Assembly: GCA_022801435.1 (NCBI GenBank)
Contig: JAAWSG010000009.1
Location: 1-56,382 of the forward strand
Direction: 5' to 3'
Origin: Lawsonibacter sp.
Lineage (GTDB): Bacteria > Bacillota > Clostridia > Oscillospirales > Oscillospiraceae
DNA length: 56,382 bases
Below, piece after piece: positions 1 to 56,382 of this stretch. Both the position numbers and the translations under genes were made by a program. The notes below the pieces were generated by a model, which worked only from the letters and a program-made list of their open reading frames with translations, ran no database searches and had not been told where the DNA came from. Within the stretch, counting starts at the first letter, position 1. Each line of letters begins with the position of its first letter.

Positions 1-1
1 T

Positions 2-487
2 TTGTCGGAAGAGGGACGGGAAATCACCATCTACCGGCTGTTTGACCGGGACCTCTGTCTGTTTTCCGCTTCTTGTGTCATGAAGAGCATTCAATTTGAT
101 GTGACTGTCACGGCGGAAAAGGATACAGAATTCTGGGTGATCCCGGCGGAGGTTTACCGGCAGCTTATGGAGCAGTCCGCCGCCGTCGCCAACTACACCA
201 ACGAGATCATGTCCGCCCGGTTTTCCGAGGTCATGTGGCTCATGGAGCAAATCATGTGGAGGAGTATGGACCGGCGGGTGGCTGCCTTCCTCCTGGAAGA
301 AGCGGCCATTGAGAGTACCAGACGGCTGAACATCACCCATGAGACCATCGCCAACCATCTGGGGACCCACCGGGAGGTCGTCACCCGGATGCTCCGCTAT
401 TTCCAGGGGGAGGGCATGGTGAAGCTGTCCCGGGGCGTGGTAGAGCTTCTGGACGAGCAAAAGCTGACGGCTCTGCAAAATACATAA
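2..487 (+). CDS. Crp/Fnr-family transcriptional regulator, 5'-truncated by the window edge
   Basis: The reading frame is open from the first bases, so the true start lies upstream and only about 161 residues are visible. The first half is the end of a cyclic-nucleotide-binding-like beta-roll (GREITIYRL, then AEKDTEFWVIP). A dimerisation helix follows, and the last 60 residues form a Crp-type winged helix with recognition segment THETIANHLGTHREVVTRML. The beta-roll contains SASC, a cysteine placed as in many anaerobe redox-responsive members; that it senses redox or sulfur is inference. No N-terminal Fnr cysteine cluster can be judged because that part is missing. The gene converges on the ferredoxin/rhodanese operon and is the obvious candidate to bind the dyad upstream of it. 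Confidence 0.85.
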   Translation: MSEEGREITIYRLFDRDLCLFSASCVMKSIQFDVTVTAEKDTEFWVIPAEVYRQLMEQSAAVANYTNEIMSARFSEVMWLMEQIMWRSMDRRVAAFLLEEAAIESTRRLNITHETIANHLGTHREVVTRMLRYFQGEGMVKLSRGVVELLDEQKLTALQNT

Positions 488-488
488 A

Positions 489-534
489 AGCACCTCTCCT
501 CAAACTTTGCTGCAGATTGAGGAGAGGTGTTTCT
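489..534. terminator. Bidirectional intrinsic terminator
   Basis: CACCTCTCCTCAA (491-503) pairs perfectly with TTGAGGAGAGGTG (517-529). The stem is flanked by A-rich sequence on the left and TTTCTAT on the right. It sits between the stops of two convergent genes and can serve both. Confidence 0.8.
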
Positions 535-536
535 AT

Positions 537-2228
537 CTACCGGTCCATGCCGCAGGCGGTGGACTGTTCGATCAGGCGGCGGTCGTTTGTTACCGCATCA
601 TAGAACCGAAAACCTCCGGCGAAGTTATATGCTTCATAGCCATACCCGGCCAGGATACGGCAGGCGATATAACTGCGCAGACCGCTCTGGCAGATGACAT
701 ACACCGGCTTGCCTTTCTTGATTTCGTCCAGCCGTTCCCGCAGTTCGTCCACAGGAATGTTTCGGAACCCCTCAATATGACCGCCCGCGTACTCTTGGGG
801 CGTCCGGGCATCCAGCAGGGTCACGCTGCCATCGTGGGGCAGGGCGTTCACATCCTCAATATGGAACTGCTTCACAACTCCGCTGGCCAGGTTTTCCGCC
901 ATGAAGCCCGCCATATTCACCGGGTCTTTGGCGGAGGAGTAGGGCGGCGCGTAGGCCAGGTCCAGGTCCTTCAGCTGGACGGCTGTCAGTCCGGCGTGGA
1001 TGGCGGCAGCCAGCACATCAATCCGCTTATCCACCCCCTCATACCCCACGATTTGAGCGCCCAGCAGACGATAGGTTCCCGTTTCAAAGACCACTTTCAT
1101 GGTCATCAGCTTTCCGCCGGGATAGTAGCCCGCGTGGCTCATGGGGGACAGGATCACCGTGTCCACATCCAAGCCGGCCTTTTTGGCGTTCGTCTCGTTG
1201 ACGCCGGTGGAGGCCGCCGTCAGGTCAAAGACCTTGATGATCGAACTGCCCTGGCTTCCAAGATAACGGCTGTCCCTGCCGCAGATGTTGTCTGCCGCGA
1301 TCCGTCCCTGTTTGTTGGCGGGGCCGGCCAGGGAGATCACCGCATCCTGTCCAGTCACAAAATGCTTCACCTGGACCGCATCCCCTACCGCGTAGATATC
1401 TGGGTCAGAGGTTTCCATCCGGTCGTTGACCACGATGCTGCCCTTGAGGCCCAGCTCCAGACCGGCCTCTTTTGCAAGAACGGTGTCCGGGGTGACGCCG
1501 ATGGCCAGCACTACCATATCGGCGTGGAGTGGGACCGCGTCCTTCCGCAGCACATCCACGCCGCCGTCCCGCTCGGCAAATCCTTCCACCGTATGCCCCA
1601 GGGCCAGCCGGATGCCGTGCCGCCGTGCCTCACCGTGGATGAAAGCGGCCATATCCGGGTCAAAGGGATTCATCAGCTGCTTTGGACGCTGGACAATGGT
1701 GACCTCCATCCCCAACTCCCTCAGATTCTCCGCCAGCTCCAGACTGATGAAGCCCCCGCCCGCCAGCACGGCGGATTTTGGGTGATGGGCGCGGATATAG
1801 TCCTTTATACGGAAAGTGTCCTCCACAGTCCGCAGAGTGAACAGTTTTTCCAGGCCCACGCCGGGGAGCCGGGGCTGGGTGGGGCTGGCTCCAGGAGAGA
1901 GGATCAGCTTGTCATAATGCTCCTCAAATTCCTCGCCTGTCTCCAGAGCTTTCACAGAGACGGTCTTTTTATCCGGATGGATGGCTGTGACCTCGTGGCG
2001 CACCCGCATATCCACCCGGAAGCGGGCAAAGAAGCTCTCCGGCGTCTGGAGGGTCAGGGCCTTGGGGTCCTCAATCACCCCACCGATATAGTAGGGCAGG
2101 CCGCAGTTGGCGTAGGAGATATACCCTGACCGCTCAAAGACCACGATCTCCGCCGTCTCGTTCAACCGGCGAAGCCGGGCCGCCGCGGTGGCCCCTCCCG
2201 CCACACCGCCAATGATGACAACTTTCAT
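537..2228 (-). CDS. CoA-disulfide reductase/NADH oxidase fused to a rhodanese domain
   Basis: Predicted flavoprotein of 563 aa of the pyridine-nucleotide disulfide oxidoreductase family. It opens with the FAD-binding motif VVIIGGVAGG, carries the single redox cysteine in YANCGLPYYIGG (Cys42) typical of CoA-disulfide reductase and NADH oxidase/peroxidase, and has a second dinucleotide fold around AVLAGGGFISLELAE. YAVGDAV closes the FAD site. From about residue 460 it continues into a rhodanese domain with active-site loop CQSGLRSY. Known fusions of this type reduce CoA disulfide, CoA persulfide or polysulfide with NAD(P)H. The start at 2228 is chosen because the dinucleotide fold begins there; the frame upstream only overlaps the neighbour. 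It is last in an operon with a second rhodanese, a membrane Fe-S protein and a ferredoxin, pointing to sulfane-sulfur reduction or redox homeostasis. Confidence 0.9.
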   Translation of the reverse strand: MKVVIIGGVAGGATAAARLRRLNETAEIVVFERSGYISYANCGLPYYIGGVIEDPKALTLQTPESFFARFRVDMRVRHEVTAIHPDKKTVSVKALETGEEFEEHYDKLILSPGASPTQPRLPGVGLEKLFTLRTVEDTFRIKDYIRAHHPKSAVLAGGGFISLELAENLRELGMEVTIVQRPKQLMNPFDPDMAAFIHGEARRHGIRLALGHTVEGFAERDGGVDVLRKDAVPLHADMVVLAIGVTPDTVLAKEAGLELGLKGSIVVNDRMETSDPDIYAVGDAVQVKHFVTGQDAVISLAGPANKQGRIAADNICGRDSRYLGSQGSSIIKVFDLTAASTGVNETNAKKAGLDVDTVILSPMSHAGYYPGGKLMTMKVVFETGTYRLLGAQIVGYEGVDKRIDVLAAAIHAGLTAVQLKDLDLAYAPPYSSAKDPVNMAGFMAENLASGVVKQFHIEDVNALPHDGSVTLLDARTPQEYAGGHIEGFRNIPVDELRERLDEIKKGKPVYVICQSGLRSYIACRILAGYGYEAYNFAGGFRFYDAVTNDRRLIEQSTACGMDR

Positions 2229-2229
2229 T

Positions 2230-2550
2230 TCAGCGTTCCACCTTTCCTGTGTAGGCGGCGATGCCGCCAATATTTTTGAGATTGGTATAGCCCATCCGGG
2301 CCAGCAGTCTTACCGCCTGGCTGCTCCTGGCCCCGCTGTGGCAATAGACGAACAGCGGGACGTCTTTCTCGGACACCATAGCAGTCACACGCTCCAGTTC
2401 CTGAAGCGGAATATTTTTCCCGCCAGGGATGTGGCCCTCCCGGTACTCCTGGGCAGTGCGAACATCCAGCAGCACCGCGCCGGGCGTTTCCCGAAAGTCT
2501 TTCGCGCCCTGATCAATATCAGCCCCCTTCAAAAAGTCGAACAGTCCCAT
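2230..2550 (-). CDS. Single-domain rhodanese-like sulfurtransferase
   Basis: A 106-residue protein consisting essentially of one rhodanese domain. It has LLDVRTAQEYREGHIPGGKNIP and the active-site loop CHSGARSS, whose cysteine would carry a persulfide. The start at 2550 follows a good AGGAGA site; the frame extends upstream but is not needed for the fold. Its stop is one base from the start of the CoA-disulfide-reductase fusion, so the two are almost certainly co-translated. It probably hands sulfane sulfur to, or receives it from, the rhodanese domain of that enzyme (inference). Confidence 0.88.
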   Translation of the reverse strand: MGLFDFLKGADIDQGAKDFRETPGAVLLDVRTAQEYREGHIPGGKNIPLQELERVTAMVSEKDVPLFVYCHSGARSSQAVRLLARMGYTNLKNIGGIAAYTGKVER

Positions 2551-2591
2551 AGCCGCTTCTCCTTTCTTTTGTCCAGCAAATCTGTTCTTGC

Positions 2592-3188
2592 TCAATTTTT
2601 TCCTGTGACAATGTCATCTTTTCGGTGTTTGGCCTTGCAGATCAGCTGGGTCATCGTGCCCATAGGGCAGTAGACACACCAGCTGCGGGGCTTGAACAGA
2701 ACCATGGTAAGCAGGCCAAGGACGGTGGAGGTCAGCATGACGCTATAAAACCCGAAAGCGAACTGGGCGATGCCGGGGGAAAAGAGGGTTCCATGATAAG
2801 CCCAGTGCCAAGGTAATTTGAACGTCCACAGCAGAGTCACCGCCTGCCTGAGATTCTGTACGCCGGCAAAGACCAAATAAGTATTCCACAGCATCTGGAA
2901 GAACATGAGAAAGAAGAAAATCAAAAATCCATAGCGGAACCATTTGCTCCTCATCCAATTCGGAACATCCTTTTTCCGGGACAGGCCAAAGCGTCCGCCC
3001 AACAGGCCGAACAGCTGTCCCCGGCCGCAATATCGGTTGCAGTAGCCCTTGGTGCCCCAGACGAGGGAAATAATCAGCGGAATACAAAAGAACAGCATAC
3101 CCAACCATGCGAACAGGATATTAACAAGGCCCAGGGCCATGTAGGTCAGCTCCACGATCCACAGATAGTCATACCAAAACTTTTTCAT
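2592..3188 (-). CDS. NapH-like polytopic membrane protein with 4Fe-4S-type cysteines
   Basis: About 198 residues with hydrophobic segments near residues 12-30, 31-45, 85-105 and 140-165. It has two cysteine groups facing the same side: CNRYC around residue 50 and CVYCPMG around residue 171, with another Cys at 184. This is the layout of NapH/NosR/CcoG-type membrane electron-transfer proteins, although the spacing is reduced compared with canonical CxxCxxCxxxCP sites. Start 3188 overlaps the ferredoxin stop as ATGA, implying translational coupling. Longer upstream frames merely read through the ferredoxin. It likely passes electrons between a membrane donor and the ferredoxin next to it; the partner is not identifiable. 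Confidence 0.8.
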   Translation of the reverse strand: MKKFWYDYLWIVELTYMALGLVNILFAWLGMLFFCIPLIISLVWGTKGYCNRYCGRGQLFGLLGGRFGLSRKKDVPNWMRSKWFRYGFLIFFFLMFFQMLWNTYLVFAGVQNLRQAVTLLWTFKLPWHWAYHGTLFSPGIAQFAFGFYSVMLTSTVLGLLTMVLFKPRSWCVYCPMGTMTQLICKAKHRKDDIVTGKN

Positions 3189-3397
3189 ACAGTCACCTCC
3201 CGAATTTCTATGACAGAGGCCGGACACTCCTTGGCGCATTTGCCGCAGCCCACGCACTTTGTTCCGTCGACTTTGGCCCAAATCCCATTCCAAATCTGTA
3301 TGGCGGTCAGGGGACATACCTCCACGCAGCAGCCGCAGGCAACGCAAACGTCTGTATGAATGAACGCACGCCGTTTCACTTTTATTTTGATTTCCAT
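3185..3397 (-). CDS. 2[4Fe-4S] ferredoxin
   Basis: A complete 70-residue bacterial ferredoxin with two classical cluster motifs, CVACGCCVEVCP (Cys18, 21, 24, 28) and CVGCGKCAKECP (Cys48, 51, 54, 58). It is preceded by a GGGAGG site eight bases before the ATG. It is the first gene of the operon, ahead of the NapH-like protein with a 4-base overlap, and lies directly downstream of a promoter with a CRP/FNR-like dyad. Predicted role: soluble or peripheral electron carrier for the membrane Fe-S protein and, by inference, for the sulfur-reducing flavoprotein at the operon's end. Confidence 0.93.
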   Translation of the reverse strand: MEIKIKVKRRAFIHTDVCVACGCCVEVCPLTAIQIWNGIWAKVDGTKCVGCGKCAKECPASVIEIREVTV

Positions 3398-3424
3398 GTC
3401 ATAACCTCCCGGAACTTTTCATTT

Positions 3425-3466
3425 ATGATACCATCAATGCCAGTGTTCTTCTGTGATAAGATTACA
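3425..3466 (-). promoter_or_regulatory. Ferredoxin-operon promoter with CRP/FNR-type dyad at about -41
   Basis: On the minus strand a -10-like TATCAT (3425-3430) would start transcription near 3418, about 20 bases before the ferredoxin ATG. No good -35 is present. Instead the dyad TGTGAT-N3-ATTACA (3452-3466, centre 3459) lies about 41 bases upstream of that start. This is the class II activator position used by CRP and FNR. Given the Crp/Fnr gene at the window start, this is a credible operator; the assignment is inference. Confidence 0.5.
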
Positions 3467-3500
3467 TAAAAGAGGCGGGTGCTGCAATCATTGCAGAGTA

Positions 3501-3656
3501 ATGGAAGATATGCGCGATCAAACACTAAGAGAAGGTATGATAGAAGTTGCAAAAAGATTGTTGATGGATGGAACGCTTACGCTCGAAAAAATATCGGAGT
3601 GTGTTGGCCTTTCCCTTGACGAAGTAAAGAAGATACAAGCAGGACAGGGCGTATAA
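3501..3656 (+). pseudogene. C-terminal remnant of an Rpn/PD-(D/E)XK nuclease-transposase gene
   Basis: About 51 residues starting MEDMRDQ (the open frame extends to 3453 without an obvious ribosome site). The sequence EGMIEVAKRLLMDGTLTLEKISECVGLSLDEVKKIQ resembles the conserved tail of clostridial Rpn-family (PD-(D/E)XK nuclease family transposase) proteins, where a basic coiled region is followed by a small helix-turn-helix-like module. The catalytic nuclease domain is absent, so this is best read as a leftover fragment. It is followed by a good terminator, and a complete Rpn gene lies 1 kb away. It could instead be a stand-alone small DNA-binding protein; no intact partner is visible. Confidence 0.5.
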
Positions 3657-3674
3657 ATTGCCGTTCCAATCTGA

Positions 3675-3713
3675 GGATGGGAATCTGGTAATATCAGGTT
3701 TCCGTCCTTTTTC
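3675..3713 (+). terminator. Intrinsic terminator after the Rpn fragment
   Basis: A 13-bp stem, GGATGGGAATCTG (3675-3687) with CAGGTTTCCGTCC (3695-3707), pairs fully if G-U wobbles are allowed. It has a 7-base loop and is followed by TTTTTC. Confidence 0.75.
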
Positions 3714-3847
3714 TATGTCCTAATAGGTATATGTGGCATACTATTGGCACTATATCGGCATAGTCCTGCTTTGGAAGCGCAAATCTATAATATGTTAAAC
3801 GAACCATTCTCAAAACTGAAAATGATTTTGTCAATATCAGTTGAAAA

Positions 3848-4498
3848 GGCCCCATAAAATTTCGTGTGAACGACAGGCTGTAACAGAATAAAAAACTTCG
3901 GCTCAATCAAGAATGGAAATAACATCCAAACAAGATAGGAGCCGAAGGAAATGAAAGCAGCACCGCAGGAATTGCTAAAAGAGTACATGAAAACCCAGAA
4001 GTTTACCAGCACAGCGGAGATCATGGCCGCCATGAAAGAAATGTTCCAGGATGTGGATGGGATGGAAGAAAAGATTCTGGCTCTCTACGCCTGTGGGATG
4101 AGTCAGCAGGATATCGCCGAACAAATCAAGGAGCTGTACGATGTAGAGATTTCTCCAGAGTTGGTAACAAAGATTACGGAAAAAATGATGCCGGAAGTTA
4201 CTGCGCGGCAGAATCGTCCTCTGGAGGCGGTGTATCCCCAGAGCCGTTTACAGCACTGCACCGTCCATCAGATTCGTTCCTCCACCCGCTTTGTCAGCTG
4301 GAAGGATATCAAGCAGGTGGTGGTTGACCCCTTCCCGTAACGTATCCCGGCAGCCAGGGCGGCATTCACGAAGCCAGCGGCGCGTATACCACCCCATCTG
4401 CCGGGACCCGCAGTCTGGAAGGGCTTCTGTCCCCCTGTTTTCTCCGCGCCATCCTTGACTTTGTCGATTTTCACTTACACAGAATTTTACACCGTGCC
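3848..4498 (+). mobile_element. Internally deleted IS256-family insertion sequence (both ends retained)
   Basis: The right end, 4475-4498, reads on the opposite strand as GGCACGGTGTAAAATTCTGTGTAA, read here in two parts, GGCACGGTGTAA and AATTCTGTGTAA, which is typical of IS256-family termini. The left end at 3848-3870 (GGCCCC then ATAAAATTTCGTGTGAA) is an imperfect match in inverted orientation. Between them is a transposase frame with internal deletions. The whole element is about 650 bp, about half the usual 1.3 kb. I could not see a matching target-site duplication, consistent with an old copy. The segment 4341-4474 between the broken transposase and the right end holds nothing I recognise. 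Confidence 0.65.
3951..4340 (+). pseudogene. Truncated IS256-family (MULE-type) transposase
   Basis: The 129-residue frame is a mosaic of three pieces of an IS256 transposase. These are the N-terminus (MKAAPQELLKEYMKTQKF), a central DNA-binding piece (LYACGMSQQDIAEQIKELYD then PEVTARQNRPLEAVYP), and a later catalytic-core piece (QSRLQHCTVHQIRSS then FVSWKDIKQVV). In intact relatives about 30 residues are expected between pieces one and two and over 60 between pieces two and three, including acidic catalytic residues. Reading frame is preserved across both junctions. The second junction falls at a VYP sequence that occurs on both sides in intact relatives, suggesting deletion between short repeats. 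It cannot encode an active transposase. Confidence 0.75.
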
Positions 4499-4507
4499 GA
4501 AGGGGGC

Positions 4508-4523
4508 TGACTCATATGAGTCA
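4508..4523. repeat. 16-bp perfect palindrome beside the IS right end
   Basis: TGACTCATATGAGTCA is a perfect palindrome starting ten bases beyond the right terminus of the IS256 remnant. It could be a pre-existing protein-binding site or the target preferred by the insertion. Nothing else links it to a gene. Confidence 0.5.
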
Positions 4524-4628
4524 ACCACTTCTTCCGTTGAATTTCAAATGCTGTTGCCCCGGAACTTCTCTCCTTCAAAACGACGGGTTGTGAATCCCGG
4601 AAATGCCTGATTCGGGAGGCCCGGGACT

Positions 4629-5594
4629 TCAAATCTCCAGCCCAAATTCCTTGGCCAAAGAAGCCAGCTTTGCCTGATCAGAGGTAGCGGCAATCAATTC
4701 GTCAAGACGGCCAAGAGGAGCCAACAGCTGCATAAGTTTCCCATAGAAGGAATCCCTCTCCGCCTTCCCTTCTGCCTTCCCTTCTGCCTTCCCTTCCGCT
4801 TTCCCTTTAGCCTGGCCAGCTGCAAACCCTCGCTGCTCTACCTTGTCAAGAACTTCGCACATCGAAATACCTCCTTCTTCACTCCGCAATAAACCGCTGT
4901 TGTTTACAACATGGATAAATCTGTCATCCTTTGTCAAGGCCGCCATCAGCTTCAGCACTTCGTCCACATGGATCAGCTTTTCAGGGGATGGGATGTAGTC
5001 TCCACTGATCCGGCTTTGCACAAAGTAGTCGGCCACAATTCGGAAGTCACTTTTGAATAGCCTGACCTGCTCCGGGGTGAGATATGCAATGTCGATGACG
5101 TTGAGCCTGTAGTCGTTGAGGAACGGCTTCAGCTCATCCGGGATATCGACCCCAAAGCACTCAAACAATGTTGTTGGCCCGTCCCATGGCTTCTTCCCAA
5201 AGTGCAGCACCAGAGTGATAGCCGGGTAGGTGGGGAAGGGCGTGATCCTGGCATCCTTCTTCCGCTTTGCCGACTCATGCTGTAAAACCTGCTCTTTATA
5301 GGATGCCCCATCATAGCTAAACACCCGCAGGGGCATATCCGGATCTGCCTCTGTTTGGTTCTCTGACCCAAAGAGGGCCAACCGGATATGGCCGTTCTTC
5401 CAGAATTTTGCCACATCCCGCTCCTGCTCATGGATGGCGCTGCCCGCCTTGAACTGTGATTGGGGGATTGCCGGCTCCAATTCATCCTCCTTGACGACCT
5501 GCCGCCCGTTGAAAACCAAGGCGTTGATCATGTCGGCAAATACGTCGTCGAGGGCCTCCAGCTGCTTTTCTGTAATATCTTTCTCTTTTGCCAT
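4629..5594 (-). CDS. Rpn-family recombination-promoting nuclease (PD-(D/E)XK, 'putative transposase')
   Basis: A 321-residue protein of the clostridial Rpn/YhgA-like family. Start 5594 (MAKEKDITEK) is chosen because the family begins there; the longer frame adds promoter-like sequence. The nuclease domain spans roughly residues 10-200, with acidic and lysine residues such as PLRVFSYDGASYKEQV and PAITLVLHFGKKPWDGP typical of the PD-(D/E)XK fold. The C-terminal third has a basic tandem GKAE repeat and a short helical tail ending LASLAKEFGLEI. Rpn proteins are RecA-independent recombination-promoting endonucleases and are often carried in many variable copies. A TATAAT lies about 30 bases upstream on the minus strand. 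It sits beside an Rpn fragment and an IS remnant, so this is an accessory locus. Confidence 0.85.
   Translation of the reverse strand: MAKEKDITEKQLEALDDVFADMINALVFNGRQVVKEDELEPAIPQSQFKAGSAIHEQERDVAKFWKNGHIRLALFGSENQTEADPDMPLRVFSYDGASYKEQVLQHESAKRKKDARITPFPTYPAITLVLHFGKKPWDGPTTLFECFGVDIPDELKPFLNDYRLNVIDIAYLTPEQVRLFKSDFRIVADYFVQSRISGDYIPSPEKLIHVDEVLKLMAALTKDDRFIHVVNNSGLLRSEEGGISMCEVLDKVEQRGFAAGQAKGKAEGKAEGKAEGKAERDSFYGKLMQLLAPLGRLDELIAATSDQAKLASLAKEFGLEI
4762..4809 (-). repeat. Four 12-bp tandem repeats inside the Rpn gene (GKAE repeat)
   Basis: Four in-register copies of the 12-mer GCCTTCCCTTCT (plus-strand view) with one to three changes each. They encode a repeated Gly-Lys-Ala-Glu unit. Multiples of three bases keep the frame, so copy-number change would lengthen or shorten the linker without breaking the protein. 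Confidence 0.85.
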
Positions 5595-5716
5595 ACGGTC
5601 CTCTGCCACCACCTTCTGTACCCTTATTATATCATAACAGCGGGAGTTTGGGAAGAGATACACCACAAGGCAGACAGCGTATAATTCCCGGAACAGTCTA
5701 ATGTCGAGGACAATAC

Positions 5717-5745
5717 TTGCAATCCCAGCCGTCTTGTACTATACT
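5717..5745 (+). promoter_or_regulatory. Sigma-A promoter for the MoxR/VWA operon
   Basis: TTGCAA (5717-5722) and TATACT (5740-5745) are separated by exactly 17 bases. Transcription would start near 5752, leaving a leader of about 185 bases before the MoxR ATG. Confidence 0.6.
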
Positions 5746-5936
5746 ACACAGCAGCAGATGAATTTTCGTGAGACACTCTGTCCCTGTCCCCTTCAGAAGG
5801 GGGACAGCGCCTCCCCCCTTTCCGGCAAAGGGAACCGAAAAACCATCCAAGCAGGGGGCCTGAGCGATGCAAAATTGCTCACGCCCCCTTCTTTTGTCTC
5901 TGGAATCCCATATACGAAAAGGAGCAGATACATCCT
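5746..5936 (+). other. Long 5' leader of the MoxR operon with hairpins
   Basis: The leader holds two inverted repeats: CTGTCCCCTTC with its complement (5784-5807) and CCCTTT with AAAGGG (5816-5832). No U-run follows either, so neither is a clear terminator. The upstream 5595-5716 contains the Rpn promoter and nothing else I recognise. Confidence 0.45.
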
Positions 5937-6995
5937 ATGAACCTCACCGTTACCGTCAATCACAAGCAGCTGCTGGATGTCCTTCTGAACGTGGGGCTCA
6001 TCCGGCCGGTATTCATCTGGGGCGCGCCAGGCATCGGCAAGTCGGCCATTGTCCAGGAGTTCGCCGGCAGTCTGGGGCTGGAGTGCGTCTCCCTTCTGGG
6101 CAGCCAGCTGGCCCCGGAGGACATCATCGGCGTGCCCCAGATCAGGGACGGCTTCAGCCAGTTCTGCCCGCCCCGGACCATCGCCCGGGAGGAGCCCTAC
6201 GTCCTCTTTCTGGATGAGCTGAACGCCTGCACCTCTGAGGTACAGAAGGCTTTCTACTCCCTCATCCACGAGCGGCGCATCGGGGAGTACCGCCTGCCCG
6301 AGGGCTCCATCGTGGTGGGGGCGGGCAACCGGGCGCAGGACAACGCCATTACCCGCCCCATGTCCTCCGCTCTGGTCAATCGGATGTTCCATGTGGAGCT
6401 CAACGCCAGTCCCCGGCTGTGGCTGGAGTGGGCGGCCCAGAACGGCATCCACCCCTATGTCTACGACTACATCACCAGCCGCCCCGACCACCTGTGGTCC
6501 CAGCCCCCCAAAAGCGAGGAACCCTTCTCCACCCCCCGCTCCTGGCACATGCTCAGCGACGCCATCCGCAGCTACGGTCCGGACATCGGGGAGGCCGCCC
6601 TGCGGGTCCTGGCGGCGGGGAGCCTCAGTCCCCAGCACGCCGTCCAGTTCCTGGCCTACATCCGGCAGGTGCGCAGCCAGTACGCCCTGGACAAGATCCT
6701 CTCCGGGGAACAGCCCTGGCCCGACAAGCCGGAGGAGCGGGACGTGCTCTACTTCCTGGCTCAGTCCCTCCGGGCGCGGCTGGTGAAGGAGCTCCCCCCT
6801 GAGCGGAGCAAGCTCAGCGGGGACAGCCGGGTCCTGGTCCTCCAGGCCAAGGACCGCCTCACCGAGCTGGCCGGTCTGAGCCTGGAAATCGCCCGGATGG
6901 CGGTGACCCCGGAGGACGGCAGGGAGCTGCCCGACTGGTTTGTGGTGGAGCTCTTCCGGGACCTGCCCCGCCTGGCCGACAAGCGCAACGGGTGA
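5937..6995 (+). CDS. MoxR-type AAA+ ATPase
   Basis: A 352-residue AAA+ protein with Walker A GAPGIGKS (residues 29-36), Walker B VLFLDEL (89-95) and a sensor-1 segment VVGAGNR (127-132), followed by a winged lid domain. MoxR ATPases act as chaperones or activators of proteins that carry a VWA/MIDAS domain, and such a partner is encoded immediately downstream with the stop and next start almost touching. The ATG at 5937 begins the conserved core (MNLTVTVNHKQLLDVL); the upstream leader is not coding. The pair is a known MoxR-VWA pattern, but the target of the complex is not known from sequence. Confidence 0.88.
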   Translation: MNLTVTVNHKQLLDVLLNVGLIRPVFIWGAPGIGKSAIVQEFAGSLGLECVSLLGSQLAPEDIIGVPQIRDGFSQFCPPRTIAREEPYVLFLDELNACTSEVQKAFYSLIHERRIGEYRLPEGSIVVGAGNRAQDNAITRPMSSALVNRMFHVELNASPRLWLEWAAQNGIHPYVYDYITSRPDHLWSQPPKSEEPFSTPRSWHMLSDAIRSYGPDIGEAALRVLAAGSLSPQHAVQFLAYIRQVRSQYALDKILSGEQPWPDKPEERDVLYFLAQSLRARLVKELPPERSKLSGDSRVLVLQAKDRLTELAGLSLEIARMAVTPEDGRELPDWFVVELFRDLPRLADKRNG

Positions 6996-7003
6996 GGGGC
7001 GGC

Positions 7004-8782
7004 ATGAAGGGAGCGCAGAAGAAGCCCAGCCCGGCCCTGGAGGCGTTTCAGGCGGGGGTGGGGCTGGTGAAGCAAAACCCCGTGCTGGGCAGTCTGATGG
7101 AGCGTGCAACCCCCCACTTTGACGACAGCTACCCCATGGCCCGGGAGGACTGGGCCTGGGTGGACGCCAACGGGCACATCTATGCCAACAGCCACCGCCG
7201 GGCCGCCCCCCAGGATTGGGCCTACGTGCTGGCCCACTGTCTGCTCCACCTGGCCCTGGACCACATCCGGGAGGACCGGGAGGGGGACCCGCTGTGGAAC
7301 GCCGCCTGTGACTGCATCGCCGCCCGGTATCTGGCCGACCTCCACCTGGGCGCGCCCCCGGGGGAGCTGGCCTACCCTCTGCCGTCCAACGCCCGGGAGG
7401 AGGAGAAGCTCTATCTCTGGCTGAAGGAGCACCGGGATTCTGCCTATTTCCGCTTCTCCACCATGAGCGGCGGCAGGGCGGATATGGCGTGGCGGACACG
7501 TGTCAACCAAGTCCGGAGGACCACCCCCACCGACTGGAGGAAGCTCTTTGCCGAGAGCCTTCGGGACTCCCTCCGCGCCGCGGTGGACTACGCCGGGGGC
7601 ATCCGGAGCGAGCCGGGAGCGCGCAAAAAAATGGGCCCCATCCAGCGGGCCCGGGAGTGGTTCCTGTCCAGCTACCCCCTGCTGGGGGGCGTGGCCTCGG
7701 GGTTCGCGCTGGTGGACGACCCCCTGGCGGTCCAGCGGCTGGATGTCCCGGTGGCGGCCATCTCGGTCCACATGCGGGAGCTCTACGTCAACCCCGCCGC
7801 CCGCCTGACTGAACAGGAGTGGCGGTTCGTCCTGGCCCACGAGTACCTCCACGCCGCCCTCTGCCACGAGCAGCGGCTGGAAAAGCGGGATCCGGAGCTG
7901 TGGAACGTGGCCTGCGACTACGTCATCAACCAGTGGCTCCGGGACATGGAGGTGGGCCAGATGCCCGAGGGGCTGCTCTTCGACCCGGAGCTGAAGGGCC
8001 TGTCCGCCGAGAGCATCTACGACCTGCTGGCCGCCAACCTGCGGCAGTACAGGCGCATGGCCCAGCACGACATCCTCTTCGGTCCCCCGGATTGGCAGGG
8101 CTCCCGGGACTTTATGGACCTGGACGCCTGGTGTCGCTCCGCCATCCAGCGGGGGCTGGACTACCATCAGGGCCACGGGCGGGGCTTTCTGCCCCAGGGG
8201 CTGGTGGAGGAGATCCGGGCCCTGTCCCAGCCCCCCATTCCCTGGGACGTGAGGCTGGCCCGGTGGTTCGACGAGCGGTTCGAGCCCCTGGAGAAGCGCC
8301 GCACCTACGCCCGCCTCAGCCGGAGGCAGCCGGCCACTCCGGATATCCCCCGCCCCTCCTGGCGCTATGAGGAGGCGGCCCAGGCGGGTCGGACCTTTGG
8401 CGTGCTGCTGGATACCTCCGGCTCCATGGACCGCAGTCTGCTGGCGGCGGCTCTGGGGGCCATTGCCAGCTACAGCGCCGCCCGGGACGTGAACCGGGTG
8501 CGGGTGGTCTTCTGCGATGCCGCCCCCTACGACCAGGGCTATCTGGAGGCCGCCGCCATCGCCGGCAGCGTCAGGGTCCGGGGGCGGGGCGGCACGGTGC
8601 TCCAGCCCGGGGTGGAGCTGCTGGAGCGCGCCTCCGACTTCCCCAAGGACGCCCCCCTGCTCATAATCACCGACTGCGAGTGCGACCGGCTCAACCTCTT
8701 TGGCCGGGACCACGCCTTTCTGGTTCCCAGGGGGCGGCATTTGCCCTTCCCCCCCAAGGGGCCGGTGTTCTATCTGGAATAG
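7004..8782 (+). CDS. VWA-like protein with tandem DUF2201-type metallopeptidase domains
   Basis: About 592 residues. The C-terminal third is a VWA-like domain with the MIDAS motif DTSGS (about residues 470-474) and a later ITDCECDR segment. The N-terminal part appears to contain the same putative metallopeptidase module twice. One copy, near residue 78, reads AHCLLHLALDH then DPLWNAACDCIA. The other, near residue 279, reads AHEYLHAALCH then DPELWNVACDYVI. The second keeps a zincin-like HExxH; the first has Cys in place of Glu and is presumably not catalytic. The ATG at 7004 has GAGGGG ahead of it; a GTG at 6992 overlapping the MoxR stop is the alternative. Working with the upstream MoxR ATPase is inferred from the gene pair. 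Confidence 0.85.
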   Translation: MKGAQKKPSPALEAFQAGVGLVKQNPVLGSLMERATPHFDDSYPMAREDWAWVDANGHIYANSHRRAAPQDWAYVLAHCLLHLALDHIREDREGDPLWNAACDCIAARYLADLHLGAPPGELAYPLPSNAREEEKLYLWLKEHRDSAYFRFSTMSGGRADMAWRTRVNQVRRTTPTDWRKLFAESLRDSLRAAVDYAGGIRSEPGARKKMGPIQRAREWFLSSYPLLGGVASGFALVDDPLAVQRLDVPVAAISVHMRELYVNPAARLTEQEWRFVLAHEYLHAALCHEQRLEKRDPELWNVACDYVINQWLRDMEVGQMPEGLLFDPELKGLSAESIYDLLAANLRQYRRMAQHDILFGPPDWQGSRDFMDLDAWCRSAIQRGLDYHQGHGRGFLPQGLVEEIRALSQPPIPWDVRLARWFDERFEPLEKRRTYARLSRRQPATPDIPRPSWRYEEAAQAGRTFGVLLDTSGSMDRSLLAAALGAIASYSAARDVNRVRVVFCDAAPYDQGYLEAAAIAGSVRVRGRGGTVLQPGVELLERASDFPKDAPLLIITDCECDRLNLFGRDHAFLVPRGRHLPFPPKGPVFYLE

Positions 8783-8800
8783 CGCGGGGCGGGAATCCCT

Positions 8801-9664
8801 CTAGGCGGGGGAGATGATGGTGGTATAGCGCAGGGTCTCGGATGTACCGGGGGCCAGGCGGCGGATGCCCGGCTTCTCCCCCAGCTCCCGGCCCATAAAT
8901 ACCCCGTCAGGCAGGGAGGACCAGGGCTCGATACAGACAAAGCCGGGGTCAAACGCCAGGTCCGGGGTCCACACCCCCATGTAGGGGAAGTCCGGGGCCT
9001 GAATGGTGACCTCTCCCCGGCCGGTGCTCAGCCTGGCGCAGCCCGGGTTGTCAAAAATGATGGTGTCCCGGTCGTAGGTCATGGGGGTGAGGAGGAGATA
9101 GGACGAGACCTCCCGGTCCTTGGGGGTGAGCATACTCTCCTCATTCATGCCGTAGAGGGACAGTTCCTCCACATCCCCCGGCTTTTTCCGGAAAACCTGG
9201 ATGGAGTCCGCCCGGGTGCAGGCCAGGAAGCCGTCGTGGGCCCCCAGCTCGTAGAGCAGCTCCTCCTCCGACCGGTTCTCCACCGTCACCGCCTTCTCCA
9301 AGGAATTCTCCTCCAGCCGGTAGGAGACGGTGAGGGCGAAGGAGAAGGGGTACACCCTCCTGGTCTCCGGGCTGTCGGTGAGCCGGAAGGAGAGCGCCTC
9401 CCCGCCCTCCGCCCCCAGGACCTCAAACAGGCAGTCCCGGGCGAAGCCGTGGTTGGTGATCTGATAGGGCTCCCCATTCAGCAGGTAAGTCCCCTCCCGC
9501 AGGCGGCCAATGACGGGGAAGAGGATGGGGGCCCGTCTCGGCCAGCTGGCCGGGCTCCCCTGCCACAGAAACTCCCGGCCCTGGCTGTCCCGGATGGAGG
9601 CCAGCTGGGCCCCCAGGTCCTCAATTTGGACGGTCAGGCAGCGGTTTTGGATGGTGTAAATCAT
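8801..9664 (-). CDS. Aldose 1-epimerase (galactose mutarotase-like)
   Basis: A 287-residue protein of the aldose-1-epimerase superfamily. Conserved segments include LGAQLASIRDSQGREFLW near the start, the catalytic-type NHGFARDC (residues about 79-86), ELGAHDGF, and a C-terminal CIEPWSSLPD with the expected glutamate. It interconverts alpha and beta anomers of free aldoses in the cytoplasm. Start 9664 overlaps the Nudix stop as ATGA, so it is the distal gene of the regulator-kinase-HtrA operon. Its metabolic link to that stress-type operon is unclear and may be incidental. Confidence 0.85.
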   Translation of the reverse strand: MIYTIQNRCLTVQIEDLGAQLASIRDSQGREFLWQGSPASWPRRAPILFPVIGRLREGTYLLNGEPYQITNHGFARDCLFEVLGAEGGEALSFRLTDSPETRRVYPFSFALTVSYRLEENSLEKAVTVENRSEEELLYELGAHDGFLACTRADSIQVFRKKPGDVEELSLYGMNEESMLTPKDREVSSYLLLTPMTYDRDTIIFDNPGCARLSTGRGEVTIQAPDFPYMGVWTPDLAFDPGFVCIEPWSSLPDGVFMGRELGEKPGIRRLAPGTSETLRYTTIISPA

Positions 9665-10137
9665 ACGCTCTCCTCCCGAATTGTGGTTCCGTTCAGCGCC
9701 GCGAAGACCAGCCTGTCCCCCTCGTAGCACAGTTTTAGGGAGAAGAAGGGCGCGTCCTGCCACAGCAGCTTCAGAAAGATCTCATCCCCCTCCCAGTGGG
9801 GGATTTTTAGCAGCTCCTCCCGGGGCAGCCACTCCAGCACCCCCTCGGCGCACTCCCTGGGCTCCCCCTGGGCGCTCTCAGCGGTGAACAGGTGCATATA
9901 CTCGGTGGGCCAGCGGTCGGAGATGAAGGTAATGATCCCCCGGAAGCGCAGGTTTTCCGGAACCAGGCCGGTCTCCTCCTCCACCTCCCGCCGGACGCAG
10001 TCCTCCGGGCTCTCCTTGTCCTCGAACTTGCCCCCCACGCCGATCCACTTGTCCTGATTCAGGTCGTTTTTCTTCTTGATCCGGTGGAGCATCAGATACC
10101 GCTCCCCCCGGCGCAGATAGCACAGTGTGGTGTTCAT
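9661..10137 (-). CDS. Nudix hydrolase (MutT/8-oxo-dGTP-type)
   Basis: A 158-residue Nudix protein. The Nudix box is complete: GGKFEDKESPEDCVRRE followed by VEEETGLV, supplying the metal-binding glutamates. The N-terminus MNTTLCYLRRGERYLMLHR resembles the 8-oxo-dGTP diphosphatase branch of clostridia, so nucleotide-pool sanitation is the best guess. The ATG at 10137 is preferred with a GGGGG site about ten bases upstream; a TTG nine bases earlier is possible. It starts five bases after the HtrA stop and overlaps the mutarotase gene downstream. Confidence 0.85.
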   Translation of the reverse strand: MNTTLCYLRRGERYLMLHRIKKKNDLNQDKWIGVGGKFEDKESPEDCVRREVEEETGLVPENLRFRGIITFISDRWPTEYMHLFTAESAQGEPRECAEGVLEWLPREELLKIPHWEGDEIFLKLLWQDAPFFSLKLCYEGDRLVFAALNGTTIREESV

Positions 10138-10142
10138 CCTGC

Positions 10143-11375
10143 TCAATCCCCCAATTCCGCGTCCACCAGGGCCACCTCCAGGGTGTAGGACACCCCGTCC
10201 CGGAGGAAGGTGACCGTCACCTTGTCCCCCGGCCCCAGCCCCTGCTTGGTCCGGGACAGCTCCTGGACGCTGTTCACCGGCTGGCCGTTGATGGCCTGAA
10301 TGATGTCCCCGGGGCGCATCCCCTGGGCCAGGGCGTCGCTGTTTTCCTCCAAGGAGAGGAGCTCCAGCCCCCCCCCCTCCACCGGGATGGTGGAGACCGA
10401 GAAGCCGAATACCCCCAGCCGGACCTCATTGCCGGCGATGAGCTGCTCGGCCACATACTTCACCCGGGCGGAGGGGATGGCGAACCCCATGGACTCCGCG
10501 GAGCCGTCCTCCGCCAGGACCTTGATGGTGGTCACCCCCACCACCTGCCCGTACTGGTTGAACAGCGGGCCTCCGGAGTTGCCGAAGTTGATGGCGGCGC
10601 TGGTCTGAATCAGGGTCATGTTCACCCCGTCCACATCCATCTCCCGGTCCAGGGCGGAGATGATGCCGTCGGTAAAGGTCCCCTGATAGCCCAGGGAGTC
10701 CCCCAGGGCGGCCACCGGGTCTCCGCAGCGCAGCGCCCCCGAGTCCCCGAACCGGGCGGGGGTCAGGCCGCCGGCGTCAATTTTCAGCACCGCCAGGTCC
10801 TCCCGGGCGTCGAAGCCCACCAGTCCGGCTGCGAAGGTGCGGTTGTCGTGGAGGCGCACCAGGACCTCCCGGGCCCCGGCCACCACGTGGGCGTTGGTCA
10901 GGATGCAGCCGTCCTCTGTCAGGACCACCCCGCTGCCCGTCCCGTAGCCGTCCGGAGCCCGGGAGGCGATGGAGACGAAGGAGCGGATGTTTTGTTCATA
11001 GATCTGGGTGTAGGTCAGCGCCTGCTCCCCGGCGGGCAGAAGGGGGATGTCCACCGGTCCGGACAGCTCCTCGGGCCGGATGGAGGGGGGCTCGGTGCTG
11101 AACTCCCGGCTCCGGCTTTCCTCCTCCCCCCTGGAGGAGAAGAGCTCAGGGGTCATGGGGAGCCGTCCGGACAGGGCGATGGTCACCATACAGGCCGCGG
11201 CCACCAGGACCACCAGTCCCAGGAAGCCGGGCCAGCGCCGCCTGCGCCGCTTCTTTACCCGGAGAGCGGGACGCCTGGCCCCGGGCGGGACCCAGACGGC
11301 GCGCTGTCCGGGCACAGGGGGCGCGGGCTGCTCCCAGGGTCCGCCCTGCCACAGGCCATCAGTTCGGTCATCCAT
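10143..11375 (-). CDS. htrA: HtrA/DegP-like membrane-anchored serine protease
   Basis: A 410-residue trypsin-like protease with a proline-rich cytoplasmic tail, a KKRRRRR stop followed by one membrane anchor (about 49-69), an acidic linker, a protease domain and a C-terminal PDZ domain. The catalytic triad is visible: His163 in TNAHVV, Asp193 in REDLAVLKI and Ser267 in GNSGGPL. It would degrade or refold misfolded proteins outside the membrane. GGAGGT lies six bases before the ATG at 11375 but directly abuts the alternative ATG at 11381, which decides the start. It follows a histidine kinase and response regulator in one operon, the arrangement expected for envelope-stress control. Confidence 0.9.
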   Translation of the reverse strand: MDDRTDGLWQGGPWEQPAPPVPGQRAVWVPPGARRPALRVKKRRRRRWPGFLGLVVLVAAACMVTIALSGRLPMTPELFSSRGEEESRSREFSTEPPSIRPEELSGPVDIPLLPAGEQALTYTQIYEQNIRSFVSIASRAPDGYGTGSGVVLTEDGCILTNAHVVAGAREVLVRLHDNRTFAAGLVGFDAREDLAVLKIDAGGLTPARFGDSGALRCGDPVAALGDSLGYQGTFTDGIISALDREMDVDGVNMTLIQTSAAINFGNSGGPLFNQYGQVVGVTTIKVLAEDGSAESMGFAIPSARVKYVAEQLIAGNEVRLGVFGFSVSTIPVEGGGLELLSLEENSDALAQGMRPGDIIQAINGQPVNSVQELSRTKQGLGPGDKVTVTFLRDGVSYTLEVALVDAELGD

Positions 11376-11420
11376 AATCATACCTCCGAATCTCTGCTGA
11401 ATCCGCATACCGGATCTGTG

Positions 11421-12857
11421 CTATGCCAGGGTCAGGGTAAACTGGAACTGGGTCACACCGTCCTCGCTGGTGACGGTGATGTTCTCCTTCAGGCTGCCCA
11501 GGATGGTTTTGACGATATACAGCCCCAGCCCTACCCCCTCCCGGTCCATGGAGCGGGAGTAGTCCGCCTTATGGAACCGCTCGAAGAGGAGGGGCAGCTC
11601 GTCCGGCGGGATGGTGGCCCCCAGGTTCCGGATGGAGGTGACCGCCTTGCCGTCCTTTTTGACAATCTGGACGGTGATGGCGGTCCCGGCGGCGGCGAAT
11701 TTGGCCGCGTTGTCCAGAAGGTTGTAGCACACCTGGGTGACCGAGTCCGGCTCCCCCCACACCATCAGCTTCTCCTCGGGCATCTGGACCTCCACATCCA
11801 GCTTCCGGTCGTTGATCTTGCTCTCCAGGCTGATGAGCACCTGGGACATAAGCTCGGTCAGGTCGAAGATCTCCTGGGCGGTGACGGTGCTCTCCGCCAG
11901 GGCGTTGAGGCGGGACAGGTCCAGCATCCGCCGCACCAGACGGCTCAGGCGGCGGGTCTCGGAGACGATGATGGTCAGGGACTCCCGCTCCCGCTCCGGG
12001 GGGATGGTCCCGTCCAGAATGCCCTCGGCAAAGCCGGCGATGGTGGTCATGGGGGTCTTCAGCTCGTGGGAGACGTTGGCAATAAACTCCGCCCGGTGGC
12101 TCTCCACCTTCTCCAGGGAGTTGGCCATGGAGTTGAAGGCCTCCGCCAGGGCGCTGACCTCGTCGCAGCGGTCCTCATAGCCGGTGACCCGGACATCGAA
12201 TTCCCCCTGTCCGAACTTCCGCGCGGCCTCCGCCATCTCGTTCAGGGGCCGGGTCTGCCGGGCGGAGGTCAGGGTGCTGGCCACCACGGCGATGAGCAGC
12301 ACCACCACGGCGGAGAAGAAGAAAATGGTGGCGGTGTCCAGCCACATACCGGTGAGGTTGGAGGCGTCCGCCGCCACCAGCACCATCCCCCGGACCAGGG
12401 TCCGCTCTCCCAGCTCCGCCGCCACAGGCAGGGCGGTGAGGTAGCGGCGCTCCGGGTACAGCCCGTCCAGGTTGGTCAGCCCGCTGTAGGAGCCGTTCTC
12501 CATCACCTGGGTGACCAGGGACTGGGACAGGTAGTTGTTCTCGTAGGTATAGAAATTGCTCCCGTCGGTGGCGTAGATGATCTCCCCATCCGGGTTGGCC
12601 ACGATGATGTGGGCATCGGAAATCAGGGCGATGGAGGCCACATAGCTGCTGTAGAAGGTGTTTTGGATGGTGCGGTTCTGCTGGTAGTAGGTGTTGGTAA
12701 AGGTGGAGATATAGCCCGCGTTGCGCTGCACCGACTCCCGGGTCTCCTGAATGAGATACCGGTAGGTCAGCAGCATAAAGGCGGCGGACAGCAGGGTGAA
12801 GGACAGGGCCACAATGCTCACCATCATGGCCAGCTGCTTGCGGTAGAGCGAGTGCAT
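11421..12857 (-). CDS. Sensor histidine kinase (HAMP, HisKA, HATPase_c)
   Basis: A 478-residue membrane kinase. Transmembrane helices lie near residues 11-32 and 176-198, flanking an extracellular sensor domain of about 140 residues. A HAMP segment follows (RPLNEMAEAARKFGQGEF), then the phosphoacceptor box FIANVSHELKTPM (His264) and an ATPase domain with N-box LLDNAAKF and G-box GVGLGLYIVK. The ATG at 12857 follows GGGAGGAGG. It is 17 bases downstream of its OmpR-type regulator and just ahead of the HtrA protease, suggesting the extracellular domain senses envelope or secretion stress. The exact signal is not deducible. Confidence 0.92.
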   Translation of the reverse strand: MHSLYRKQLAMMVSIVALSFTLLSAAFMLLTYRYLIQETRESVQRNAGYISTFTNTYYQQNRTIQNTFYSSYVASIALISDAHIIVANPDGEIIYATDGSNFYTYENNYLSQSLVTQVMENGSYSGLTNLDGLYPERRYLTALPVAAELGERTLVRGMVLVAADASNLTGMWLDTATIFFFSAVVVLLIAVVASTLTSARQTRPLNEMAEAARKFGQGEFDVRVTGYEDRCDEVSALAEAFNSMANSLEKVESHRAEFIANVSHELKTPMTTIAGFAEGILDGTIPPERERESLTIIVSETRRLSRLVRRMLDLSRLNALAESTVTAQEIFDLTELMSQVLISLESKINDRKLDVEVQMPEEKLMVWGEPDSVTQVCYNLLDNAAKFAAAGTAITVQIVKKDGKAVTSIRNLGATIPPDELPLLFERFHKADYSRSMDREGVGLGLYIVKTILGSLKENITVTSEDGVTQFQFTLTLA

Positions 12858-12874
12858 GACGCCTCCTCCCCGGC

Positions 12875-13567
12875 TCACGCCGCGGCCCCCAGCTCGAACT
12901 TGTAGCCCACGCCCCACACGGTCTTCAGCCGCCACTGGTCACTGACCCCCTCCAACTTCTCCCGCAGGCGCTTAATATGGACATCCACCGTGCGGCTGTC
13001 CCCAAAGTAGTCAAAGCCCCACACCTCGTCCAGCAGCTGGTTGCGGGTAAAGACCCGGTTGGGGGAGGCGGCCAGGTGAAAGAGCAGCTCCAGCTCCTTG
13101 GGGGGGGTGTCCACCCGCTGTCCGTCCACCAGCAGCTCATAGGAGTCCAGGTTAATGACCAGCTTGTCAAAGGAGAGCTTTTTTTCTCCCTGCTCCTCCT
13201 CGTCCCCGGTGCGGCGGAGGACGGCGTGGATGCGGGCCAGGACCTCCTTCATCTCGAAGGGTTTTACGATATAGTCGTCCGCCCCCTGCTCCAGGCCGGA
13301 GACCTTGTCCTCGGTCTCCCCCTTGGCGGTGAGCATGATGACCGGGGTCTTATCCCCGTCTCGGATCTTTTTCAGCACCGACCAGCCGTCCATGATGGGC
13401 AGCATGATATCCAGCAGCACCAGGTCGGGCCGGAAGGAGCGGAAGAGCTCCACCCCCTTGCCTCCGTCCTTGGCGACCTGGGTCTCGAAGCCCTCTTTCT
13501 CCAGGTAGAGGTGGAGCAGCTCTGCGATATTGCCGTCGTCCTCTACAATCAGAACCTTTTTGGGCAT
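12875..13567 (-). CDS. OmpR-family response regulator
   Basis: A complete 230-residue regulator. The receiver domain has the acidic pair ED-D at 9-11, phosphoacceptor Asp53 (LLDIMLPIMD) and Lys102 in IVKPFEM. The C-terminal winged helix shows the recognition region DSRTVDVHIKRLREKLE and ends GVGYKFELGAAA. GAGGTG lies upstream of the ATG. As first gene of the operon with its kinase and HtrA, it probably autoregulates and controls htrA. A TATAAT (13634-13639 on the minus strand) lies about 65 bases upstream, with only a weak -35. Confidence 0.93.
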   Translation of the reverse strand: MPKKVLIVEDDGNIAELLHLYLEKEGFETQVAKDGGKGVELFRSFRPDLVLLDIMLPIMDGWSVLKKIRDGDKTPVIMLTAKGETEDKVSGLEQGADDYIVKPFEMKEVLARIHAVLRRTGDEEEQGEKKLSFDKLVINLDSYELLVDGQRVDTPPKELELLFHLAASPNRVFTRNQLLDEVWGFDYFGDSRTVDVHIKRLREKLEGVSDQWRLKTVWGVGYKFELGAAA

Positions 13568-13633
13568 ACATCAGCACCTCGTTTTCGATATGTCAGGCGC
13601 GGCGCGCCGGCCTGCGCGGGTCAGGATACCTCT

Positions 13634-13639
13634 ATTATA
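13634..13639 (-). promoter_or_regulatory. -10 element of the two-component/HtrA operon
   Basis: A perfect TATAAT on the minus strand with no convincing -35 at 16-18 bases, as is common for promoters that need an activator. Phosphorylated OmpR-type regulator could supply that (inference). Confidence 0.4.
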
Positions 13640-13675
13640 ACGCAAACCTGACAGCTTGGGTGAATTTTTTGTGAA

Positions 13676-14845
13676 TTACGTCCCATCCGCCACGCAGGAG
13701 TGGTCCACCTGGATGACCGGGAAATACCGGCCGGACAGCTCCCGGATGAGGGCGGACAGCTGGGCGTCCAGCTCGCTGTCGGACAGCCGGAAGCCGTAGG
13801 GGGCCACCACGTCAAAGAGGAGGTTGGTGTGCATGGGGCCGGCGGTGATGCGGAAGTCGTGGATGGACAGCGCCGGGTCCAGCCGCCGGGCCAGCCCCTC
13901 CACCTGTTTCCGGAGCTCCTCGGTGCTGCCGTCCCGGACCACCGGGTCCATGTGGATGCAGGTCTCGATGCGGTGCTTGTCTTTCAGCTCCCGCTCGATG
14001 TGGTCAATGACGTCGTGGAGGACCAGAAAATCCCCATCGGCCGGGACCTCGGCGTGGAGGGACATCATGGCTCTGCCCGGCCCGTAGTCGTGGTAGACCA
14101 GGTCGTGGATGCCCAGGATGTAGTCGTGCCCCAGGATGAGGCGGTCTATGTCCTCAGCCAGGGCCCGGTCCATGGGGCGGCCCAGCAGAGGGTCGACGGT
14201 GTCCTTGGCCGCCCCCCAGCCTGTGCGGAGGATAAACAGCGCCACCCCCAGGCCCAGCCAGCCGTCCAGGGGCAGGGAGAGCCAGCCTCCCGCCAGCAGG
14301 CCCAGCAGCAGGATGCCGGTCCCCGCCGCGTCGGACAGGGAGTCCGCCGCCGTCGCCGCCAGGGCCGCGGACGCAATCCGCCGGGACAGGTTCTGGTTGA
14401 ACCAAAACATCCCCAGCTTGACCCCAATGGAAAGGGCCAGGATGACCGCCGTCAGGGTGGAGAACACCACCGGCTCCGGGTGGAGGATTTTCTGGAGGGA
14501 GGTCTGGGCCAGCTCCACCCCCACCATCAGGATGAGGACCGCCACCGCCAGACCCGCCAGATACTCCATCCGCCCGTGGCCGAAGGGGTGCTCCTTGTCC
14601 GCCTCCCGCCCCGCCAGCCGGAAGCCCACCAGGGTGACCACCGAGGAGGCCGCGTCCGACAGGTTGTTGAAGGCGTCGGCGGTGACGGCGATGGAGGCGG
14701 TGAGCACTCCCGCCAGCAGCTTGCCTGAAAAGAGGAGCAGATTGAGGGCGATCCCCACCCCGCCGGAGAGAATTCCGCACCGGGTCCGGGTCTCCGGCGA
14801 CCGAGGGTCCCCGCTCCGGAGACAAAAACGCTGAAAAAAGTCCAC
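13676..14845 (-). CDS. Cation diffusion facilitator (CDF) metal efflux transporter
   Basis: About 389 residues. The first 210 form the six-helix CDF membrane domain, with metal-site segments ADAFNNLSDAASS and ADSLSDAAG and the loop KEHPFGHGRMEY. The last 180 residues form the cytoplasmic domain, longer than in minimal CDF proteins, with HxH-rich strands (SLHAEV, CIHMDP, VDHSC). The family exports Zn2+, Mn2+, Fe2+ or Co2+ in exchange for protons; the DAFNN-type site suits the Mn/Fe-like branch but metal choice is not certain. Start is taken at a GTG (14845) ten bases after GAGGTG; another GTG at 14869 is possible. It has its own strong promoter and converges with nothing. Confidence 0.85.
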   Translation of the reverse strand: MDFFQRFCLRSGDPRSPETRTRCGILSGGVGIALNLLLFSGKLLAGVLTASIAVTADAFNNLSDAASSVVTLVGFRLAGREADKEHPFGHGRMEYLAGLAVAVLILMVGVELAQTSLQKILHPEPVVFSTLTAVILALSIGVKLGMFWFNQNLSRRIASAALAATAADSLSDAAGTGILLLGLLAGGWLSLPLDGWLGLGVALFILRTGWGAAKDTVDPLLGRPMDRALAEDIDRLILGHDYILGIHDLVYHDYGPGRAMMSLHAEVPADGDFLVLHDVIDHIERELKDKHRIETCIHMDPVVRDGSTEELRKQVEGLARRLDPALSIHDFRITAGPMHTNLLFDVVAPYGFRLSDSELDAQLSALIRELSGRYFPVIQVDHSCVADGT

Positions 14846-14913
14846 GAAAAGAAAGCACCTCGCAGTCACGATTTTAATGTGGAAATTTTAATATTTTGCA
14901 CTTTAATCTTAGT

Positions 14914-14942
14914 ATTATATCGTACAAAGTATGACAAGTCAA
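14914..14942 (-). promoter_or_regulatory. Strong sigma-A promoter for the CDF gene
   Basis: On the minus strand TTGACT (14937-14942) and TATAAT (14914-14919) are separated by exactly 17 bases. The start would lie near 14907. The leader is short, leaving no room for a manganese riboswitch. Confidence 0.75.
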
Positions 14943-15113
14943 GATAAGATTGCGACAAGAAATAGAAGTCGTGAATTTTTTCATGCAAAAAACCAGAACG
15001 GTGTTCAGTAAAGACACAGCTGTGCGTGAACCGCGTACATTTTCCCTCTTCAAAAATTTTGTAAAAAACGACGGTGCGTTTGGGGGTTGACAAACCTTTC
15101 CCCGTCAAATTGC

Positions 15114-15142
15114 TTGTAATCTCTCAGGATTTATGTTACAAT
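15114..15142 (+). promoter_or_regulatory. Promoter for the AbgT/M20 peptidase operon
   Basis: TTGTAA (15114-15119) and TACAAT (15137-15142) are 17 bases apart. The roughly 120-base leader includes a stem formed by GTTCCAT and ATGGAAC but no recognisable riboswitch. The AT-rich 14950-15110 between the divergent promoters has no other feature I can name. Confidence 0.6.
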
Positions 15143-15270
15143 GGGGCCTGCAATGTTCCATAATGGTACGGCGCACAGATGGAACGGAGAAGAAAGGAGG
15201 GCGTCTTTATTTTTTGCTGTGCGTCCTGGAAAAACACGTGGCCATTTCGATTTTTGAAGGAGAGTAGAAT

Positions 15271-16851
15271 ATGTCAAAAAAAGAGGTTAAGGTAACCAAA
15301 AAGGTCAGCCTGTATAACCGCTGGCTCAACGGCATTGAGGCCGTGGGCAATAAGCTGCCCCACCCCATCGCCCTGTTTGGCATTTTTGCCCTGGCAATCA
15401 TCATCATTTCCGCCATCTGCGCCGCGGCGGGGGTATCCGCTACCGGCGATCTGGTCTCCAATGGCGAGCTCCAGACGACCACTGTCACCGCGGTCAGCCT
15501 GCTGACCAAGGACGGTCTGGCGTACATCTTCTCCCACGCGGTGAGCAACTTCACCTCCTACGCCCCCCTGGGCATGGTGCTGGTGGCTATGCTGGGCGTG
15601 GGCGTGGCCGAGCAGTCCGGCATGATTAACGCCCTGCTGAAGCAGACCGTGAAGGTCACCCCCAAGGCCCTCATCACCCCCGTGGTGGTCTTCCTGGGCA
15701 TCATGTCCAACATCGCCTCCGACTCCGGCTACGTCATCCTCATCCCCCTGGGCGCCATGGTCTTCCGGGCCTACGGACGCCACCCCATGGCCGGTCTGGC
15801 CGCCGCCTTCGCCGGTGTGTCCGGCGGGTTCTCCGCCAACCTGCTGGTGGGCACGCTGGACCCCCTGCTGGCCGGCATCTCCCAGACCGCCGCGTCCATC
15901 ATTGACCCCAACTATCAGGTGGCGGTCATGGGCAACTTCTACTTCATGTTTGTCTCCACCTTTGTCATCACCATTCTGGGGACCCTTGTCACCGACTTCA
16001 TTGTGGAGCCCCGTCTGGCTGCCTTCAGCGGTGAGCTGCTGGCGGAGGAGGACAGCTCCCTGACCACCATCACTGACCTGGAGCGCAAGGGTCTGCGGAA
16101 GGCCGGTATCGTGGCGCTTATCTACGTGGTCATCATCGTGGCCTGCTGCATCCCCTCCAACTCTTTCTTCCGGAACGTGAACGGCGAGCTGCTGGGCCGT
16201 CCCGCCTCCCCCCTCATTGACGGCATCGTGGTCCTCATCGCCCTGCTGTTCTTCCTCCCCGCCGTGGCCTACGGCAAGACCGTCGGGACCTTCAAGAACC
16301 ACCACGAGGTCTGCGGCTCCATGGCCAAAGCGATGTCCGGAATGGGCTCCTTCCTGGCCCTGGCTTTCGTATCCGCCCAGTTCATCAACTACTTCAGCTA
16401 CACCAAGCTGGGGACCATCATCGCCCTGGCCGGCGCGGACTTCCTGGGCAAAGTGGACATCGGCCTCATCCCGCTGATGGTCATCTTCGTCCTCTTCTCC
16501 GCCTTCATGAACCTGTTCATGGGCTCCGCCTCCGCCAAGTGGAACATTCTGGCCCCGGTGTTCGTTCCCATGTTCATGCTCCTGGGCTACAGCCCCGAGC
16601 TGTGCCAGATGGCCTACCGTGTGGGCGACTCCTGCACCAACGTCATCACCCCGCTGATGACCTACTTCGCCGTCATTGTGGTCTTTGCCCAGCGCTATGA
16701 CAAGAAGGCGGGCATCGGAACCATCACCGCCACCATGATCCCCTACTCCCTGGTCTTCCTGGTGGGCTGGACCATCGTAATGATTATCTGGCTGGCCCTC
16801 GGCCTCGACATCGGCATCAGCACTGGCCTGTACTACACCCTCGGCGCGTAA
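15271..16851 (+). CDS. abgT: AbgT-family transporter
   Basis: A 526-residue integral membrane protein with the AbgT signature: N-terminal LYNRWLNGIEAVGNKLPHP, then about 11-13 hydrophobic helices, the conserved FMNLFMGSASAKWNILAPVF (about residues 413-432) and YRVGDSCTNVITPLM. AbgT proteins import p-aminobenzoyl-glutamate or export sulfonamides in proton-coupled fashion. Start 15271 follows GAAGGAG. The downstream M20 peptidase gene, separated by a hairpin, suggests that imported acyl-amino acids or dipeptides are cleaved in the cytoplasm, as AbgT works with AbgAB in E. coli. Actual substrate is not proven. Confidence 0.92.
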   Translation: MSKKEVKVTKKVSLYNRWLNGIEAVGNKLPHPIALFGIFALAIIIISAICAAAGVSATGDLVSNGELQTTTVTAVSLLTKDGLAYIFSHAVSNFTSYAPLGMVLVAMLGVGVAEQSGMINALLKQTVKVTPKALITPVVVFLGIMSNIASDSGYVILIPLGAMVFRAYGRHPMAGLAAAFAGVSGGFSANLLVGTLDPLLAGISQTAASIIDPNYQVAVMGNFYFMFVSTFVITILGTLVTDFIVEPRLAAFSGELLAEEDSSLTTITDLERKGLRKAGIVALIYVVIIVACCIPSNSFFRNVNGELLGRPASPLIDGIVVLIALLFFLPAVAYGKTVGTFKNHHEVCGSMAKAMSGMGSFLALAFVSAQFINYFSYTKLGTIIALAGADFLGKVDIGLIPLMVIFVLFSAFMNLFMGSASAKWNILAPVFVPMFMLLGYSPELCQMAYRVGDSCTNVITPLMTYFAVIVVFAQRYDKKAGIGTITATMIPYSLVFLVGWTIVMIIWLALGLDIGISTGLYYTLGA

Positions 16852-16872
16852 TCCCCCATCCCCCGAGCAGCA

Positions 16873-16897
16873 GGTCGGCCCCGCGGGGCCGGCCTTT
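16873..16897 (+). terminator. Intercistronic hairpin between abgT and the peptidase gene
   Basis: GGTCGGCCCC (16873-16882) pairs with GGGGCCGGCC (16885-16894), followed by TTTATAAAT. It may partly terminate transcription, so that the transporter is made in excess of the peptidase. Confidence 0.55.
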
Positions 16898-16919
16898 ATA
16901 AATAAAGGAGGTCTTTCCC

Positions 16920-18032
16920 ATGATTAACAAAGAACGCCTGCTCAGCACCTTCCTGGACTACGTCCGCATCGACAGCGAGAGCACCCACGAGGGGGCCATG
17001 GCCGCCCGCATCGCGGAGGATCTGAAGGCCATCGGCTGTGAGATCTATGTGGACCAGACCATGGAGCTGACCGGCAGCGAGACAGGCAACGTGTACTGCA
17101 CCCTGCCCGGGACCGTCCCCGGCGAGCCCATCCTCCTGTCCGCCCACATGGACACGGTGGTCCCCGGCGTCGGGGTGGAGCCCGTGATTGAGGACGGAGT
17201 CATCCGCAGCAAGGGGGACACCGTGCTGGGCGGGGACGACAAGTCGGGCGTGGCGGCCATTGTGGAGGCCCTGCGCACCATCGTGGAAAACAATCTGCCC
17301 CACCCCACCGTGGAGGCCATGTTCGCCGTCTGCGAGGAAATCGGCCTGCGGGGCTCCAAGCACATGGAGTACAGCCGGATTACCGCCAAGAAGGCCGCCG
17401 TCCTGGACAGCAGCGGGGACGCGGGGAAGATCATCACCGCCGCCCCAGGGCAGTACAAGCTCAACGCCGCCGTCATTGGCCGCCGCGCCCACGCCGGAGT
17501 GGCCCCGGAGGAGGGCATCAGCGCCATTCAGGTCCTGGCCGAGGCGGTGGCGAACATGAAGCTGCTGCGCATCGATGAGGAGACCACCGCCAACATCGGG
17601 AAATTTTCCGCCGACTTCGCCACCAACATTGTCCCCGAGCGGGCGGAGATTGTGGGCGAGGCCCGCAGCCGCAGTGATGAGAAGCTGGAGGCCCAGGGCA
17701 GCCACATGATGCAGTGCCTCCAGGCCGCCTGCGAGAAGTATGGCGCCGCTCTGGAGGGAGGGCTGACCAAGTCCTACAGCGCCTACTGCCATGAGGAGAG
17801 CGACCCCTTCGTCCAGGAGGTCATGGCCGCCTGCCGTAAGGCGGGAGTGGAGCCCTCTCTGGCCGCCAGCGGAGGCGGGAGCGACGCCAATAACATGAAC
17901 CTCCACGGCATCAAGGCCCTGGTCCTGGGGACCGGCATGGCGAAGGTCCACACCACCCAGGAGGAGATCACCATCAAAAACCTGGAGGACACCGCCGCCC
18001 TGGTCCTGGCGCTGGCCTGCGGACAGGGCTAA
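16920..18032 (+). CDS. M20 family metallopeptidase (PepT-like)
   Basis: A 370-residue di-zinc peptidase of the M20 family, peptidase T-like branch. Metal ligands and catalytic residues are visible in order: SAHMDTV (His/Asp), GGDDKSG (bridging Asp), VCEEIGLRGS (catalytic Glu and ligand Glu), LDSSGD (ligand Asp) and the C-terminal KVHTTQE (ligand His). The dimerisation domain is between about residues 180 and 290. It follows an ideal GGAGG site and forms an operon with the AbgT transporter. Likely substrates are tripeptides or aminoacyl conjugates brought in by that transporter. Confidence 0.9.
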   Translation: MINKERLLSTFLDYVRIDSESTHEGAMAARIAEDLKAIGCEIYVDQTMELTGSETGNVYCTLPGTVPGEPILLSAHMDTVVPGVGVEPVIEDGVIRSKGDTVLGGDDKSGVAAIVEALRTIVENNLPHPTVEAMFAVCEEIGLRGSKHMEYSRITAKKAAVLDSSGDAGKIITAAPGQYKLNAAVIGRRAHAGVAPEEGISAIQVLAEAVANMKLLRIDEETTANIGKFSADFATNIVPERAEIVGEARSRSDEKLEAQGSHMMQCLQAACEKYGAALEGGLTKSYSAYCHEESDPFVQEVMAACRKAGVEPSLAASGGGSDANNMNLHGIKALVLGTGMAKVHTTQEEITIKNLEDTAALVLALACGQG

Positions 18033-18178
18033 CCCAATCTGGAGAGAAAAGCGTGTAAGTTTACAAAAAATTCATTTTAAGTCCACGATTTTGTCTTATT
18101 TTTCTTATATGCTGTTACTGTACTCAAGATGAGTTACACATATCTCCTTTCTCTCTCCTTTTACAACACACAAGGCAG

Positions 18179-18211
18179 ATCCCCTCTCCGTAAGGAGGGG
18201 GGATTTGTCTT
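18179..18211 (+). terminator. Terminator of the AbgT/peptidase operon
   Basis: An 11-bp stem, ATCCCCTCTCC (18179-18189) with GGAGGGGGGAT (18194-18204), has a GTAA loop and is followed by TTTGTCTT. The 18033-18178 stretch before it is AT-rich and holds no feature I recognise. Confidence 0.65.
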
Positions 18212-18297
18212 GCCGTCCCTGCTGCCTTTCGTGGGCGGGGACACGGCCTGTTGTGTTCCCGCCTGCGCTCCCGGCAGCGGGCGCGGGTACATGAAAA

Positions 18298-18337
18298 GCG
18301 GGGTGTGCCGCAGAGTTTCCTCTGCGGCACACCCCGC
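18298..18337 (-). terminator. Terminator of the chemoreceptor gene
   Basis: A 17-bp GC-rich stem runs from GCGGGGTGTGCCGCAGA (18298-18314) to its exact complement ending at 18337. On the minus strand it is preceded by the chemoreceptor stop and followed by TTTTC. Confidence 0.8.
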
Positions 18338-18348
18338 AAAAAATTCCC

Positions 18349-19725
18349 TCAGCGGCGGCGGTTCAGCCGGAAGGACCGCATCAGCTGCTCCAGCAGATTG
18401 GCCTGGGAGGAGAGCTGCTCACTGGCGGCGGCGCACTCCTCGCTGGTGGCGGAGTTGGTCTGGACCACGGCGGAAATCTGGTCGATGCCCTCGTTGACCT
18501 GCTCCAGGGCCTGGGTCTGACTGGCGACCGCCTCCACCACCACGGCCATCTGGGTGGTCACCTGGCCGGCGCTCTGGCTGGTCTCCTCCAGGGCCTTTGT
18601 CACTCGGTCCACCACGGTCCCGCCCTGGGTGACGGCGTCGATGGAGCCCTCAATCAGGTTCTTGGTGGCCTTGGCGGCCTCATCGGATTTGGTGGCCAGG
18701 TTGCGCACCTCGTCGGCCACCACAGCAAACCCCTTCCCCGCGGACCCTGCCCGGGCGGCCTCCACCGCGGCGTTCAGGGCCAGGATGTTGGTCTGGAAGG
18801 CGATATCCTCAATGGTGGAGATAATCTTCCCAATCTCAATGGAGGAGGTGGAGATGCGCTCCATGGCGGCGTTCAGCTCCTTGACGTGCTCCACGCTCAC
18901 CCCCAGGTGTCCGCCGGCCTCATTGACATAGATCCCGGCCTGGTCCGCGGCGGCGGCGGTCCGCTGGGCGTTCTCCGAGATGTCGGCAATGGTGGCGGAC
19001 AGCTCTTCAATGGAGCTGGCCTGCTCCGTCGCCCCCTGCGCCAGTCCCTGGGCGCTGTTGGACACCTGGTTCGCCCCCGCGGCCACCTGATTGGCGCTCT
19101 CTGAGATCTGCCCCATGGCGTCGTTCAGCCTGGTGACAATGCCGTCCATGGAGTGCCGGATGGAAGCAAAGTCGCCCACATAGTCCTGCCGGGGGCTGTG
19201 GGTCAGGTCCCCGTTGGCAATGGCGCCCAGCACATCCCCGATCTCTCCGATGTAGGTCCGCAGGCGGTGAATGGTGTCCTCAAAGATGAGGCTCAGCTCC
19301 CCGATTTCATCGCTGGCGCGGGGGGTGACCTGGACATCCTCCCCGCGGGACAGGCCCAGATCCCCCTGCTCCAGCCGCATTGCCACCTGGGAGATCTCCG
19401 CCAGCGGGCGGGAGACCTGATTTTTCAGGTAGGCGGTCAGCACCAGGATGCACACTGCAATTTCGATGATCGCAATGACAAGGGCCAGCAGCAGCACAAT
19501 ACCCGTCCCCCGGGCGGCAGCGCTCAGGCTGGCCTCATAGCTCAGCCCGTTCAGGCTCTGGTTGGCCAGCGTCCGTACCATCAGTCCATGGAAGAGATAG
19601 GCGCATACCGCCACCGATATCACAATGGAGAGAGCAAGCATAATTGCCACCACATTGCCGACCTTCTGTCCGATGCGCTTGTACTTCCCCGATAATCTGC
19701 CCTTGACCGTCTGAGTTGTTTCCAT
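18349..19725 (-). CDS. Methyl-accepting chemotaxis-type protein lacking a ligand-binding domain
   Basis: A 458-residue protein with two membrane helices near residues 22-47 and 74-98 separated by only about 25 residues, so there is no extracellular sensor domain. A HAMP-like segment follows ([17 protein letters not shown]), then a long signalling coiled coil. The hairpin tip is fully conserved: [15 protein letters not shown] then [15 protein letters not shown], the CheA/CheW contact region. GGAGTG precedes the ATG. No cheA, cheW or flagellar gene lies in the window, so it is an orphan here. It may sense the membrane, a cytoplasmic state or a partner protein. Confidence 0.9.
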
Positions 19726-19987
19726 GCCTGCTCACTCCAATTTTCCCAAAATATATGATTCCATGCGAACGCTTTTATCTTACCACAGAAACCGGATTTT
19801 TGGAAGCCCTTTTTGCACATTTCTCTCTGTTCCACAAGGGGCTACCCATAGATTCCGCCGCTTCCAAGGCGAAGTTTGGAGAAAATTTCAAAAAGAACCT
19901 TTTTCAAAGGGGGCGGATATGCTATAATAAATTACAACAGCGCGCATTCAGCCATCGGTGCGCAGGAATAGCGGGGAGGAAGGACCT

Positions 19988-20302
19988 ATGAAGAACAAGA
20001 TTGCCGTCACCATCGCCGGGCGGGAGTACACCATGGTCGCGGTAGAGGACGAGGGGTACGTCCGCCGGTGCGCCGCCCACGTGGATGAACAGCTGCGGCC
20101 CATCCTGGCCGGGCGGCTGTCCCAGGCGGACGGGGCGGTGCTGGCAGCGATGAACATCGCGGACCAGTATTTTAAGGAGCAGCAGACCGCCGAGGCGCTG
20201 CGCAAGCAGATTAAGGACAGCCTGGATGAGATCGCCCGGCTGAAGGACGAGCTGTCCCAGACCAAGCGGGAGCTGTTCAAGGCCCAGAACCGGAAGAACT
20301 GA
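19988..20302 (+). CDS. zapA: Cell division protein ZapA
   Basis: A 104-residue ZapA homologue: N-terminal beta-rich domain (KIAVTIAGREYTMVAVEDE, then YVRRCAAHVDEQL) followed by a long coiled coil (about residues 55-104). ZapA promotes bundling of FtsZ at the division ring. The start at 19988 follows GGAGGAAGG; the frame upstream is not conserved. A TATAAT-like box about 60 bases upstream suggests a local promoter. It is transcribed with the U32 peptidase gene 11 bases downstream, an arrangement common in clostridia. Confidence 0.9.
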   Translation: MKNKIAVTIAGREYTMVAVEDEGYVRRCAAHVDEQLRPILAGRLSQADGAVLAAMNIADQYFKEQQTAEALRKQIKDSLDEIARLKDELSQTKRELFKAQNRKN

Positions 20303-20313
20303 GGGGGCCGCCG

Positions 20314-22398
20314 ATGCTGGAACTGCTTGCCCCCGCCGGGTCCATGGAGGCCCTGACCGCCGCGGTGCAGAACGGGGCGGACGCCGTCTATCTGGGCTAT
20401 GGGGATTTTAACGCCCGGCGCAACGCGAAAAATTTCACCTGGGAGGAGGCCGCGCAGGCGGTGGCCTACTGCCATCTCCGGGGATGCCGCGTCCACCTGA
20501 CCCTGAACACCCTGCTGACAGACCGGGAGCTCCCCGCCGCCGCCGAGGTGGCCGCCCACGCCAGCGACATCGGGGTGGACGCGGTCATCGTCCAGGACCT
20601 GGGGGCCCTGCGGATGCTGCGGCAGACCGTCCCCGGCATGGCCCTCCACGGCTCCACCCAGATGACCGTCCACTCCCTGGACGGAGTCAAGCAGTGCGCC
20701 GACCTGGGCATCAGCCGGGTGGTGCTGGGCCGGGAGCTGAGCCGGGACCAAATCGCCTCCATCTGCCAGCACTCCCCCATTGAGATCGAGGTCTTCGGCC
20801 ACGGGGCCCTGTGTATGTGCTGGTCGGGACAGTGCTTTTTCTCCTCCGTCCTTGGCGGGCGCAGCGGCAACCGGGGTCTGTGTGCCCAGCCCTGCCGGCT
20901 CAGCTACGGCTGGGGGAACCGGGCGGACGGCCACCCCCTGTCCCTCAAGGACCTCTCCATGGCGGGCCACCTGCGGGAGCTGGAGGAGATGGGGGTTGCC
21001 TGCCTGAAGCTGGAGGGCCGGATGAAGCGCCCCGAGTACGTGGCCCTGGTCACCGGGGTGTACAGCCGCGCCCTGCGGGAGGGGCGGGAGCCCACGGCGG
21101 AGGAGGTGGAGGTCCTGGCCCAGACCTTCTCCCGCCAGGGCTTTACGGACGGATATTTTATAGGCAGGACCGGGCCGGAGATGTTCGGGGTCCGGCAGGA
21201 GGAGAAGGAGCCCAGGGAGCTCTACGCCCAGGCCCGGAGCACCTACCAGAGCGGGGAGAACCGGAAGGAGCCGGTGCAGCTCTTCGCCCTCATCCAGCCC
21301 GGGGAGCCCGCCCAGGTGGCCGCGCAGGACAGGCAGGGACATGTGGCCCGGGTGGAGGGCCCCGTCCCCGAGGAGGCGCGGAGCCTCCCCCTCACCCGCG
21401 AGAAGGTGGAGGGTCAGCTCAGCCGCACCGGAGGGACCCCCTTCCTGTGCGAGAGGGCCACCGCCAAGGTGGGGGAGGAGCTGTCCCTGCCGCTGTCCGC
21501 CCTCAACGACCTGCGCCGCCGCGCCCTGGCCGGGCTGGCCCTCCAGCGGCAGGCCGTCACCCCCCGCCCCAAAGAGCCCTTCCGGGCCGGGGTCCGGTAC
21601 GAAAATCAGAAGGAGCCCCCGGTGTTCACCCTCTCCCTGCGGACCGCGGAGCAGCTCAGCGGGGAGCTGCTGGAGCGCCGGCCCGCCCTCATCTACCTCC
21701 CGGTGGAGGACCGGGACGCCTGTCTGGAGGCGGCGGAGCGCTGCCGGAAGGCGGGGGTCCCCGCCGCCGCCGCCCTGCCCCGCATCTGCACCGACAACGA
21801 GCTGACTCGCCTGGAGGAGACCCTGACGGCCCTGCGGCAGGCGGGGGTGGAGCAGGCCCTGGCGGGGAACTGGGGCGGGGTCCGGCGGGCGTTCCAGCTG
21901 GGCTTCCAGGTCCGGGGGGACTACGGCCTGGGGGTGTATAACAGCCAGACCATGAAGGAGCTGAAGCGGCTGGGCCTCCTCTCCGCCACCGCCTCCTTCG
22001 AGCTGCGGCTGGCCCAGCTGCGGGACCTGTCCAAAACCATCCCCACCGAATTCATCGCCTATGGCCGCCTGCCCCTGATGATTACCGAGAACTGCATCCT
22101 CCACAACCGCTCCGGACAGCACACCTGCGGCGAAGTCAGACAGCTCACCGACCGCAGGGGAGAGCGCTTCCCTGTGGTCCGGGCCTGGGTCTGCCGGAAC
22201 GAGATCCTCAACTCCAAAACGCTCTTTCTGGCGGACCGGGCGGCGGACTGGCGGCGGCTGGGCCTGTGGGGGGCCCGGCTGATGTTCACCACCGAGCGCG
22301 CCTCGGAGTGCGTCCAGGTGCTGGACCGCTATTTGGAACAAAACCGGTATCAGCCCAGCGGCTACACCCGGGGTCTGTACTACCGGGAGGTGGAGTAG
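20314..22398 (+). CDS. U32 peptidase-family protein (RlhA/TrhP-like RNA hydroxylation group)
   Basis: A 694-residue member of the U32 family with the N-terminal signature ELLAPAGSMEALTAAVQNGADAVYLG. Its cysteine cluster lies around residues 167-196 (ALCMCWSGQCFFSS, then NRGLCAQPCR) and would hold an Fe-S centre. A C-terminal extension (DUF3656-like) carries a further pair of cysteines. Characterised relatives use prephenate-dependent chemistry to hydroxylate 23S rRNA cytidine (RlhA) or tRNA uridine 34 (TrhP); protease activity is doubtful. Length matches the RlhA-type, two-part members. It is co-transcribed with zapA. Which RNA it modifies here cannot be told from sequence. Confidence 0.88.
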   Translation: MLELLAPAGSMEALTAAVQNGADAVYLGYGDFNARRNAKNFTWEEAAQAVAYCHLRGCRVHLTLNTLLTDRELPAAAEVAAHASDIGVDAVIVQDLGALRMLRQTVPGMALHGSTQMTVHSLDGVKQCADLGISRVVLGRELSRDQIASICQHSPIEIEVFGHGALCMCWSGQCFFSSVLGGRSGNRGLCAQPCRLSYGWGNRADGHPLSLKDLSMAGHLRELEEMGVACLKLEGRMKRPEYVALVTGVYSRALREGREPTAEEVEVLAQTFSRQGFTDGYFIGRTGPEMFGVRQEEKEPRELYAQARSTYQSGENRKEPVQLFALIQPGEPAQVAAQDRQGHVARVEGPVPEEARSLPLTREKVEGQLSRTGGTPFLCERATAKVGEELSLPLSALNDLRRRALAGLALQRQAVTPRPKEPFRAGVRYENQKEPPVFTLSLRTAEQLSGELLERRPALIYLPVEDRDACLEAAERCRKAGVPAAAALPRICTDNELTRLEETLTALRQAGVEQALAGNWGGVRRAFQLGFQVRGDYGLGVYNSQTMKELKRLGLLSATASFELRLAQLRDLSKTIPTEFIAYGRLPLMITENCILHNRSGQHTCGEVRQLTDRRGERFPVVRAWVCRNEILNSKTLFLADRAADWRRLGLWGARLMFTTERASECVQVLDRYLEQNRYQPSGYTRGLYYREVE

Positions 22399-22450
22399 CC
22401 CCTGTTATGTAACCTACGCGCACTGGAATCAGCCCTTCCAAAATTAGGCA

Positions 22451-22489
22451 AGCCCCTTTCCCCAGTCAGAGTTTTTGGGGAAAGGGGCT
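22451..22489. terminator. Hairpin downstream of the U32 gene
   Basis: AGCCCCTTTCCCC (22451-22463) pairs with GGGGAAAGGGGCT (22477-22489). The plus strand lacks a U-run after it, so termination may be weak or factor-assisted. Confidence 0.5.
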
Positions 22490-22492
22490 GAG

Positions 22493-22535
22493 TTATCCAC
22501 AGGGTTGTGGAAAAAGCTGTGGAAAGTGTTGATAA
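22493..22535. promoter_or_regulatory. Cluster of DnaA-box-like 9-mers
   Basis: A perfect DnaA box TTATCCACA (22493-22501) is followed in inverted orientation by TGTGGAAAA (22506-22514, one mismatch to TGTGGATAA), TGTGGAAAG (22518-22526, two mismatches) and TGTTGATAA (22527-22535, one mismatch). An AT-rich run (CTTTTTGTATTG) comes next. The four sites lie between convergent genes, far from any dnaA or dnaN gene visible here. Confidence 0.55.
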
Positions 22536-22608
22536 CTTTTTGTATTGCCCGTTCACATGGCGGTGTTATGTCAATCGAACAGCCGGAAAATGCCCGCCCC
22601 CGCGCCCC

Positions 22609-23076
22609 TTAATTGCGCAGAGTGGCCCTCAGCCGGTCAGGACGCCGCAGCAGATCCAGCCCGTCCAGGGCGGAGCGCACCAGCACATCCGCCTCCGCCA
22701 GCAGGCCGGCGCACATCCCCTCCTCCAGCAGGACGGCGATGGACAGCCCGGCACAGCGGAACATGGGGATGTCGTTAAACCCGTTGCCCATGCAGACCAC
22801 CCCATCCCCCAGGGCGCGGACGATCTCCTCCTTGCACCTGCCCGCCCCCTCCCGGGGAAAGGTGTGCAGCTTCACGCCCAGGCCCCCGCACTGCTTGGCC
22901 GCCGTGCCGTAGGTGTCCGCCGTCAGCACGTGGACCTCCAGGGTCCGGCTCAGCTCCCCCAGGGGGGCGGCCAGCTCGGGCAGGAGCTTCCCGTCCACGG
23001 CGATGGTCCCGTTGTAGTCCAGCACCAGATGGCGCAGCGCCAGGGGCTCCCGGCCAGGGATCTCAATGTTCAGCAT
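22609..23076 (-). CDS. HAD-superfamily hydrolase-like protein (soluble P-type-ATPase group)
   Basis: A 155-residue compact HAD protein. Motif I is LDYNGT, with Asn instead of the second Asp that phosphatases use; motif II is LTADT; motif III/IV is GNGFNDIPMF. The DYNGT form resembles the family described as soluble P-type ATPases (COG4087), whose substrate is unknown. Start 23076 follows AGGAGGAATTGC; the longer frame overlaps pstB. It lies 19 bases after pstB and is probably the last gene of the pst operon, which hints at a phosphate-related role, but enzymatic activity is uncertain. Confidence 0.75.
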   Translation of the reverse strand: MLNIEIPGREPLALRHLVLDYNGTIAVDGKLLPELAAPLGELSRTLEVHVLTADTYGTAAKQCGGLGVKLHTFPREGAGRCKEEIVRALGDGVVCMGNGFNDIPMFRCAGLSIAVLLEEGMCAGLLAEADVLVRSALDGLDLLRRPDRLRATLRN

Positions 23077-23095
23077 TGCAATTCCTCCTATCTCA

Positions 23096-23845
23096 CTATC
23101 CAATGGCCCCTGAGAGGAAATCCCGGGCCGCCTCCTGCTGCGGGGCGGCGAAAAAGGCCGGGCTCTCCCCAAACTCCACCAGCCGCCCGCTGTAGAGGCA
23201 GGCCGTCCAGTCCGAGATGCGCCGGGCCTGGGCGATGTTGTGGGTGACGATGACGATGGTATAGCGCTCCTTCAGAGCCAGCAGCATCTTCTCAATCACC
23301 GCGGAGGCCTTGACGTCCAGGGCGGAGCAGGGCTCGTCCAGCAGAAGCACCTCGGGCTCCACTGTCAGCGCCCGGGCGATGCACAGCCGCTGCTGCTGGC
23401 CCCCGGAGAGCTTTAGGGCGCTCCGGCCCAGGTCGTCCTTGACCTCACTGTACAGCCCGGCCAGCTCCAGCTTCTCCCGCACCAGGGCGTCCAGCCGCTT
23501 CTTGTCCCGCACCCCGTAGTACCGGGGGGCGTAGACCATGTTTTTATAGATGGAGAAGGGGAAGGGGGCGGGGGTCTGAAAGACCAGCCCGATCCGGCGG
23601 CGGACCTCCTCCGGGGACAGGCTGGTGATATCCGCTCCCCCCAGCAGGACCCGGCCCTCCACCGCCGCCCCGGGCTCCTCCCGCAGCAGACCGTTCATGG
23701 CCCGCAGCAGGGTGGACTTCCCGCAGCCCGAGGGCCCAATGACGGCGGTGATCTGATACCTGGGGATTTTTAGGGAAACTTCTTCCAGCGCCCGCCGCCC
23801 GTCATAGGAGGCGGACAGCCCCTCCAGCGTCAGGATCGGTTCCAT
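23096..23845 (-). CDS. pstB: Phosphate ABC transporter ATP-binding protein PstB
   Basis: A 249-residue ABC ATPase with Walker A GPSGCGKST (37-45), Q-loop VFQTPAPFPFSIYKN, signature LSGGQQQR (146-153) and Walker B LLLDEPCSALD (167-177). The PstB subgroup is shown by the PFPFSIYKN Q-loop segment and by context. It energises phosphate uptake through PstCA. The ATG follows GAGGAGG and overlaps the end of pstA by 16 bases, implying coupling. Confidence 0.9.
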   Translation of the reverse strand: MEPILTLEGLSASYDGRRALEEVSLKIPRYQITAVIGPSGCGKSTLLRAMNGLLREEPGAAVEGRVLLGGADITSLSPEEVRRRIGLVFQTPAPFPFSIYKNMVYAPRYYGVRDKKRLDALVREKLELAGLYSEVKDDLGRSALKLSGGQQQRLCIARALTVEPEVLLLDEPCSALDVKASAVIEKMLLALKERYTIVIVTHNIAQARRISDWTACLYSGRLVEFGESPAFFAAPQQEAARDFLSGAIG

Positions 23846-24666
23846 TTGTGCCTCCTCTCATAGGCGGTAGCCAGCAGGTTGCTGGCCAAAATCAGTACCA
23901 TCATCACAAAAGCCGTGCCGTAGGCGGTCCCCATGGAGGTGGCCCCCTGAGCCAGAAGCAGGTACAGGTGGAGGGGCAGGGCCATGGCGGGGGACATCAG
24001 GCTGTCCGGAACCGAGGCGTAGGCCACTCCGCCGGTAAACATCAGGGGGGCGGTGGCTCCCATGGCGTAGCACCCCCCCAGGATCATGCCCGAGACCAGC
24101 TCTCCGCTGCACGCGGGGAGGATAATCCGCACCACCGTGTACCCCTTGGAGCAGCCCAGGGCGTAGGAGCAGGCAATCATCCGGGGCGGCAGCTCCCGGA
24201 AGGCCTTCTCTGCCCGCACCTCCAGGAAGGGCAGGATCATCACCGCCAGGGCGGAGGAGGCGGACAGGATGCACCGGCCCCACCCCAGGTCCCGGACCAG
24301 GAAGCTGTAGGAGAACAGGCCCAGCACAATGGAGGGGACCCCGGACATACACTGCACCACCAGCCGGACCGCCCCCGAGCTCCGGCGGCTCCTGCTGTAG
24401 AAGACCACGTACAGCGCCGTGGCCACCGCCGGCGGAGCGGCCAGCAGGACCGCCGTCCCGGTGAAGCACAGACTGCCCACAATGGCGGGAAACACGCCCC
24501 CCTCCTCCCCCAGCACCGCGCCCCGGGGCGGCTGGGTCAAAAACTCCCAGCTGATGGCGTCAAAGCCCTGGATGAGGACGAAGAGGAAGAGAAAGGCGAT
24601 GACCCCCAGCACCAGGACAATGGACAGACAGGCCCAGAGCTTCATCAGCCTCGGTATGATCTTCAT
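23830..24666 (-). CDS. pstA: Phosphate ABC transporter permease PstA
   Basis: A 278-residue inner-membrane protein with about six helices and the ABC permease coupling loop RELPPRMIACSYALGCSKG. N-terminal WEFLTQPPRGAVLGEEGGVFPAIVG is typical of PstA. It forms the channel with PstC. GGAGGGAGG precedes the ATG, and it lies 13 bases after pstC. Confidence 0.9.
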   Translation of the reverse strand: MKIIPRLMKLWACLSIVLVLGVIAFLFLFVLIQGFDAISWEFLTQPPRGAVLGEEGGVFPAIVGSLCFTGTAVLLAAPPAVATALYVVFYSRSRRSSGAVRLVVQCMSGVPSIVLGLFSYSFLVRDLGWGRCILSASSALAVMILPFLEVRAEKAFRELPPRMIACSYALGCSKGYTVVRIILPACSGELVSGMILGGCYAMGATAPLMFTGGVAYASVPDSLMSPAMALPLHLYLLLAQGATSMGTAYGTAFVMMVLILASNLLATAYERRHKWNRS

Positions 24667-24679
24667 ATGGCCTCCCTCC

Positions 24680-25549
24680 TCAGCCGGTCAGCTTTTCCCG
24701 GATCAGCCCGATGGTCACGTTGATGGCGCACAGCAGCACCATCAGCACCAGGCCCGCCGCGTACAGGGCGTGGTAGTGGGGACTGCCCACCACCGCCGTG
24801 CCCATTTCCAGGGCAATCACGGCGGCGATGCTCTCCCCCTTGCCCAGCAGCCGGGGGAAGAGGTTGGCGTTGCCCATGACCATCATCACCGCCATGGTCT
24901 CCCCCATGGCCCGGCCGATGGCCAGCACCATAGCCAGAAGGATATTTTTCCAGGAGGCGGGCAAAATCACCGCCGCCGCTGCGTACCACTTGGAGACCCC
25001 CAGGGCCTGGGAGGCGGGCAGATAGTTCCGCCGGGCGGCCAGCATGGTCTCACTGCACGAGGAGACCAGAAAGGGCAGCAGCATCACCGCCAGCAGGACC
25101 CCCGCCGCCAGCACGCAGGAGCCGGTGGACACCCCCGCCCGCATGAACAGCCGCACCAGGGTCACCAGCCCAATAAAACCATAAATCACCGAGGGGATGC
25201 CCGCCAGCAGGTCAATGACGGGGTACAGGTAACCCCGCACCCGGTCGGAGGCCTGGCAGGACAGGTAGAGGGCGGCCCCCAGCCCCACCAGCAGGGCCAG
25301 CGCCATCCCCACCACCGACACGTAGATGGTGGCCGCCAGGAAGTTGAAGATCCCGAAGGAGGTCACCCCGGTGAAGTCGATGGGCATCCACTGGCGGCCC
25401 AGCACCAGCTCCCCCAGCCCCACCTCCTCAAAGATGGGCAGGGCCTCCCGGACAATAAAATAGATGACAAAGGCCAGCACCGCCATGGCCGCCGCGGTGA
25501 GGGCGGCGATCAAAAGGCTGACCAGCAGACAGCGCCTGGTCCGCAGCAT
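24680..25549 (-). CDS. pstC: Phosphate ABC transporter permease PstC
   Basis: A 289-residue permease with about six transmembrane helices, TSFGIFNFLAATIYVSVVG early and the coupling loop ARRNYLPASQALGVSKW. IGRAMGETMAVMMVMGN is the conserved PstC segment after it. The start at 25549 (MLRTRRCLLV) has GGAGGTG upstream; the frame extends back towards pstS but that part is low-complexity and includes a hairpin. It is second gene of the pst operon. Confidence 0.9.
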   Translation of the reverse strand: MLRTRRCLLVSLLIAALTAAAMAVLAFVIYFIVREALPIFEEVGLGELVLGRQWMPIDFTGVTSFGIFNFLAATIYVSVVGMALALLVGLGAALYLSCQASDRVRGYLYPVIDLLAGIPSVIYGFIGLVTLVRLFMRAGVSTGSCVLAAGVLLAVMLLPFLVSSCSETMLAARRNYLPASQALGVSKWYAAAAVILPASWKNILLAMVLAIGRAMGETMAVMMVMGNANLFPRLLGKGESIAAVIALEMGTAVVGSPHYHALYAAGLVLMVLLCAINVTIGLIREKLTG

Positions 25550-25620
25550 TCTCAGCACCTCCAGAGCGTTTGGTCTCAATCCCCGCCTTTGCCAGAGGGT
25601 GTCACCCCCTCCCAAAAGCG

Positions 25621-25655
25621 CCCATACCGCTGCCACAGAGCGGCAGCGGTATGGG
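25621..25655 (-). terminator. Hairpin between pstS and pstC (partial terminator/mRNA stabiliser)
   Basis: CCCATACCGCTGCC (25621-25634) and GGCAGCGGTATGGG (25642-25655) form a perfect 14-bp stem with a 7-base loop. On the minus strand only GCTTTT follows. Such a hairpin would raise pstS mRNA over pstCAB, as expected for a binding protein needed in excess. Confidence 0.6.
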
Positions 25656-25664
25656 GGAGCAAAA

Positions 25665-26645
25665 TCAGGCCGCGGGCGTGAAGGCGGGGATGTAGCCGTT
25701 GGCCTCCACCACCTCATAGCCGGTCTGGGAGAAGACGTAGTCCACAAACGCCTGCTCGCTCTGGGTGAGCACGTCGCCGGTGACGAACATGACAGGACGC
25801 TGGATGGTGTACGCGCCGCTGATGATGTTCTCCGCGGTGGCCTCCACCCCGTCCACCTTCATGGCGGTGAGAACCTGCCCGTTGGCGTTGGTCTTATTGT
25901 AGGCGCCAAAGCCCGCGTAGCCGATCCCCCAGGGGTCCCCGGCGATGTTGGTGGCCAGCTCGGTCATAGAGGCGGACTGGGTGGCGGAGGGAGTGACCTG
26001 GCTGTCCCCCATGACGGATTTCTGGAAAACCTCATAGGCTCCGCCGGACAGGTCGCGGATGTAGACGTTGATGGTCTCAGCGGGGAGGGAGGGGTCCACC
26101 TGGTCCCAGGTGGTCAGCTCGCCGGCGAAGATCTGGCGGATGGTGTCGGTGTCCATGTCATCGGTGAGGGCGCAGATGGGGTTTTGGGCGTTGACCGACA
26201 CGGTGAGGGCGTCCTTGGCCACCACAAACTCGCTGTAATTCTCCCCCAGGGCTTCGACCTCGGAGTCCTTGATGTCCCGGGCCAGCATCCCGAAGTCGGC
26301 GGTCTTGTCAATGGCGGCGCTGACTCCCACGCCCGAGCCGCCAGGGGCCACATAGATGGAGATGTTGGCGTCGGGGAAGGAGAGGTCCAGCTTGTCCCAG
26401 GTCACATTGTCCTCGGTGAAGGAGGAGGCCAGGGAGGAGATGATGGGGTACAGGGAGGTGGAGCCGCAGAACAGGATGGACGCCTGGAACTGGTCCCCGG
26501 TGTTCGCGGGCTCGCCGCTCTGGTCTGTTTGAGAGGTCTGGCCGCTCTGGGCGGGGTTCTGGCTGCCAGCCGCGGGCGTGTTTCCGCAGGCGGCCAGAGA
26601 GACCGCCATGGACAGCGCAAGGAGCAGAGATAACAGCTTTTTCAT
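25665..26645 (-). CDS. pstS: Phosphate-binding lipoprotein PstS
   Basis: A 326-residue lipoprotein: signal peptide with lipobox LAACG (Cys20), a Ser/Gln/Pro-rich linker, then a PBP-like solute-binding domain. Binding segments include LFCGSTSLYPI, VAPGGSGVGVSAA and DLSGGAYEVF, the residues that coordinate phosphate in PstS. It would capture phosphate outside the cell for PstCAB. GGAGGA precedes the ATG. A promoter with TATAAT lies about 65 bases upstream. No phoU or phoBR gene is nearby. Confidence 0.9.
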   Translation of the reverse strand: MKKLLSLLLALSMAVSLAACGNTPAAGSQNPAQSGQTSQTDQSGEPANTGDQFQASILFCGSTSLYPIISSLASSFTEDNVTWDKLDLSFPDANISIYVAPGGSGVGVSAAIDKTADFGMLARDIKDSEVEALGENYSEFVVAKDALTVSVNAQNPICALTDDMDTDTIRQIFAGELTTWDQVDPSLPAETINVYIRDLSGGAYEVFQKSVMGDSQVTPSATQSASMTELATNIAGDPWGIGYAGFGAYNKTNANGQVLTAMKVDGVEATAENIISGAYTIQRPVMFVTGDVLTQSEQAFVDYVFSQTGYEVVEANGYIPAFTPAA

Positions 26646-26705
26646 GGTATTCCTCCAAAATTCTTTTTCCGCGCCCCAAACAGGATATTGGGGACATCAT
26701 CCGTC

Positions 26706-26733
26706 ATTATAAGTGTTTTTACCAAAAATGGAA
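26706..26733 (-). promoter_or_regulatory. pst operon promoter
   Basis: On the minus strand TATAAT (26706-26711) follows a weak -35 TTCCAT (26728-26733) by 16 bases. A poor -35 suits activation by PhoB/PhoP; I could not identify clear Pho-box repeats. Confidence 0.4.
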
Positions 26734-26857
26734 GCCCTTTTGGTATTGATTTTTTCATGCCTCGGCCTTTCTATCGAAATTTTCTATAAAACCTCTCCTT
26801 CTTCCGCGCTCCTCTGGGGACAGGCGCAAAATCCTGCTCAAATTCTCTGTATCCCTC

Positions 26858-26886
26858 TTGCAATCATGACGGAAATAGGGTAAAAT
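26858..26886 (+). promoter_or_regulatory. efp promoter
   Basis: TTGCAA (26858-26863) and TAAAAT (26881-26886) are 17 bases apart. A second TATAAT lies right before the ribosome site but is too close to the start codon to be useful. Confidence 0.5.
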
Positions 26887-26934
26887 AAATCAGCTAACCG
26901 GAATCAAATCGTTTTATAATGGAGGATGATCCCT

Positions 26935-27504
26935 ATGCCAATGATTTCTGCCAGCGATTTTCGCAACGGCGTGACCTTTGAAATGGACGGAAAGGTCATG
27001 CAGGTGGTCGAATTCCAGCACGTCAAGCCCGGCAAGGGCGCGGCATTTGTCCGCACCAAGATGAAGAACGTCATCACCGGCGGCGTGACTGAGACCTCCT
27101 TCAACCCCACCGCCAAGTTCGAGCAGGCCTTTGTGGAGCGCAAGGATATGGAGTACCTCTACGTCGACGGCGACCTGTACTATTTCATGGACCCGGAGTC
27201 CTATGAGCAGATCCCCATCAGCAAGGACCTGCTGGGGGAGAGCTTCAAGTTTATCAAGGAGAACATGACCTGCAAGATCATGTCCTACAAGGGCAGCATC
27301 TTCGGCGTGGAGCCCCCCAACTTTGTGGACCTGGAGGTCACCGAGACCGACCCCGGCTTCAAGGGCGACACCGCCACCAACGTGACCAAGCCCGCCATCC
27401 TGGAGACCGGCGCCGAGATCAAGGTCCCCCTGTTCATCAACCCCGGCGACAAGATCAAAATTGACACCCGTACCGGCGAGTATCTGGAGCGCTGCAAGGC
27501 TTAA
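26935..27504 (+). CDS. efp: Translation elongation factor P
   Basis: A 189-residue EF-P with all three beta-barrel domains: [18 protein letters not shown], the loop [14 protein letters not shown] carrying the conserved Lys at its tip, and the C-terminal signature [18 protein letters not shown] then [16 protein letters not shown]. It binds ribosomes stalled at polyproline stretches. The ATG at 26935 has GGAGG about ten bases upstream; the ATG six bases later, giving MISASDF, is possible. It is followed closely by the CD1247-type gene. Confidence 0.95.
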
Positions 27505-27571
27505 CCGCGCTCCATCCGCCACACTCCGGGGCAGGCCCCGCGCCGCCCCGCCATTGAAAGAGAGGAAGCAT

Positions 27572-27976
27572 ATGACTATTTCCGAAAAGGTCGCGTATCT
27601 CAAGGGTCTGGCCGAGGGGCTGAACCTGGACACCGAGAAATCCAAGGAGGGCAAGCTCATCTCCGTGATGATCGGCATCCTGGAGGAGGTCGCAATGTCG
27701 GTGGAGGATCTGGAGGAGAACTCCCTGGCTCTGGGGGAGGAGATCGATGTGCTGTCTGACGACCTGGCCGATGTGGAGTCGGTGGTCTTTGACGAGGAGG
27801 AGGACTCCGGGGACTATGACGACGACTGGTTCGAGGTGGAGTGCCCCTCCTGCGGCGGCCCCCTGCTCATTGACGAGGACGACCTGACCGAGGGAGAGGT
27901 GGAGTGCCCCTCCTGCGGGTCCCGGTTCGCCATGGACCTGGTGGAGGACGAGGAGGAGGACCCAGAGGAGGAATAA
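27572..27976 (+). CDS. CD1247-type N-terminal domain protein with C-terminal zinc ribbon
   Basis: A 134-residue acidic protein. The N-terminal 60 residues (MTISEKVAYLKGLAEGL, then EKLISV-like helices) match the CD1247 domain found in clostridia. A strongly acidic linker follows, then a zinc ribbon formed by CPSCGG and CPSCGS and a Glu/Asp-rich tail. Such proteins often sit beside efp, as here (67 bases downstream). GAGAGGAAG precedes the ATG at 27572; the frame upstream overlaps efp. Function is not established; a role around translation or nucleic-acid binding is only suggested by context. Confidence 0.85.
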   Translation: MTISEKVAYLKGLAEGLNLDTEKSKEGKLISVMIGILEEVAMSVEDLEENSLALGEEIDVLSDDLADVESVVFDEEEDSGDYDDDWFEVECPSCGGPLLIDEDDLTEGEVECPSCGSRFAMDLVEDEEEDPEEE

Positions 27977-27991
27977 CCCTCCCTTATCTTG

Positions 27992-28018
27992 AAAAAAGAC
28001 CGCCACGCGGTCTTTTTT
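27992..28018. terminator. Terminator of the efp operon
   Basis: AAAAAAGACCGC and GCGGTCTTTTTT form a perfect 12-bp stem with a CAC loop. The U6 run makes this a very strong terminator. Confidence 0.9.
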
Positions 28019-28041
28019 CATGGACGGGAAAAGGAGCACAC

Positions 28042-29010
28042 ATGAGCATGAGAAAACACGTGCTGGCCGCGCTGCTGAGTTTGACCCTCCTCCTCCCCGG
28101 CTGCGCCCCGGCGGAGGGGGAGAGGGACAGGCTCATTGTGGTCTGCACCACCTACCCCATCTACCTCTTCGCCTCCTCCATCGCGGAGGGGGCGGCGGGG
28201 GTGGCGGTGGAGCGGCTGGATACGGGGAGCGCCTCCTGCCTCCACGACTACACCCTGACCATGGAGGACATGAAAAAGCTGGACCAGGCGGATGTCATCG
28301 CCCTCAACGGCGCGGGGCTGGAGGAGTTTTTGGAGGACGCCCTGAAAACCTCCGCGGCCCAAATCATCGACTGCTCGGAGGGGATTGAGCTGTTGGAGAG
28401 TCTGTCGCACCACCACGAGGACGGGGAGGAGGACCACGATGGCCACGACCACGGCCACTGGGACCCCCACTACTGGATGGACCCGGAAAATGCCCGGATC
28501 ATGGCGGCCAACCTGGGGGCCGGATTGGAGCATATCGACCCAGACAACGGGGAGCGGTACAGCGCAAACACATCAGGTCTGGATTGGGCGCTGCACCGCT
28601 GTGGAGAGGACGCCAAGGCTGAGCTGGAGGGTTACAGCTGCCTGCTGGACCCCAATCTGATTACCTTTCACGATGGCTTCCAGTATTTTGCCAAAGCGTT
28701 TGGACTGAATCTCCTGGCCAGCATTGAGGAGGAGGCGGGGAGCGAGGCCAGCGCCCGGGAGATTGTGGAGATCACGGAGCTGGTGCGGGAACATGAGGTC
28801 CCGGTCATCTTCACCGAGGTCAACGGCTCCGACGCTACCGCCAAGGCCGTCGCCCGGGAGACCGGCTGTCAGGTGTCCACGCTGACGATGATTATGGGCG
28901 GCGGGCCGGACGAACCGGGCGATTATCTGGACGGAATCATGTTCAACATCCGGGCGATTGTGGATGCCAGCCACCTTTCATATCTGACAAAGCAGGAGGG
29001 AGCGGCGTGA
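28042..29010 (+). CDS. Zinc/manganese ABC transporter substrate-binding lipoprotein (ZnuA-like)
   Basis: A 322-residue cluster A-I solute-binding lipoprotein. The lipobox is LLLPGC (Cys21). Metal ligands are expected at His68 (CLHDYTL), His143 (DPHYWMD), the histidine of TFHDGFQYFA and a carboxylate near the end. A histidine/acid-rich loop (residues about 123-139, HHHEDGEED then HDGHDHGH) favours zinc over manganese. AAAGGAG precedes the ATG at 28042; the open frame upstream belongs to other sequence. It is first in a three-gene ABC operon with overlapping starts. Confidence 0.88.
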   Translation: MSMRKHVLAALLSLTLLLPGCAPAEGERDRLIVVCTTYPIYLFASSIAEGAAGVAVERLDTGSASCLHDYTLTMEDMKKLDQADVIALNGAGLEEFLEDALKTSAAQIIDCSEGIELLESLSHHHEDGEEDHDGHDHGHWDPHYWMDPENARIMAANLGAGLEHIDPDNGERYSANTSGLDWALHRCGEDAKAELEGYSCLLDPNLITFHDGFQYFAKAFGLNLLASIEEEAGSEASAREIVEITELVREHEVPVIFTEVNGSDATAKAVARETGCQVSTLTMIMGGGPDEPGDYLDGIMFNIRAIVDASHLSYLTKQEGAA

Positions 29011-29807
29011 GAAAATTCAAACACGGCAAGCTCTCCGCCGGCTGCGCGGACAGCTGCTGCCTCAAGCTGGAGGGCCTGTCCGTCCGGCTGGAGGGGGACA
29101 GCATTCTGGAGGATGTGTCCTTCCACCTCCACTGCGGGGAGATTGTGGCCCTCATCGGCCCCAACGGCGCGGGGAAGTCCACCCTCTTCCGCAGTATTTT
29201 GGGACAAATGAGCTACAAGGGCTCCATCACCTTCTCCCCCGCCTACGGCCCGGCCATCCGGCTGGCGGACGGGGAGATCACCGGCGGGACCCGGCCCCTG
29301 GTGGGGTACGTCCCCCAGGCCCCCAGCTTCGACCGGGGGGACCCGGTGTCGGTGCTGGACTTCTTCACCGCCGCCACCTCCAAGTGGCCGGTGTGGCTCC
29401 CCATCCCCCAAAAATACCGGGAGCGGGCCGCCGCCTGCTTGGCCCGGGTCCACGGGGAGGAGCTGCTGGACCGGCCCATGGGGGTCCTGTCCGGGGGCCA
29501 GCTCCAGCGGGTGCTGCTGGCCCTGGCCCTGGAACCCGTCCCCCACATCCTCATCCTGGACGAGCCCCTGTCCGGGGTGGACATCGAGGGGGAGCACCAG
29601 CTGCTGGATATGCTGGACGAGCTGCGCACCCAGTACGACCTGTCCATCTTCCTGTCCACCCACGACTTTGCCGCCCTGGGGCAGTTCGCGGACAAGGTTA
29701 TCCTCCTCAACCGCCGGGTGCTCCGGGCGGGACCGCCGGCCGAGGTGCTCTCCTCGCCGGAATTTTACGACACCTTCCACCTGCGGATGGGAAAGGGGGA
29801 CGCGTGA
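29007..29807 (+). CDS. Zinc-type ABC transporter ATP-binding protein (ZnuC-like)
   Basis: A 266-residue ABC ATPase with Walker A GPNGAGKST (51-59), signature LSGGQLQR (161-168) and Walker B ILILDEPLSG (181-190). Start is a GTG overlapping the upstream stop (GTGA), with AGGAGGG before it. The first 20 residues are an unusual extension containing CADSCC, a cysteine/acid cluster that could bind metal; many relatives begin nearer residue 19. It powers the permease encoded by the next gene. Confidence 0.88.
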   Translation: MRKFKHGKLSAGCADSCCLKLEGLSVRLEGDSILEDVSFHLHCGEIVALIGPNGAGKSTLFRSILGQMSYKGSITFSPAYGPAIRLADGEITGGTRPLVGYVPQAPSFDRGDPVSVLDFFTAATSKWPVWLPIPQKYRERAAACLARVHGEELLDRPMGVLSGGQLQRVLLALALEPVPHILILDEPLSGVDIEGEHQLLDMLDELRTQYDLSIFLSTHDFAALGQFADKVILLNRRVLRAGPPAEVLSSPEFYDTFHLRMGKGDA

Positions 29808-30658
29808 TGGAGCTCTGGTACGCGCTGGTGGACCTGCTCCCCTTCCAGTGGGCCCAGCCGGGGCAGATGTACTTTATGAAGCACGCCCTGCTGGCGGTGC
29901 TGGTCATCACCCCTCTCTTCGGCCTGCTGTCCACCATGGTGGTTCACAGCCGGATGTCCTTTTTCTCCGACGCTTTGGGGCACTCCGCCTTTACGGGCAT
30001 GGCCATCGGGGCCCTGTGCGGCTTCCACGAGCCCACCTGGGCGGCGGTGCTCTTCGCCCTGGTCTTCGCCCTCCTCTTCAACCTGGTCAAGCGCCGCTCC
30101 GCCCTGGCCAGCGACACGGTAATCGGGGTGTTCTCCTCCACCGCCGTGGCCCTGGGCATCTTCCTGTCCACCCTGGGGGGGCGGTCCTTTACCCGGTTCA
30201 ACAGCCTGCTCATTGGGGATATTTTGTCGGTGGAGCCGGGAAAAATCGGGGTGCTGGCCCTGATTTTGCTGCTGGTCCTCCTGCTGTGGGTCCTCTCCTT
30301 CAATCAGCTGATGCTCTCCGCCGTCCACCCCGCCCTGGCCGACAGCCGGGGGGTCCGGGTCTTCTGGCAGGAGACCGTCTTCTCCATGGCGATTGCGGTG
30401 GTGGTCACCCTGTCCATGACCTGGGTGGGCCTGCTGGTCATCAACTCCCTGCTGGTCCTCCCCGGAGCCGCCGCCCGGAACGCCGCCCGAAACCTCTGGC
30501 AGTACCACCTGCTCTCCCTGGCGGGGGCGGTGCTGGCGGGAGTGGCGGGGCTGATGACCTCCTACTACGCGGGGGGCTCCTCCGGGGCGGCCATCACCCT
30601 GTATCTGTCGGTGTGGTTCGCCCTCACCTTCCTCTTCCGGAAAAAACAGCCCCGCTGA
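29807..30658 (+). CDS. Zinc-type ABC transporter permease (ZnuB-like)
   Basis: A 283-residue membrane protein of the ABC-3 family with about eight hydrophobic helices, FFSDALGHSAFTGMAIG and the long LLVLPGAAARNAARNL loop typical of ZnuB/MntB. The ATG at 29807 overlaps the ATPase stop by one base, so all three genes are translationally coupled. It ends in a positively charged FRKKQPR tail. Metal specificity is inferred as zinc from the partner's His-rich loop. Confidence 0.88.
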   Translation: MELWYALVDLLPFQWAQPGQMYFMKHALLAVLVITPLFGLLSTMVVHSRMSFFSDALGHSAFTGMAIGALCGFHEPTWAAVLFALVFALLFNLVKRRSALASDTVIGVFSSTAVALGIFLSTLGGRSFTRFNSLLIGDILSVEPGKIGVLALILLLVLLLWVLSFNQLMLSAVHPALADSRGVRVFWQETVFSMAIAVVVTLSMTWVGLLVINSLLVLPGAAARNAARNLWQYHLLSLAGAVLAGVAGLMTSYYAGGSSGAAITLYLSVWFALTFLFRKKQPR

Positions 30659-30670
30659 CCCGCACATACC

Positions 30671-30708
30671 AAAACCGGCCCTCTCCTCTGGGAAAAGGCC
30701 GGTTTTTT
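30671..30708. terminator. Bidirectional terminator between convergent operons
   Basis: AAAACCGGCC (30671-30680) pairs with GGCCGGTTTT (30697-30706), followed by further Ts on the plus strand; the minus strand also ends in a T-run. Confidence 0.8.
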
Positions 30709-32066
30709 CACCGTTTGGCGGGTTTCAGCAGCTCTGCCGCCAGGAGAAAAAACCCCCCGTGGGTCAGGTTTCCGGGCAGAGTACCTGACGGCTCCCGGCC
30801 CAGGCGCTTGGCCAGCACCGCCGCCGCGTCCTCCCCGGAGGCGGGAGCGTCACAGCGGATTGTGCCGCCCTCCCCAAACAGAGCCCCCAGCCGGACCCCG
30901 TACAGCAGCGGGGCGGCGTAGGGGTGGCCGGGCTTCAGGTCGGACCAGGGCAGCTTCTCCTCCCCTTGGAGCAGTTTTCTCCGCAGCTCCCCGCTCTCCC
31001 ACCCGAAGGCCATCATCGCCAGCTCCCCCCGGGTGAGGGGGCTGTCCGGGCGGAGGCTGTTGTCCCGAAAAGCCGGACAAAATCCCGCCTCCAGCAGCTT
31101 TTTGGCCGCCGCCCCCCGGGGGTCGCTCTGGGGCAGGTCCAGGAAGGGGGAGCGCTCCAGCAACTGGGACACGGTGACCACCTGGTAGCCCGCCCCGGCG
31201 AGCCGCTTCAGCTGTTCCTCCAGGCCGTGGGCGACAGGGGAGCGGCGGGCCATATTGTACCCGTCCTTCTGGAAGATGATCTGTCCGCAAAAATAGTCCG
31301 GGTCCTCCGCCAGCTTTTGTGCGACGGGCTTCCAGGTGGCCTCCACCTCCGCCTCGTAGGTGGACAGAGGGAGCCAGCCCGCCCCGTCGAAGCTGGCCGC
31401 CATGTACTGATACCCCATCGCCGCGTAGGCGTCGTAGCTGGAAAAGTTTTGCCCGATGCGGTCCACGTAGTGGGGGGGGCGGGAGAGCTTCATCTCATAG
31501 CCGTGGCGCTCCCGGACCAGGGCGTGGAGCTTTTGCAGGTCCTCCACCGCCGCCTCCAGGCCGGAGAGGGTGTGCCGCCTGCCGTAGACCAGGTTTTTCT
31601 TCCCGAAGAGCACGTGGGAATAGGTGTGGCTGGTGAGCTCGTGCCCCCCCTGGAGCAGCCGGTCCACCAGCTCGGGACAGTGGAGCACCCCGCCCTCCCC
31701 GTCCTGGCCGAAGTCGGGGTAGTGGTCGAAGGCGATCCCGCCCCAGGAGGCGGAGCCGTGCTTTCCGGGGCGGTCGGGGTAATTTTGCGAGGTGTCCCCC
31801 ACCACGTCGAAGGTCCCCAGCGCCCCGTACCGCTCCAAGGTCTCCGCCAGCACCAGGGTGAGGGGTTTTCCGGCAAACCCGTCGGGATTGGCGGGCAGGC
31901 GGCAGGGCCCGTCGTCGAAGGTCATGGCGCACACCCGCTCGTCCAGGGCCACCCGCTCCACCCGCCGGACGGGGGAGAGGTACACCGGGGTACGGGCCCG
32001 AAGCTGGTCCTGGTAGCGGTGCTTGAGCTTTTTCGCGGCGCCGATGGCGTGGGTCATCAGGGACAT
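30708..32066 (-). CDS. NodB-type polysaccharide deacetylase family protein with SLH-like tail
   Basis: A 452-residue protein. The NodB-like domain (about residues 40-320) has the metal/catalytic motif MTFDDGP (48-54), the HxxxH zinc site in TSHTYSH (145-151) and SRPPHY (arginine motif). A later stretch, ERSPFLDLPQSDPRGAAAK to the end, resembles an S-layer-homology-like repeat. No signal peptide is seen at the chosen start (32066, preceded by AAGGAGG), so either it is cytoplasmic or the export route is unusual. The insert GKHGSASWGGIAFDHYPD is longer than in standard deacetylases. It ends an operon with a PHP and an ATP-grasp gene; substrate unknown. Confidence 0.8.
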   Translation of the reverse strand: MSLMTHAIGAAKKLKHRYQDQLRARTPVYLSPVRRVERVALDERVCAMTFDDGPCRLPANPDGFAGKPLTLVLAETLERYGALGTFDVVGDTSQNYPDRPGKHGSASWGGIAFDHYPDFGQDGEGGVLHCPELVDRLLQGGHELTSHTYSHVLFGKKNLVYGRRHTLSGLEAAVEDLQKLHALVRERHGYEMKLSRPPHYVDRIGQNFSSYDAYAAMGYQYMAASFDGAGWLPLSTYEAEVEATWKPVAQKLAEDPDYFCGQIIFQKDGYNMARRSPVAHGLEEQLKRLAGAGYQVVTVSQLLERSPFLDLPQSDPRGAAAKKLLEAGFCPAFRDNSLRPDSPLTRGELAMMAFGWESGELRRKLLQGEEKLPWSDLKPGHPYAAPLLYGVRLGALFGEGGTIRCDAPASGEDAAAVLAKRLGREPSGTLPGNLTHGGFFLLAAELLKPAKR

Positions 32067-32083
32067 GAGACATCCTCCTTTTT

Positions 32084-32815
32084 CTATCTGCCCAAAAGGT
32101 CCAACACTCCGCAGTAGGCCACGTAGGCGCAGCCCACCGCCAGATTTTTCACTCCGCCCCGGCGGCGGGCCTGGGCGAGCTGGGAAAACCCCTTCCGGAG
32201 ATGCGGGGTATTTTTTTGCAGCACCGGCCCGCACCGCCCCGCCAGGAGCGCCTCCCGGAGGGCGGGGAGGGTGAGGGCCTCCGCCTGGACCCAGGTGCGG
32301 GCGTTCCCCACCTCGCAGCGGGAGTGGGCGTCGCTCCCCCCCACGGCGGGCAGGCCCCAGCGCCGGGCCAGGGCGGCGGCCCGCTCGTTGGCGTCCTTCA
32401 CCTTGAGGGCGGCCCGGGCGTTGGCCCCCTCCACGCAGTCGGGGCGGAAGGGGAAGTCCTCCGGACGGGCGCCGGGGGACTGGTAGGGGTGGGCCAGGAC
32501 GGCGATCCCCCCTTTTTGATGAATCTCCTCCACCGCCGCCCCCCCGGAGGGCAGGCCGTCTCTCCGCAGAGCGTCCAGGTCCAGGGGGGCCTGGAGAAAG
32601 AGCCCGGTAATATGTCCGTGGAGGGTGGACAGCTCGCAGCCGGGGATGAGGAGCACTCCCTCCAGGGACTGGGGGAGGGGGGTGCAGAGGTTGTGGTCTG
32701 TAACGGCGATGGCGTCCAGGCCCGCCGTTTTGGCCGCCGCCGCCTGTCCGTTCAGGGAGGACAGCCCGTCCAGGGAGGCGCTGGTGTGGACATGGAGGTC
32801 CAGCAGGTAGTTCAT
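32084..32815 (-). CDS. PHP-domain metal-dependent phosphoesterase
   Basis: A 243-residue PHP protein. Metal-binding motifs are DLHVHTSASLDG (residues 6-17), TDHNL, a central GCELST, LAHPYQ and GSDAHS, the set seen in trinuclear phosphoesterases of the YciV/histidinol-phosphatase type. It would hydrolyse a small phosphate ester or nucleotide. Start 32815 overlaps the stop of the upstream ATP-grasp gene as ATGA and follows AAGGAG. It lies 17 bases before the deacetylase, so the three genes are one unit. The actual substrate is unknown. Confidence 0.82.
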   Translation of the reverse strand: MNYLLDLHVHTSASLDGLSSLNGQAAAAKTAGLDAIAVTDHNLCTPLPQSLEGVLLIPGCELSTLHGHITGLFLQAPLDLDALRRDGLPSGGAAVEEIHQKGGIAVLAHPYQSPGARPEDFPFRPDCVEGANARAALKVKDANERAAALARRWGLPAVGGSDAHSRCEVGNARTWVQAEALTLPALREALLAGRCGPVLQKNTPHLRKGFSQLAQARRRGGVKNLAVGCAYVAYCGVLDLLGR

Positions 32816-33960
32816 GATCTCTCCTTTTTCAGCAGGGAGCGGTAATACATCAGTCCCGGGCCGGGGTCGCCCCACTCCCACAGGCCGTCCCGGACTCTGG
32901 GGTCGAGCCAGCAGGCCAGGGCGTTCAGGAGGGGACCAGGGCGGCCCCGCTTGAGCCAGGACAGGCCGGCGGCCAGGTCGGAGGGCATAAACTGCATCCG
33001 GCAGGGCCTGGGGGAGGGGGTGGGGAGGGGGGGCGGGGGTTTGCCGTTTCCTCTGGCCCAGCTCCGGGCGCACCACAGCAGGGGGATGCCGCTGCGGGAG
33101 GCCCGGGTCAGGGGAAAGGTCCCCCACACCCGGGGGTTGACCTCCAGCAGGCGGGGCGCGCCGGTTTGGTCCTCCTTAAACTCGAACATGGCCAGGCCGG
33201 AGAAGCCCGTCTCCCGGACCAGGCGGGCAGAGAAGTCCTCCAGGTCGGGCCGGTCCACCCGGAGGCAGCAGGAGGAGGGCCCGCCGGAGACGGGGTACTC
33301 CCGGAGGCGGCGGTGGCACAGGCTGGCCAAAACCTCGCCCTCCTCGGCCAGCAGGGAGCAGCCCAGCCCGCCGCCGGGGAGGTACGCCTGGACCAGGGGG
33401 GGCGTGCCGGTGAGGTCCTGGAAGCGGGCGGCGGCGGACTCGGCCTGGGCGCGGGAGCGGGCGATGACATAGCGCTGGCTGGCGGACAGGCCGAATTTCT
33501 CTCCGCACAGGGGTTTTACGACGCAGGGGAGGGGGAGCTCGCCCGGCTGGGACAGGTCAAGGGGTTCCGGCACGGGGACCCCCAGCCGCGCACCCAGGCG
33601 GGAGACCTCCTCCTTGCTGTTGAGGGCGTCCAGCTGGTCCGGGGAGGGGATGAGCAGGCCGGCGACTTTGGAAAACTCCCGCCGCGCCCCGGCCAGAGCG
33701 GAGAGGGTGGCCGCCCCCACCGGAAGCAGGGCGGGACGCTCCCCCTCCTCCCGGGTCAGGCGGCCGCACAGCCGGTACAGCCCGTCCAGCTCCCCCGACC
33801 GGGGCAGGGTGACACGCTCCGCCGGGTACTTGGAGGCAAACCCCAGCGGGGCGGGCTGATCCTCCCCCTCGCAGCACACCACCCGCACCCCCGCCTGGGC
33901 CAGGTCCCGGACCAGCGCCAGCGACATCCGGTAGTGTACATCCGTCACCACTGCGGTCAT
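32812..33960 (-). CDS. ATP-grasp domain protein (carboxylate-amine ligase type)
   Basis: A 382-residue protein. An N-terminal pre-ATP-grasp domain (TAVVTDVHYRMSLALVRDLA) precedes the ATP-grasp fold: PCVVKPLCGEKFG supplies the ATP-binding lysine, LVQAYLPGGGLGCSLL is the central strand, and FEFKEDQ then LLEVNPRVWGTFPL gives the Mg-binding Glu/Asn pair. These enzymes join a carboxylate to an amine via an acyl-phosphate. The product could be a peptide, a modified glycan precursor or a natural product. The ATG at 33960 starts the conserved domain. It heads the ATP-grasp/PHP/deacetylase operon. Confidence 0.82.
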   Translation of the reverse strand: MTAVVTDVHYRMSLALVRDLAQAGVRVVCCEGEDQPAPLGFASKYPAERVTLPRSGELDGLYRLCGRLTREEGERPALLPVGAATLSALAGARREFSKVAGLLIPSPDQLDALNSKEEVSRLGARLGVPVPEPLDLSQPGELPLPCVVKPLCGEKFGLSASQRYVIARSRAQAESAAARFQDLTGTPPLVQAYLPGGGLGCSLLAEEGEVLASLCHRRLREYPVSGGPSSCCLRVDRPDLEDFSARLVRETGFSGLAMFEFKEDQTGAPRLLEVNPRVWGTFPLTRASRSGIPLLWCARSWARGNGKPPPPLPTPSPRPCRMQFMPSDLAAGLSWLKRGRPGPLLNALACWLDPRVRDGLWEWGDPGPGLMYYRSLLKKERS

Positions 33961-34025
33961 CCCGCCGCCCCCCTTCCGCGCTTTTCCGCTAGTATAGCAT
34001 GTCTCCGCCAAAATTGCAACGCATC

Positions 34026-34083
34026 AAAAAACCGGCCCGCAGAGAGCAGAACTCTGGCGGAGTCCTGTCCCACACGGGCCGGG
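34026..34083 (-). terminator. Terminator of the PadR operon
   Basis: CCGGCCCG (34032-34039) and CGGGCCGG (34075-34082) form a stem enclosing an internal pairing region (AGAGTTC-like). On the minus strand it is followed by TTTTTTG. Confidence 0.65.
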
Positions 34084-34095
34084 AAAATTCCTTTT

Positions 34096-34542
34096 TTAGC
34101 TGATGCTTCCAGAGGGAGAACAGGTCAGGGAGATGTTGACACTAACGCCTTGGCTCAGCGGAGCATTGAGAGCAGCGCTAAGTCTGGCAGTGCCGCCAGA
34201 TTTTGTAATGCGCTCATTATTATAAGACCAAACGCCATAAGTGGTGTGTGAGCCGCTTGCACTTACCACCCAGGAAGTTTTACCATCATAACCGAAGGTA
34301 GCATTCAAAGTCACCTCAGCAATGACCGAACCACCTTGGCGGTATGTGCTGGTTTTGTCAACACTTTTGGTATTGCTGCGGAGGTTGGTATAAATAACCA
34401 GAGTCTCTTCAACCTCGATATCACCGTATACAGTTGTAACCGTTGTAGTCTCGCAAACAACCTGGGAAGCAGCTCCAACAGGGAGAGCCATCGTAAAAAT
34501 CAAACAAAACAGGACCGCCATCAAAGTTATGTTCTTTTTCAT
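34096..34542 (-). CDS. Small secreted protein of unknown function
   Basis: A 148-residue protein with a clear signal peptide (MKKNITLMAVLFCLIFT, cleavage near GAASQ). The mature part is Thr/Ser-rich and beta-predicted: TTTVTTVYGDIEVEETL, TYRQGGSVIAEVTLNATF, and a Gly/Ser-rich C-terminus. I do not recognise a domain. It resembles small cell-surface or pilin-like accessory proteins only in composition. GAGGAGG precedes the ATG at 34542. It is the last gene of a PadR-controlled operon, 14 bases after a membrane protein gene, so secretion may be linked to that partner. Confidence 0.75.
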   Translation of the reverse strand: MKKNITLMAVLFCLIFTMALPVGAASQVVCETTTVTTVYGDIEVEETLVIYTNLRSNTKSVDKTSTYRQGGSVIAEVTLNATFGYDGKTSWVVSASGSHTTYGVWSYNNERITKSGGTARLSAALNAPLSQGVSVNISLTCSPSGSIS

Positions 34543-34556
34543 ACAATAATACCTCC

Positions 34557-34931
34557 TCAATCGTGGATTACAATTGTTTCAACCACTTCTATTGGTGCAG
34601 AAACGCGGGAAAGATATACAATCCCTGTACCCATCACGACCAGCGTCACCGCCAAAATTCCAATAGTAAGCATAACACCCAGCTTTTTCCGCTTCTGGTA
34701 GCGCTCTATCTCTGCCGGGTCAATGGATTCCATCAGCGCCTGCGCAACCTCTGCCGGGTCGCCCAGATACATCTCGACTTCCTCCGGCGTGGCGTCCGGG
34801 TTCTCCTGGGCGTACTCCTCTGCCGCACGGAAAATCTTCTGCATCTGTTCATCCTGGTATCTTCTGGAACAGCTCAACCGGCCTCTGACATGCTGAAAAT
34901 AGGATGCCATTTCTATTTTAACATCACTCAT
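34557..34931 (-). CDS. Small single-pass membrane protein with HAAS/DUF1700-like helical domain
   Basis: A 124-residue protein. The N-terminal 75 residues are a helical domain (SYFQHVRGRLSCSRRYQDE, then EYAQENPDATPEEVEMYLGDP) resembling the cytoplasmic helical domains that accompany PadR regulators in Firmicutes (HAAS/DUF1700 or DUF6120 type). One transmembrane helix lies at about residues 83-106, followed by a short extracellular tail. GGGAGG precedes the ATG. In known PadR partners such a domain contacts the regulator or a sigma-like factor; here that is inference from gene order. Confidence 0.7.
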   Translation of the reverse strand: MSDVKIEMASYFQHVRGRLSCSRRYQDEQMQKIFRAAEEYAQENPDATPEEVEMYLGDPAEVAQALMESIDPAEIERYQKRKKLGVMLTIGILAVTLVVMGTGIVYLSRVSAPIEVVETIVIHD

Positions 34932-34981
34932 GGTCTGTTATCCTCCCTGACGGCGGGGCAAAAAATCTCCCGCACTTTTCG

Positions 34982-35431
34982 TTATGAATCGCTGTTCTCC
35001 TCGGGCGCACCTCCCCACGGGTATTCCAGAACACGCTCCAGGGCCAGGATATACTGCCGGTAGCCCTTCATAATTTCTTCCAGATAGGCCTCGCCTGTCT
35101 CGGTGATGGTGAAATAGATGCGGGTACGGTTGTCCTCACTCATAACCTTGCTGTGCTCCCGGATGTATTCGTGCTCCTGGAGCCGGTATATGGTCAGGTA
35201 CATGGTGTTGAAGGTGATTTCGCCATCACTGCGCTGGCTGATTTCGTTCATCAGCTCGTAAGTGTACATGGGCTTTTTGCGCAGCATGAACAGGACCATC
35301 AGTTCAGATGTGGCCTTTTTCAGCGTGATCTGGATTCCCTCCGGACTGCCGCTGACCTTTGGACGTGTTCTCTTTTTTGCTCCATTTTTTTCCACGTAGA
35401 ATACCTTGTTACCTTTCTTGATGATGCACAT
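34982..35431 (-). CDS. PadR-family transcriptional regulator
   Basis: A 149-residue PadR regulator with an N-terminal extension (CIIKKGNKVFYVEKNGAKKR) before the winged helix. The DNA-binding region is ATSELMVLFMLRKKPMYTYE, then ITFNTMYLTIYRLQEHEYI, and a beta-wing with RIYFTITETGEAYLEE. The effector helix is short, so this is the PadR-s2 class. Start is the ATG at 35431, although a GTG just before it is open and no good Shine-Dalgarno sequence is seen. It is first gene of the three-gene operon and probably represses its own promoter. Confidence 0.85.
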   Translation of the reverse strand: MCIIKKGNKVFYVEKNGAKKRTRPKVSGSPEGIQITLKKATSELMVLFMLRKKPMYTYELMNEISQRSDGEITFNTMYLTIYRLQEHEYIREHSKVMSEDNRTRIYFTITETGEAYLEEIMKGYRQYILALERVLEYPWGGAPEENSDS

Positions 35432-35451
35432 CACAGCGCTCTATAGAGTTG

Positions 35452-35484
35452 ATACTAGTATAGCAAAACCTATCTAAATGTCAA
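35452..35484 (-). promoter_or_regulatory. Strong promoter with palindromic operator for the PadR operon
   Basis: On the minus strand TTGACA (35479-35484) and TATACT (35457-35462) are 16 bases apart. The perfect palindrome ATACTAGTAT (35452-35461) covers the -10. This is a natural place for PadR autorepression (inference). Confidence 0.65.
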
Positions 35485-35499
35485 GTACATTCTGCAATA

Positions 35500-35622
35500 G
35501 AGGAGTTCCCCATCCCCCTCTATGATGTGGACGGCAATGTTATCGGCTCCTTTATGCTGACCGGCGTTGACCTGGAGGCCTCTGAGGCTTTGGCAAACGT
35601 AATCCGGCAGAACCAGAAGTAA
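35500..35622 (+). pseudogene. C-terminal fragment of a stalk-domain secreted protein
   Basis: A 40-residue open stretch without a start codon, reading EEFPIPLYDVDGNVIGSF, then LTGVDLEASEALANVIRQ. The C-terminus of the intact gene 0.2-0.9 kb downstream ends ETFIPLYDSEGNVIGQF, so this is the tail of a diverged paralogue. It is followed by its own terminator. Its 5' part is replaced abruptly by the PadR promoter region. Confidence 0.7.
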
Positions 35623-35652
35623 AAAGTATAGCCGCTATTTCTAAGCACGATC

Positions 35653-35690
35653 AATCCCGCCCCTAGCTTTTGCCAGGGGCGGGATTTTTT
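35653..35690 (+). terminator. Terminator of the fragmentary paralogue
   Basis: AATCCCGCCCCT (35653-35664) and AGGGGCGGGATT (35675-35686) form a perfect 12-bp stem with a 10-base loop, followed by TTTTC. Confidence 0.8.
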
Positions 35691-35721
35691 CAAAACTGCC
35701 AAAAGCAACAGATATCTTGTG

Positions 35722-35750
35722 TTGACAATTGTGGAATATTGTGTTAATAT
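35722..35750 (+). promoter_or_regulatory. Promoter of the secreted stalk-domain gene
   Basis: TTGACA (35722-35727) and TAATAT (35745-35750) are exactly 17 bases apart. The start would be near 35757, about 50 bases before the ATG. Confidence 0.75.
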
Positions 35751-35805
35751 ATAAATGAGTTGGGCCTACTCAAAAAAGATATTATAACATTGAAGGGAGC
35801 TTTGC

Positions 35806-36435
35806 ATGAAAAAATTCAAAATTGGGAGCTTTGGCGCTGGTTTTCTGTGTGCGTTGGTTCTGACGACCGGTGTATTCACAGCCGCGGCGGTGGCCACCGG
35901 AACCATCGACATGAACCGCATCAACCTCTCCATGAACGGCCAGTCCGTATTCAGCGAGGAGCAGTTCCTGGAACTGGAGTCGGGGGTCAAAATTCCCTCC
36001 AGCCTGTCCTACGTGGACGAGACCGGCGGCGCGACCACCTATCTGCCCCTGTCCTACATCTCGAAGCTGCTGAATGTGGAGGTCACTTGGTACGGCGAGC
36101 ATAACGCCGTGGTCCTTGGCGAAAACAAAACCGCTGTCCTTGACACGGATATCCTCATGAAGAAGCTGGCGCAAAAGTGGCTGATTGACGGGGAGTACCC
36201 CAAGAACAGCAAGGGCGAGACCTATGGCCCGGATGGTCTGAGCGATATTGTGGGACACGGCCCCGACCTGATTCTGGCCACTGGAACTGGAGAGGATGGC
36301 GGGGTGCTGGATGGCTATGTCCGCCCCGAGGAGCTTCATAAAACCTACGATATTCCCGAGGGGGGCGAAACCTTTATCCCCCTGTACGATTCCGAGGGGA
36401 ACGTCATTGGACAATTCCGTCTGGCGAATGGATAG
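35806..36435 (+). CDS. Secreted protein with a copper-amine-oxidase-type stalk domain
   Basis: A 209-residue exported protein with signal peptide (MKKFKIGSFGAGFLCALVL, cleavage near AAAVATG). A stalk domain resembling the N-terminal domain of copper amine oxidases follows (INLSMNGQSVF, YLPLSYISKLLNVEVTW, NAVVLGENK). The C-terminal half ends ETFIPLYDSEGNVIGQFRL and is shared with the upstream fragment. Such domains are common surface modules in clostridia. It has its own promoter and no operon partner. Exact role unknown. Confidence 0.8.
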   Translation: MKKFKIGSFGAGFLCALVLTTGVFTAAAVATGTIDMNRINLSMNGQSVFSEEQFLELESGVKIPSSLSYVDETGGATTYLPLSYISKLLNVEVTWYGEHNAVVLGENKTAVLDTDILMKKLAQKWLIDGEYPKNSKGETYGPDGLSDIVGHGPDLILATGTGEDGGVLDGYVRPEELHKTYDIPEGGETFIPLYDSEGNVIGQFRLANG

Positions 36436-36482
36436 GCAATCAAATTAGCGCGAACTGAAAAATTCCCGTTTCTAAAGCAAAG

Positions 36483-36521
36483 CCCCCGCCTCTCAGCAAA
36501 AAGCTTGGGAGGCGGGGGTTT
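36483..36521. terminator. Bidirectional terminator between the stalk gene and mgtE
   Basis: CCCCCGCCTC (36483-36492) pairs with GAGGCGGGGG (36509-36518), followed by TTTCCC on the plus strand and CTTTG on the minus strand. It separates two convergent genes. Confidence 0.7.
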
Positions 36522-36525
36522 CCCC

Positions 36526-37875
36526 TCACAGGGAGAGGATTTGGGTTGCGATGGCGAAATAGACCAGCAAAGACAGGGCGTCCACGATGGTTGTGATGAA
36601 GGGGGAGGCCATAACAGCGGGGTCGAAGCCCAGCCGCTTTGCCAGCATGGGCAGGGTACAGCCGATGAGCTTTGCCATTACGATTGTGGCGAAGATGGTC
36701 AGCGCCACCACTCCGGCCACGGCGGTATCCTTCCGGTCCAGCGCGAGCACCTTTCCGAACACGACCACGCTCAGGGTCAGCGCGCAGAGCAGGGACACCC
36801 GCAGTTCCTTCCAGAGCACCCGCAGCCAGTCGGAGAACTCCACGTCTCCCAGGGACATGGCGCGGATGATGGTCACCGACGCCTGCCCTCCGGAGTTGCC
36901 GCCGGTGTCCATCAGCATGGGGATGAACAGGGTCAGCGCGGCGTTGGCGGCCAGGGCGTCCTCGAAGAAGCCCAGAATGGTCCCCGTGAAGGTGGCCGAG
37001 ATCATCAGCAGCAGCAGCCAGGGGATGCGGTGCTTCCAGGTCTCGATGACCCCGGTCTGGAAGTAGGGCTTGTCGGTGGGCAGGATGGCGGCCATTTTTT
37101 CGATGTCCTCGGTGGCCTCCTCCTCCATAACGTCCATGGCGTCGTCCACCGTGATGATGCCCACCAGCCGGTCCTCCCCGTCCACCACCGGCAGCGCCGT
37201 CAGGTCGTACTTGGAGAACATCTGGGCCACGTCCTCCTTGTCCTCGTGGGTCCCCACCGACAGGACGTTGGTCTCCATAATGTCGCTGATTTTGGTCTCA
37301 TAGGCGGACATGAGCAGCCGCTTCACCGTCACCACCCCCTGGAGCACCCGGTTCGCGGTGACGTAGCAGGTGTATACCGTCTCCTTGTCCAGGCCCACCT
37401 TCCGGATGCGGGCAAAGGACTCCTCCACCGTGCTGTTGGGGTGGAGGTAGACGAACTCCGTGGTCATCAGAGAGCCGGCGGAGTCCTTGGGGTAGTTGAG
37501 CAGCTTGTTGATCTGGCTCCGGGCGGAGGAGTTGGTGTTGCGCAGGATACGGGATACCAGGTTGGCGGGCATGTCCTCAATGAGGTCCACCGTGTCGTCC
37601 ATGTAGAGCTCGTCCAGCACCTCCCGGAGCTCCTTGTCGCTCAGAACGCTGATCAGCTTCTCCTGGTCCTCCACGTTCTCCAGGTAGGCGAACACCTCCG
37701 CCGCCAGGTCCTTGGGCAGCAGGCGGAAGACCAGGATCTCCTGCTCCACCTCCAGCTCATCCAGGAATCCGGCGATGTCCACCTCGTTCATTTCAATCAG
37801 GATTTCCCGCAGGGCGCGGAATTTCCGCTCCCGGACCAGCTCCATCAGCCGGTCCAGCTCGCAGTTGTCGTGCAT
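36526..37875 (-). CDS. mgtE: Magnesium transporter MgtE
   Basis: A 449-residue MgtE channel. It has the N-terminal helical domain (residues about 15-130), two CBS domains (about 140-260, with VVTVKRLL and LVGIITVDDAMDV), the plug helix, and five transmembrane helices with the conserved DTGGNSGGQASVT pore region and LAKRLGFDP. Intracellular Mg2+ closes the channel by binding the N and CBS domains. GGGGAG precedes the ATG. The leader is long and ends in an intrinsic terminator hairpin, so expression is probably attenuated. Confidence 0.93.
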   Translation of the reverse strand: MHDNCELDRLMELVRERKFRALREILIEMNEVDIAGFLDELEVEQEILVFRLLPKDLAAEVFAYLENVEDQEKLISVLSDKELREVLDELYMDDTVDLIEDMPANLVSRILRNTNSSARSQINKLLNYPKDSAGSLMTTEFVYLHPNSTVEESFARIRKVGLDKETVYTCYVTANRVLQGVVTVKRLLMSAYETKISDIMETNVLSVGTHEDKEDVAQMFSKYDLTALPVVDGEDRLVGIITVDDAMDVMEEEATEDIEKMAAILPTDKPYFQTGVIETWKHRIPWLLLLMISATFTGTILGFFEDALAANAALTLFIPMLMDTGGNSGGQASVTIIRAMSLGDVEFSDWLRVLWKELRVSLLCALTLSVVVFGKVLALDRKDTAVAGVVALTIFATIVMAKLIGCTLPMLAKRLGFDPAVMASPFITTIVDALSLLVYFAIATQILSL

Positions 37876-38133
37876 GGCGTTTCTCCCCTTTCAACTCGCG
37901 GTACACGCGGCGGCGGGGCACGAAAAACCACAGGCGATCCCTGCCGGGGCGCGCCTGTGGCTGCACATCTACAAGGGGAGGGAAAACTCCCTCCGGCGTT
38001 TACCGGCGGCTGAGCGGGAACCCGGTCCGGCCCGCCGCCCCCCGTTCGTGGCAGCTGTCCTTCGTGCCTCTGTGACGACTTCGGCCTTCCATTCGGTTCC
38101 CACATCCTTTCACCGGAAAATTGGCGGTTTCCA
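37876..38133 (-). promoter_or_regulatory. Long structured mgtE leader with an attenuator
   Basis: From the predicted start near 38133 to the mgtE ATG is about 258 bases, rich in GC hairpins, such as GGAGGGA with TCCCTCC. It contains a complete intrinsic terminator (37924-37960) just before the gene. I looked for the M-box (ykoK) magnesium riboswitch consensus and for the ydaO, yybP-ykoY and T-box signatures and did not recognise any. The element type remains undecided. Confidence 0.5.
37924..37960 (-). terminator. Intrinsic terminator inside the mgtE leader
   Basis: On the minus strand CCACAGGCG (37952-37960) pairs with CGCCTGTGG (37928-37936), 15-base loop, followed by TTTTT. It lies about 50 bases upstream of the mgtE start, in the classical attenuator position. 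Confidence 0.7.
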
Positions 38134-38139
38134 TCTGCT

Positions 38140-38168
38140 ATTGTAACACCTTTTGCCCCCGTTGGCAA
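38140..38168 (-). promoter_or_regulatory. mgtE promoter
   Basis: On the minus strand TTGCCA (38163-38168) and TACAAT (38140-38145) are exactly 17 bases apart. The neighbouring 38169-38394, upstream of the divergent ABC-F gene, is AT-rich with a TATGAT near 38350 as its probable -10. Confidence 0.65.
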
Positions 38169-38394
38169 GAGCGGAGCCGCTGTCTTTTTTGGAAAATCTG
38201 TCCCCTTAAAGCAGGAGAGCCGCCGCGCCCAGAGGATGTCTCAAGTTATAATAATGTAGTTATAGATATGATAGCCGTTCCCCCCGCCGGCATCGGCAGG
38301 TCTCCGTTCTTTTACAAAAAAATACTTTCTTTTTTCTCTTTTCTGTAGTATGATAGTCTCTCTGAAAATTTGACCGCAATAAAGGAGAAGCGCT

Positions 38395-39990
38395 ATGATT
38401 ACTGTCACAAACCTCAGCCTGAACTACAGTGGGACCCCGCTGTTTTCCCATGTGGACCTGCAATTTCTCCGGGGCAACTGTTACGGCATTATCGGCGCCA
38501 ACGGGGCGGGGAAGTCCACCTTTCTGAAAATCCTGTCCGGGGAGCTGGACTCCACCTCGGGGGAGGTCTCCATCCTGCCCAACACCCGTATGTCCATTTT
38601 GAAGCAGAACCAGAACGCCTACGATGCCTACAACGTGATGGACACGGTCATTATGGGCAACCAGCGGCTGTACGACATCGGCATTCAGAAGGACGCCCTC
38701 TACGCCAAGGAGGAGATGACCGATGAGGACGGGCTCCTGGCCTGCCAGCTGGAGGAGGAGTACGCCGAGCTGGGGGGCTGGGAGGCGGAGAGCGACGCCA
38801 GCCGCATCCTCCAGGGGCTGGGCATCGGAACGGAGCTGCACCGGAGCGAGATGGCCACGCTGGACGCCCGGCTGAAGGTGAAGGTGCTGCTGGCCCAGGC
38901 TCTTTTCGGAAACCCCGACCTGCTGATGATGGACGAGCCCACCAACAACCTGGATATCGACGCCGTCAACTGGCTGGAGGATTTCCTGCTGGACTTTGAG
39001 GGGACGGTCATTGTGGTCTCCCACGACCGGCACTTCCTCAACACCGTGTGTACCCACATTGTGGACATCGACTACGGAAAGATTAAGATGTATGTGGGCA
39101 ACTACGACTTCTGGTACGAGTCCTCCCAGCTGGTGCAGCAGCTCGTCAAGAACCAGAACAAGCGCAACGAGGAGAAGATTAAGGAGCTCCAGGATTTTAT
39201 CTCCCGCTTCTCCGCCAACAAGTCCAAGTCCAAGCAGGCCACCGCCAGAAGAAAGCTGCTGGACAAGCTCACCGTGGAGGAGATGCCCGCCTCCTCCCGG
39301 CGCTACCCCTGGGTGGGCTTCTCTCCCGACCGGGAGGTGGGCAAGGACATCCTTTTCGTCACCGACGTGTCCAAAACCATCGACGGGGTGAAGGTGCTGG
39401 ACAAGGTGTCCTTCATTGTGGGCCACGATGAGAAGATCGCCTTTGTGGGGGACAACGAGAACGCCCACACCGCCCTGTTCAAGATTCTCTCCGGCGAGCT
39501 GGAGCCCGATGAGGGTACGGTGAAGTGGGGACAGACCGCCACCTTCTCCTACTTCCCCAAGGACAACACCCCCTATTTTGAGGGCTGTGAGGACAATCTG
39601 GTCCAGTGGCTGCGGCAGTTCTCCCCCGACCCCCAGGAGCAGTATCTGCGGGGCTTTCTGGGGCGGATGCTCTTCTCCGGGGACGAGGTGTACAAGCCGG
39701 TGAAGGTCCTGTCCGGCGGGGAAAAGGTCCGGTGTATGCTCTCCCGGATGATGCTCTCCGGGGCCAATGTCCTCATGCTGGACCAGCCCACCAACCACCT
39801 GGATCTGGAGTCCATCGCCGCTTTGAACAAGGGGCTGGAGGCGGTGAAATGCAATGTCCTTCTGGCCTCCCACGACCACCAGCTCATTCAGACGGTGTGC
39901 AACCGGGTCTTTGACTTCACCGCCGATGGGAAACTCATTGACCGGAAGATGACCTATGACGAGTACCTGGAGAGCCAGAAAGCGCAGTAA
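38395..39990 (+). CDS. ABC-F family ATP-binding protein with degenerate second P-loop
   Basis: A 531-residue soluble protein with two ABC domains and the arm/linker typical of ABC-F ribosome-associated ATPases (YbiT/YkpA-like). NBD1 has Walker A GANGAGKST (34-42) and Walker B LLMMDEPTNNLD (177-187), but its signature is ATLDARLK instead of LSGGE. NBD2 has a normal signature LSGGEKVR (439-446), but its Walker A reads GDNENAHT (352-359), lacking Gly-Lys-Ser/Thr. It also has Gln instead of Glu after Walker B (MLDQPTNHLD). Each composite site therefore loses different parts. ABC-F proteins rescue stalled ribosomes or mediate antibiotic resistance; which applies here is not clear. AAAGGAG precedes the ATG. 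Confidence 0.88.
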   Translation: MITVTNLSLNYSGTPLFSHVDLQFLRGNCYGIIGANGAGKSTFLKILSGELDSTSGEVSILPNTRMSILKQNQNAYDAYNVMDTVIMGNQRLYDIGIQKDALYAKEEMTDEDGLLACQLEEEYAELGGWEAESDASRILQGLGIGTELHRSEMATLDARLKVKVLLAQALFGNPDLLMMDEPTNNLDIDAVNWLEDFLLDFEGTVIVVSHDRHFLNTVCTHIVDIDYGKIKMYVGNYDFWYESSQLVQQLVKNQNKRNEEKIKELQDFISRFSANKSKSKQATARRKLLDKLTVEEMPASSRRYPWVGFSPDREVGKDILFVTDVSKTIDGVKVLDKVSFIVGHDEKIAFVGDNENAHTALFKILSGELEPDEGTVKWGQTATFSYFPKDNTPYFEGCEDNLVQWLRQFSPDPQEQYLRGFLGRMLFSGDEVYKPVKVLSGGEKVRCMLSRMMLSGANVLMLDQPTNHLDLESIAALNKGLEAVKCNVLLASHDHQLIQTVCNRVFDFTADGKLIDRKMTYDEYLESQKAQ

Positions 39991-40134
39991 CCATCCTCCT
40001 GCATGAAAAGTCCTTTTATTTTAACCATATTATGTTTGGGAAATCTGTTTTATTTAATGCTCAATTTTCGGCTAGTTACTCATCGTTGAATAACAAAAAT
40101 AAATGACTAAATGAATGAATGGGGGAACCACTCA

Positions 40135-41781
40135 ATGAGCAATTTAAAACCAGATAATCAAAAAACTGTTTTTTCTAATCTGTGGTCTAAATTAACAATT
40201 TTCGGTCGAATAGCAGCAATTTCCGTTGTTTTATTCGCCATTTTATGTCTGTTTGCTTTTTTATTAGGAAACATTGCCGCTGGACTCATCGCTTTGCTTC
40301 AAATTGTAGCTGTAGTAATTTCGCTTCTTATTAAAACGCAAATGATCAAATGCTCAAGAAGATGGTTTTATGTCTTAGCAATTGGCATTTCTTTTTTGAT
40401 GTTGATACCTTATATGTATCTGCTGGGTCTTACTTTTAATTCTGCGCAAGGCAAAGATAATGAAAAGATCAATTGGAGCGAAATTGTGATGGATAACATA
40501 TTGCCCGCCCCAAAATCTCACTTAGGAGAGGTAATATATAATTCAGCAGACAGTTTGATGCTACATATAAACAAGATGACTCCAAAGCAGTACAATGCGT
40601 ATGTTGAAAAATGCAAAGAGAAAGGATTTTTGGTTGAGGTAGAGCAATTAGGAAACAGTTTTGAGGCTTATAATCAAGATGGTTATAAATTGCTGTTAAG
40701 TTATTATGAAGCCCATGAACAGCTAGATATTTCACTACATGCGCCTAAGCAGTATGACAAATTGCTCTGGCCCACTACAGATTTGGCCCAATTGATTCCA
40801 ATTCCAAATTCTACTACAGGAGAAATTCTTACAAATTCCAATGCTGAATTTACTGTTTTAGTTTGTGGTATAGCTTTAGATCATTACCGAACGTACATTG
40901 AGCAGTGTATTCAACAAGGTTTTACTTTTGAACGAGATGAAACAGATAAGCACTTTTTTGCCAAAAATTACGAGGGATATAGACTTGCAGTTGATTATGA
41001 AGGAAATAGTGTAATCTGCATTTCAATTGAAGAGCCGGAATACACTTTTGAGGTTGAGGTTGACTGTGTAGAGAATTGGTTTTTCAGCAAATATGATGTT
41101 AAAGTGTATGTCGATGGTTCATTTAAAGGCACAATAGAGCATGGAACAACAAAATATTTTACTCTTACTTTGACCCAAGGAAACCATTCTATTGAGTTCG
41201 TGAACGAAGATGATGATGATATCAAAGGTCAAACAAAAATTGATATAACTCAGAACGATTCAGCTAAATTAAGGATAACCTGTAATAGTTCCAAGATTGA
41301 GGTCAAAAACTTATCTCTTGATGATATTTCAACCTCAGTTACTTCATCAACTTCAGAAGATTCTTCAACGTCAGCACCTAAAAATTCAGATTCAAATGGT
41401 ACAAATGTGGTTGATACATCTGTTTCTCAGAAAGATGAACAAGTCTCTAATAAGATTGCCTTTGTCAGAAAACTAACTGGATATGAGATTTATTATCTAT
41501 TTGATTTGGATACCAATACTATAAAACAATTTAGCACTGCTGATACAGGTGTTCTTGTCGGGACCTTCACAGGTACTTTTAACACTATTGTTACAATTAC
41601 ATATGACTATGACAATAGCCCTTGGTCGGAAACCTTTCAGAATAATGGCTCAGAAAATCTTGCCATATTGATTGATACGAATGGTTTTAAATGGGACTAT
41701 GAAAAAACAGATGTTGCAGCAGTCGAAAAGATATTAAGTCAAGATATCTATATTGAGATGAATCCAAAACCCACCGAATAA
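40135..41781 (+). CDS. AT-rich multi-domain membrane/extracellular protein (DUF6591-like)
   Basis: A 548-residue protein, conspicuously AT-rich compared with all its neighbours. Three hydrophobic helices lie at about residues 20-42, 45-65 and 75-98. Two homologous repeats follow, roughly residues 120-205 and 215-300. One begins PAPKSHLGEVIYNS and the other PIPNSTTGEILTNS; each has a YnaYVEkCkekGF-like helix and a final YKLLLSYYE/YRLAVDYEG strand. This recalls DUF6591-type proteins. Then comes a PEGA-like domain (KVYVDGSFKGTI, then LTLTQGNHSIEF), a Ser/Thr linker and a C-terminal beta domain. The start at 40135 has GGGGG ten bases upstream; an ATG 24 bases earlier is open. Function unknown; composition suggests recent acquisition. 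Confidence 0.75.
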   Translation: MSNLKPDNQKTVFSNLWSKLTIFGRIAAISVVLFAILCLFAFLLGNIAAGLIALLQIVAVVISLLIKTQMIKCSRRWFYVLAIGISFLMLIPYMYLLGLTFNSAQGKDNEKINWSEIVMDNILPAPKSHLGEVIYNSADSLMLHINKMTPKQYNAYVEKCKEKGFLVEVEQLGNSFEAYNQDGYKLLLSYYEAHEQLDISLHAPKQYDKLLWPTTDLAQLIPIPNSTTGEILTNSNAEFTVLVCGIALDHYRTYIEQCIQQGFTFERDETDKHFFAKNYEGYRLAVDYEGNSVICISIEEPEYTFEVEVDCVENWFFSKYDVKVYVDGSFKGTIEHGTTKYFTLTLTQGNHSIEFVNEDDDDIKGQTKIDITQNDSAKLRITCNSSKIEVKNLSLDDISTSVTSSTSEDSSTSAPKNSDSNGTNVVDTSVSQKDEQVSNKIAFVRKLTGYEIYYLFDLDTNTIKQFSTADTGVLVGTFTGTFNTIVTITYDYDNSPWSETFQNNGSENLAILIDTNGFKWDYEKTDVAAVEKILSQDIYIEMNPKPTE

Positions 41782-41791
41782 ATAAATGTCC

Positions 41792-41833
41792 GCTCCTGTC
41801 CCTACCCTCAAAAGGGCGAGGACAGGAGCTTTG
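41792..41833 (+). terminator. Terminator of the AT-rich gene
   Basis: GCTCCTGTCC (41792-41801) and GGACAGGAGC (41820-41829) form a perfect stem followed by TTTGTT. The remaining 41834-41997 is AT-rich and I see nothing in it. Confidence 0.7.
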
Positions 41834-41997
41834 TTGCGGGATGGGCAATCAGTCCCCTGTCCTACGGCCCGTTGAAATATCCGTTCTGCACTATTGAGCC
41901 ATCTGACACTAGGGAGTGCATAATAGGAAAAATTTCTTATTTCAAAATTACCAGCAGTATTTACAATATGCGGATTTTATTCCCCAACAAATTTTAG

Positions 41998-42036
41998 AAG
42001 TGCGGATTCAGGCCGATTGCCTGAACCCGCACTTTG
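41998..42036. terminator. Terminator of spoIVB
   Basis: A 16-bp stem with one mismatch, AAGTGCGGATTCAGGC and its complement ending at 42034, with a CGATT loop. U-rich sequence follows on both strands. Confidence 0.7.
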
Positions 42037-42052
42037 ATTTTCAGTGCATCAA

Positions 42053-43162
42053 CTAATTCTCTCCAACAGCCTGTTTCAGCATATTTTCCGCCAAAATGCC
42101 ATAACCCTTGGCGGCGTCATTCACCAGGACATGGGTTACCGCACCCACCAGCCGCCCGTTCTGCAAAATGGGCGAGCCGCTCATCCCCTGAACGATGCCG
42201 CCGGTGAGCTCCAGCAGCTCCGGGTCGGTCACCTGGAGCATCAGGCTCCGGGTCCCGTCCCCCTCGGGGTACAGGTGGGTAATCTGGATGTCAAATTCCT
42301 CCACCTGGTCCCCCCGGACATTGGACAGTATGGTGGCCGGACCGGTCTGCACCTGGTCCCGGCTGGCCACAGGGACAGGCTGACGGACATCGGCCACATT
42401 GCTCTGGGGCATCTGACCAAAAATCCCCAGGTTGGTGTTGGCGTACAGGGTCCCCAGGTCCTGGGTCAGGTCAAACTGGCCGTGGAGCTCCCCCGGCTCT
42501 CCGCTGGCCCCCCGCTTCACATCGGAGACGCTGGCCGGCATGATGCTGCCCGTCTCCAGGGGCATGAGCATGGAGGTATCCACGTCATTGATCCCGTGTC
42601 CCAGGGCCGCGAAGATGCCGCTGTCCGGGTCGTAGAAGGTCATGGTCCCGATGCCCGCCATGGAGTCCCGGAGCCACACCCCCAGCTGATAGATCCCCTG
42701 GCTGTTCTCCACCGCCGCCGCTGTCAGCTGGAGCTGGCGCTGTCCCCGCACCGCCTGAATGGTAAGGGGCTCTCCCTCCTGCCGGGCCACAACGGACTGG
42801 ACCTGTTCAATGGTGTCCACCTCGCTGCCGTTGATGTGGGTGATGACATCCCCCGTCTTCAGGCCGCAGTCCCGGCCCGGGCTGTGGGGCCCGGACTGGG
42901 TCTCCACCTGGGACAGGCCCACCACCAGCACCCCGTCAGAGAAGAGCTTAATACCCACCGCCTTCCCCATGGGGATGACGCTGCGGACCGCCGCGCTCCC
43001 CACCGACGGAGCGGCGGCACAGGGCGTCTCCAGGGCCGCGGGAGCCATCGCCGCCGCCGCCCGGGCCTGTGTCCCCCGCAGGCACAGGACCACTGCCAGG
43101 CACAGCGCCGCTCCCCCGGCCAGCAGGAGCACTCCCGGCCCTGATCTCTGCTTTTTTTCCAA
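42053..43162 (-). CDS. spoIVB: SpoIVB serine peptidase (sigma-K checkpoint protease)
   Basis: A 369-residue S55 peptidase. One membrane anchor near residues 10-30 is followed by a PDZ domain (about 90-155) and the peptidase domain. With the TTG start the catalytic triad is His189 (AALGHGIND), Asp313 (VTDPELLE) and Ser328 (GMSGSP), with the same 15-residue Asp-Ser spacing as B. subtilis SpoIVB. In sporulation it is secreted from the forespore and triggers pro-sigma-K processing. The TTG at 43162 has GGGGGTGG ahead of it, whereas the ATG at 43180 lacks a ribosome site; either is possible. Confidence 0.92.
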   Translation of the reverse strand: MEKKQRSGPGVLLLAGGAALCLAVVLCLRGTQARAAAAMAPAALETPCAAAPSVGSAAVRSVIPMGKAVGIKLFSDGVLVVGLSQVETQSGPHSPGRDCGLKTGDVITHINGSEVDTIEQVQSVVARQEGEPLTIQAVRGQRQLQLTAAAVENSQGIYQLGVWLRDSMAGIGTMTFYDPDSGIFAALGHGINDVDTSMLMPLETGSIMPASVSDVKRGASGEPGELHGQFDLTQDLGTLYANTNLGIFGQMPQSNVADVRQPVPVASRDQVQTGPATILSNVRGDQVEEFDIQITHLYPEGDGTRSLMLQVTDPELLELTGGIVQGMSGSPILQNGRLVGAVTHVLVNDAAKGYGILAENMLKQAVGEN

Positions 43163-43476
43163 AATTCCACCCCCTCGCATCGCAAGAAGCGGACGGCACG
43201 CTCGCCGCCCGCACTCTCATTATGGCCGGAGACCGGCCGGCTCAACCGTGGGGAGGAATTCCACCATTTCCAGCGCCGCCGGACCGGGTGCGGCAGCCGT
43301 CCGTTTTGGAAAATTTTGGATGGCAGACGCCGTCAGTTCCGCCGCTTTTTTCCGCTTTCTGCCGGGGGAAGGCTTGGGGAGCTGGAAAAGTTTTCCGGAT
43401 GCCGTTTTTTTGCTGAACCTCTGCTATTGTTTCCCCATCTGCAAAAAACATGACTTTCTTTTTTTGCATCAAATAA
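43163..43476. other. Intergenic region upstream of spoIVB
   Basis: About 300 bases between two genes on the same strand, presumably carrying the forespore promoter of spoIVB. I could not pick out a convincing sigma-G-type -35/-10 pair. Homopolymer-rich tracts (TTTTTTTT near 43450) occur but no repeat or RNA gene is apparent. Confidence 0.4.
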
Positions 43477-43503
43477 AAAAGCCCGCCTGGCTGGCGGGCT
43501 TTT
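43477..43503 (-). terminator. Terminator of the coiled-coil gene
   Basis: AAAAGCCCGCC (43477-43487) and GGCGGGCTTTT (43493-43503) form a perfect 11-bp stem; on the minus strand a run of six T follows. Confidence 0.85.
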
Positions 43504-43514
43504 CCGGGGCTGAC

Positions 43515-43904
43515 TTACTCCAGAGGGGTGTCCTCAGAGTCGGCGGGCGCTTCCACAGATTCCACGGGCTCGGAGCTCTCCTCCTCTGTCCCGGCGGTCT
43601 CTGTCTCCTCCGGGTCGCCGGACTGTTTAAGCTCGGCGATCCGCTCGTTGTTGGTCTCGATGGCGGCCTTGGAGGCGGTGATCCGCTCACAGGCGGCGGC
43701 ATAGGCTCCGTCGGGGGCAGCGCCCTGCTCCGCGTAGTAGAGCTTTCCAATCTCCAGATAGGCCTTTTTGATGGCGTCCTCCTCAGACATGTTGGCCATT
43801 TTCAGCTTTGCGATCTCGGCCAGCCGCCTGGACTGCGCCACGCCCGCCTGAGCCAGGTCGGTTGCTCTGTCCTTCAAGCTGTCAAAGGTGTCCTTGAAAT
43901 CCAT
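43515..43904 (-). CDS. Small acidic helical protein, unknown function
   Basis: A 129-residue protein. The first 90 residues are predicted helical (MDFKDTFDSLKDRATDLA, then SRRLAEIAKLKMANMSEED, and YLEIGKLYY), and the last 40 are a Glu/Ser/Pro/Thr-rich acidic tail. It resembles conserved clostridial small coiled-coil proteins often annotated as hypothetical. AAGGAGG precedes the ATG at 43904. It lies between spoIVB and the sugar operon with its own terminator, so is probably monocistronic. No catalytic or metal-binding residues are evident. Confidence 0.7.
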   Translation of the reverse strand: MDFKDTFDSLKDRATDLAQAGVAQSRRLAEIAKLKMANMSEEDAIKKAYLEIGKLYYAEQGAAPDGAYAAACERITASKAAIETNNERIAELKQSGDPEETETAGTEEESSEPVESVEAPADSEDTPLE

Positions 43905-44004
43905 ATGCAGGTTCCTCCTTAAACGCGGTCTCCCGCTTGCTGTCTCCATTTTATCCTATTTCCCTCCGGGGCGCAAGGGAGTTTATTGTTATTTAATCCA
44001 TTTT

Positions 44005-44652
44005 TCATAAATTTTTCTCTTCCCACCGGGTCATCGCCTGGCGGATCGCTCTGGCCTCCGCGGCGGGGTCGGGGGCGGAGGCAATCGCGCCCCCTACGAT
44101 CAGCACGTCCGGCCTCTGAGCGCAGTACTCCGGCAGCGTGCTCAGGCCGATGCCTCCGGCGGCGGAGACCTCCGCACGCTCCACCGCCCGGCGGAGCACC
44201 GACAGGTCGCTCAGCGGGGTGCGCCCCTGGAGCTGCTGGTCCACCCCTGTGTGTACCGCGATGCCGTGGACCCCGGCCTCCTCCAGCCTGCGGGCCCGCC
44301 CCTCCAAATCGGCCACACAGATCATATCCGCCACCACCCGGCGGCCCCAGGCTTCCGCCGCCTCCACACAGGCCCAGACGGTGGACAGGTCGGTGACGGC
44401 CAGCACCGTGACCAGGTCCGCCCCCGCCTGGAAGGCGCTCTCCGCCTCCAGCCGGCCCGCGTCCATAATCTTCGTATCCGCCAAAAGCTCCTTGTACGGG
44501 AACGCGGCCCGGAACCGGCGCACCGCCTCCATACCGTACTCCAGCAGGAAGGGGGTCCCCAGCTCCACCCGGTCCACCCACTCCTCCGCCGCCCGGGTCA
44601 GAGCCAGGGCGTCCTCCAGAGAGAGCACATCTAATGCCAGCTGCAGCTTCAT
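44005..44652 (-). CDS. hxlA: 3-Hexulose-6-phosphate synthase-like protein (HxlA/KGPDC family)
   Basis: A 215-residue TIM barrel of the orotidine-5'-phosphate decarboxylase superfamily, HPS branch. Diagnostic segments are KLQLALDVLSLEDA, VELGTPFLLEYG, LLADTKIMDAG (metal/catalytic Asp-Lys-Asp), GIAVHTGVDQQLQG and AAGGIGLSTLP. HPS joins formaldehyde to ribulose-5-phosphate or, in reverse, splits 3-hexulose-6-phosphate. The related KGPDC decarboxylates 3-keto-L-gulonate-6-phosphate, but the IMDAG form favours HPS. AGGAGG precedes the ATG. It ends the sugar operon, 12 bases after an HxlB-type isomerase, the classic pair. Confidence 0.82.
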   Translation of the reverse strand: MKLQLALDVLSLEDALALTRAAEEWVDRVELGTPFLLEYGMEAVRRFRAAFPYKELLADTKIMDAGRLEAESAFQAGADLVTVLAVTDLSTVWACVEAAEAWGRRVVADMICVADLEGRARRLEEAGVHGIAVHTGVDQQLQGRTPLSDLSVLRRAVERAEVSAAGGIGLSTLPEYCAQRPDVLIVGGAIASAPDPAAEARAIRQAMTRWEEKNL

Positions 44653-44664
44653 TCCGGCGTCCTC

Positions 44665-45219
44665 CTATTCCAGGTTGGCATGGCGGGCGAACATGGTGTC
44701 CTCCCGCTCTCCCATCCGCTCCATCAGCTCCAGCACCAGGGCGTCCAGAACCAGAAGGCCGGACTGCTCAAAAAGGGAGCCCATGGGCTGGAGCGAGCGG
44801 AATTCGCTGTCCGCCTTCGGGGTGGGCGCGGGGAGCTGAAGCACGGTCTGCGCCATACGGCCCACCGTGCTGTCCGGCCGGACGGTGACCAGCGCCACCC
44901 GCGCCCCCTGGTCCCGGGCCTTCCGCGCCATGGCGGCCAGGCTGGCGGTCTCCCCTGAGCCGGAAACCACCACCAGAAGGTCCTTTGCTCGGATGGCGGG
45001 GGCTGTGGTCTCCCCGCAGACATAGGCGGTCAGGCCCAGGTGCATCAGCCGCATGGCAAACCCCCTTGCCGCCATGCCGGAGCGCCCCGCCCCCGCCAGA
45101 AAGATCCGCTCCGCGGCCAGCAGCTCGTCCGCCAAACCGCTGGCCGCGCCCGGGTCCACCCGGTCCAGCACCTGTTTCAGCTCCTCCAGGATGCGCAGGC
45201 TGAACTGTCTTGTATCCAT
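44665..45219 (-). CDS. hxlB: 6-Phospho-3-hexuloisomerase-like SIS protein (HxlB)
   Basis: A 184-residue SIS-domain protein. Sugar-phosphate-binding segments are AGAGRSGMAARGFAMRL and VVSGSGETASL, and the catalytic region ends FARHANLE, the usual PHI C-terminus. It would interconvert 3-hexulose-6-phosphate and fructose-6-phosphate. The ATG at 45219 is preferred because AGGAG lies about nine bases upstream but abuts the ATG at 45228. It is next to the HxlA-like gene; the same operon contains a second SIS protein, so the two may act on different keto-sugar phosphates. Confidence 0.82.
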   Translation of the reverse strand: MDTRQFSLRILEELKQVLDRVDPGAASGLADELLAAERIFLAGAGRSGMAARGFAMRLMHLGLTAYVCGETTAPAIRAKDLLVVVSGSGETASLAAMARKARDQGARVALVTVRPDSTVGRMAQTVLQLPAPTPKADSEFRSLQPMGSLFEQSGLLVLDALVLELMERMGEREDTMFARHANLE

Positions 45220-45256
45220 TCGATCCATCTCCTAATCTGTGCCCCGAACCGGCCCG

Positions 45257-46450
45257 CTATGCGCGCCCGTCCCTGGGACTCTGAACTCCGGCGGCGGCGA
45301 GGAGGGTCCCGGCGGCGGAGAGGATGCAGATACACCCCAGCAGGGCGTCCACCCCCGCCGCGTCCAGCATCCGGCCTCCCACCAGCGCCCCCAGCACGCT
45401 GCCCAGGGTGAAGGTCATGGTGAAGTAAGCCTGTCCCTTGATGGCGTCCCCCTCCTCCATCACCCCGTTGATATAGTGGACCGAGGCCACCGAGATCAGC
45501 CCCCAGCCCAGCAGCTGGGCGGTCTGGGCGGCGCAAAAGGCCGAAACGCTGGGAGCCAGCCACACCAGCGCCGCCTTGACGGTGAAAAAGAGGGCGGACA
45601 GGCGCATCCACATCTCACAGCGCACCCGCCGGAGCATCAGGCCGAAACAAAACATAACGGGCAGCTCCCAGAAGGCGGCCAGGGCGGTGGCGAGCCCCAT
45701 CTCCGCACTGCCGCCCCCCTTGCTCTGCATGATCTGGAAGGTGAAGCTGTTCTGTCCCATGTGGCCCATATACAGCAGAGTGGTCCCCGCCAGAAGCAGG
45801 CCGAACCGTGGGTATTTGCGGAAAAAAGCCAGGGGAGAGGCATTCCCTGTCCCCTCTTCCCCTCCGCCCGCCTGCCGGGGCCGGAGGGGGAAGGAGGGCA
45901 CGCAGGCGGCGGTGAGGAGAAAGCTGGCCAGGACGAGCAGGGGGACGGCCACCGCTCCCGCCCGCTTGGTGAGGAGCCCCAGACCGGCGGAGGCCGCCGC
46001 GTAGGCCACCGAGCCCAGTCCCCGGGCCGCCCCCCAGTTCAGCCGCCTGCCCTGGTTGATGGCCTCGGTCCCCAGGGCGTTGATGAGGGGGAAGTTGATT
46101 TGCAGCAGGAGCAGACAGCCCCCGTACAGCAGCGCCGTGCCCAGGGCGGGGCCCCGGGTCAGACAGAGGGCGGTCAGTCCCAGGGCTGCCGCCGCGATGA
46201 GGAGGCAGACCCCGCAGATCAGGCTTTTCAGTCCAACCCTCCCCGGCCCCTCCGCCAGGGAGGCCGCCGCGGGCTGGAGCAGGGCGGAGATCCCGCCGGA
46301 CAGGGCGATAATCAGGCCGATTTCGGTATTGCGGAACCCGGCGTCCAGCAAAAACAGGCTGGCAAAGCCCATCAGCGCGGCAAAGCCCATCCAGTAAAAG
46401 CTCTGGACCCACCCGTAGCGGGCGGTGAGGGAGCCCGCACAGTCACCCAT
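45257..46450 (-). CDS. MFS transporter, sugar/nucleoside-type
   Basis: A 397-residue membrane protein with about 12 hydrophobic helices and a central hydrophilic loop (PLRPRQAGGGEEGTGNA). RYGWVQSFYWMGFA at the N-terminus and LNWGAARGLGSVAYA are like the MFS_1-like group that includes LacY and nucleoside-proton symporters. It may import a sugar or export a product. GGAGGT lies nine bases before the ATG. It is embedded between the binding protein and hxlB, separated from the former by a hairpin. Having both an ABC importer and a permease in one operon suggests a second substrate or an efflux role. Confidence 0.8.
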   Translation of the reverse strand: MGDCAGSLTARYGWVQSFYWMGFAALMGFASLFLLDAGFRNTEIGLIIALSGGISALLQPAAASLAEGPGRVGLKSLICGVCLLIAAAALGLTALCLTRGPALGTALLYGGCLLLLQINFPLINALGTEAINQGRRLNWGAARGLGSVAYAAASAGLGLLTKRAGAVAVPLLVLASFLLTAACVPSFPLRPRQAGGGEEGTGNASPLAFFRKYPRFGLLLAGTTLLYMGHMGQNSFTFQIMQSKGGGSAEMGLATALAAFWELPVMFCFGLMLRRVRCEMWMRLSALFFTVKAALVWLAPSVSAFCAAQTAQLLGWGLISVASVHYINGVMEEGDAIKGQAYFTMTFTLGSVLGALVGGRMLDAAGVDALLGCICILSAAGTLLAAAGVQSPRDGRA

Positions 46451-46476
46451 GGTTCAAACACCTCCACAGTCAGAGA

Positions 46477-46500
46477 GCGGCCCCCTTTTCAGGGGGCCGC
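46477..46500 (-). terminator. Hairpin between the binding-protein gene and the MFS gene
   Basis: GCGGCCCCC (46477-46485) and GGGGGCCGC (46492-46500) form a perfect 9-bp stem with no U-run. This would protect or enrich the upstream mRNA rather than stop transcription fully. Confidence 0.55.
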
Positions 46501-46516
46501 CGGAATGGGTTTTAAC

Positions 46517-47539
46517 TTAGTCCTCGAACTGGTCCACGTTGTCCTTGGTGACCACAGAGACGCCGGTATCCACCTGGGTCTCCGCCAGGGACTCGCCCTG
46601 CATCAGGGCCACGGCGGCCTCGATGGACTTCTCGCCCATGATATTGGGGTTCTGGGCCATGAACGCCAGCATCTCGCCGTCACGGATGTGGGCGCGGTTG
46701 GAGGAGGAGTTGTCGAAGCCTACGCACAGGATGTTGGCACCGTTGGAGTTGGCCTCCTTCACCGCATTGGCCGCACCGTTGGTGGCGCCGTCATTGGCCC
46801 CGTACACGGCGATGATGCCGTCCTGAACCAGGGCGTTGGTCAGCTCCTGCGCCTTCACCGCGTCGCCGTCAGAGTACTGGACCTCGCCCATGGTGAAGCC
46901 GGTGCCTTCAAAGGCGGAGATGAAGCCGTCCACACGGTCAATGCAGGACTGCACGCCGGCCTGGGCGGAGACGATGCCCACCGTGCCCTCGGTCAGGCCC
47001 GCGTCGGCCAGGTAGCCCTTCATGGCCTCACCGGCCTGAGCGCCGGCGGCGTAGTTGTCGGTGGCGAAGGTGGCGGAGGCCTCCAGGGAGGCGGTGGCGT
47101 CCACATAGATCAGCTTGATGCCCTTGTTCAGCGCGGCCTGGAGGGCGTCGTTGCAGGCGGTGGAGTCGTTGACCGAGATGATGATGACATCGGAGCCGTC
47201 GTTGGTGGCGGTCTCAATCATCTGGATCTGCTGGGCGTTGTCCTTCTTCTCAGGAGCCAGCCAGTTGTAGTCGATGTTCACGCCGGAGGCCTTGAGCTCC
47301 TCCACCTTGGCGCGGGCGGCCTTCTCCAGCTTGACCCAGTGTACGTCCATCTGGTCCATGGTAATCAGGGTGATTTTGATGCTCTCGCCAGAGGCAGGAG
47401 TGCTTCCGGCAGGGGTGCTCCCGGCGGGGGTGCTTCCGGCGGGGGTGCTCCCGGCAGGGGTGCTCTTGTCTCCGCCGCCGCAGGCAACGAGGGACAGGGA
47501 CATGGCCGCAGCCAGGGCCAGCGCAAGTAGCTTTTTCAT
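46517..47539 (-). CDS. Sugar ABC transporter substrate-binding lipoprotein (RbsB-like)
   Basis: A 340-residue periplasmic-binding-protein-like lipoprotein of the ribose/galactose type I class. The signal peptide ends in the lipobox SLVACG (Cys around residue 20). A linker of GSTPA repeats separates lipid anchor from the binding domain, which has IKITLITMDQMDVHW, VIIISVNDSTACND, AVYGANDGATNGAANAV and a CVGFDNSS hinge. It would capture the operon's sugar and deliver it to the permease. GGAGG precedes the ATG at 47539. Confidence 0.9.
   Translation of the reverse strand: MKKLLALALAAAMSLSLVACGGGDKSTPAGSTPAGSTPAGSTPAGSTPASGESIKITLITMDQMDVHWVKLEKAARAKVEELKASGVNIDYNWLAPEKKDNAQQIQMIETATNDGSDVIIISVNDSTACNDALQAALNKGIKLIYVDATASLEASATFATDNYAAGAQAGEAMKGYLADAGLTEGTVGIVSAQAGVQSCIDRVDGFISAFEGTGFTMGEVQYSDGDAVKAQELTNALVQDGIIAVYGANDGATNGAANAVKEANSNGANILCVGFDNSSSNRAHIRDGEMLAFMAQNPNIMGEKSIEAAVALMQGESLAETQVDTGVSVVTKDNVDQFED
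47393..47464 (-). repeat. 15-bp tandem repeats encoding a GSTPA linker
   Basis: Four full units of TGCTTCCGGCAGGGG-type 15-mers (47401-47460) with partial units on each side, differing only at two positions. They encode five Gly-Ser-Thr-Pro-Ala units between the lipid anchor and the sugar-binding domain. Confidence 0.9.
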
Positions 47540-47611
47540 GTTGAAATCCTCCAAAATTTAATTTTTATTGTCAGGGCACAGGCCCGAACAACCGGTTTGA
47601 CAGGCAGGCGC

Positions 47612-48604
47612 TCAGCCTTTGCTCTTGGGGCGCTTGGAGCCGTTGCGGCGGATAACGTCGAAGAGGACGCAGGCCACCACCAGGATGCCGATGACGATAT
47701 TGCGGTAGGCCACAGGGACCTTGGCGAAGGTCAGGCCGGACTGAAGGATGGCCCACACCGCCGCGCCGGCGATGACGCCCACCAGCAGGCCGCTGCCGCC
47801 CAGGGTGGACACGCCGCCGATGACCGCCGCGGCTACAGCGTACATCTCATAGCTCATGCCGGCGCTCATGTCGCCCATACCCGACTGGGCCAGAGTCACC
47901 AGGCCGGTGAGGAAGGCGCAGAAGGAGGAGACCATGTACGCCTTGGTGGTGGCGGCGAAGACGTTCACGCCGGACAGCCGGGCGGCGTCCACATTGGAGC
48001 CGATGGCGTAGATGTGCCGGCCGGAGCGGGTGTAGGACAGGATGTAGAAGAATATGGCCCAGATGATGAGGGCGATCCACACGCCGTTGAACACCCCCAT
48101 GGTTTTTCCATAGTACAGCAGGTCCTTAAAGGCCTGGGCCGCGCCCTCGGAGCCGATGTTGTCCGTGTTGTAGTTGTTGTTGGCCAGCTGGGCCACCCCC
48201 CGGGCGATGGTCATGGTGCCCAGGGTGGCGATGAAGGGGGGCAGCTTGAACTTGCCCACCAGCACGCCGTTGACAAAGCCCACCGCCATACAGCACACAA
48301 ACGCGACCAGAATGGCCACCAGGGGGTTGAAGCCCTTGCACATCATGGTGGCGGAGATCATGGCGCTCATGCCCAGCACCGAGCCGATGGACAGGTCGAT
48401 GTTGCCGGTGATACACACATAGGCCTGGCCGATACCCACCAGCAGGTAGGGGACGATGGAGCGCAGCAGGGCCATGATGCTGTCCGGCTTGATGAAGTTG
48501 GGGTTCATAAAGGAGAACACGACCATCAGGATGACCACCCCCACGAAGGCGGTGATGACAGAGGCGGCGCTCTGGCTTATGGTAATTTTTTTCTTATTTT
48601 CCAT
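47612..48604 (-). CDS. Sugar ABC transporter permease (RbsC-like)
   Basis: A 330-residue permease of the BPD_transp_2 family with about ten hydrophobic helices. Segments NIDLSIGSVLGMSAMISA, IATLGTMTIARGVAQL and the coupling region GSNVDAARLSGVNVF are those of RbsC/AraH/XylH. It forms the channel for the sugar captured by the upstream-encoded binding protein. GAAGGAG precedes the ATG. It lies 32 bases after the ATPase gene. Substrate cannot be assigned within the ribose/xylose/allose group. Confidence 0.9.
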   Translation of the reverse strand: MENKKKITISQSAASVITAFVGVVILMVVFSFMNPNFIKPDSIMALLRSIVPYLLVGIGQAYVCITGNIDLSIGSVLGMSAMISATMMCKGFNPLVAILVAFVCCMAVGFVNGVLVGKFKLPPFIATLGTMTIARGVAQLANNNYNTDNIGSEGAAQAFKDLLYYGKTMGVFNGVWIALIIWAIFFYILSYTRSGRHIYAIGSNVDAARLSGVNVFAATTKAYMVSSFCAFLTGLVTLAQSGMGDMSAGMSYEMYAVAAAVIGGVSTLGGSGLLVGVIAGAAVWAILQSGLTFAKVPVAYRNIVIGILVVACVLFDVIRRNGSKRPKSKG

Positions 48605-48636
48605 TGCTCTGACACTCCTTCTTTCTTGACTGCCGC

Positions 48637-50145
48637 TCAGTCCTCATTCGAGCCGAACTGGGTGGCGTAGGTCATGATCTCCTGCTCACTGGTGGTCCGG
48701 GGGTCCACCTCTCCGGTGATGCGCCCGTTGCACATGACCAGGATGCGGTCAGAGATGCCCATGACCTCGGGCAGCTCGCTGGACACGATGATGACCACCA
48801 CGCCGTCCTTCTTCAGCTGGTTGATGATCTGATAGATCTCCACCTTGGCGGCCACGTCGATGCCTCGGGTGGGCTCGTCAAAGATGACCACCCGGGAGTT
48901 CCGGGCCAGCCATTTGGCCACCACCACCTTCTGCTGGTTGCCGCCGGACAGGCTCCCCGCCGCCACATCGGCGCTGGCCATTTTGATGGTCAGGGAGGAC
49001 TTGCCCTTTTCAATCATGGCGTTTTCTCTGCCTCGAATGACGTTGCCGATGGCCCCGCAGATCAGGTCCAGGTTGGGCAGGGCGATGTTGTCCCGAATGG
49101 TCAATTTGGTACACAGGCCGTCCTTCTTCCGGTCCTCGGGGGCCAGCACCACCCCTTGGCGGATGGCGTCGGCGGGGGAGTGGATGGTCAGGGGCCTGCC
49201 GTCCAGCAGCACCTCGCCGCTGTCCTTGGGGTCGGCGCCGAAGATGGCCCGCATGGCCTCGGTCCGGCCCGCGCCCACCAGACCGGAGAAGCCCAGCACC
49301 TCCCCCTCGTAGGCGTCAAAGCTGATGCCCTTCACCGCCCGGCCCGCCCGCAGGTCCTTGACCTCCAGCACCTTTTTCCCTCTGGGGACCGTGTCCCGGG
49401 GGAACTGCTCGGTGATCTCCCGCCCCACCATGTGGGCGATGATCTCCTCCATGGTGAAGTCGGCGAATTTCCCCTCGGTGATGTAGCGGCCGTCCCGCAT
49501 GATGGTGACGCTGTCCACAATGTGGTGCAGCTCCTGGAGGCGGTGGCTGATGTACACAATGGCGCAGCCCTGACTGCGCAGCTCCTTGACGATGCGGAAC
49601 ATCTCCTCGATCTCCGCGTTGGACAGGGCGGAGGAGGGCTCATCCATCACCAGTACCTTGGCGTTGATGAGCAGGGCCTTGGCGATCTCCACCATCTGCT
49701 GCCGGCCCACCGGGAGGTCCCCCACGATGGTGTTGGGGTCCAGGTCCCGGATGCCCAGCTTAGCCAGCTGCTCCACCGCCTGGCGGTTCATCTCGGCGGT
49801 GTCCAGGCGGCCCCCCTTGACAATCTCCCGCCCCAGGAACATGTTGTTGGCCACTGTCAGGTGCTGGCACATATTCAGCTCCTGGTGGATAATGGCCACC
49901 CCCAGCTCCTGGGCCTGCTTGGTGTTCAGGTCCCCCTCCACCTTGTGGCCGAAGATGGTCAGATCTCCGGAATCCCGGGTATACACGCCGGAGAGGATTT
50001 TCATTAAGGTGGACTTGCCCGCGCCGTTCTCTCCCAGCAGCGCCATCACCTCACCTGTCTTCAGGTGGAGCTGCACGTTATCCAGGGCCTTGACGCCGGG
50101 GAAGGTTTTTGAGATATGCTCCATAGAAACCGCGTACTCGCTCAT
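48637..50145 (-). CDS. Sugar ABC transporter ATP-binding protein with two ABC domains (RbsA/MglA-like)
   Basis: A 502-residue ATPase with two nucleotide-binding domains. The first has Walker A GENGAGKST and Walker B VLVMDEPSSAL. The second has signature SGGNQQKVVVAKWLA, Walker B VVIFDEPTRGIDVAAK and a P-loop-like GLVGAGRTE in place of GxxGxGKS/T, as usual for this family. It powers uptake of monosaccharides by the RbsC-type permease. AAAGGAG precedes the ATG. Confidence 0.92.
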   Translation of the reverse strand: MSEYAVSMEHISKTFPGVKALDNVQLHLKTGEVMALLGENGAGKSTLMKILSGVYTRDSGDLTIFGHKVEGDLNTKQAQELGVAIIHQELNMCQHLTVANNMFLGREIVKGGRLDTAEMNRQAVEQLAKLGIRDLDPNTIVGDLPVGRQQMVEIAKALLINAKVLVMDEPSSALSNAEIEEMFRIVKELRSQGCAIVYISHRLQELHHIVDSVTIMRDGRYITEGKFADFTMEEIIAHMVGREITEQFPRDTVPRGKKVLEVKDLRAGRAVKGISFDAYEGEVLGFSGLVGAGRTEAMRAIFGADPKDSGEVLLDGRPLTIHSPADAIRQGVVLAPEDRKKDGLCTKLTIRDNIALPNLDLICGAIGNVIRGRENAMIEKGKSSLTIKMASADVAAGSLSGGNQQKVVVAKWLARNSRVVIFDEPTRGIDVAAKVEIYQIINQLKKDGVVVIIVSSELPEVMGISDRILVMCNGRITGEVDPRTTSEQEIMTYATQFGSNED

Positions 50146-50175
50146 TGCTTAACTCCTTTCTTGGGAAGCTGTCCC

Positions 50176-50252
50176 CGGGGCGGGCCCTTGCGCTCCGCCC
50201 CGAGACGTGCTTCCCTTCACCTGTGAAGGGAAGCAAATTCCCCGGGGAATTT
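50176..50252 (-). repeat. Three stacked hairpins between the isomerase and ATPase genes
   Basis: Perfect inverted repeats: CGGGGCGG with CCGCCCCG (50176-50202), GCTTCCCTTCAC with its complement (50209-50234) and the palindrome AAATTCCCCGGGGAATTT (50235-50252). No U-run follows. Such clusters may be copies of a dispersed repeat or an mRNA stabiliser at an operon boundary. Confidence 0.65.
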
Positions 50253-50258
50253 GTGGCC

Positions 50259-50942
50259 TCAGTCCTTTGCGGGGGGATACTCGTTGCACAGCAGGCGGTA
50301 GGGGGGCTCATCCTCCTCAATGGTGGGGAAGCGGCCCAGAGGCTGATAGAAGCGGTTGTCGCTGTTGTCGTCATTGCACATGGACACCTCGCCGATGATG
50401 GCGTAGCCTGTCCCGGGCTGGACGTAGAACTCGTGGTAGTAGTAGGGGTAGAGGGAGAGGGACTCGCCGGGGGCCAGGATGATCTCGCTGCCGGCGGGGA
50501 CCATATACCGCCGTCCGTCCCGGCAGATCTCCACATCAGTGTCGTCCAGTCCCTCGTCCTTGGTGGCGTTCCACAGGCGGAAGACCAGGTTGCCGCCGCC
50601 CCGGTTGATGATGTCCTCCATCTTGTTCCAGTGGAAGTGGTTGGGGGAGACCTGTCCCTCCCGGAGCATCATAATCTTCTCGGCATAGGTCTTGGTGTAC
50701 TTGCTGTTGTGGACGTTTCCGTTGCGGATGGTGATGAGGGACAGGCCCAGGGTGTCGAAGTGGCCCTCCCCGTAGTCGGTGACGTCCCAGCCCAGGGCGT
50801 TGTCCCGGATCTCGTCATACTCGTGGCCCTTCTCCGCCCACTCCTCGGGGGTGAAGCCGAGGAAGGGGGGCAGGGCAAATTTGAACTCGCGGAGCTTGGA
50901 CTCGAAGTCCTTGATGATGGCGTTGATCTCAGAACGCTTCAT
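50259..50942 (-). CDS. D-lyxose/D-mannose isomerase-family cupin (D-lyxose ketol-isomerase)
   Basis: A 227-residue cupin enzyme. The family signature MKRSEINAIIKDFES starts it, and the metal site is NHFHWNKMEDIINRGGG (His-x-His and Glu) with a second His near YYYHEFYV. These enzymes interconvert D-lyxose with D-xylulose and D-mannose with D-fructose. The ATG at 50942 is chosen since it begins the family sequence and sits nine bases after GGAAG; the ATG at 50951 abuts that site. It implies that the operon's sugar, or an intermediate, is a lyxo/manno-type aldose. Confidence 0.85.
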   Translation of the reverse strand: MKRSEINAIIKDFESKLREFKFALPPFLGFTPEEWAEKGHEYDEIRDNALGWDVTDYGEGHFDTLGLSLITIRNGNVHNSKYTKTYAEKIMMLREGQVSPNHFHWNKMEDIINRGGGNLVFRLWNATKDEGLDDTDVEICRDGRRYMVPAGSEIILAPGESLSLYPYYYHEFYVQPGTGYAIIGEVSMCNDDNSDNRFYQPLGRFPTIEEDEPPYRLLCNEYPPAKD

Positions 50943-50997
50943 AGTTGACATCTTCCTTTCTTATTGTCTCTCCCGGAGGGGGAACAGGGCACAGATT

Positions 50998-52041
50998 TTA
51001 TATGGCCTCGATCTCCGCCTGCGCGGCGCGCAGCTCCTCCTCCCCCTCCAGCACGGTGAAGGTGAGGACGTTCCGCTCCTTTGCGAAGGGGGGGAGGCGG
51101 TGGAGGCTCCCCTCCGCCTCGTGATAGGGCCGTCCGTAGACGCTGGAGTTGGCGGGCTCCAGGCCCAGCACATAGTCCCCGGAGGCGGTGGACTTCCACT
51201 CCATAAAATAGGGCAGGTGCTCCCCGGTGAACTGGATTTTCAGGCCCAGCTTCAGTCGGTCGCTGACCACGCACACCACCCCGTTTCCCTTGGAGTCCCA
51301 GGCCAGGTCGTGGATAAAGACGTACTCGGGCTCATTGTCCCTGGGCGGGTCCATCAGGTTCCAGCGGTCCTCGTGTCCGGAGGCCGCCTGGTCCCGTGGG
51401 GTGACCGACCGGGTGGGGGCCAGCAGGCGGGTCCCCTCGTCCAGCAGGGGGTAGCCGATGTTGATGTGGTAGAGGAGCATCAGCGGCTCGTCCCGGAAGC
51501 CCTGGTTCTCGATCTCATCGGTGAGGGTGAGGCTTTTCTGGCCCAGCACGGTCTCCAGGCTCCGGCGGAGGACCAGGTTCTCCCCAAAAAGCTCCCCCTC
51601 CCGCATCTCCCCAGAGATCCGCAGGACGTAGTCCTCCCCCTCCCAGGCGGCGCCGGCGCTCAGGTGCTCCGCCGGGGTGGTGCGGATACGGCCGTGCATG
51701 GGGTACTCGGTCCCGTCCACCGTGCAGGGGGCGCAGATATTCTCCAGCCCGGCGGTGAAGAACATCCCGCCCATGATGCTGCGCAGGGCCTCCTGTCCGC
51801 GGGTGTCGTAGTGGTTCCGCCCCTGGAGGCCGGGCTTGGAGAGGAAGCTGAAGTTGATCCCCCGGTAGGAGAGCTCCCCCACATCCAGACACTTGTCCGC
51901 CAGCACCTTATACTCCAGGGGGCCGTTTTTCACCTCATAGGCCCGCAGTCCGGCACAGCGGCCCTCGGTGTAGGTCATAGGGCGGATGCAGGCCAGCTGC
52001 TGTACGCTGCCCACCCGCCGGAGCAATTCCTGTCTGTCCAT
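50998..52041 (-). CDS. DUF4432-type aldose-1-epimerase-like protein
   Basis: A 347-residue member of the aldose-1-epimerase superfamily, DUF4432 branch. It has CLDVGELSYRGINFSFLSKP, GLENICAPC, MHGRIRTTPAEH and EPEYVFIHDLAWD; the histidine pair MHGRI and the acidic residues form the usual mutarotase site. Members are found beside isomerases and kinases in uncommon-sugar operons and probably supply the correct anomer. GGAGTG lies six bases before the ATG. It is five bases after the SIS isomerase gene. Confidence 0.82.
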   Translation of the reverse strand: MDRQELLRRVGSVQQLACIRPMTYTEGRCAGLRAYEVKNGPLEYKVLADKCLDVGELSYRGINFSFLSKPGLQGRNHYDTRGQEALRSIMGGMFFTAGLENICAPCTVDGTEYPMHGRIRTTPAEHLSAGAAWEGEDYVLRISGEMREGELFGENLVLRRSLETVLGQKSLTLTDEIENQGFRDEPLMLLYHINIGYPLLDEGTRLLAPTRSVTPRDQAASGHEDRWNLMDPPRDNEPEYVFIHDLAWDSKGNGVVCVVSDRLKLGLKIQFTGEHLPYFMEWKSTASGDYVLGLEPANSSVYGRPYHEAEGSLHRLPPFAKERNVLTFTVLEGEEELRAAQAEIEAI

Positions 52042-52046
52042 GCCGC

Positions 52047-52622
52047 TCACTCCAGGTTGGCGTGGTACTGCCACAGGGACTTCATGTCCAGCTGCCGCCG
52101 CTCCACGATCATTTTGGCCAAAACGTCCCCCACCAGCAGCACCGCCTGCTCAAAGAGGGAGGTCATAATCTGGCAGGAGTCGATCTCGTCCTCCAGGTAG
52201 AACTTGGTGCGCACCGGGATGCGGACCATAAAGTCGGCGATGTCCTTCATCTCGCTGTTGGGGTTGGAGCCGATGTGGACGATGGTGCAGTCCGCCGCCG
52301 CCCGGGCCTTTTTGGCGATGCCCAGGGGGAACAGGGAGGCTCCGGAGCCCGAGCCCACGATGAGCAGGTCGTTTTTGGTGATGGCGGGCTCGGTGATCTC
52401 CCCTACGTAATGGGCTCTGATTCCCAGGTGGGCCAGCCGCTTGCACACGCTCTGGAGGCTGAGCAGCACCCGGCCCACCCCGACGAAAAACACCTGGTCC
52501 GCCTCCAGAATGGCCTGGGTCAGCCGCTCCAGGCTGTCTGGGTCGATGCTGTCCAGGGTGCGGCGCAGCTCGTCCAGCACACCGGCACAGGATTCCTGAT
52601 ACTGTTTGGCAAACTCGCTCAT
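52047..52622 (-). CDS. SIS-domain sugar-phosphate isomerase (PHI-like, second copy)
   Basis: A 191-residue SIS protein in the 6-phospho-3-hexuloisomerase group. VFFVGVGRVLLSLQSVCKRL, LLIVGSGSGASLFPL and C-terminal WQYHANLE are the conserved elements. It shares the HANLE ending with the operon's other SIS protein but differs strongly in the middle. AGAGTTTG-like spacing and a 4-base overlap with the epimerase gene stop indicate coupling. Likely to isomerise a keto-sugar phosphate produced by the kinase and epimerase. Confidence 0.8.
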   Translation of the reverse strand: MSEFAKQYQESCAGVLDELRRTLDSIDPDSLERLTQAILEADQVFFVGVGRVLLSLQSVCKRLAHLGIRAHYVGEITEPAITKNDLLIVGSGSGASLFPLGIAKKARAAADCTIVHIGSNPNSEMKDIADFMVRIPVRTKFYLEDEIDSCQIMTSLFEQAVLLVGDVLAKMIVERRQLDMKSLWQYHANLE

Positions 52623-53335
52623 CCGGCATTCCCTCCCAATATGGTCTGGCGCAAATCGTTCAGCGCCCGGATATCCTGCGTCAGCCGGTCCCGCTTGACG
52701 CAGGTGCTCCCCACCACGTACAGGTCCACGTCTGTCCCGAAGGTGCGGATGTTGTCCGGGGAGATGCGCCCGTCGATTTCAATTTTGGTGTCCAGCCCCC
52801 GGCGGTCGATCATCTCCCGCAGCTCCCGGACCTTCCGCTGGGCGTAGGGGACCTGGCTCTCCCCCTTGGCGGAGGCGTAGCCCGGGTTGATGAGCATGAG
52901 GAGCACCGTGTCGCACTTGTCCAGCACGTACTCCAGGGCGGACAGGGGGGTGGCGGGCTTGAGGGCCACCCCGGCCTTCACACCGGCGGCGTGGATGCGG
53001 TTCAGCATCCCGTCGATGTGGGGCTGGGTCTCGGCGTGGAAGACAATCTGGTCCGCTCCCAGGTCCAGCAGCTCCTCCACAAAGTAGTCCTGCTCGGTCA
53101 CCATCAGGTGGCAGTCAAAAAACAGCTTGGTGCGGCTGCGCAGCTGCCGCACGGTATCCAGTCCAAGGGGCATACTGGGGCTGAAATGGCCGTCCAGGAT
53201 GTCCACGTGGAGCATGGAGACTCCCGCGTTCTCCAGCTCCCGCACCGACCCCTCCACGCTGCACAGGTCGCAGCAGGAGATCAGGGAGGGGGAGTAGAGC
53301 ATGGGCGCACTCCAAACGCTGGTCCGGTCCATCAT
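52619..53335 (-). CDS. Ribulose-phosphate 3-epimerase family protein
   Basis: A 238-residue TIM barrel of the Rpe/AlsE family. Metal/catalytic segments are LHVDILDGHFSPSMPLG, DCHLMVTEQDYFV, IVFHAETQ, LMLINPGYASAKG and KIEIDGRISPDNI. Rpe epimerises ribulose-5-phosphate and AlsE allulose-6-phosphate; the INPGY variant differs from the usual VNPGF, so a specialised substrate is possible. The ATG at 53335 follows AGGAGG and overlaps the kinase stop (ATGA). Chosen over a much longer frame that overlaps the kinase. Confidence 0.85.
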   Translation of the reverse strand: MMDRTSVWSAPMLYSPSLISCCDLCSVEGSVRELENAGVSMLHVDILDGHFSPSMPLGLDTVRQLRSRTKLFFDCHLMVTEQDYFVEELLDLGADQIVFHAETQPHIDGMLNRIHAAGVKAGVALKPATPLSALEYVLDKCDTVLLMLINPGYASAKGESQVPYAQRKVRELREMIDRRGLDTKIEIDGRISPDNIRTFGTDVDLYVVGSTCVKRDRLTQDIRALNDLRQTILGGNAG

Positions 53336-54276
53336 TCCGCCTCCTGTGCCAGAAAGGCCTCGATCTCCGCCCGGGTGGGGAGGGCGGGGATTGCACCCTT
53401 CTTCTGCACGGTGAGTCCGCCGGCAGCGTTGCCGTACTCCATGGCCCGGCGGAGGATGTTTGGGGTGATCTGCTCCACCCGGTCCACACCCTGGATGCGC
53501 AGGCTGGACAGGAACGCGCCCCAGAAGGCGTCCCCCGCGCCGTTGGTGTCCACACATGGGACCTTGCGGCCCGCCGCGTCCCAGCGCTCCCCCTGGAAGA
53601 AGCACCGCGCCCCCGCGCCGCCCAGGGTCTCCACGGCGGCGGTGATGCCGAACTCCTCCATCAGCCGGGGGATGGCCGCCTCGCCGCCCAGCATGTCCAC
53701 CTCCTCGTCCGACACCTTCAGCAGGTCCACATAGGGCAGGATCTCCCGGACCTTTTGGGCGCAGGCCGCCTGATCCCCGTTCCACATCAGGCCCCGGTAG
53801 TTCACGTCAAAGCTGACCATCCGCCCCAGCTCGTGTCCCAGCCGCAGGGCCTTTCCGGTGGCCTCCGCCGCGGGGGAGGCGGACAGGGAGCAGGACCCGG
53901 CGTGGATGATGGCGCTGTTCCGGATGTCCTCCTCCTTCACCGCGTCCTCCTCCAGAAACATATCCGCCCCCGGCTTCCGGGCGAAGGTGAAGCTCCGGTT
54001 CCCGTCCGGGGCGAGGCTGACAAAGGCCAAGGTGGTGATGGCCTGGGCGCACAGCTTGGGGTTGAGCACCCGGACCCCGTTCTCCTCCATAGTCCGGACC
54101 AGGAAGCGGCCAAAATCGTCCTCTCCCACACTGCTGCACATCCCCGCCTCCAGCCCGCAGCGGGCTGCGGTGATGGCCGCGTTGCCCGGGGCCCCGCCGG
54201 GATTTCGGATATAGCTGGCCGGCTCGCTGCCGGGGGTAAAGTCAATGACAAGTTCTCCGATGCTGTAGAGGTCCAT
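53332..54276 (-). CDS. PfkB-family sugar kinase (fructokinase-like)
   Basis: A 314-residue carbohydrate kinase. It has the N-terminal GELVIDFTPG, the PfkB-1 region YIRNPGGAPGNAAITAARCG, and the C-terminal anion-hole/catalytic motif DTNGAGDAFWGAFL. It phosphorylates a ketose, probably the product of the isomerase encoded further down. GGAGG precedes the ATG at 54276; the longer frame reads through the promoter. It is first in the ten-gene operon. Confidence 0.88.
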   Translation of the reverse strand: MDLYSIGELVIDFTPGSEPASYIRNPGGAPGNAAITAARCGLEAGMCSSVGEDDFGRFLVRTMEENGVRVLNPKLCAQAITTLAFVSLAPDGNRSFTFARKPGADMFLEEDAVKEEDIRNSAIIHAGSCSLSASPAAEATGKALRLGHELGRMVSFDVNYRGLMWNGDQAACAQKVREILPYVDLLKVSDEEVDMLGGEAAIPRLMEEFGITAAVETLGGAGARCFFQGERWDAAGRKVPCVDTNGAGDAFWGAFLSSLRIQGVDRVEQITPNILRRAMEYGNAAGGLTVQKKGAIPALPTRAEIEAFLAQEAE

Positions 54277-54306
54277 CCCAGTTTCCTCCGTCCTCTGAAT
54301 TTCCGC

Positions 54307-54367
54307 GGCCTGTGTACTCGTATTTGTAAATTCGCTGTACGCCAGGCCGTAACATTTTTGTAACATT
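54307..54367 (-). promoter_or_regulatory. Putative operator region in the sugar-operon leader
   Basis: Two direct repeats GTAACATT (54349-54356 and 54360-54367) overlie the transcription start. Downstream lies a long dyad: GGCCTGTGTAC (54307-54317) against GTACGCCAGGCC (54337-54348). ROK-type repressors bind palindromes in such positions. The dyad could equally be an mRNA hairpin. Confidence 0.45.
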
Positions 54368-54396
54368 ATGCTACCACTTGCGCCCCGCCTTGTCAA
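54368..54396 (-). promoter_or_regulatory. Promoter of the sugar operon
   Basis: On the minus strand TTGACA (54391-54396) and TAGCAT (54368-54373) are exactly 17 bases apart, with the start near 54361. The region 54397-54603 upstream is AT-rich and shows no other element I can name. Confidence 0.65.
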
Positions 54397-54603
54397 TCGG
54401 AGATTTTCGAAGTTTTTCACAGAACCTGTCGGCTCCCGCCCTATTTTTGGCGGCTGGAGCTGTCTGTATTCGGATTTTTTCTCTCCGCTTTTTGAAAAAT
54501 CCGCCCAAAAAATTCAATTCTTCAAAATCCGGTTTTTCGGGCTGTGCATTTCATAGAATTTATACGTTCGCTTTACAAACAGGAATAGAATCTTACTTCC
54601 CGC

Positions 54604-54639
54604 AAAAACCGGGCCGTCTCCCGTGAAAACGACCCGGTT
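54604..54639 (-). terminator. Terminator of the ROK regulator gene
   Basis: AACCGGG with CGT and its partner ACG with CCCGGTT (54607-54639, one unpaired base on each side) form a stem; on the minus strand TTTTTG follows. Confidence 0.7.
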
Positions 54640-54662
54640 CCTGTCAGGCTCCGCCGGCCCTT

Positions 54663-55829
54663 CTACCCCTCAAAGAGCAGCTCTCCCTCAAAAACAGGGC
54701 TGACCGCGTTGCAGGCCGCCCCCATCAGAGCGGCGTCCCGCATAAAGTACGCCCGCTTTACTAATATGCGGTCATCCCAGTCCACAAACCGCCTGCGGCC
54801 CACCTCCTCCTCCAGCAGAGCCAGGTAGCGGTCGGGCCAGAAGACGCTGTCGTTGCCCAGCAGGATCAGCTCGCTGTTGAGGATGTTGATGATGCTGACA
54901 ATGCCGGTGGCCAGCCGCATCACCGCGTCGGTCAGCACGTTGTCCACCCGCTCGTCCTGCTCCGCCAGGGCGCAGAAGCCCTCATAGGTGAAATATTTCC
55001 CGGTAAAATACCGCATTTTCTGCAGCAGCTCGGGGGTGCGCAGGTAGGTCTCCACACAGCCCCGGTTGCCGCAGCCGCAGGGGCGTCCCTTGATATCGAT
55101 GCTCACATGGCCCAGCTCAGGCGGCAGGCCCCGGCGGTTGCAGTAGAGCTGTCCATCGCTGAGGATGCCGCAGCCCACCCCCTCCCCGATGCCCACAAAG
55201 AGCACATCATGAAACCCCCGCCCGTTTCCAAATAAGCTCTCCGCCAGAATGGCGCTCTGGTTGTCGTGGTCAAAAAATACCGGCAGATGGTAGCGCTCGG
55301 TGATAATGCGCACAATCTCCAGGTCGTGTATCCCATAAAAAAAGAAGGGTTTCAGGATCATACCCGTCTGGGCGCTGACCGGGCCGATGGAGGCCACCCC
55401 GATGGCCGCCACATCCTCCCGTCCAAAGAGCACCGTGTCCAGCAGCTGATAGATCAGCCGGACCAGCTGGACCTGGGTCATGTTCTCCATGGTGACCGTC
55501 TCCCGCCGGAGCACCTTCAGGTCCAGGCTGCACAGCACCGCCTCACACCGGTCCCGGTCGATGAGCAGGCCCACCACCTTGGGCGCCTTGGAGGACAGTC
55601 CCAGCCGGACCGGCGTGCGGCCCAGCTCCTCCACCCGGGTCCCTCTGGTCTCCACCAGCAGGTCCCGCTGTATCAGCTCGGTCACAATGTTGGAGATGGC
55701 CATCTTGCTCAGTCCGGTGCTGCGCGTCAGGTCGGCCCGGGTGCTGCACTGACCGGTGGCCACCATCTTCATGACCAGACCCCGGTTCACCTTTTTGTAG
55801 TCGCTTCTGTTCTTGCCCGCCTTCTCCAT
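54663..55829 (-). CDS. ROK-family transcriptional regulator of the sugar operon
   Basis: A 388-residue NagC/XylR-type ROK protein. An N-terminal winged helix (about residues 14-70, CSTRADLTRSTGLSKMAISN) is joined to an ASKHA sugar-binding domain. The zinc site GHVSI and CGCGNRGCVE is complete. GIGEGVGCGIL and FDHDNQ are ROK kinase-like remnants. It probably represses the operon downstream and releases DNA when its sugar binds. GGAGGGAG precedes the ATG at 55829. It has its own promoter and terminator. Confidence 0.9.
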   Translation of the reverse strand: MEKAGKNRSDYKKVNRGLVMKMVATGQCSTRADLTRSTGLSKMAISNIVTELIQRDLLVETRGTRVEELGRTPVRLGLSSKAPKVVGLLIDRDRCEAVLCSLDLKVLRRETVTMENMTQVQLVRLIYQLLDTVLFGREDVAAIGVASIGPVSAQTGMILKPFFFYGIHDLEIVRIITERYHLPVFFDHDNQSAILAESLFGNGRGFHDVLFVGIGEGVGCGILSDGQLYCNRRGLPPELGHVSIDIKGRPCGCGNRGCVETYLRTPELLQKMRYFTGKYFTYEGFCALAEQDERVDNVLTDAVMRLATGIVSIINILNSELILLGNDSVFWPDRYLALLEEEVGRRRFVDWDDRILVKRAYFMRDAALMGAACNAVSPVFEGELLFEG

Positions 55830-55859
55830 GGGACTCCCTCCTCTCTGATTCCGACTTTT

Positions 55860-55872
55860 TACAGCCACTGTA
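55860..55872 (-). promoter_or_regulatory. Putative ROK autoregulatory palindrome
   Basis: TACAG-CCA-CTGTA is a perfect 5-3-5 inverted repeat just downstream of the ROK gene's transcription start. The minus-strand context GTACAGTG recurs as GTACAGCG in the sugar-operon leader. Confidence 0.4.
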
Positions 55873-55879
55873 CAACCCC

Positions 55880-55908
55880 ATTATAGCGGGTCGCCGCCCC
55901 AATTGCAA
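55880..55908 (-). promoter_or_regulatory. Promoter of the ROK regulator gene
   Basis: On the minus strand TTGCAA (55903-55908) and TATAAT (55880-55885) are exactly 17 bases apart, with the start near 55873. Confidence 0.75.
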
Positions 55909-56174
55909 GAGCTCCGTCTCCCCCGGCGCAAAGGGAACCGGAGGAAGCCGCAAACAGAGCGCGTGGGATACAAAACGCGTGCCGCCTCTGCTGCCGAAAA
56001 GGCGACACAGCGGCTGTCTTTTATTTCCGGGCCCGCTGTGGTATACTGCCATCAGAACGCCATGGAAGGGGGCCCATTTTATGTGTACGGAGGGGATCAG
56101 GATGGACAGCGGCGCGGCGATCTCCAAGGCTGGCACGGAAATACTGCCGTTCCGGCGCGCTGGCCATAATAAAG
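55909..56174. other. Intergenic region between the ROK gene and the HPr gene
   Basis: About 270 bases. A plus-strand TATACT near 56041 with a GGAGGGG-preceded ATG at 56102 could mark a very short gene (MDSGAAISKAGTEILP), but its frame runs into the terminator and then antisense to HPr. I see no convincing RNA or protein gene. Confidence 0.35.
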
Positions 56175-56213
56175 AGCTGGAGCTGATTTCATTCCAACCA
56201 GCTCCAGCTTTTT
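56175..56213. terminator. Terminator of the HPr gene (bidirectional)
   Basis: AGCTGGAGCTG (56175-56185) and CAGCTCCAGCT (56199-56209) form a perfect 11-bp stem with U-rich sequence on both sides. Confidence 0.8.
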
Positions 56214-56281
56214 GCAAATTTTACAGCTTCAGCGCTCCAGCATCTCCAGGGTGTACGGGGTCAGGCCGCTGGTGCCGCCGG

Positions 56282-56382
56282 TCACAGGTTCTCCTTGAAA
56301 AACTGCTCCATGGCGGCGATGGCGGCCTCCTCAGAGGGCCCCTCGGCGGTCACGGTGACAGCGTCCCCCTGCTTGACCCCCA
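56282..56382 (-). CDS. HPr-family phosphocarrier protein, C-terminal 32 residues (truncated by the window edge)
   Basis: The minus strand from the window end to a TGA at 56282-56284 reads GVKQGDAVTVTAEGPSEE, then AAIAAMEQFFKENL. This is the typical C-terminus of HPr, the histidine-phosphorylated carrier of the PTS (or its regulatory Crh-like relatives). The active-site His15 and regulatory Ser46 lie outside the window, so catalytic competence cannot be judged. It ends with its own strong terminator. Confidence 0.8.
   Translation of the reverse strand, partial: GVKQGDAVTVTAEGPSEEAAIAAMEQFFKENL

Follow-up and report, generated by a model that had tools for sequence, protein, structure and literature searches.

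The question raised by this locus is which sugar is handled by an operon that combines a ribose-type ABC importer and a lyxose isomerase-type protein with an Rpe-fold epimerase and an hxlA/hxlB pair, and which of these genes belong together. The window (the whole stretch of 56,382 nucleotides of Lawsonibacter sp. that was analysed) contains, downstream of a ROK regulator gene, eleven genes in tandem on the minus strand, twelve counting ROK and not ten as given in the first-pass annotation, whose gene-family calls were otherwise confirmed by curated models. Behind ROK the order is PfkB, RPE*, PHI1, DUF4432, LyxI, ribose-type ABC importer, MFS, PHI2, and HPS. Because simple ORF calling tends to select antisense shadows where loci are GC-rich, all ORFs were matched to families; names of neighbouring genes given without a family search are readings of their translations.

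Concerning transcription, the gaps between the eleven genes (-28 to 113 bp) make the layout compatible with one transcript, possibly with additional internal promoters; the single strand, the short gaps, and one promoter kept in 6/6 spacers are the features pointing this way. This promoter, a predicted sigma-70-type TTGACA-N17-TAGCAT with an extended -10 element (54396-54368, minus strand), had been noted in the first-pass annotation and was found by pattern scan and spacer alignment. TTGACA and the GTG.TA of the extended -10 are invariant in all six aligned ROK-PfkB spacers (window, L105, L106, L107, L108, and L082, picked from 11 having coordinates), whereas the pattern scan alone gives 5 promoter-like sites in 13.4 kb versus 2.1 expected. 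An operator-like site, GTACAGCGAATTTACAAAT, follows directly downstream of the promoter (54322..54340, minus strand), and a second site resembling GTACAGCGAATTTACAAAT is situated at 54558-54576; the pattern has 2 matches in the window versus 0 expected, with a consensus derived from these very sites, and letters resembling it are also present in several relatives. The ROK-family gene (54663..55829, minus strand; PF00480, 148.9 bits) adjoins the conserved genes in L105, L107, L082, and others, and its product is likely the repressor of the operon. An Rfam search of the window gave zero matches.

What the relatives share is a core of five genes, PfkB-RPE*-PHI1-DUF4432-LyxI. Scanning the genome collection with a pattern yielded 90 PHI1 relatives, of which the 80 best loci were retained; with fixed score and distance limits, the full core is present in 48 of the 63 testable loci among these best 80 of 90. 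Within the same set, and counting loci with room, RPE* is found upstream of PHI1 in 72/76 and PfkB in 57/70, and DUF4432 is found downstream in 64/74 and LyxI in 59/68. Gene order is kept in relatives far beyond chance. Such conservation, on which the first-pass annotation had made its reading depend, is complete in L107 (the cultured bacterium 1xD42-67), where all 12 genes recur in identical order, and an operon peculiar to one genome was rejected on this ground. Cultured carriers of the core are Blautia glucerasea (L130) and Faecalicatena contorta (L161). In L105, the closest relative among those retrieved (PHI1 91% identical), MFS, PHI2, and HPS are absent from the 4.5 kb after the importer, and its genome (G887) has zero HPS matches. 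In G366 the set is split into two loci, ROK-PfkB-LyxI-ABC-PHI2-HPS and RPE*-PHI1-DUF4432, which indicates that both halves belong to one pathway. The distribution is patchy, with PHI1 above 200 bits in 3/150 genomes of the family and in none of 2 same-genus genomes. The first-pass statement that no characterised pathway has exactly this gene set agrees with the literature, in which no publication on it was found by title or abstract start (subscription journals being thinly covered).

RPE* (52619..53332, minus strand; PF00834, 180.4 bits) exhibits the motifs LDGHFSPSMPLG, INPGYA with a 3-residue insertion, DGR, and GSTC. It misses both the Rpe equivalog TIGR01163 (187.4 vs. a cut-off of 212.6) and the AlsE model NF007266 (137.9 vs. 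271), passes the looser subfamily model NF004076 (170.8 > 165), and is 34% identical to E. coli Rpe, 29% to AlsE, and 30% to the other Rpe of the same genome. The metal-site residues of the Rpe fold, H-x-D, H, and D of the barrel, are present, with LHVDI, CHLM, and EIDG at the aligned places; the usual Rpe loop motifs are lost (DGG to DGR, GFGGQ to GYA plus the insertion). By these sequence measures RPE* is a group separate from Rpe and AlsE. A role as sole housekeeping Rpe was rejected, since the genome has another Rpe copy.

PHI1 (52047..52622, minus strand), a SIS-fold protein, reaches 159.3 bits against the HxlB model TIGR03127, short of the cut-off of 160 by 0.7 bit, and lies outside the HxlB side of a split with 0.989 support, on which PHI2 is situated (44665..45228, minus strand; 237.2 > 160). 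In terms of sequence it forms a clade that is sister to HxlB, and is not the second HxlB-type enzyme of the first-pass annotation, and it likely works like a PHI. PHI1 has GRVL where HxlB has GRSG, and retains the C-terminal HANLE. GRSG is found in 8/8 HxlB-type rows printed, but is merely indicative as a marker, because two HPS-adjacent HxlB-like proteins lack it (GRAR in L245, GRSL in L247). SGSGET was dropped as a marker, SGSG being followed by A/G/E in PHI1-type rows and by E/S/K in HxlB-type rows.

The remaining core proteins are the PfkB sugar kinase (53332..54276), DUF4432 (50998..52041), and LyxI (50259..50951), all on the minus strand. PfkB (PF00294, 146.9 bits) is fructokinase-like, its best NCBIfam model being 'fructokinase' at 181.5 vs. 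a cut-off of 450. For DUF4432, aldose-1-epimerase-like (PF14486, 308.9 bits; 98.6 bits against PDB 3ty1), the ATG at 52041, which GGAG precedes, is a more probable start codon than the GTG at 52074; the papers listed for this family have titles on subjects other than sugar catabolism. LyxI belongs by sequence to the D-lyxose/D-mannose isomerase cupin family (PF07385, 327.3 bits, above the gathering score of 20.8; 232.7 bits against PDB 3kmh), although below the Gram-negative equivalog NF051472 (272.7 < 350). The functional residues of PF07385 proteins, the cupin H-x-H...E block and the distal H, are retained (HFHW.K.ED block), HFHWNKME and YYHEF aligning to 3kmh. The importer, assigned by curated family models, comprises an ATPase (48637..50145), a permease (47612..48604), and a solute-binding lipoprotein (46517..47539), again on the minus strand; the best models of the last are AlsB (81.2) and RbsB (76.4), both scores far under cut-off. 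An MFS_1_like permease follows (45257..46450, minus strand; curated family models), which L107 alone among the best 80 of 90 PHI1 loci has in line with the core, L122 having a weaker match on the opposite strand.

HPS (44005..44652, minus strand) exceeds the HxlA equivalog cut-off of TIGR03128 (251.3 > 200, 205/205 positions; 209.1 bits against PDB 3f4w) and is a predicted aldolase for ribulose 5-phosphate and formaldehyde; it is the sole copy found in its genome, whose assembly is 81% complete. HxlA/HxlB chemistry had been taken in the first-pass annotation as the defining core, which was rejected, as HPS lies at the core in only 2/52 well-flanked loci from the best 80 of 90, besides the window itself and the split version in G366. 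HxlA is nevertheless tied to the core at the genome level, being present in 12/48 core genomes versus 4/391 sampled from the class, groups unmatched for taxonomy or genome size. Judged from these sequences, HPS and PHI2 are accessory additions in a few genomes. Since the core mostly lacks HxlA and PHI1 is not HxlB, the one-carbon release proposed earlier can be an optional branch at most.

The sequences themselves show to which families the genes belong, their order and conservation, the separation of the clades, and the conserved promoter; the individual reactions, the substrate, the succession of the steps, and control by ROK are our inference. The conserved gene set probably lets gut bacteria take up and degrade an uncommon sugar; the first-pass annotation had proposed catabolism of an uncommon aldose by way of a ketose phosphate and then a 3-keto-hexose phosphate, which is supported as an inference. 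Our tentative preference, held with less than even confidence, is for an inducible operon in which the core and the ribose-type importer serve to import and break down an uncommon free aldose by a hexose route through a 3-ketose phosphate. The ABC importer would bring in the aldose, DUF4432 would equilibrate its anomers, LyxI would convert an aldose of 2,3-lyxo configuration (D-talose or a hexose resembling D-mannose) to the 2-ketose, and PfkB would form the 6-phosphate of the ketose. PHI1 would then shift the carbonyl from C2 to C3, RPE* would invert C4 adjoining the C3 ketone, and PHI1 or PHI2 would return the carbonyl, giving fructose 6-phosphate. The distance between ketone and phosphate is equal in a 3-ketohexose 6-phosphate and in ribulose 5-phosphate, so that an Rpe fold would be expected to act at C4. 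Alternatively, where the hxlA/hxlB pair and the MFS permease have been added to the operon, as in a few genomes, HPS and PHI2 may tap the 3-ketose phosphate intermediate, HPS converting D-arabino-3-hexulose 6-phosphate to ribulose 5-phosphate and formaldehyde, or the reverse.

The versions of the locus in other genomes bear on the choice between hexose and pentose. In L135, L180, L182, L221, and L222, the RPE*-PHI1 pair lacks LyxI and has as neighbours a mannitol-type PTS and an enzyme resembling mannitol-1-phosphate dehydrogenase (the PTS model-checked in L135, the dehydrogenase in L135, L180, L221, and L222), and L129 has a partial version of this arrangement. The pair thus probably acts on a product common to the LyxI-plus-kinase and the polyol-phosphate routes. 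Against the mannitol-1-phosphate 5-dehydrogenase cut-off of 356, the enzyme of L180 scores 395.3, whereas those of L135, L221, and L222 stay below it (319.7, 292.7, and 338.3). The fructokinase-like PfkB, the L180 dehydrogenase above its cut-off, and a block in L161 with a kinase that most resembles tagatose kinase (259.4 vs. a cut-off of 420) and a GatY/FBA-like aldolase make us lean towards a hexose. Against the proposed hexose route, D-talose is rare in nature, the distribution is patchy, and PHI1-type proteins occur with neither RPE* nor LyxI in L157 and L214. The L180 dehydrogenase looks like a true mannitol-1-phosphate type, and as it would form fructose 6-phosphate directly, nothing would be left to correct, which also speaks against that route. 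A class II aldolase cluster (4 members model-checked) lies within 9 kb in 21/80 loci of the best 80 of 90, and aldol cleavage may therefore be the last step in some versions.

A pentose route, which we regard as unlikely but to be taken seriously, would lead from D-lyxose (D-arabitol in the PTS versions) to D-xylulose, xylulose 5-phosphate, and ribulose 5-phosphate by means of LyxI, PfkB (XylB in some relatives), and RPE*, with PHI1 as a SIS-fold pentose-phosphate isomerase and with HPS and PHI2 joining ribulose 5-phosphate and formaldehyde to fructose 6-phosphate, or the reverse. The LyxI family takes its name from D-lyxose, and L163 contains a xylulokinase above its cut-off (462.7 > 380.25), of whose cluster L125, L130, and L138 carry members, which favours a D-xylulose intermediate. 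The PTS loci L121 and L224, which contain PHI1 and have no Rpe homologue beyond a distant one of about 101 bits, carry zinc-type dehydrogenases, the class of the known arabitol-phosphate dehydrogenases; pentitol operons often have spare pentose-phosphate enzymes. RPE* is also marginally nearer to Rpe than to AlsE, and no transaldolase was found in the assembly, which at 81% completeness is a weak negative. However, the loss of the usual loop motifs in RPE* is unexpected for ordinary Rpe substrates, mannitol-1-phosphate-dehydrogenase-like enzymes occur in 5/7 PTS loci with PHI1 (not in L121 and L224), and the operon genes include no obvious source of formaldehyde.

It is improbable that the locus is an ordinary D-mannose operon, in which LyxI and PfkB would lead from mannose via fructose to fructose 6-phosphate, and RPE*, PHI1, PHI2, and HPS would form a bypass making pentose phosphates from it in a cell without transaldolase. 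The missing transaldolase of this incomplete assembly would fit, archaea supply pentoses through HPS/PHI, and mannosidase-like proteins (names read from translations) are neighbours of LyxI, a beta type in L041, with LyxI-DUF4432 and a PfkB, and an alpha type in L056. HPS is, however, missing at 50/52 well-flanked core or PHI1 loci of the best 80 of 90 and from 36/48 core genomes, such that an HPS-based pentose supply cannot in general explain RPE* and PHI1.

The main reading of the first-pass annotation, in which HPS does the essential cleavage and the sugar thus yields formaldehyde (or some other small aldehyde) and a pentose phosphate, appears decidedly improbable. Both HPS and PHI2 pass curated cut-offs and close the operon in the same order after the importer in the window, L107, and L082, but most relatives, including L105, have the core without HPS, and the 14 stretches retrieved where HPS lies elsewhere in 11 core genomes contain none of LyxI, DUF4432, and PHI1. 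That hxlAB hitch-hike here, as a unit for detoxifying or fixing formaldehyde that has no part in the sugar pathway, is very improbable, for although they occur in many differing contexts and serve formaldehyde detoxification in B. subtilis, their constant place after the importer in three genomes (window, L107, and L082) and their excess in core genomes (unmatched comparison) argue otherwise.

Returning to the hexose route, the organisation resembles that of the E. coli D-allose operon (alsRBACEK with rpiB) in its ribose-type ABC importer, Rpe-fold AlsE, sugar kinase, and dedicated repressor. There, however, RpiB isomerises the aldose, LyxI, DUF4432, and a separate SIS isomerase are missing among the annotated genes, the kinase AlsK is of the ROK type and not a PfkB, and AlsE has only the low identity to RPE* given above. 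The LyxI locus of E. coli O157:H7 likewise has an importer, LyxI, and a carbohydrate kinase, but possesses a ketose 1,6-bisphosphate aldolase, is annotated without an Rpe-like, SIS, or DUF4432 gene, and is accompanied by a response regulator and a hybrid histidine kinase where the operon described here has ROK. As to the ribulose monophosphate pathway of B. subtilis, methylotrophs, and archaea, HPS and PHI2 pass its HxlA/HxlB equivalog cut-offs, whereas the pair here sits in a sugar-import operon and PHI1 falls in the sister clade.

It is possible, though rather doubtful, that PHI1 and RPE* constitute a two-enzyme changer of C4 configuration for ketohexose 6-phosphates, working without retro-aldol or redox chemistry as a module of LyxI aldose and PTS polyol pathways across gut bacteria, and that HxlA/HxlB tap the same 3-hexulose 6-phosphate, which would join rare-sugar use to one-carbon metabolism. 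The net interconversion would equal that of GatZ/KbaZ, which C4-epimerise fructose 6-phosphate and tagatose 6-phosphate, but these are described as a single zinc enzyme with a predicted retro-aldol mechanism and no 3-ketose intermediate (PMC11907403). For the pentose alternative, the D-arabitol PTS operon of B. methanolicus offers a parallel, with a PTS and a polyol-phosphate dehydrogenase giving a ketose phosphate; LyxI, DUF4432, and the RPE*-PHI1 pair are unnamed in the accessible part of that report (PMC6685057).

Many gut anaerobes keep RPE* and PHI1 together in their sugar and polyol operons. Databases would name the two groups 'ribulose-phosphate 3-epimerase' and '6-phospho-3-hexuloisomerase', and the window copies miss the equivalog cut-offs for these names. 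Assignment of the substrate would give a pathway to dozens of genomes, fix a likely systematic mis-annotation, and tell whether gut Clostridia make or use a formaldehyde-linked 3-hexulose phosphate on rare sugars, some of which now serve as sweeteners. In L057 and L170, an isomerase is nearest to the sulfoquinovose isomerase SftI (145.2 and 126.9 vs. a cut-off of 700), a weak lead.

A ROK regulator gene heads the minus-strand stretch 44005-55829; after a spacer of 386 bp come eleven genes with gaps of -28 to 113 bp, in the order PfkB (a sugar kinase), RPE* (an Rpe-fold epimerase of a separate group), PHI1 (a SIS-fold relative of HxlB), DUF4432 (aldose-1-epimerase-like), LyxI (a cupin of the D-lyxose/D-mannose isomerase family), ATPase, permease, solute-binding protein, MFS, PHI2 (HxlB) and HPS (HxlA). 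Profile matches bear out the gene families named in the first-pass annotation, whereas its count of ten genes is one too few; its promoter was located at 54396-54368. Among the six promoter spacers aligned (of eleven with coordinates), TTGACA and the GTG.TA of the extended -10 are invariant, and the spacing of the elements is 17 in five of them and 18 in L082, a locus of genome G366. Two operator-like sites close to the promoter fit a consensus and are only a hint, because this consensus was taken from the sites themselves. Shortly past HPS begins a 144-aa protein (43515-43949, minus strand) lacking a Pfam match, which may be encoded by the transcript's final gene, and next to it lies a SpoIVB peptidase (PF05580; 42053-43180).

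Scanned by pattern with the PHI1 profile, the genome collection yielded 90 relatives, mostly from metagenome bins whose individual taxon labels may be wrong, with record titles including Lachnospiraceae, Oscillospiraceae, Hungatella, Blautia and Faecalicatena as well as Synergistales, Treponema, Leptolinea, Fibrobacteria and Erysipelothrix. Among the best 80 of these 90, with fixed score and distance limits (L118 failed solely on distance) and with some contigs reached by two tools (L057/L177, L080/L114), RPE* (72/76 testable loci) and PfkB (57/70) lie upstream of PHI1, DUF4432 (64/74) and LyxI (59/68) lie downstream, and 48 of 63 testable loci hold the full five-gene core. Where 9 kb or more of downstream sequence is available (52 loci), an importer of the window's type is present in 16 and HPS in two, L153, where HPS and PHI2 are oppositely oriented beside ROK, and L107, where all twelve genes recur in the window's order (68-95% identical), such that the gene order is conserved in relatives. 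The locus closest by PHI1 among these 80 (L105, 91%) runs from ROK through the solute-binding protein and continues with 4.5 kb of other genes; a search of its whole genome gave no HPS match. In G366 the set is divided into ROK-PfkB-LyxI-ABC-PHI2-HPS and RPE*-PHI1-DUF4432. The LyxI of G366 (L082, 4275-5138) is 94% identical to that of the window while its operon neighbours reach 60-91%, which suggests that this gene was exchanged between lineages. Among near relatives the PHI1 system is patchy: just three of the 150 family genomes searched have a PHI1 above 200 bits, and the two same-genus genomes have none.

Concerning HPS and PHI2, both score above the cut-offs of the curated HxlA (251.3 against 200) and HxlB models (237.2 against 160), and HPS is the sole copy detected in its assembly (81% complete). 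Above 100 bits, HPS occurs only in its own genome among 394 of the order, and in none of three of the same genus. It passes the cut-off in four of 391 genomes of the class and in 12 of the 48 full-core genomes, in two of these at the core itself (Fisher p ~1e-9, for groups unmatched in taxonomy, completeness and genome size). HPS is accessory to the core, yet perhaps not randomly distributed. PHI-like matches (E <= 1e-20) were found in 15 of the 391 class genomes, four of them exceeding 200 bits with the PHI1 profile. Twelve of the 14 HPS stretches fetched from 11 core genomes have an HxlB-type neighbour, and none of the 14 contains LyxI, DUF4432 or PHI1 above 80 bits. A weak HPS-like gene (82 bits) stands with an HxlB-like gene in L226 (8371-9549), beside a KDPG-aldolase-like protein, a sugar kinase and a transporter as read, a further case of HPS/PHI in a sugar-linked setting; in L246 (8511-9143) HPS lacks an HxlB partner and follows genes that read as a ribose-type importer, with two permeases, and an FGGY-like kinase.

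PHI1 falls narrowly under the HxlB cut-off (159.3 against 160). Forty chosen sequences (30 PHI1-type, 10 HxlB-type) were placed in a midpoint-rooted tree, which separates all ten HxlB-type sequences (support 0.989) and groups 29 PHI1-type sequences (0.916; only 0.541 once the divergent L224 joins). All ten PHI1-type rows inspected carry GRV and all eight HxlB-type rows inspected GRSG; GRSG is missing from two HPS-adjacent HxlB-like proteins at other loci (L245, L247), which counts against this marker. RPE* scores below the Rpe and AlsE equivalog cut-offs and above a looser Rpe subfamily model, is 34% identical to E. coli Rpe, 29% to AlsE and 30% to its genome's other Rpe, and differs from all three by three loops. 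In sequence comparison it retains the residues of the barrel's metal site.

RPE* and PHI1 are kept together without LyxI in polyol operons (L135, L180, L182, L221, L222; partially L129), with a mannitol-type PTS, which in L135 exceeds its curated subfamily cut-off (623.6 against 589), and mannitol-1-phosphate-dehydrogenase-like enzymes, of which one of four tested (L180) passes its curated model and the other three do not. Since the pair persists in both LyxI and polyol operons, its substrate is probably a ketose phosphate common to the aldose-isomerase-kinase and polyol-phosphate-dehydrogenase routes. PHI1 would move the carbonyl from C2 to C3 and RPE* would epimerise beside the ketone, three carbons from the phosphate, such that together they would interconvert C4-epimeric ketohexose 6-phosphates, a reading we put forward tentatively. 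Alternatively, and somewhat less probably, PHI1 might act as an aldose-ketose isomerase and RPE* as an ordinary Rpe in a pentose route; in favour of this are a xylulokinase at L163 and the dehydrogenases of the zinc type at PHI1 loci. The fructokinase-like PfkB, the mannitol-type partners and the L161 kinase, closest to tagatose kinase, form a context that leans towards hexoses. A full-text literature search returned no description of the gene set.

In L121 and L224, a mannose-family PTS accompanies PHI1, along with zinc-type dehydrogenases and an Rpe homologue that is more distant; in L157 and L214, PHI1 has neither RPE* nor LyxI beside it. In L157 (9995-10573; Hungatella hathewayi DSM 13479) its neighbours are two alpha/beta-hydrolase-like proteins, as read, and an importer of the ribose type, so that the same isomerase clade has a different partner set. 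In L178 (7680-8976; titled Fibrobacteria) RPE* and PHI1 adjoin a nucleotidyltransferase-like protein, read from translation, with no importer seen nearby, and this pair may be used in biosynthesis rather than catabolism.

LyxI itself, whose family (PF07385) has matches, many of them weak, in 76 of 295 genomes of the order, was compared in 40 stretches (39 from relatives and the window). Among these 40, above 80 bits, HPS and PHI2 are confined to the window, PHI1 and RPE* to the window and L057, and DUF4432 to these two, L041 and L056; in the latter two, LyxI stands alongside mannosidase-like proteins, named from translations. In E. coli O157:H7, LyxI lies within an importer-LyxI-aldolase-kinase arrangement. 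Published work covers the structure of the D-lyxose isomerase from E. coli. In a search with LyxI, PDB 3kmh was among the hits.

Elsewhere in the window, a family search found an AbgT-family transporter beside an M20/M42-type peptidase (15271-18032, plus strand), possibly a pair for aminobenzoyl-glutamate or dipeptide utilisation. A second aldose-1-epimerase-like protein (PF01263, 87.2 bits; 8801-9763, minus strand) is distant from the operon, and a pyridine nucleotide-disulphide oxidoreductase fused to a rhodanese domain is encoded at 537-2270.
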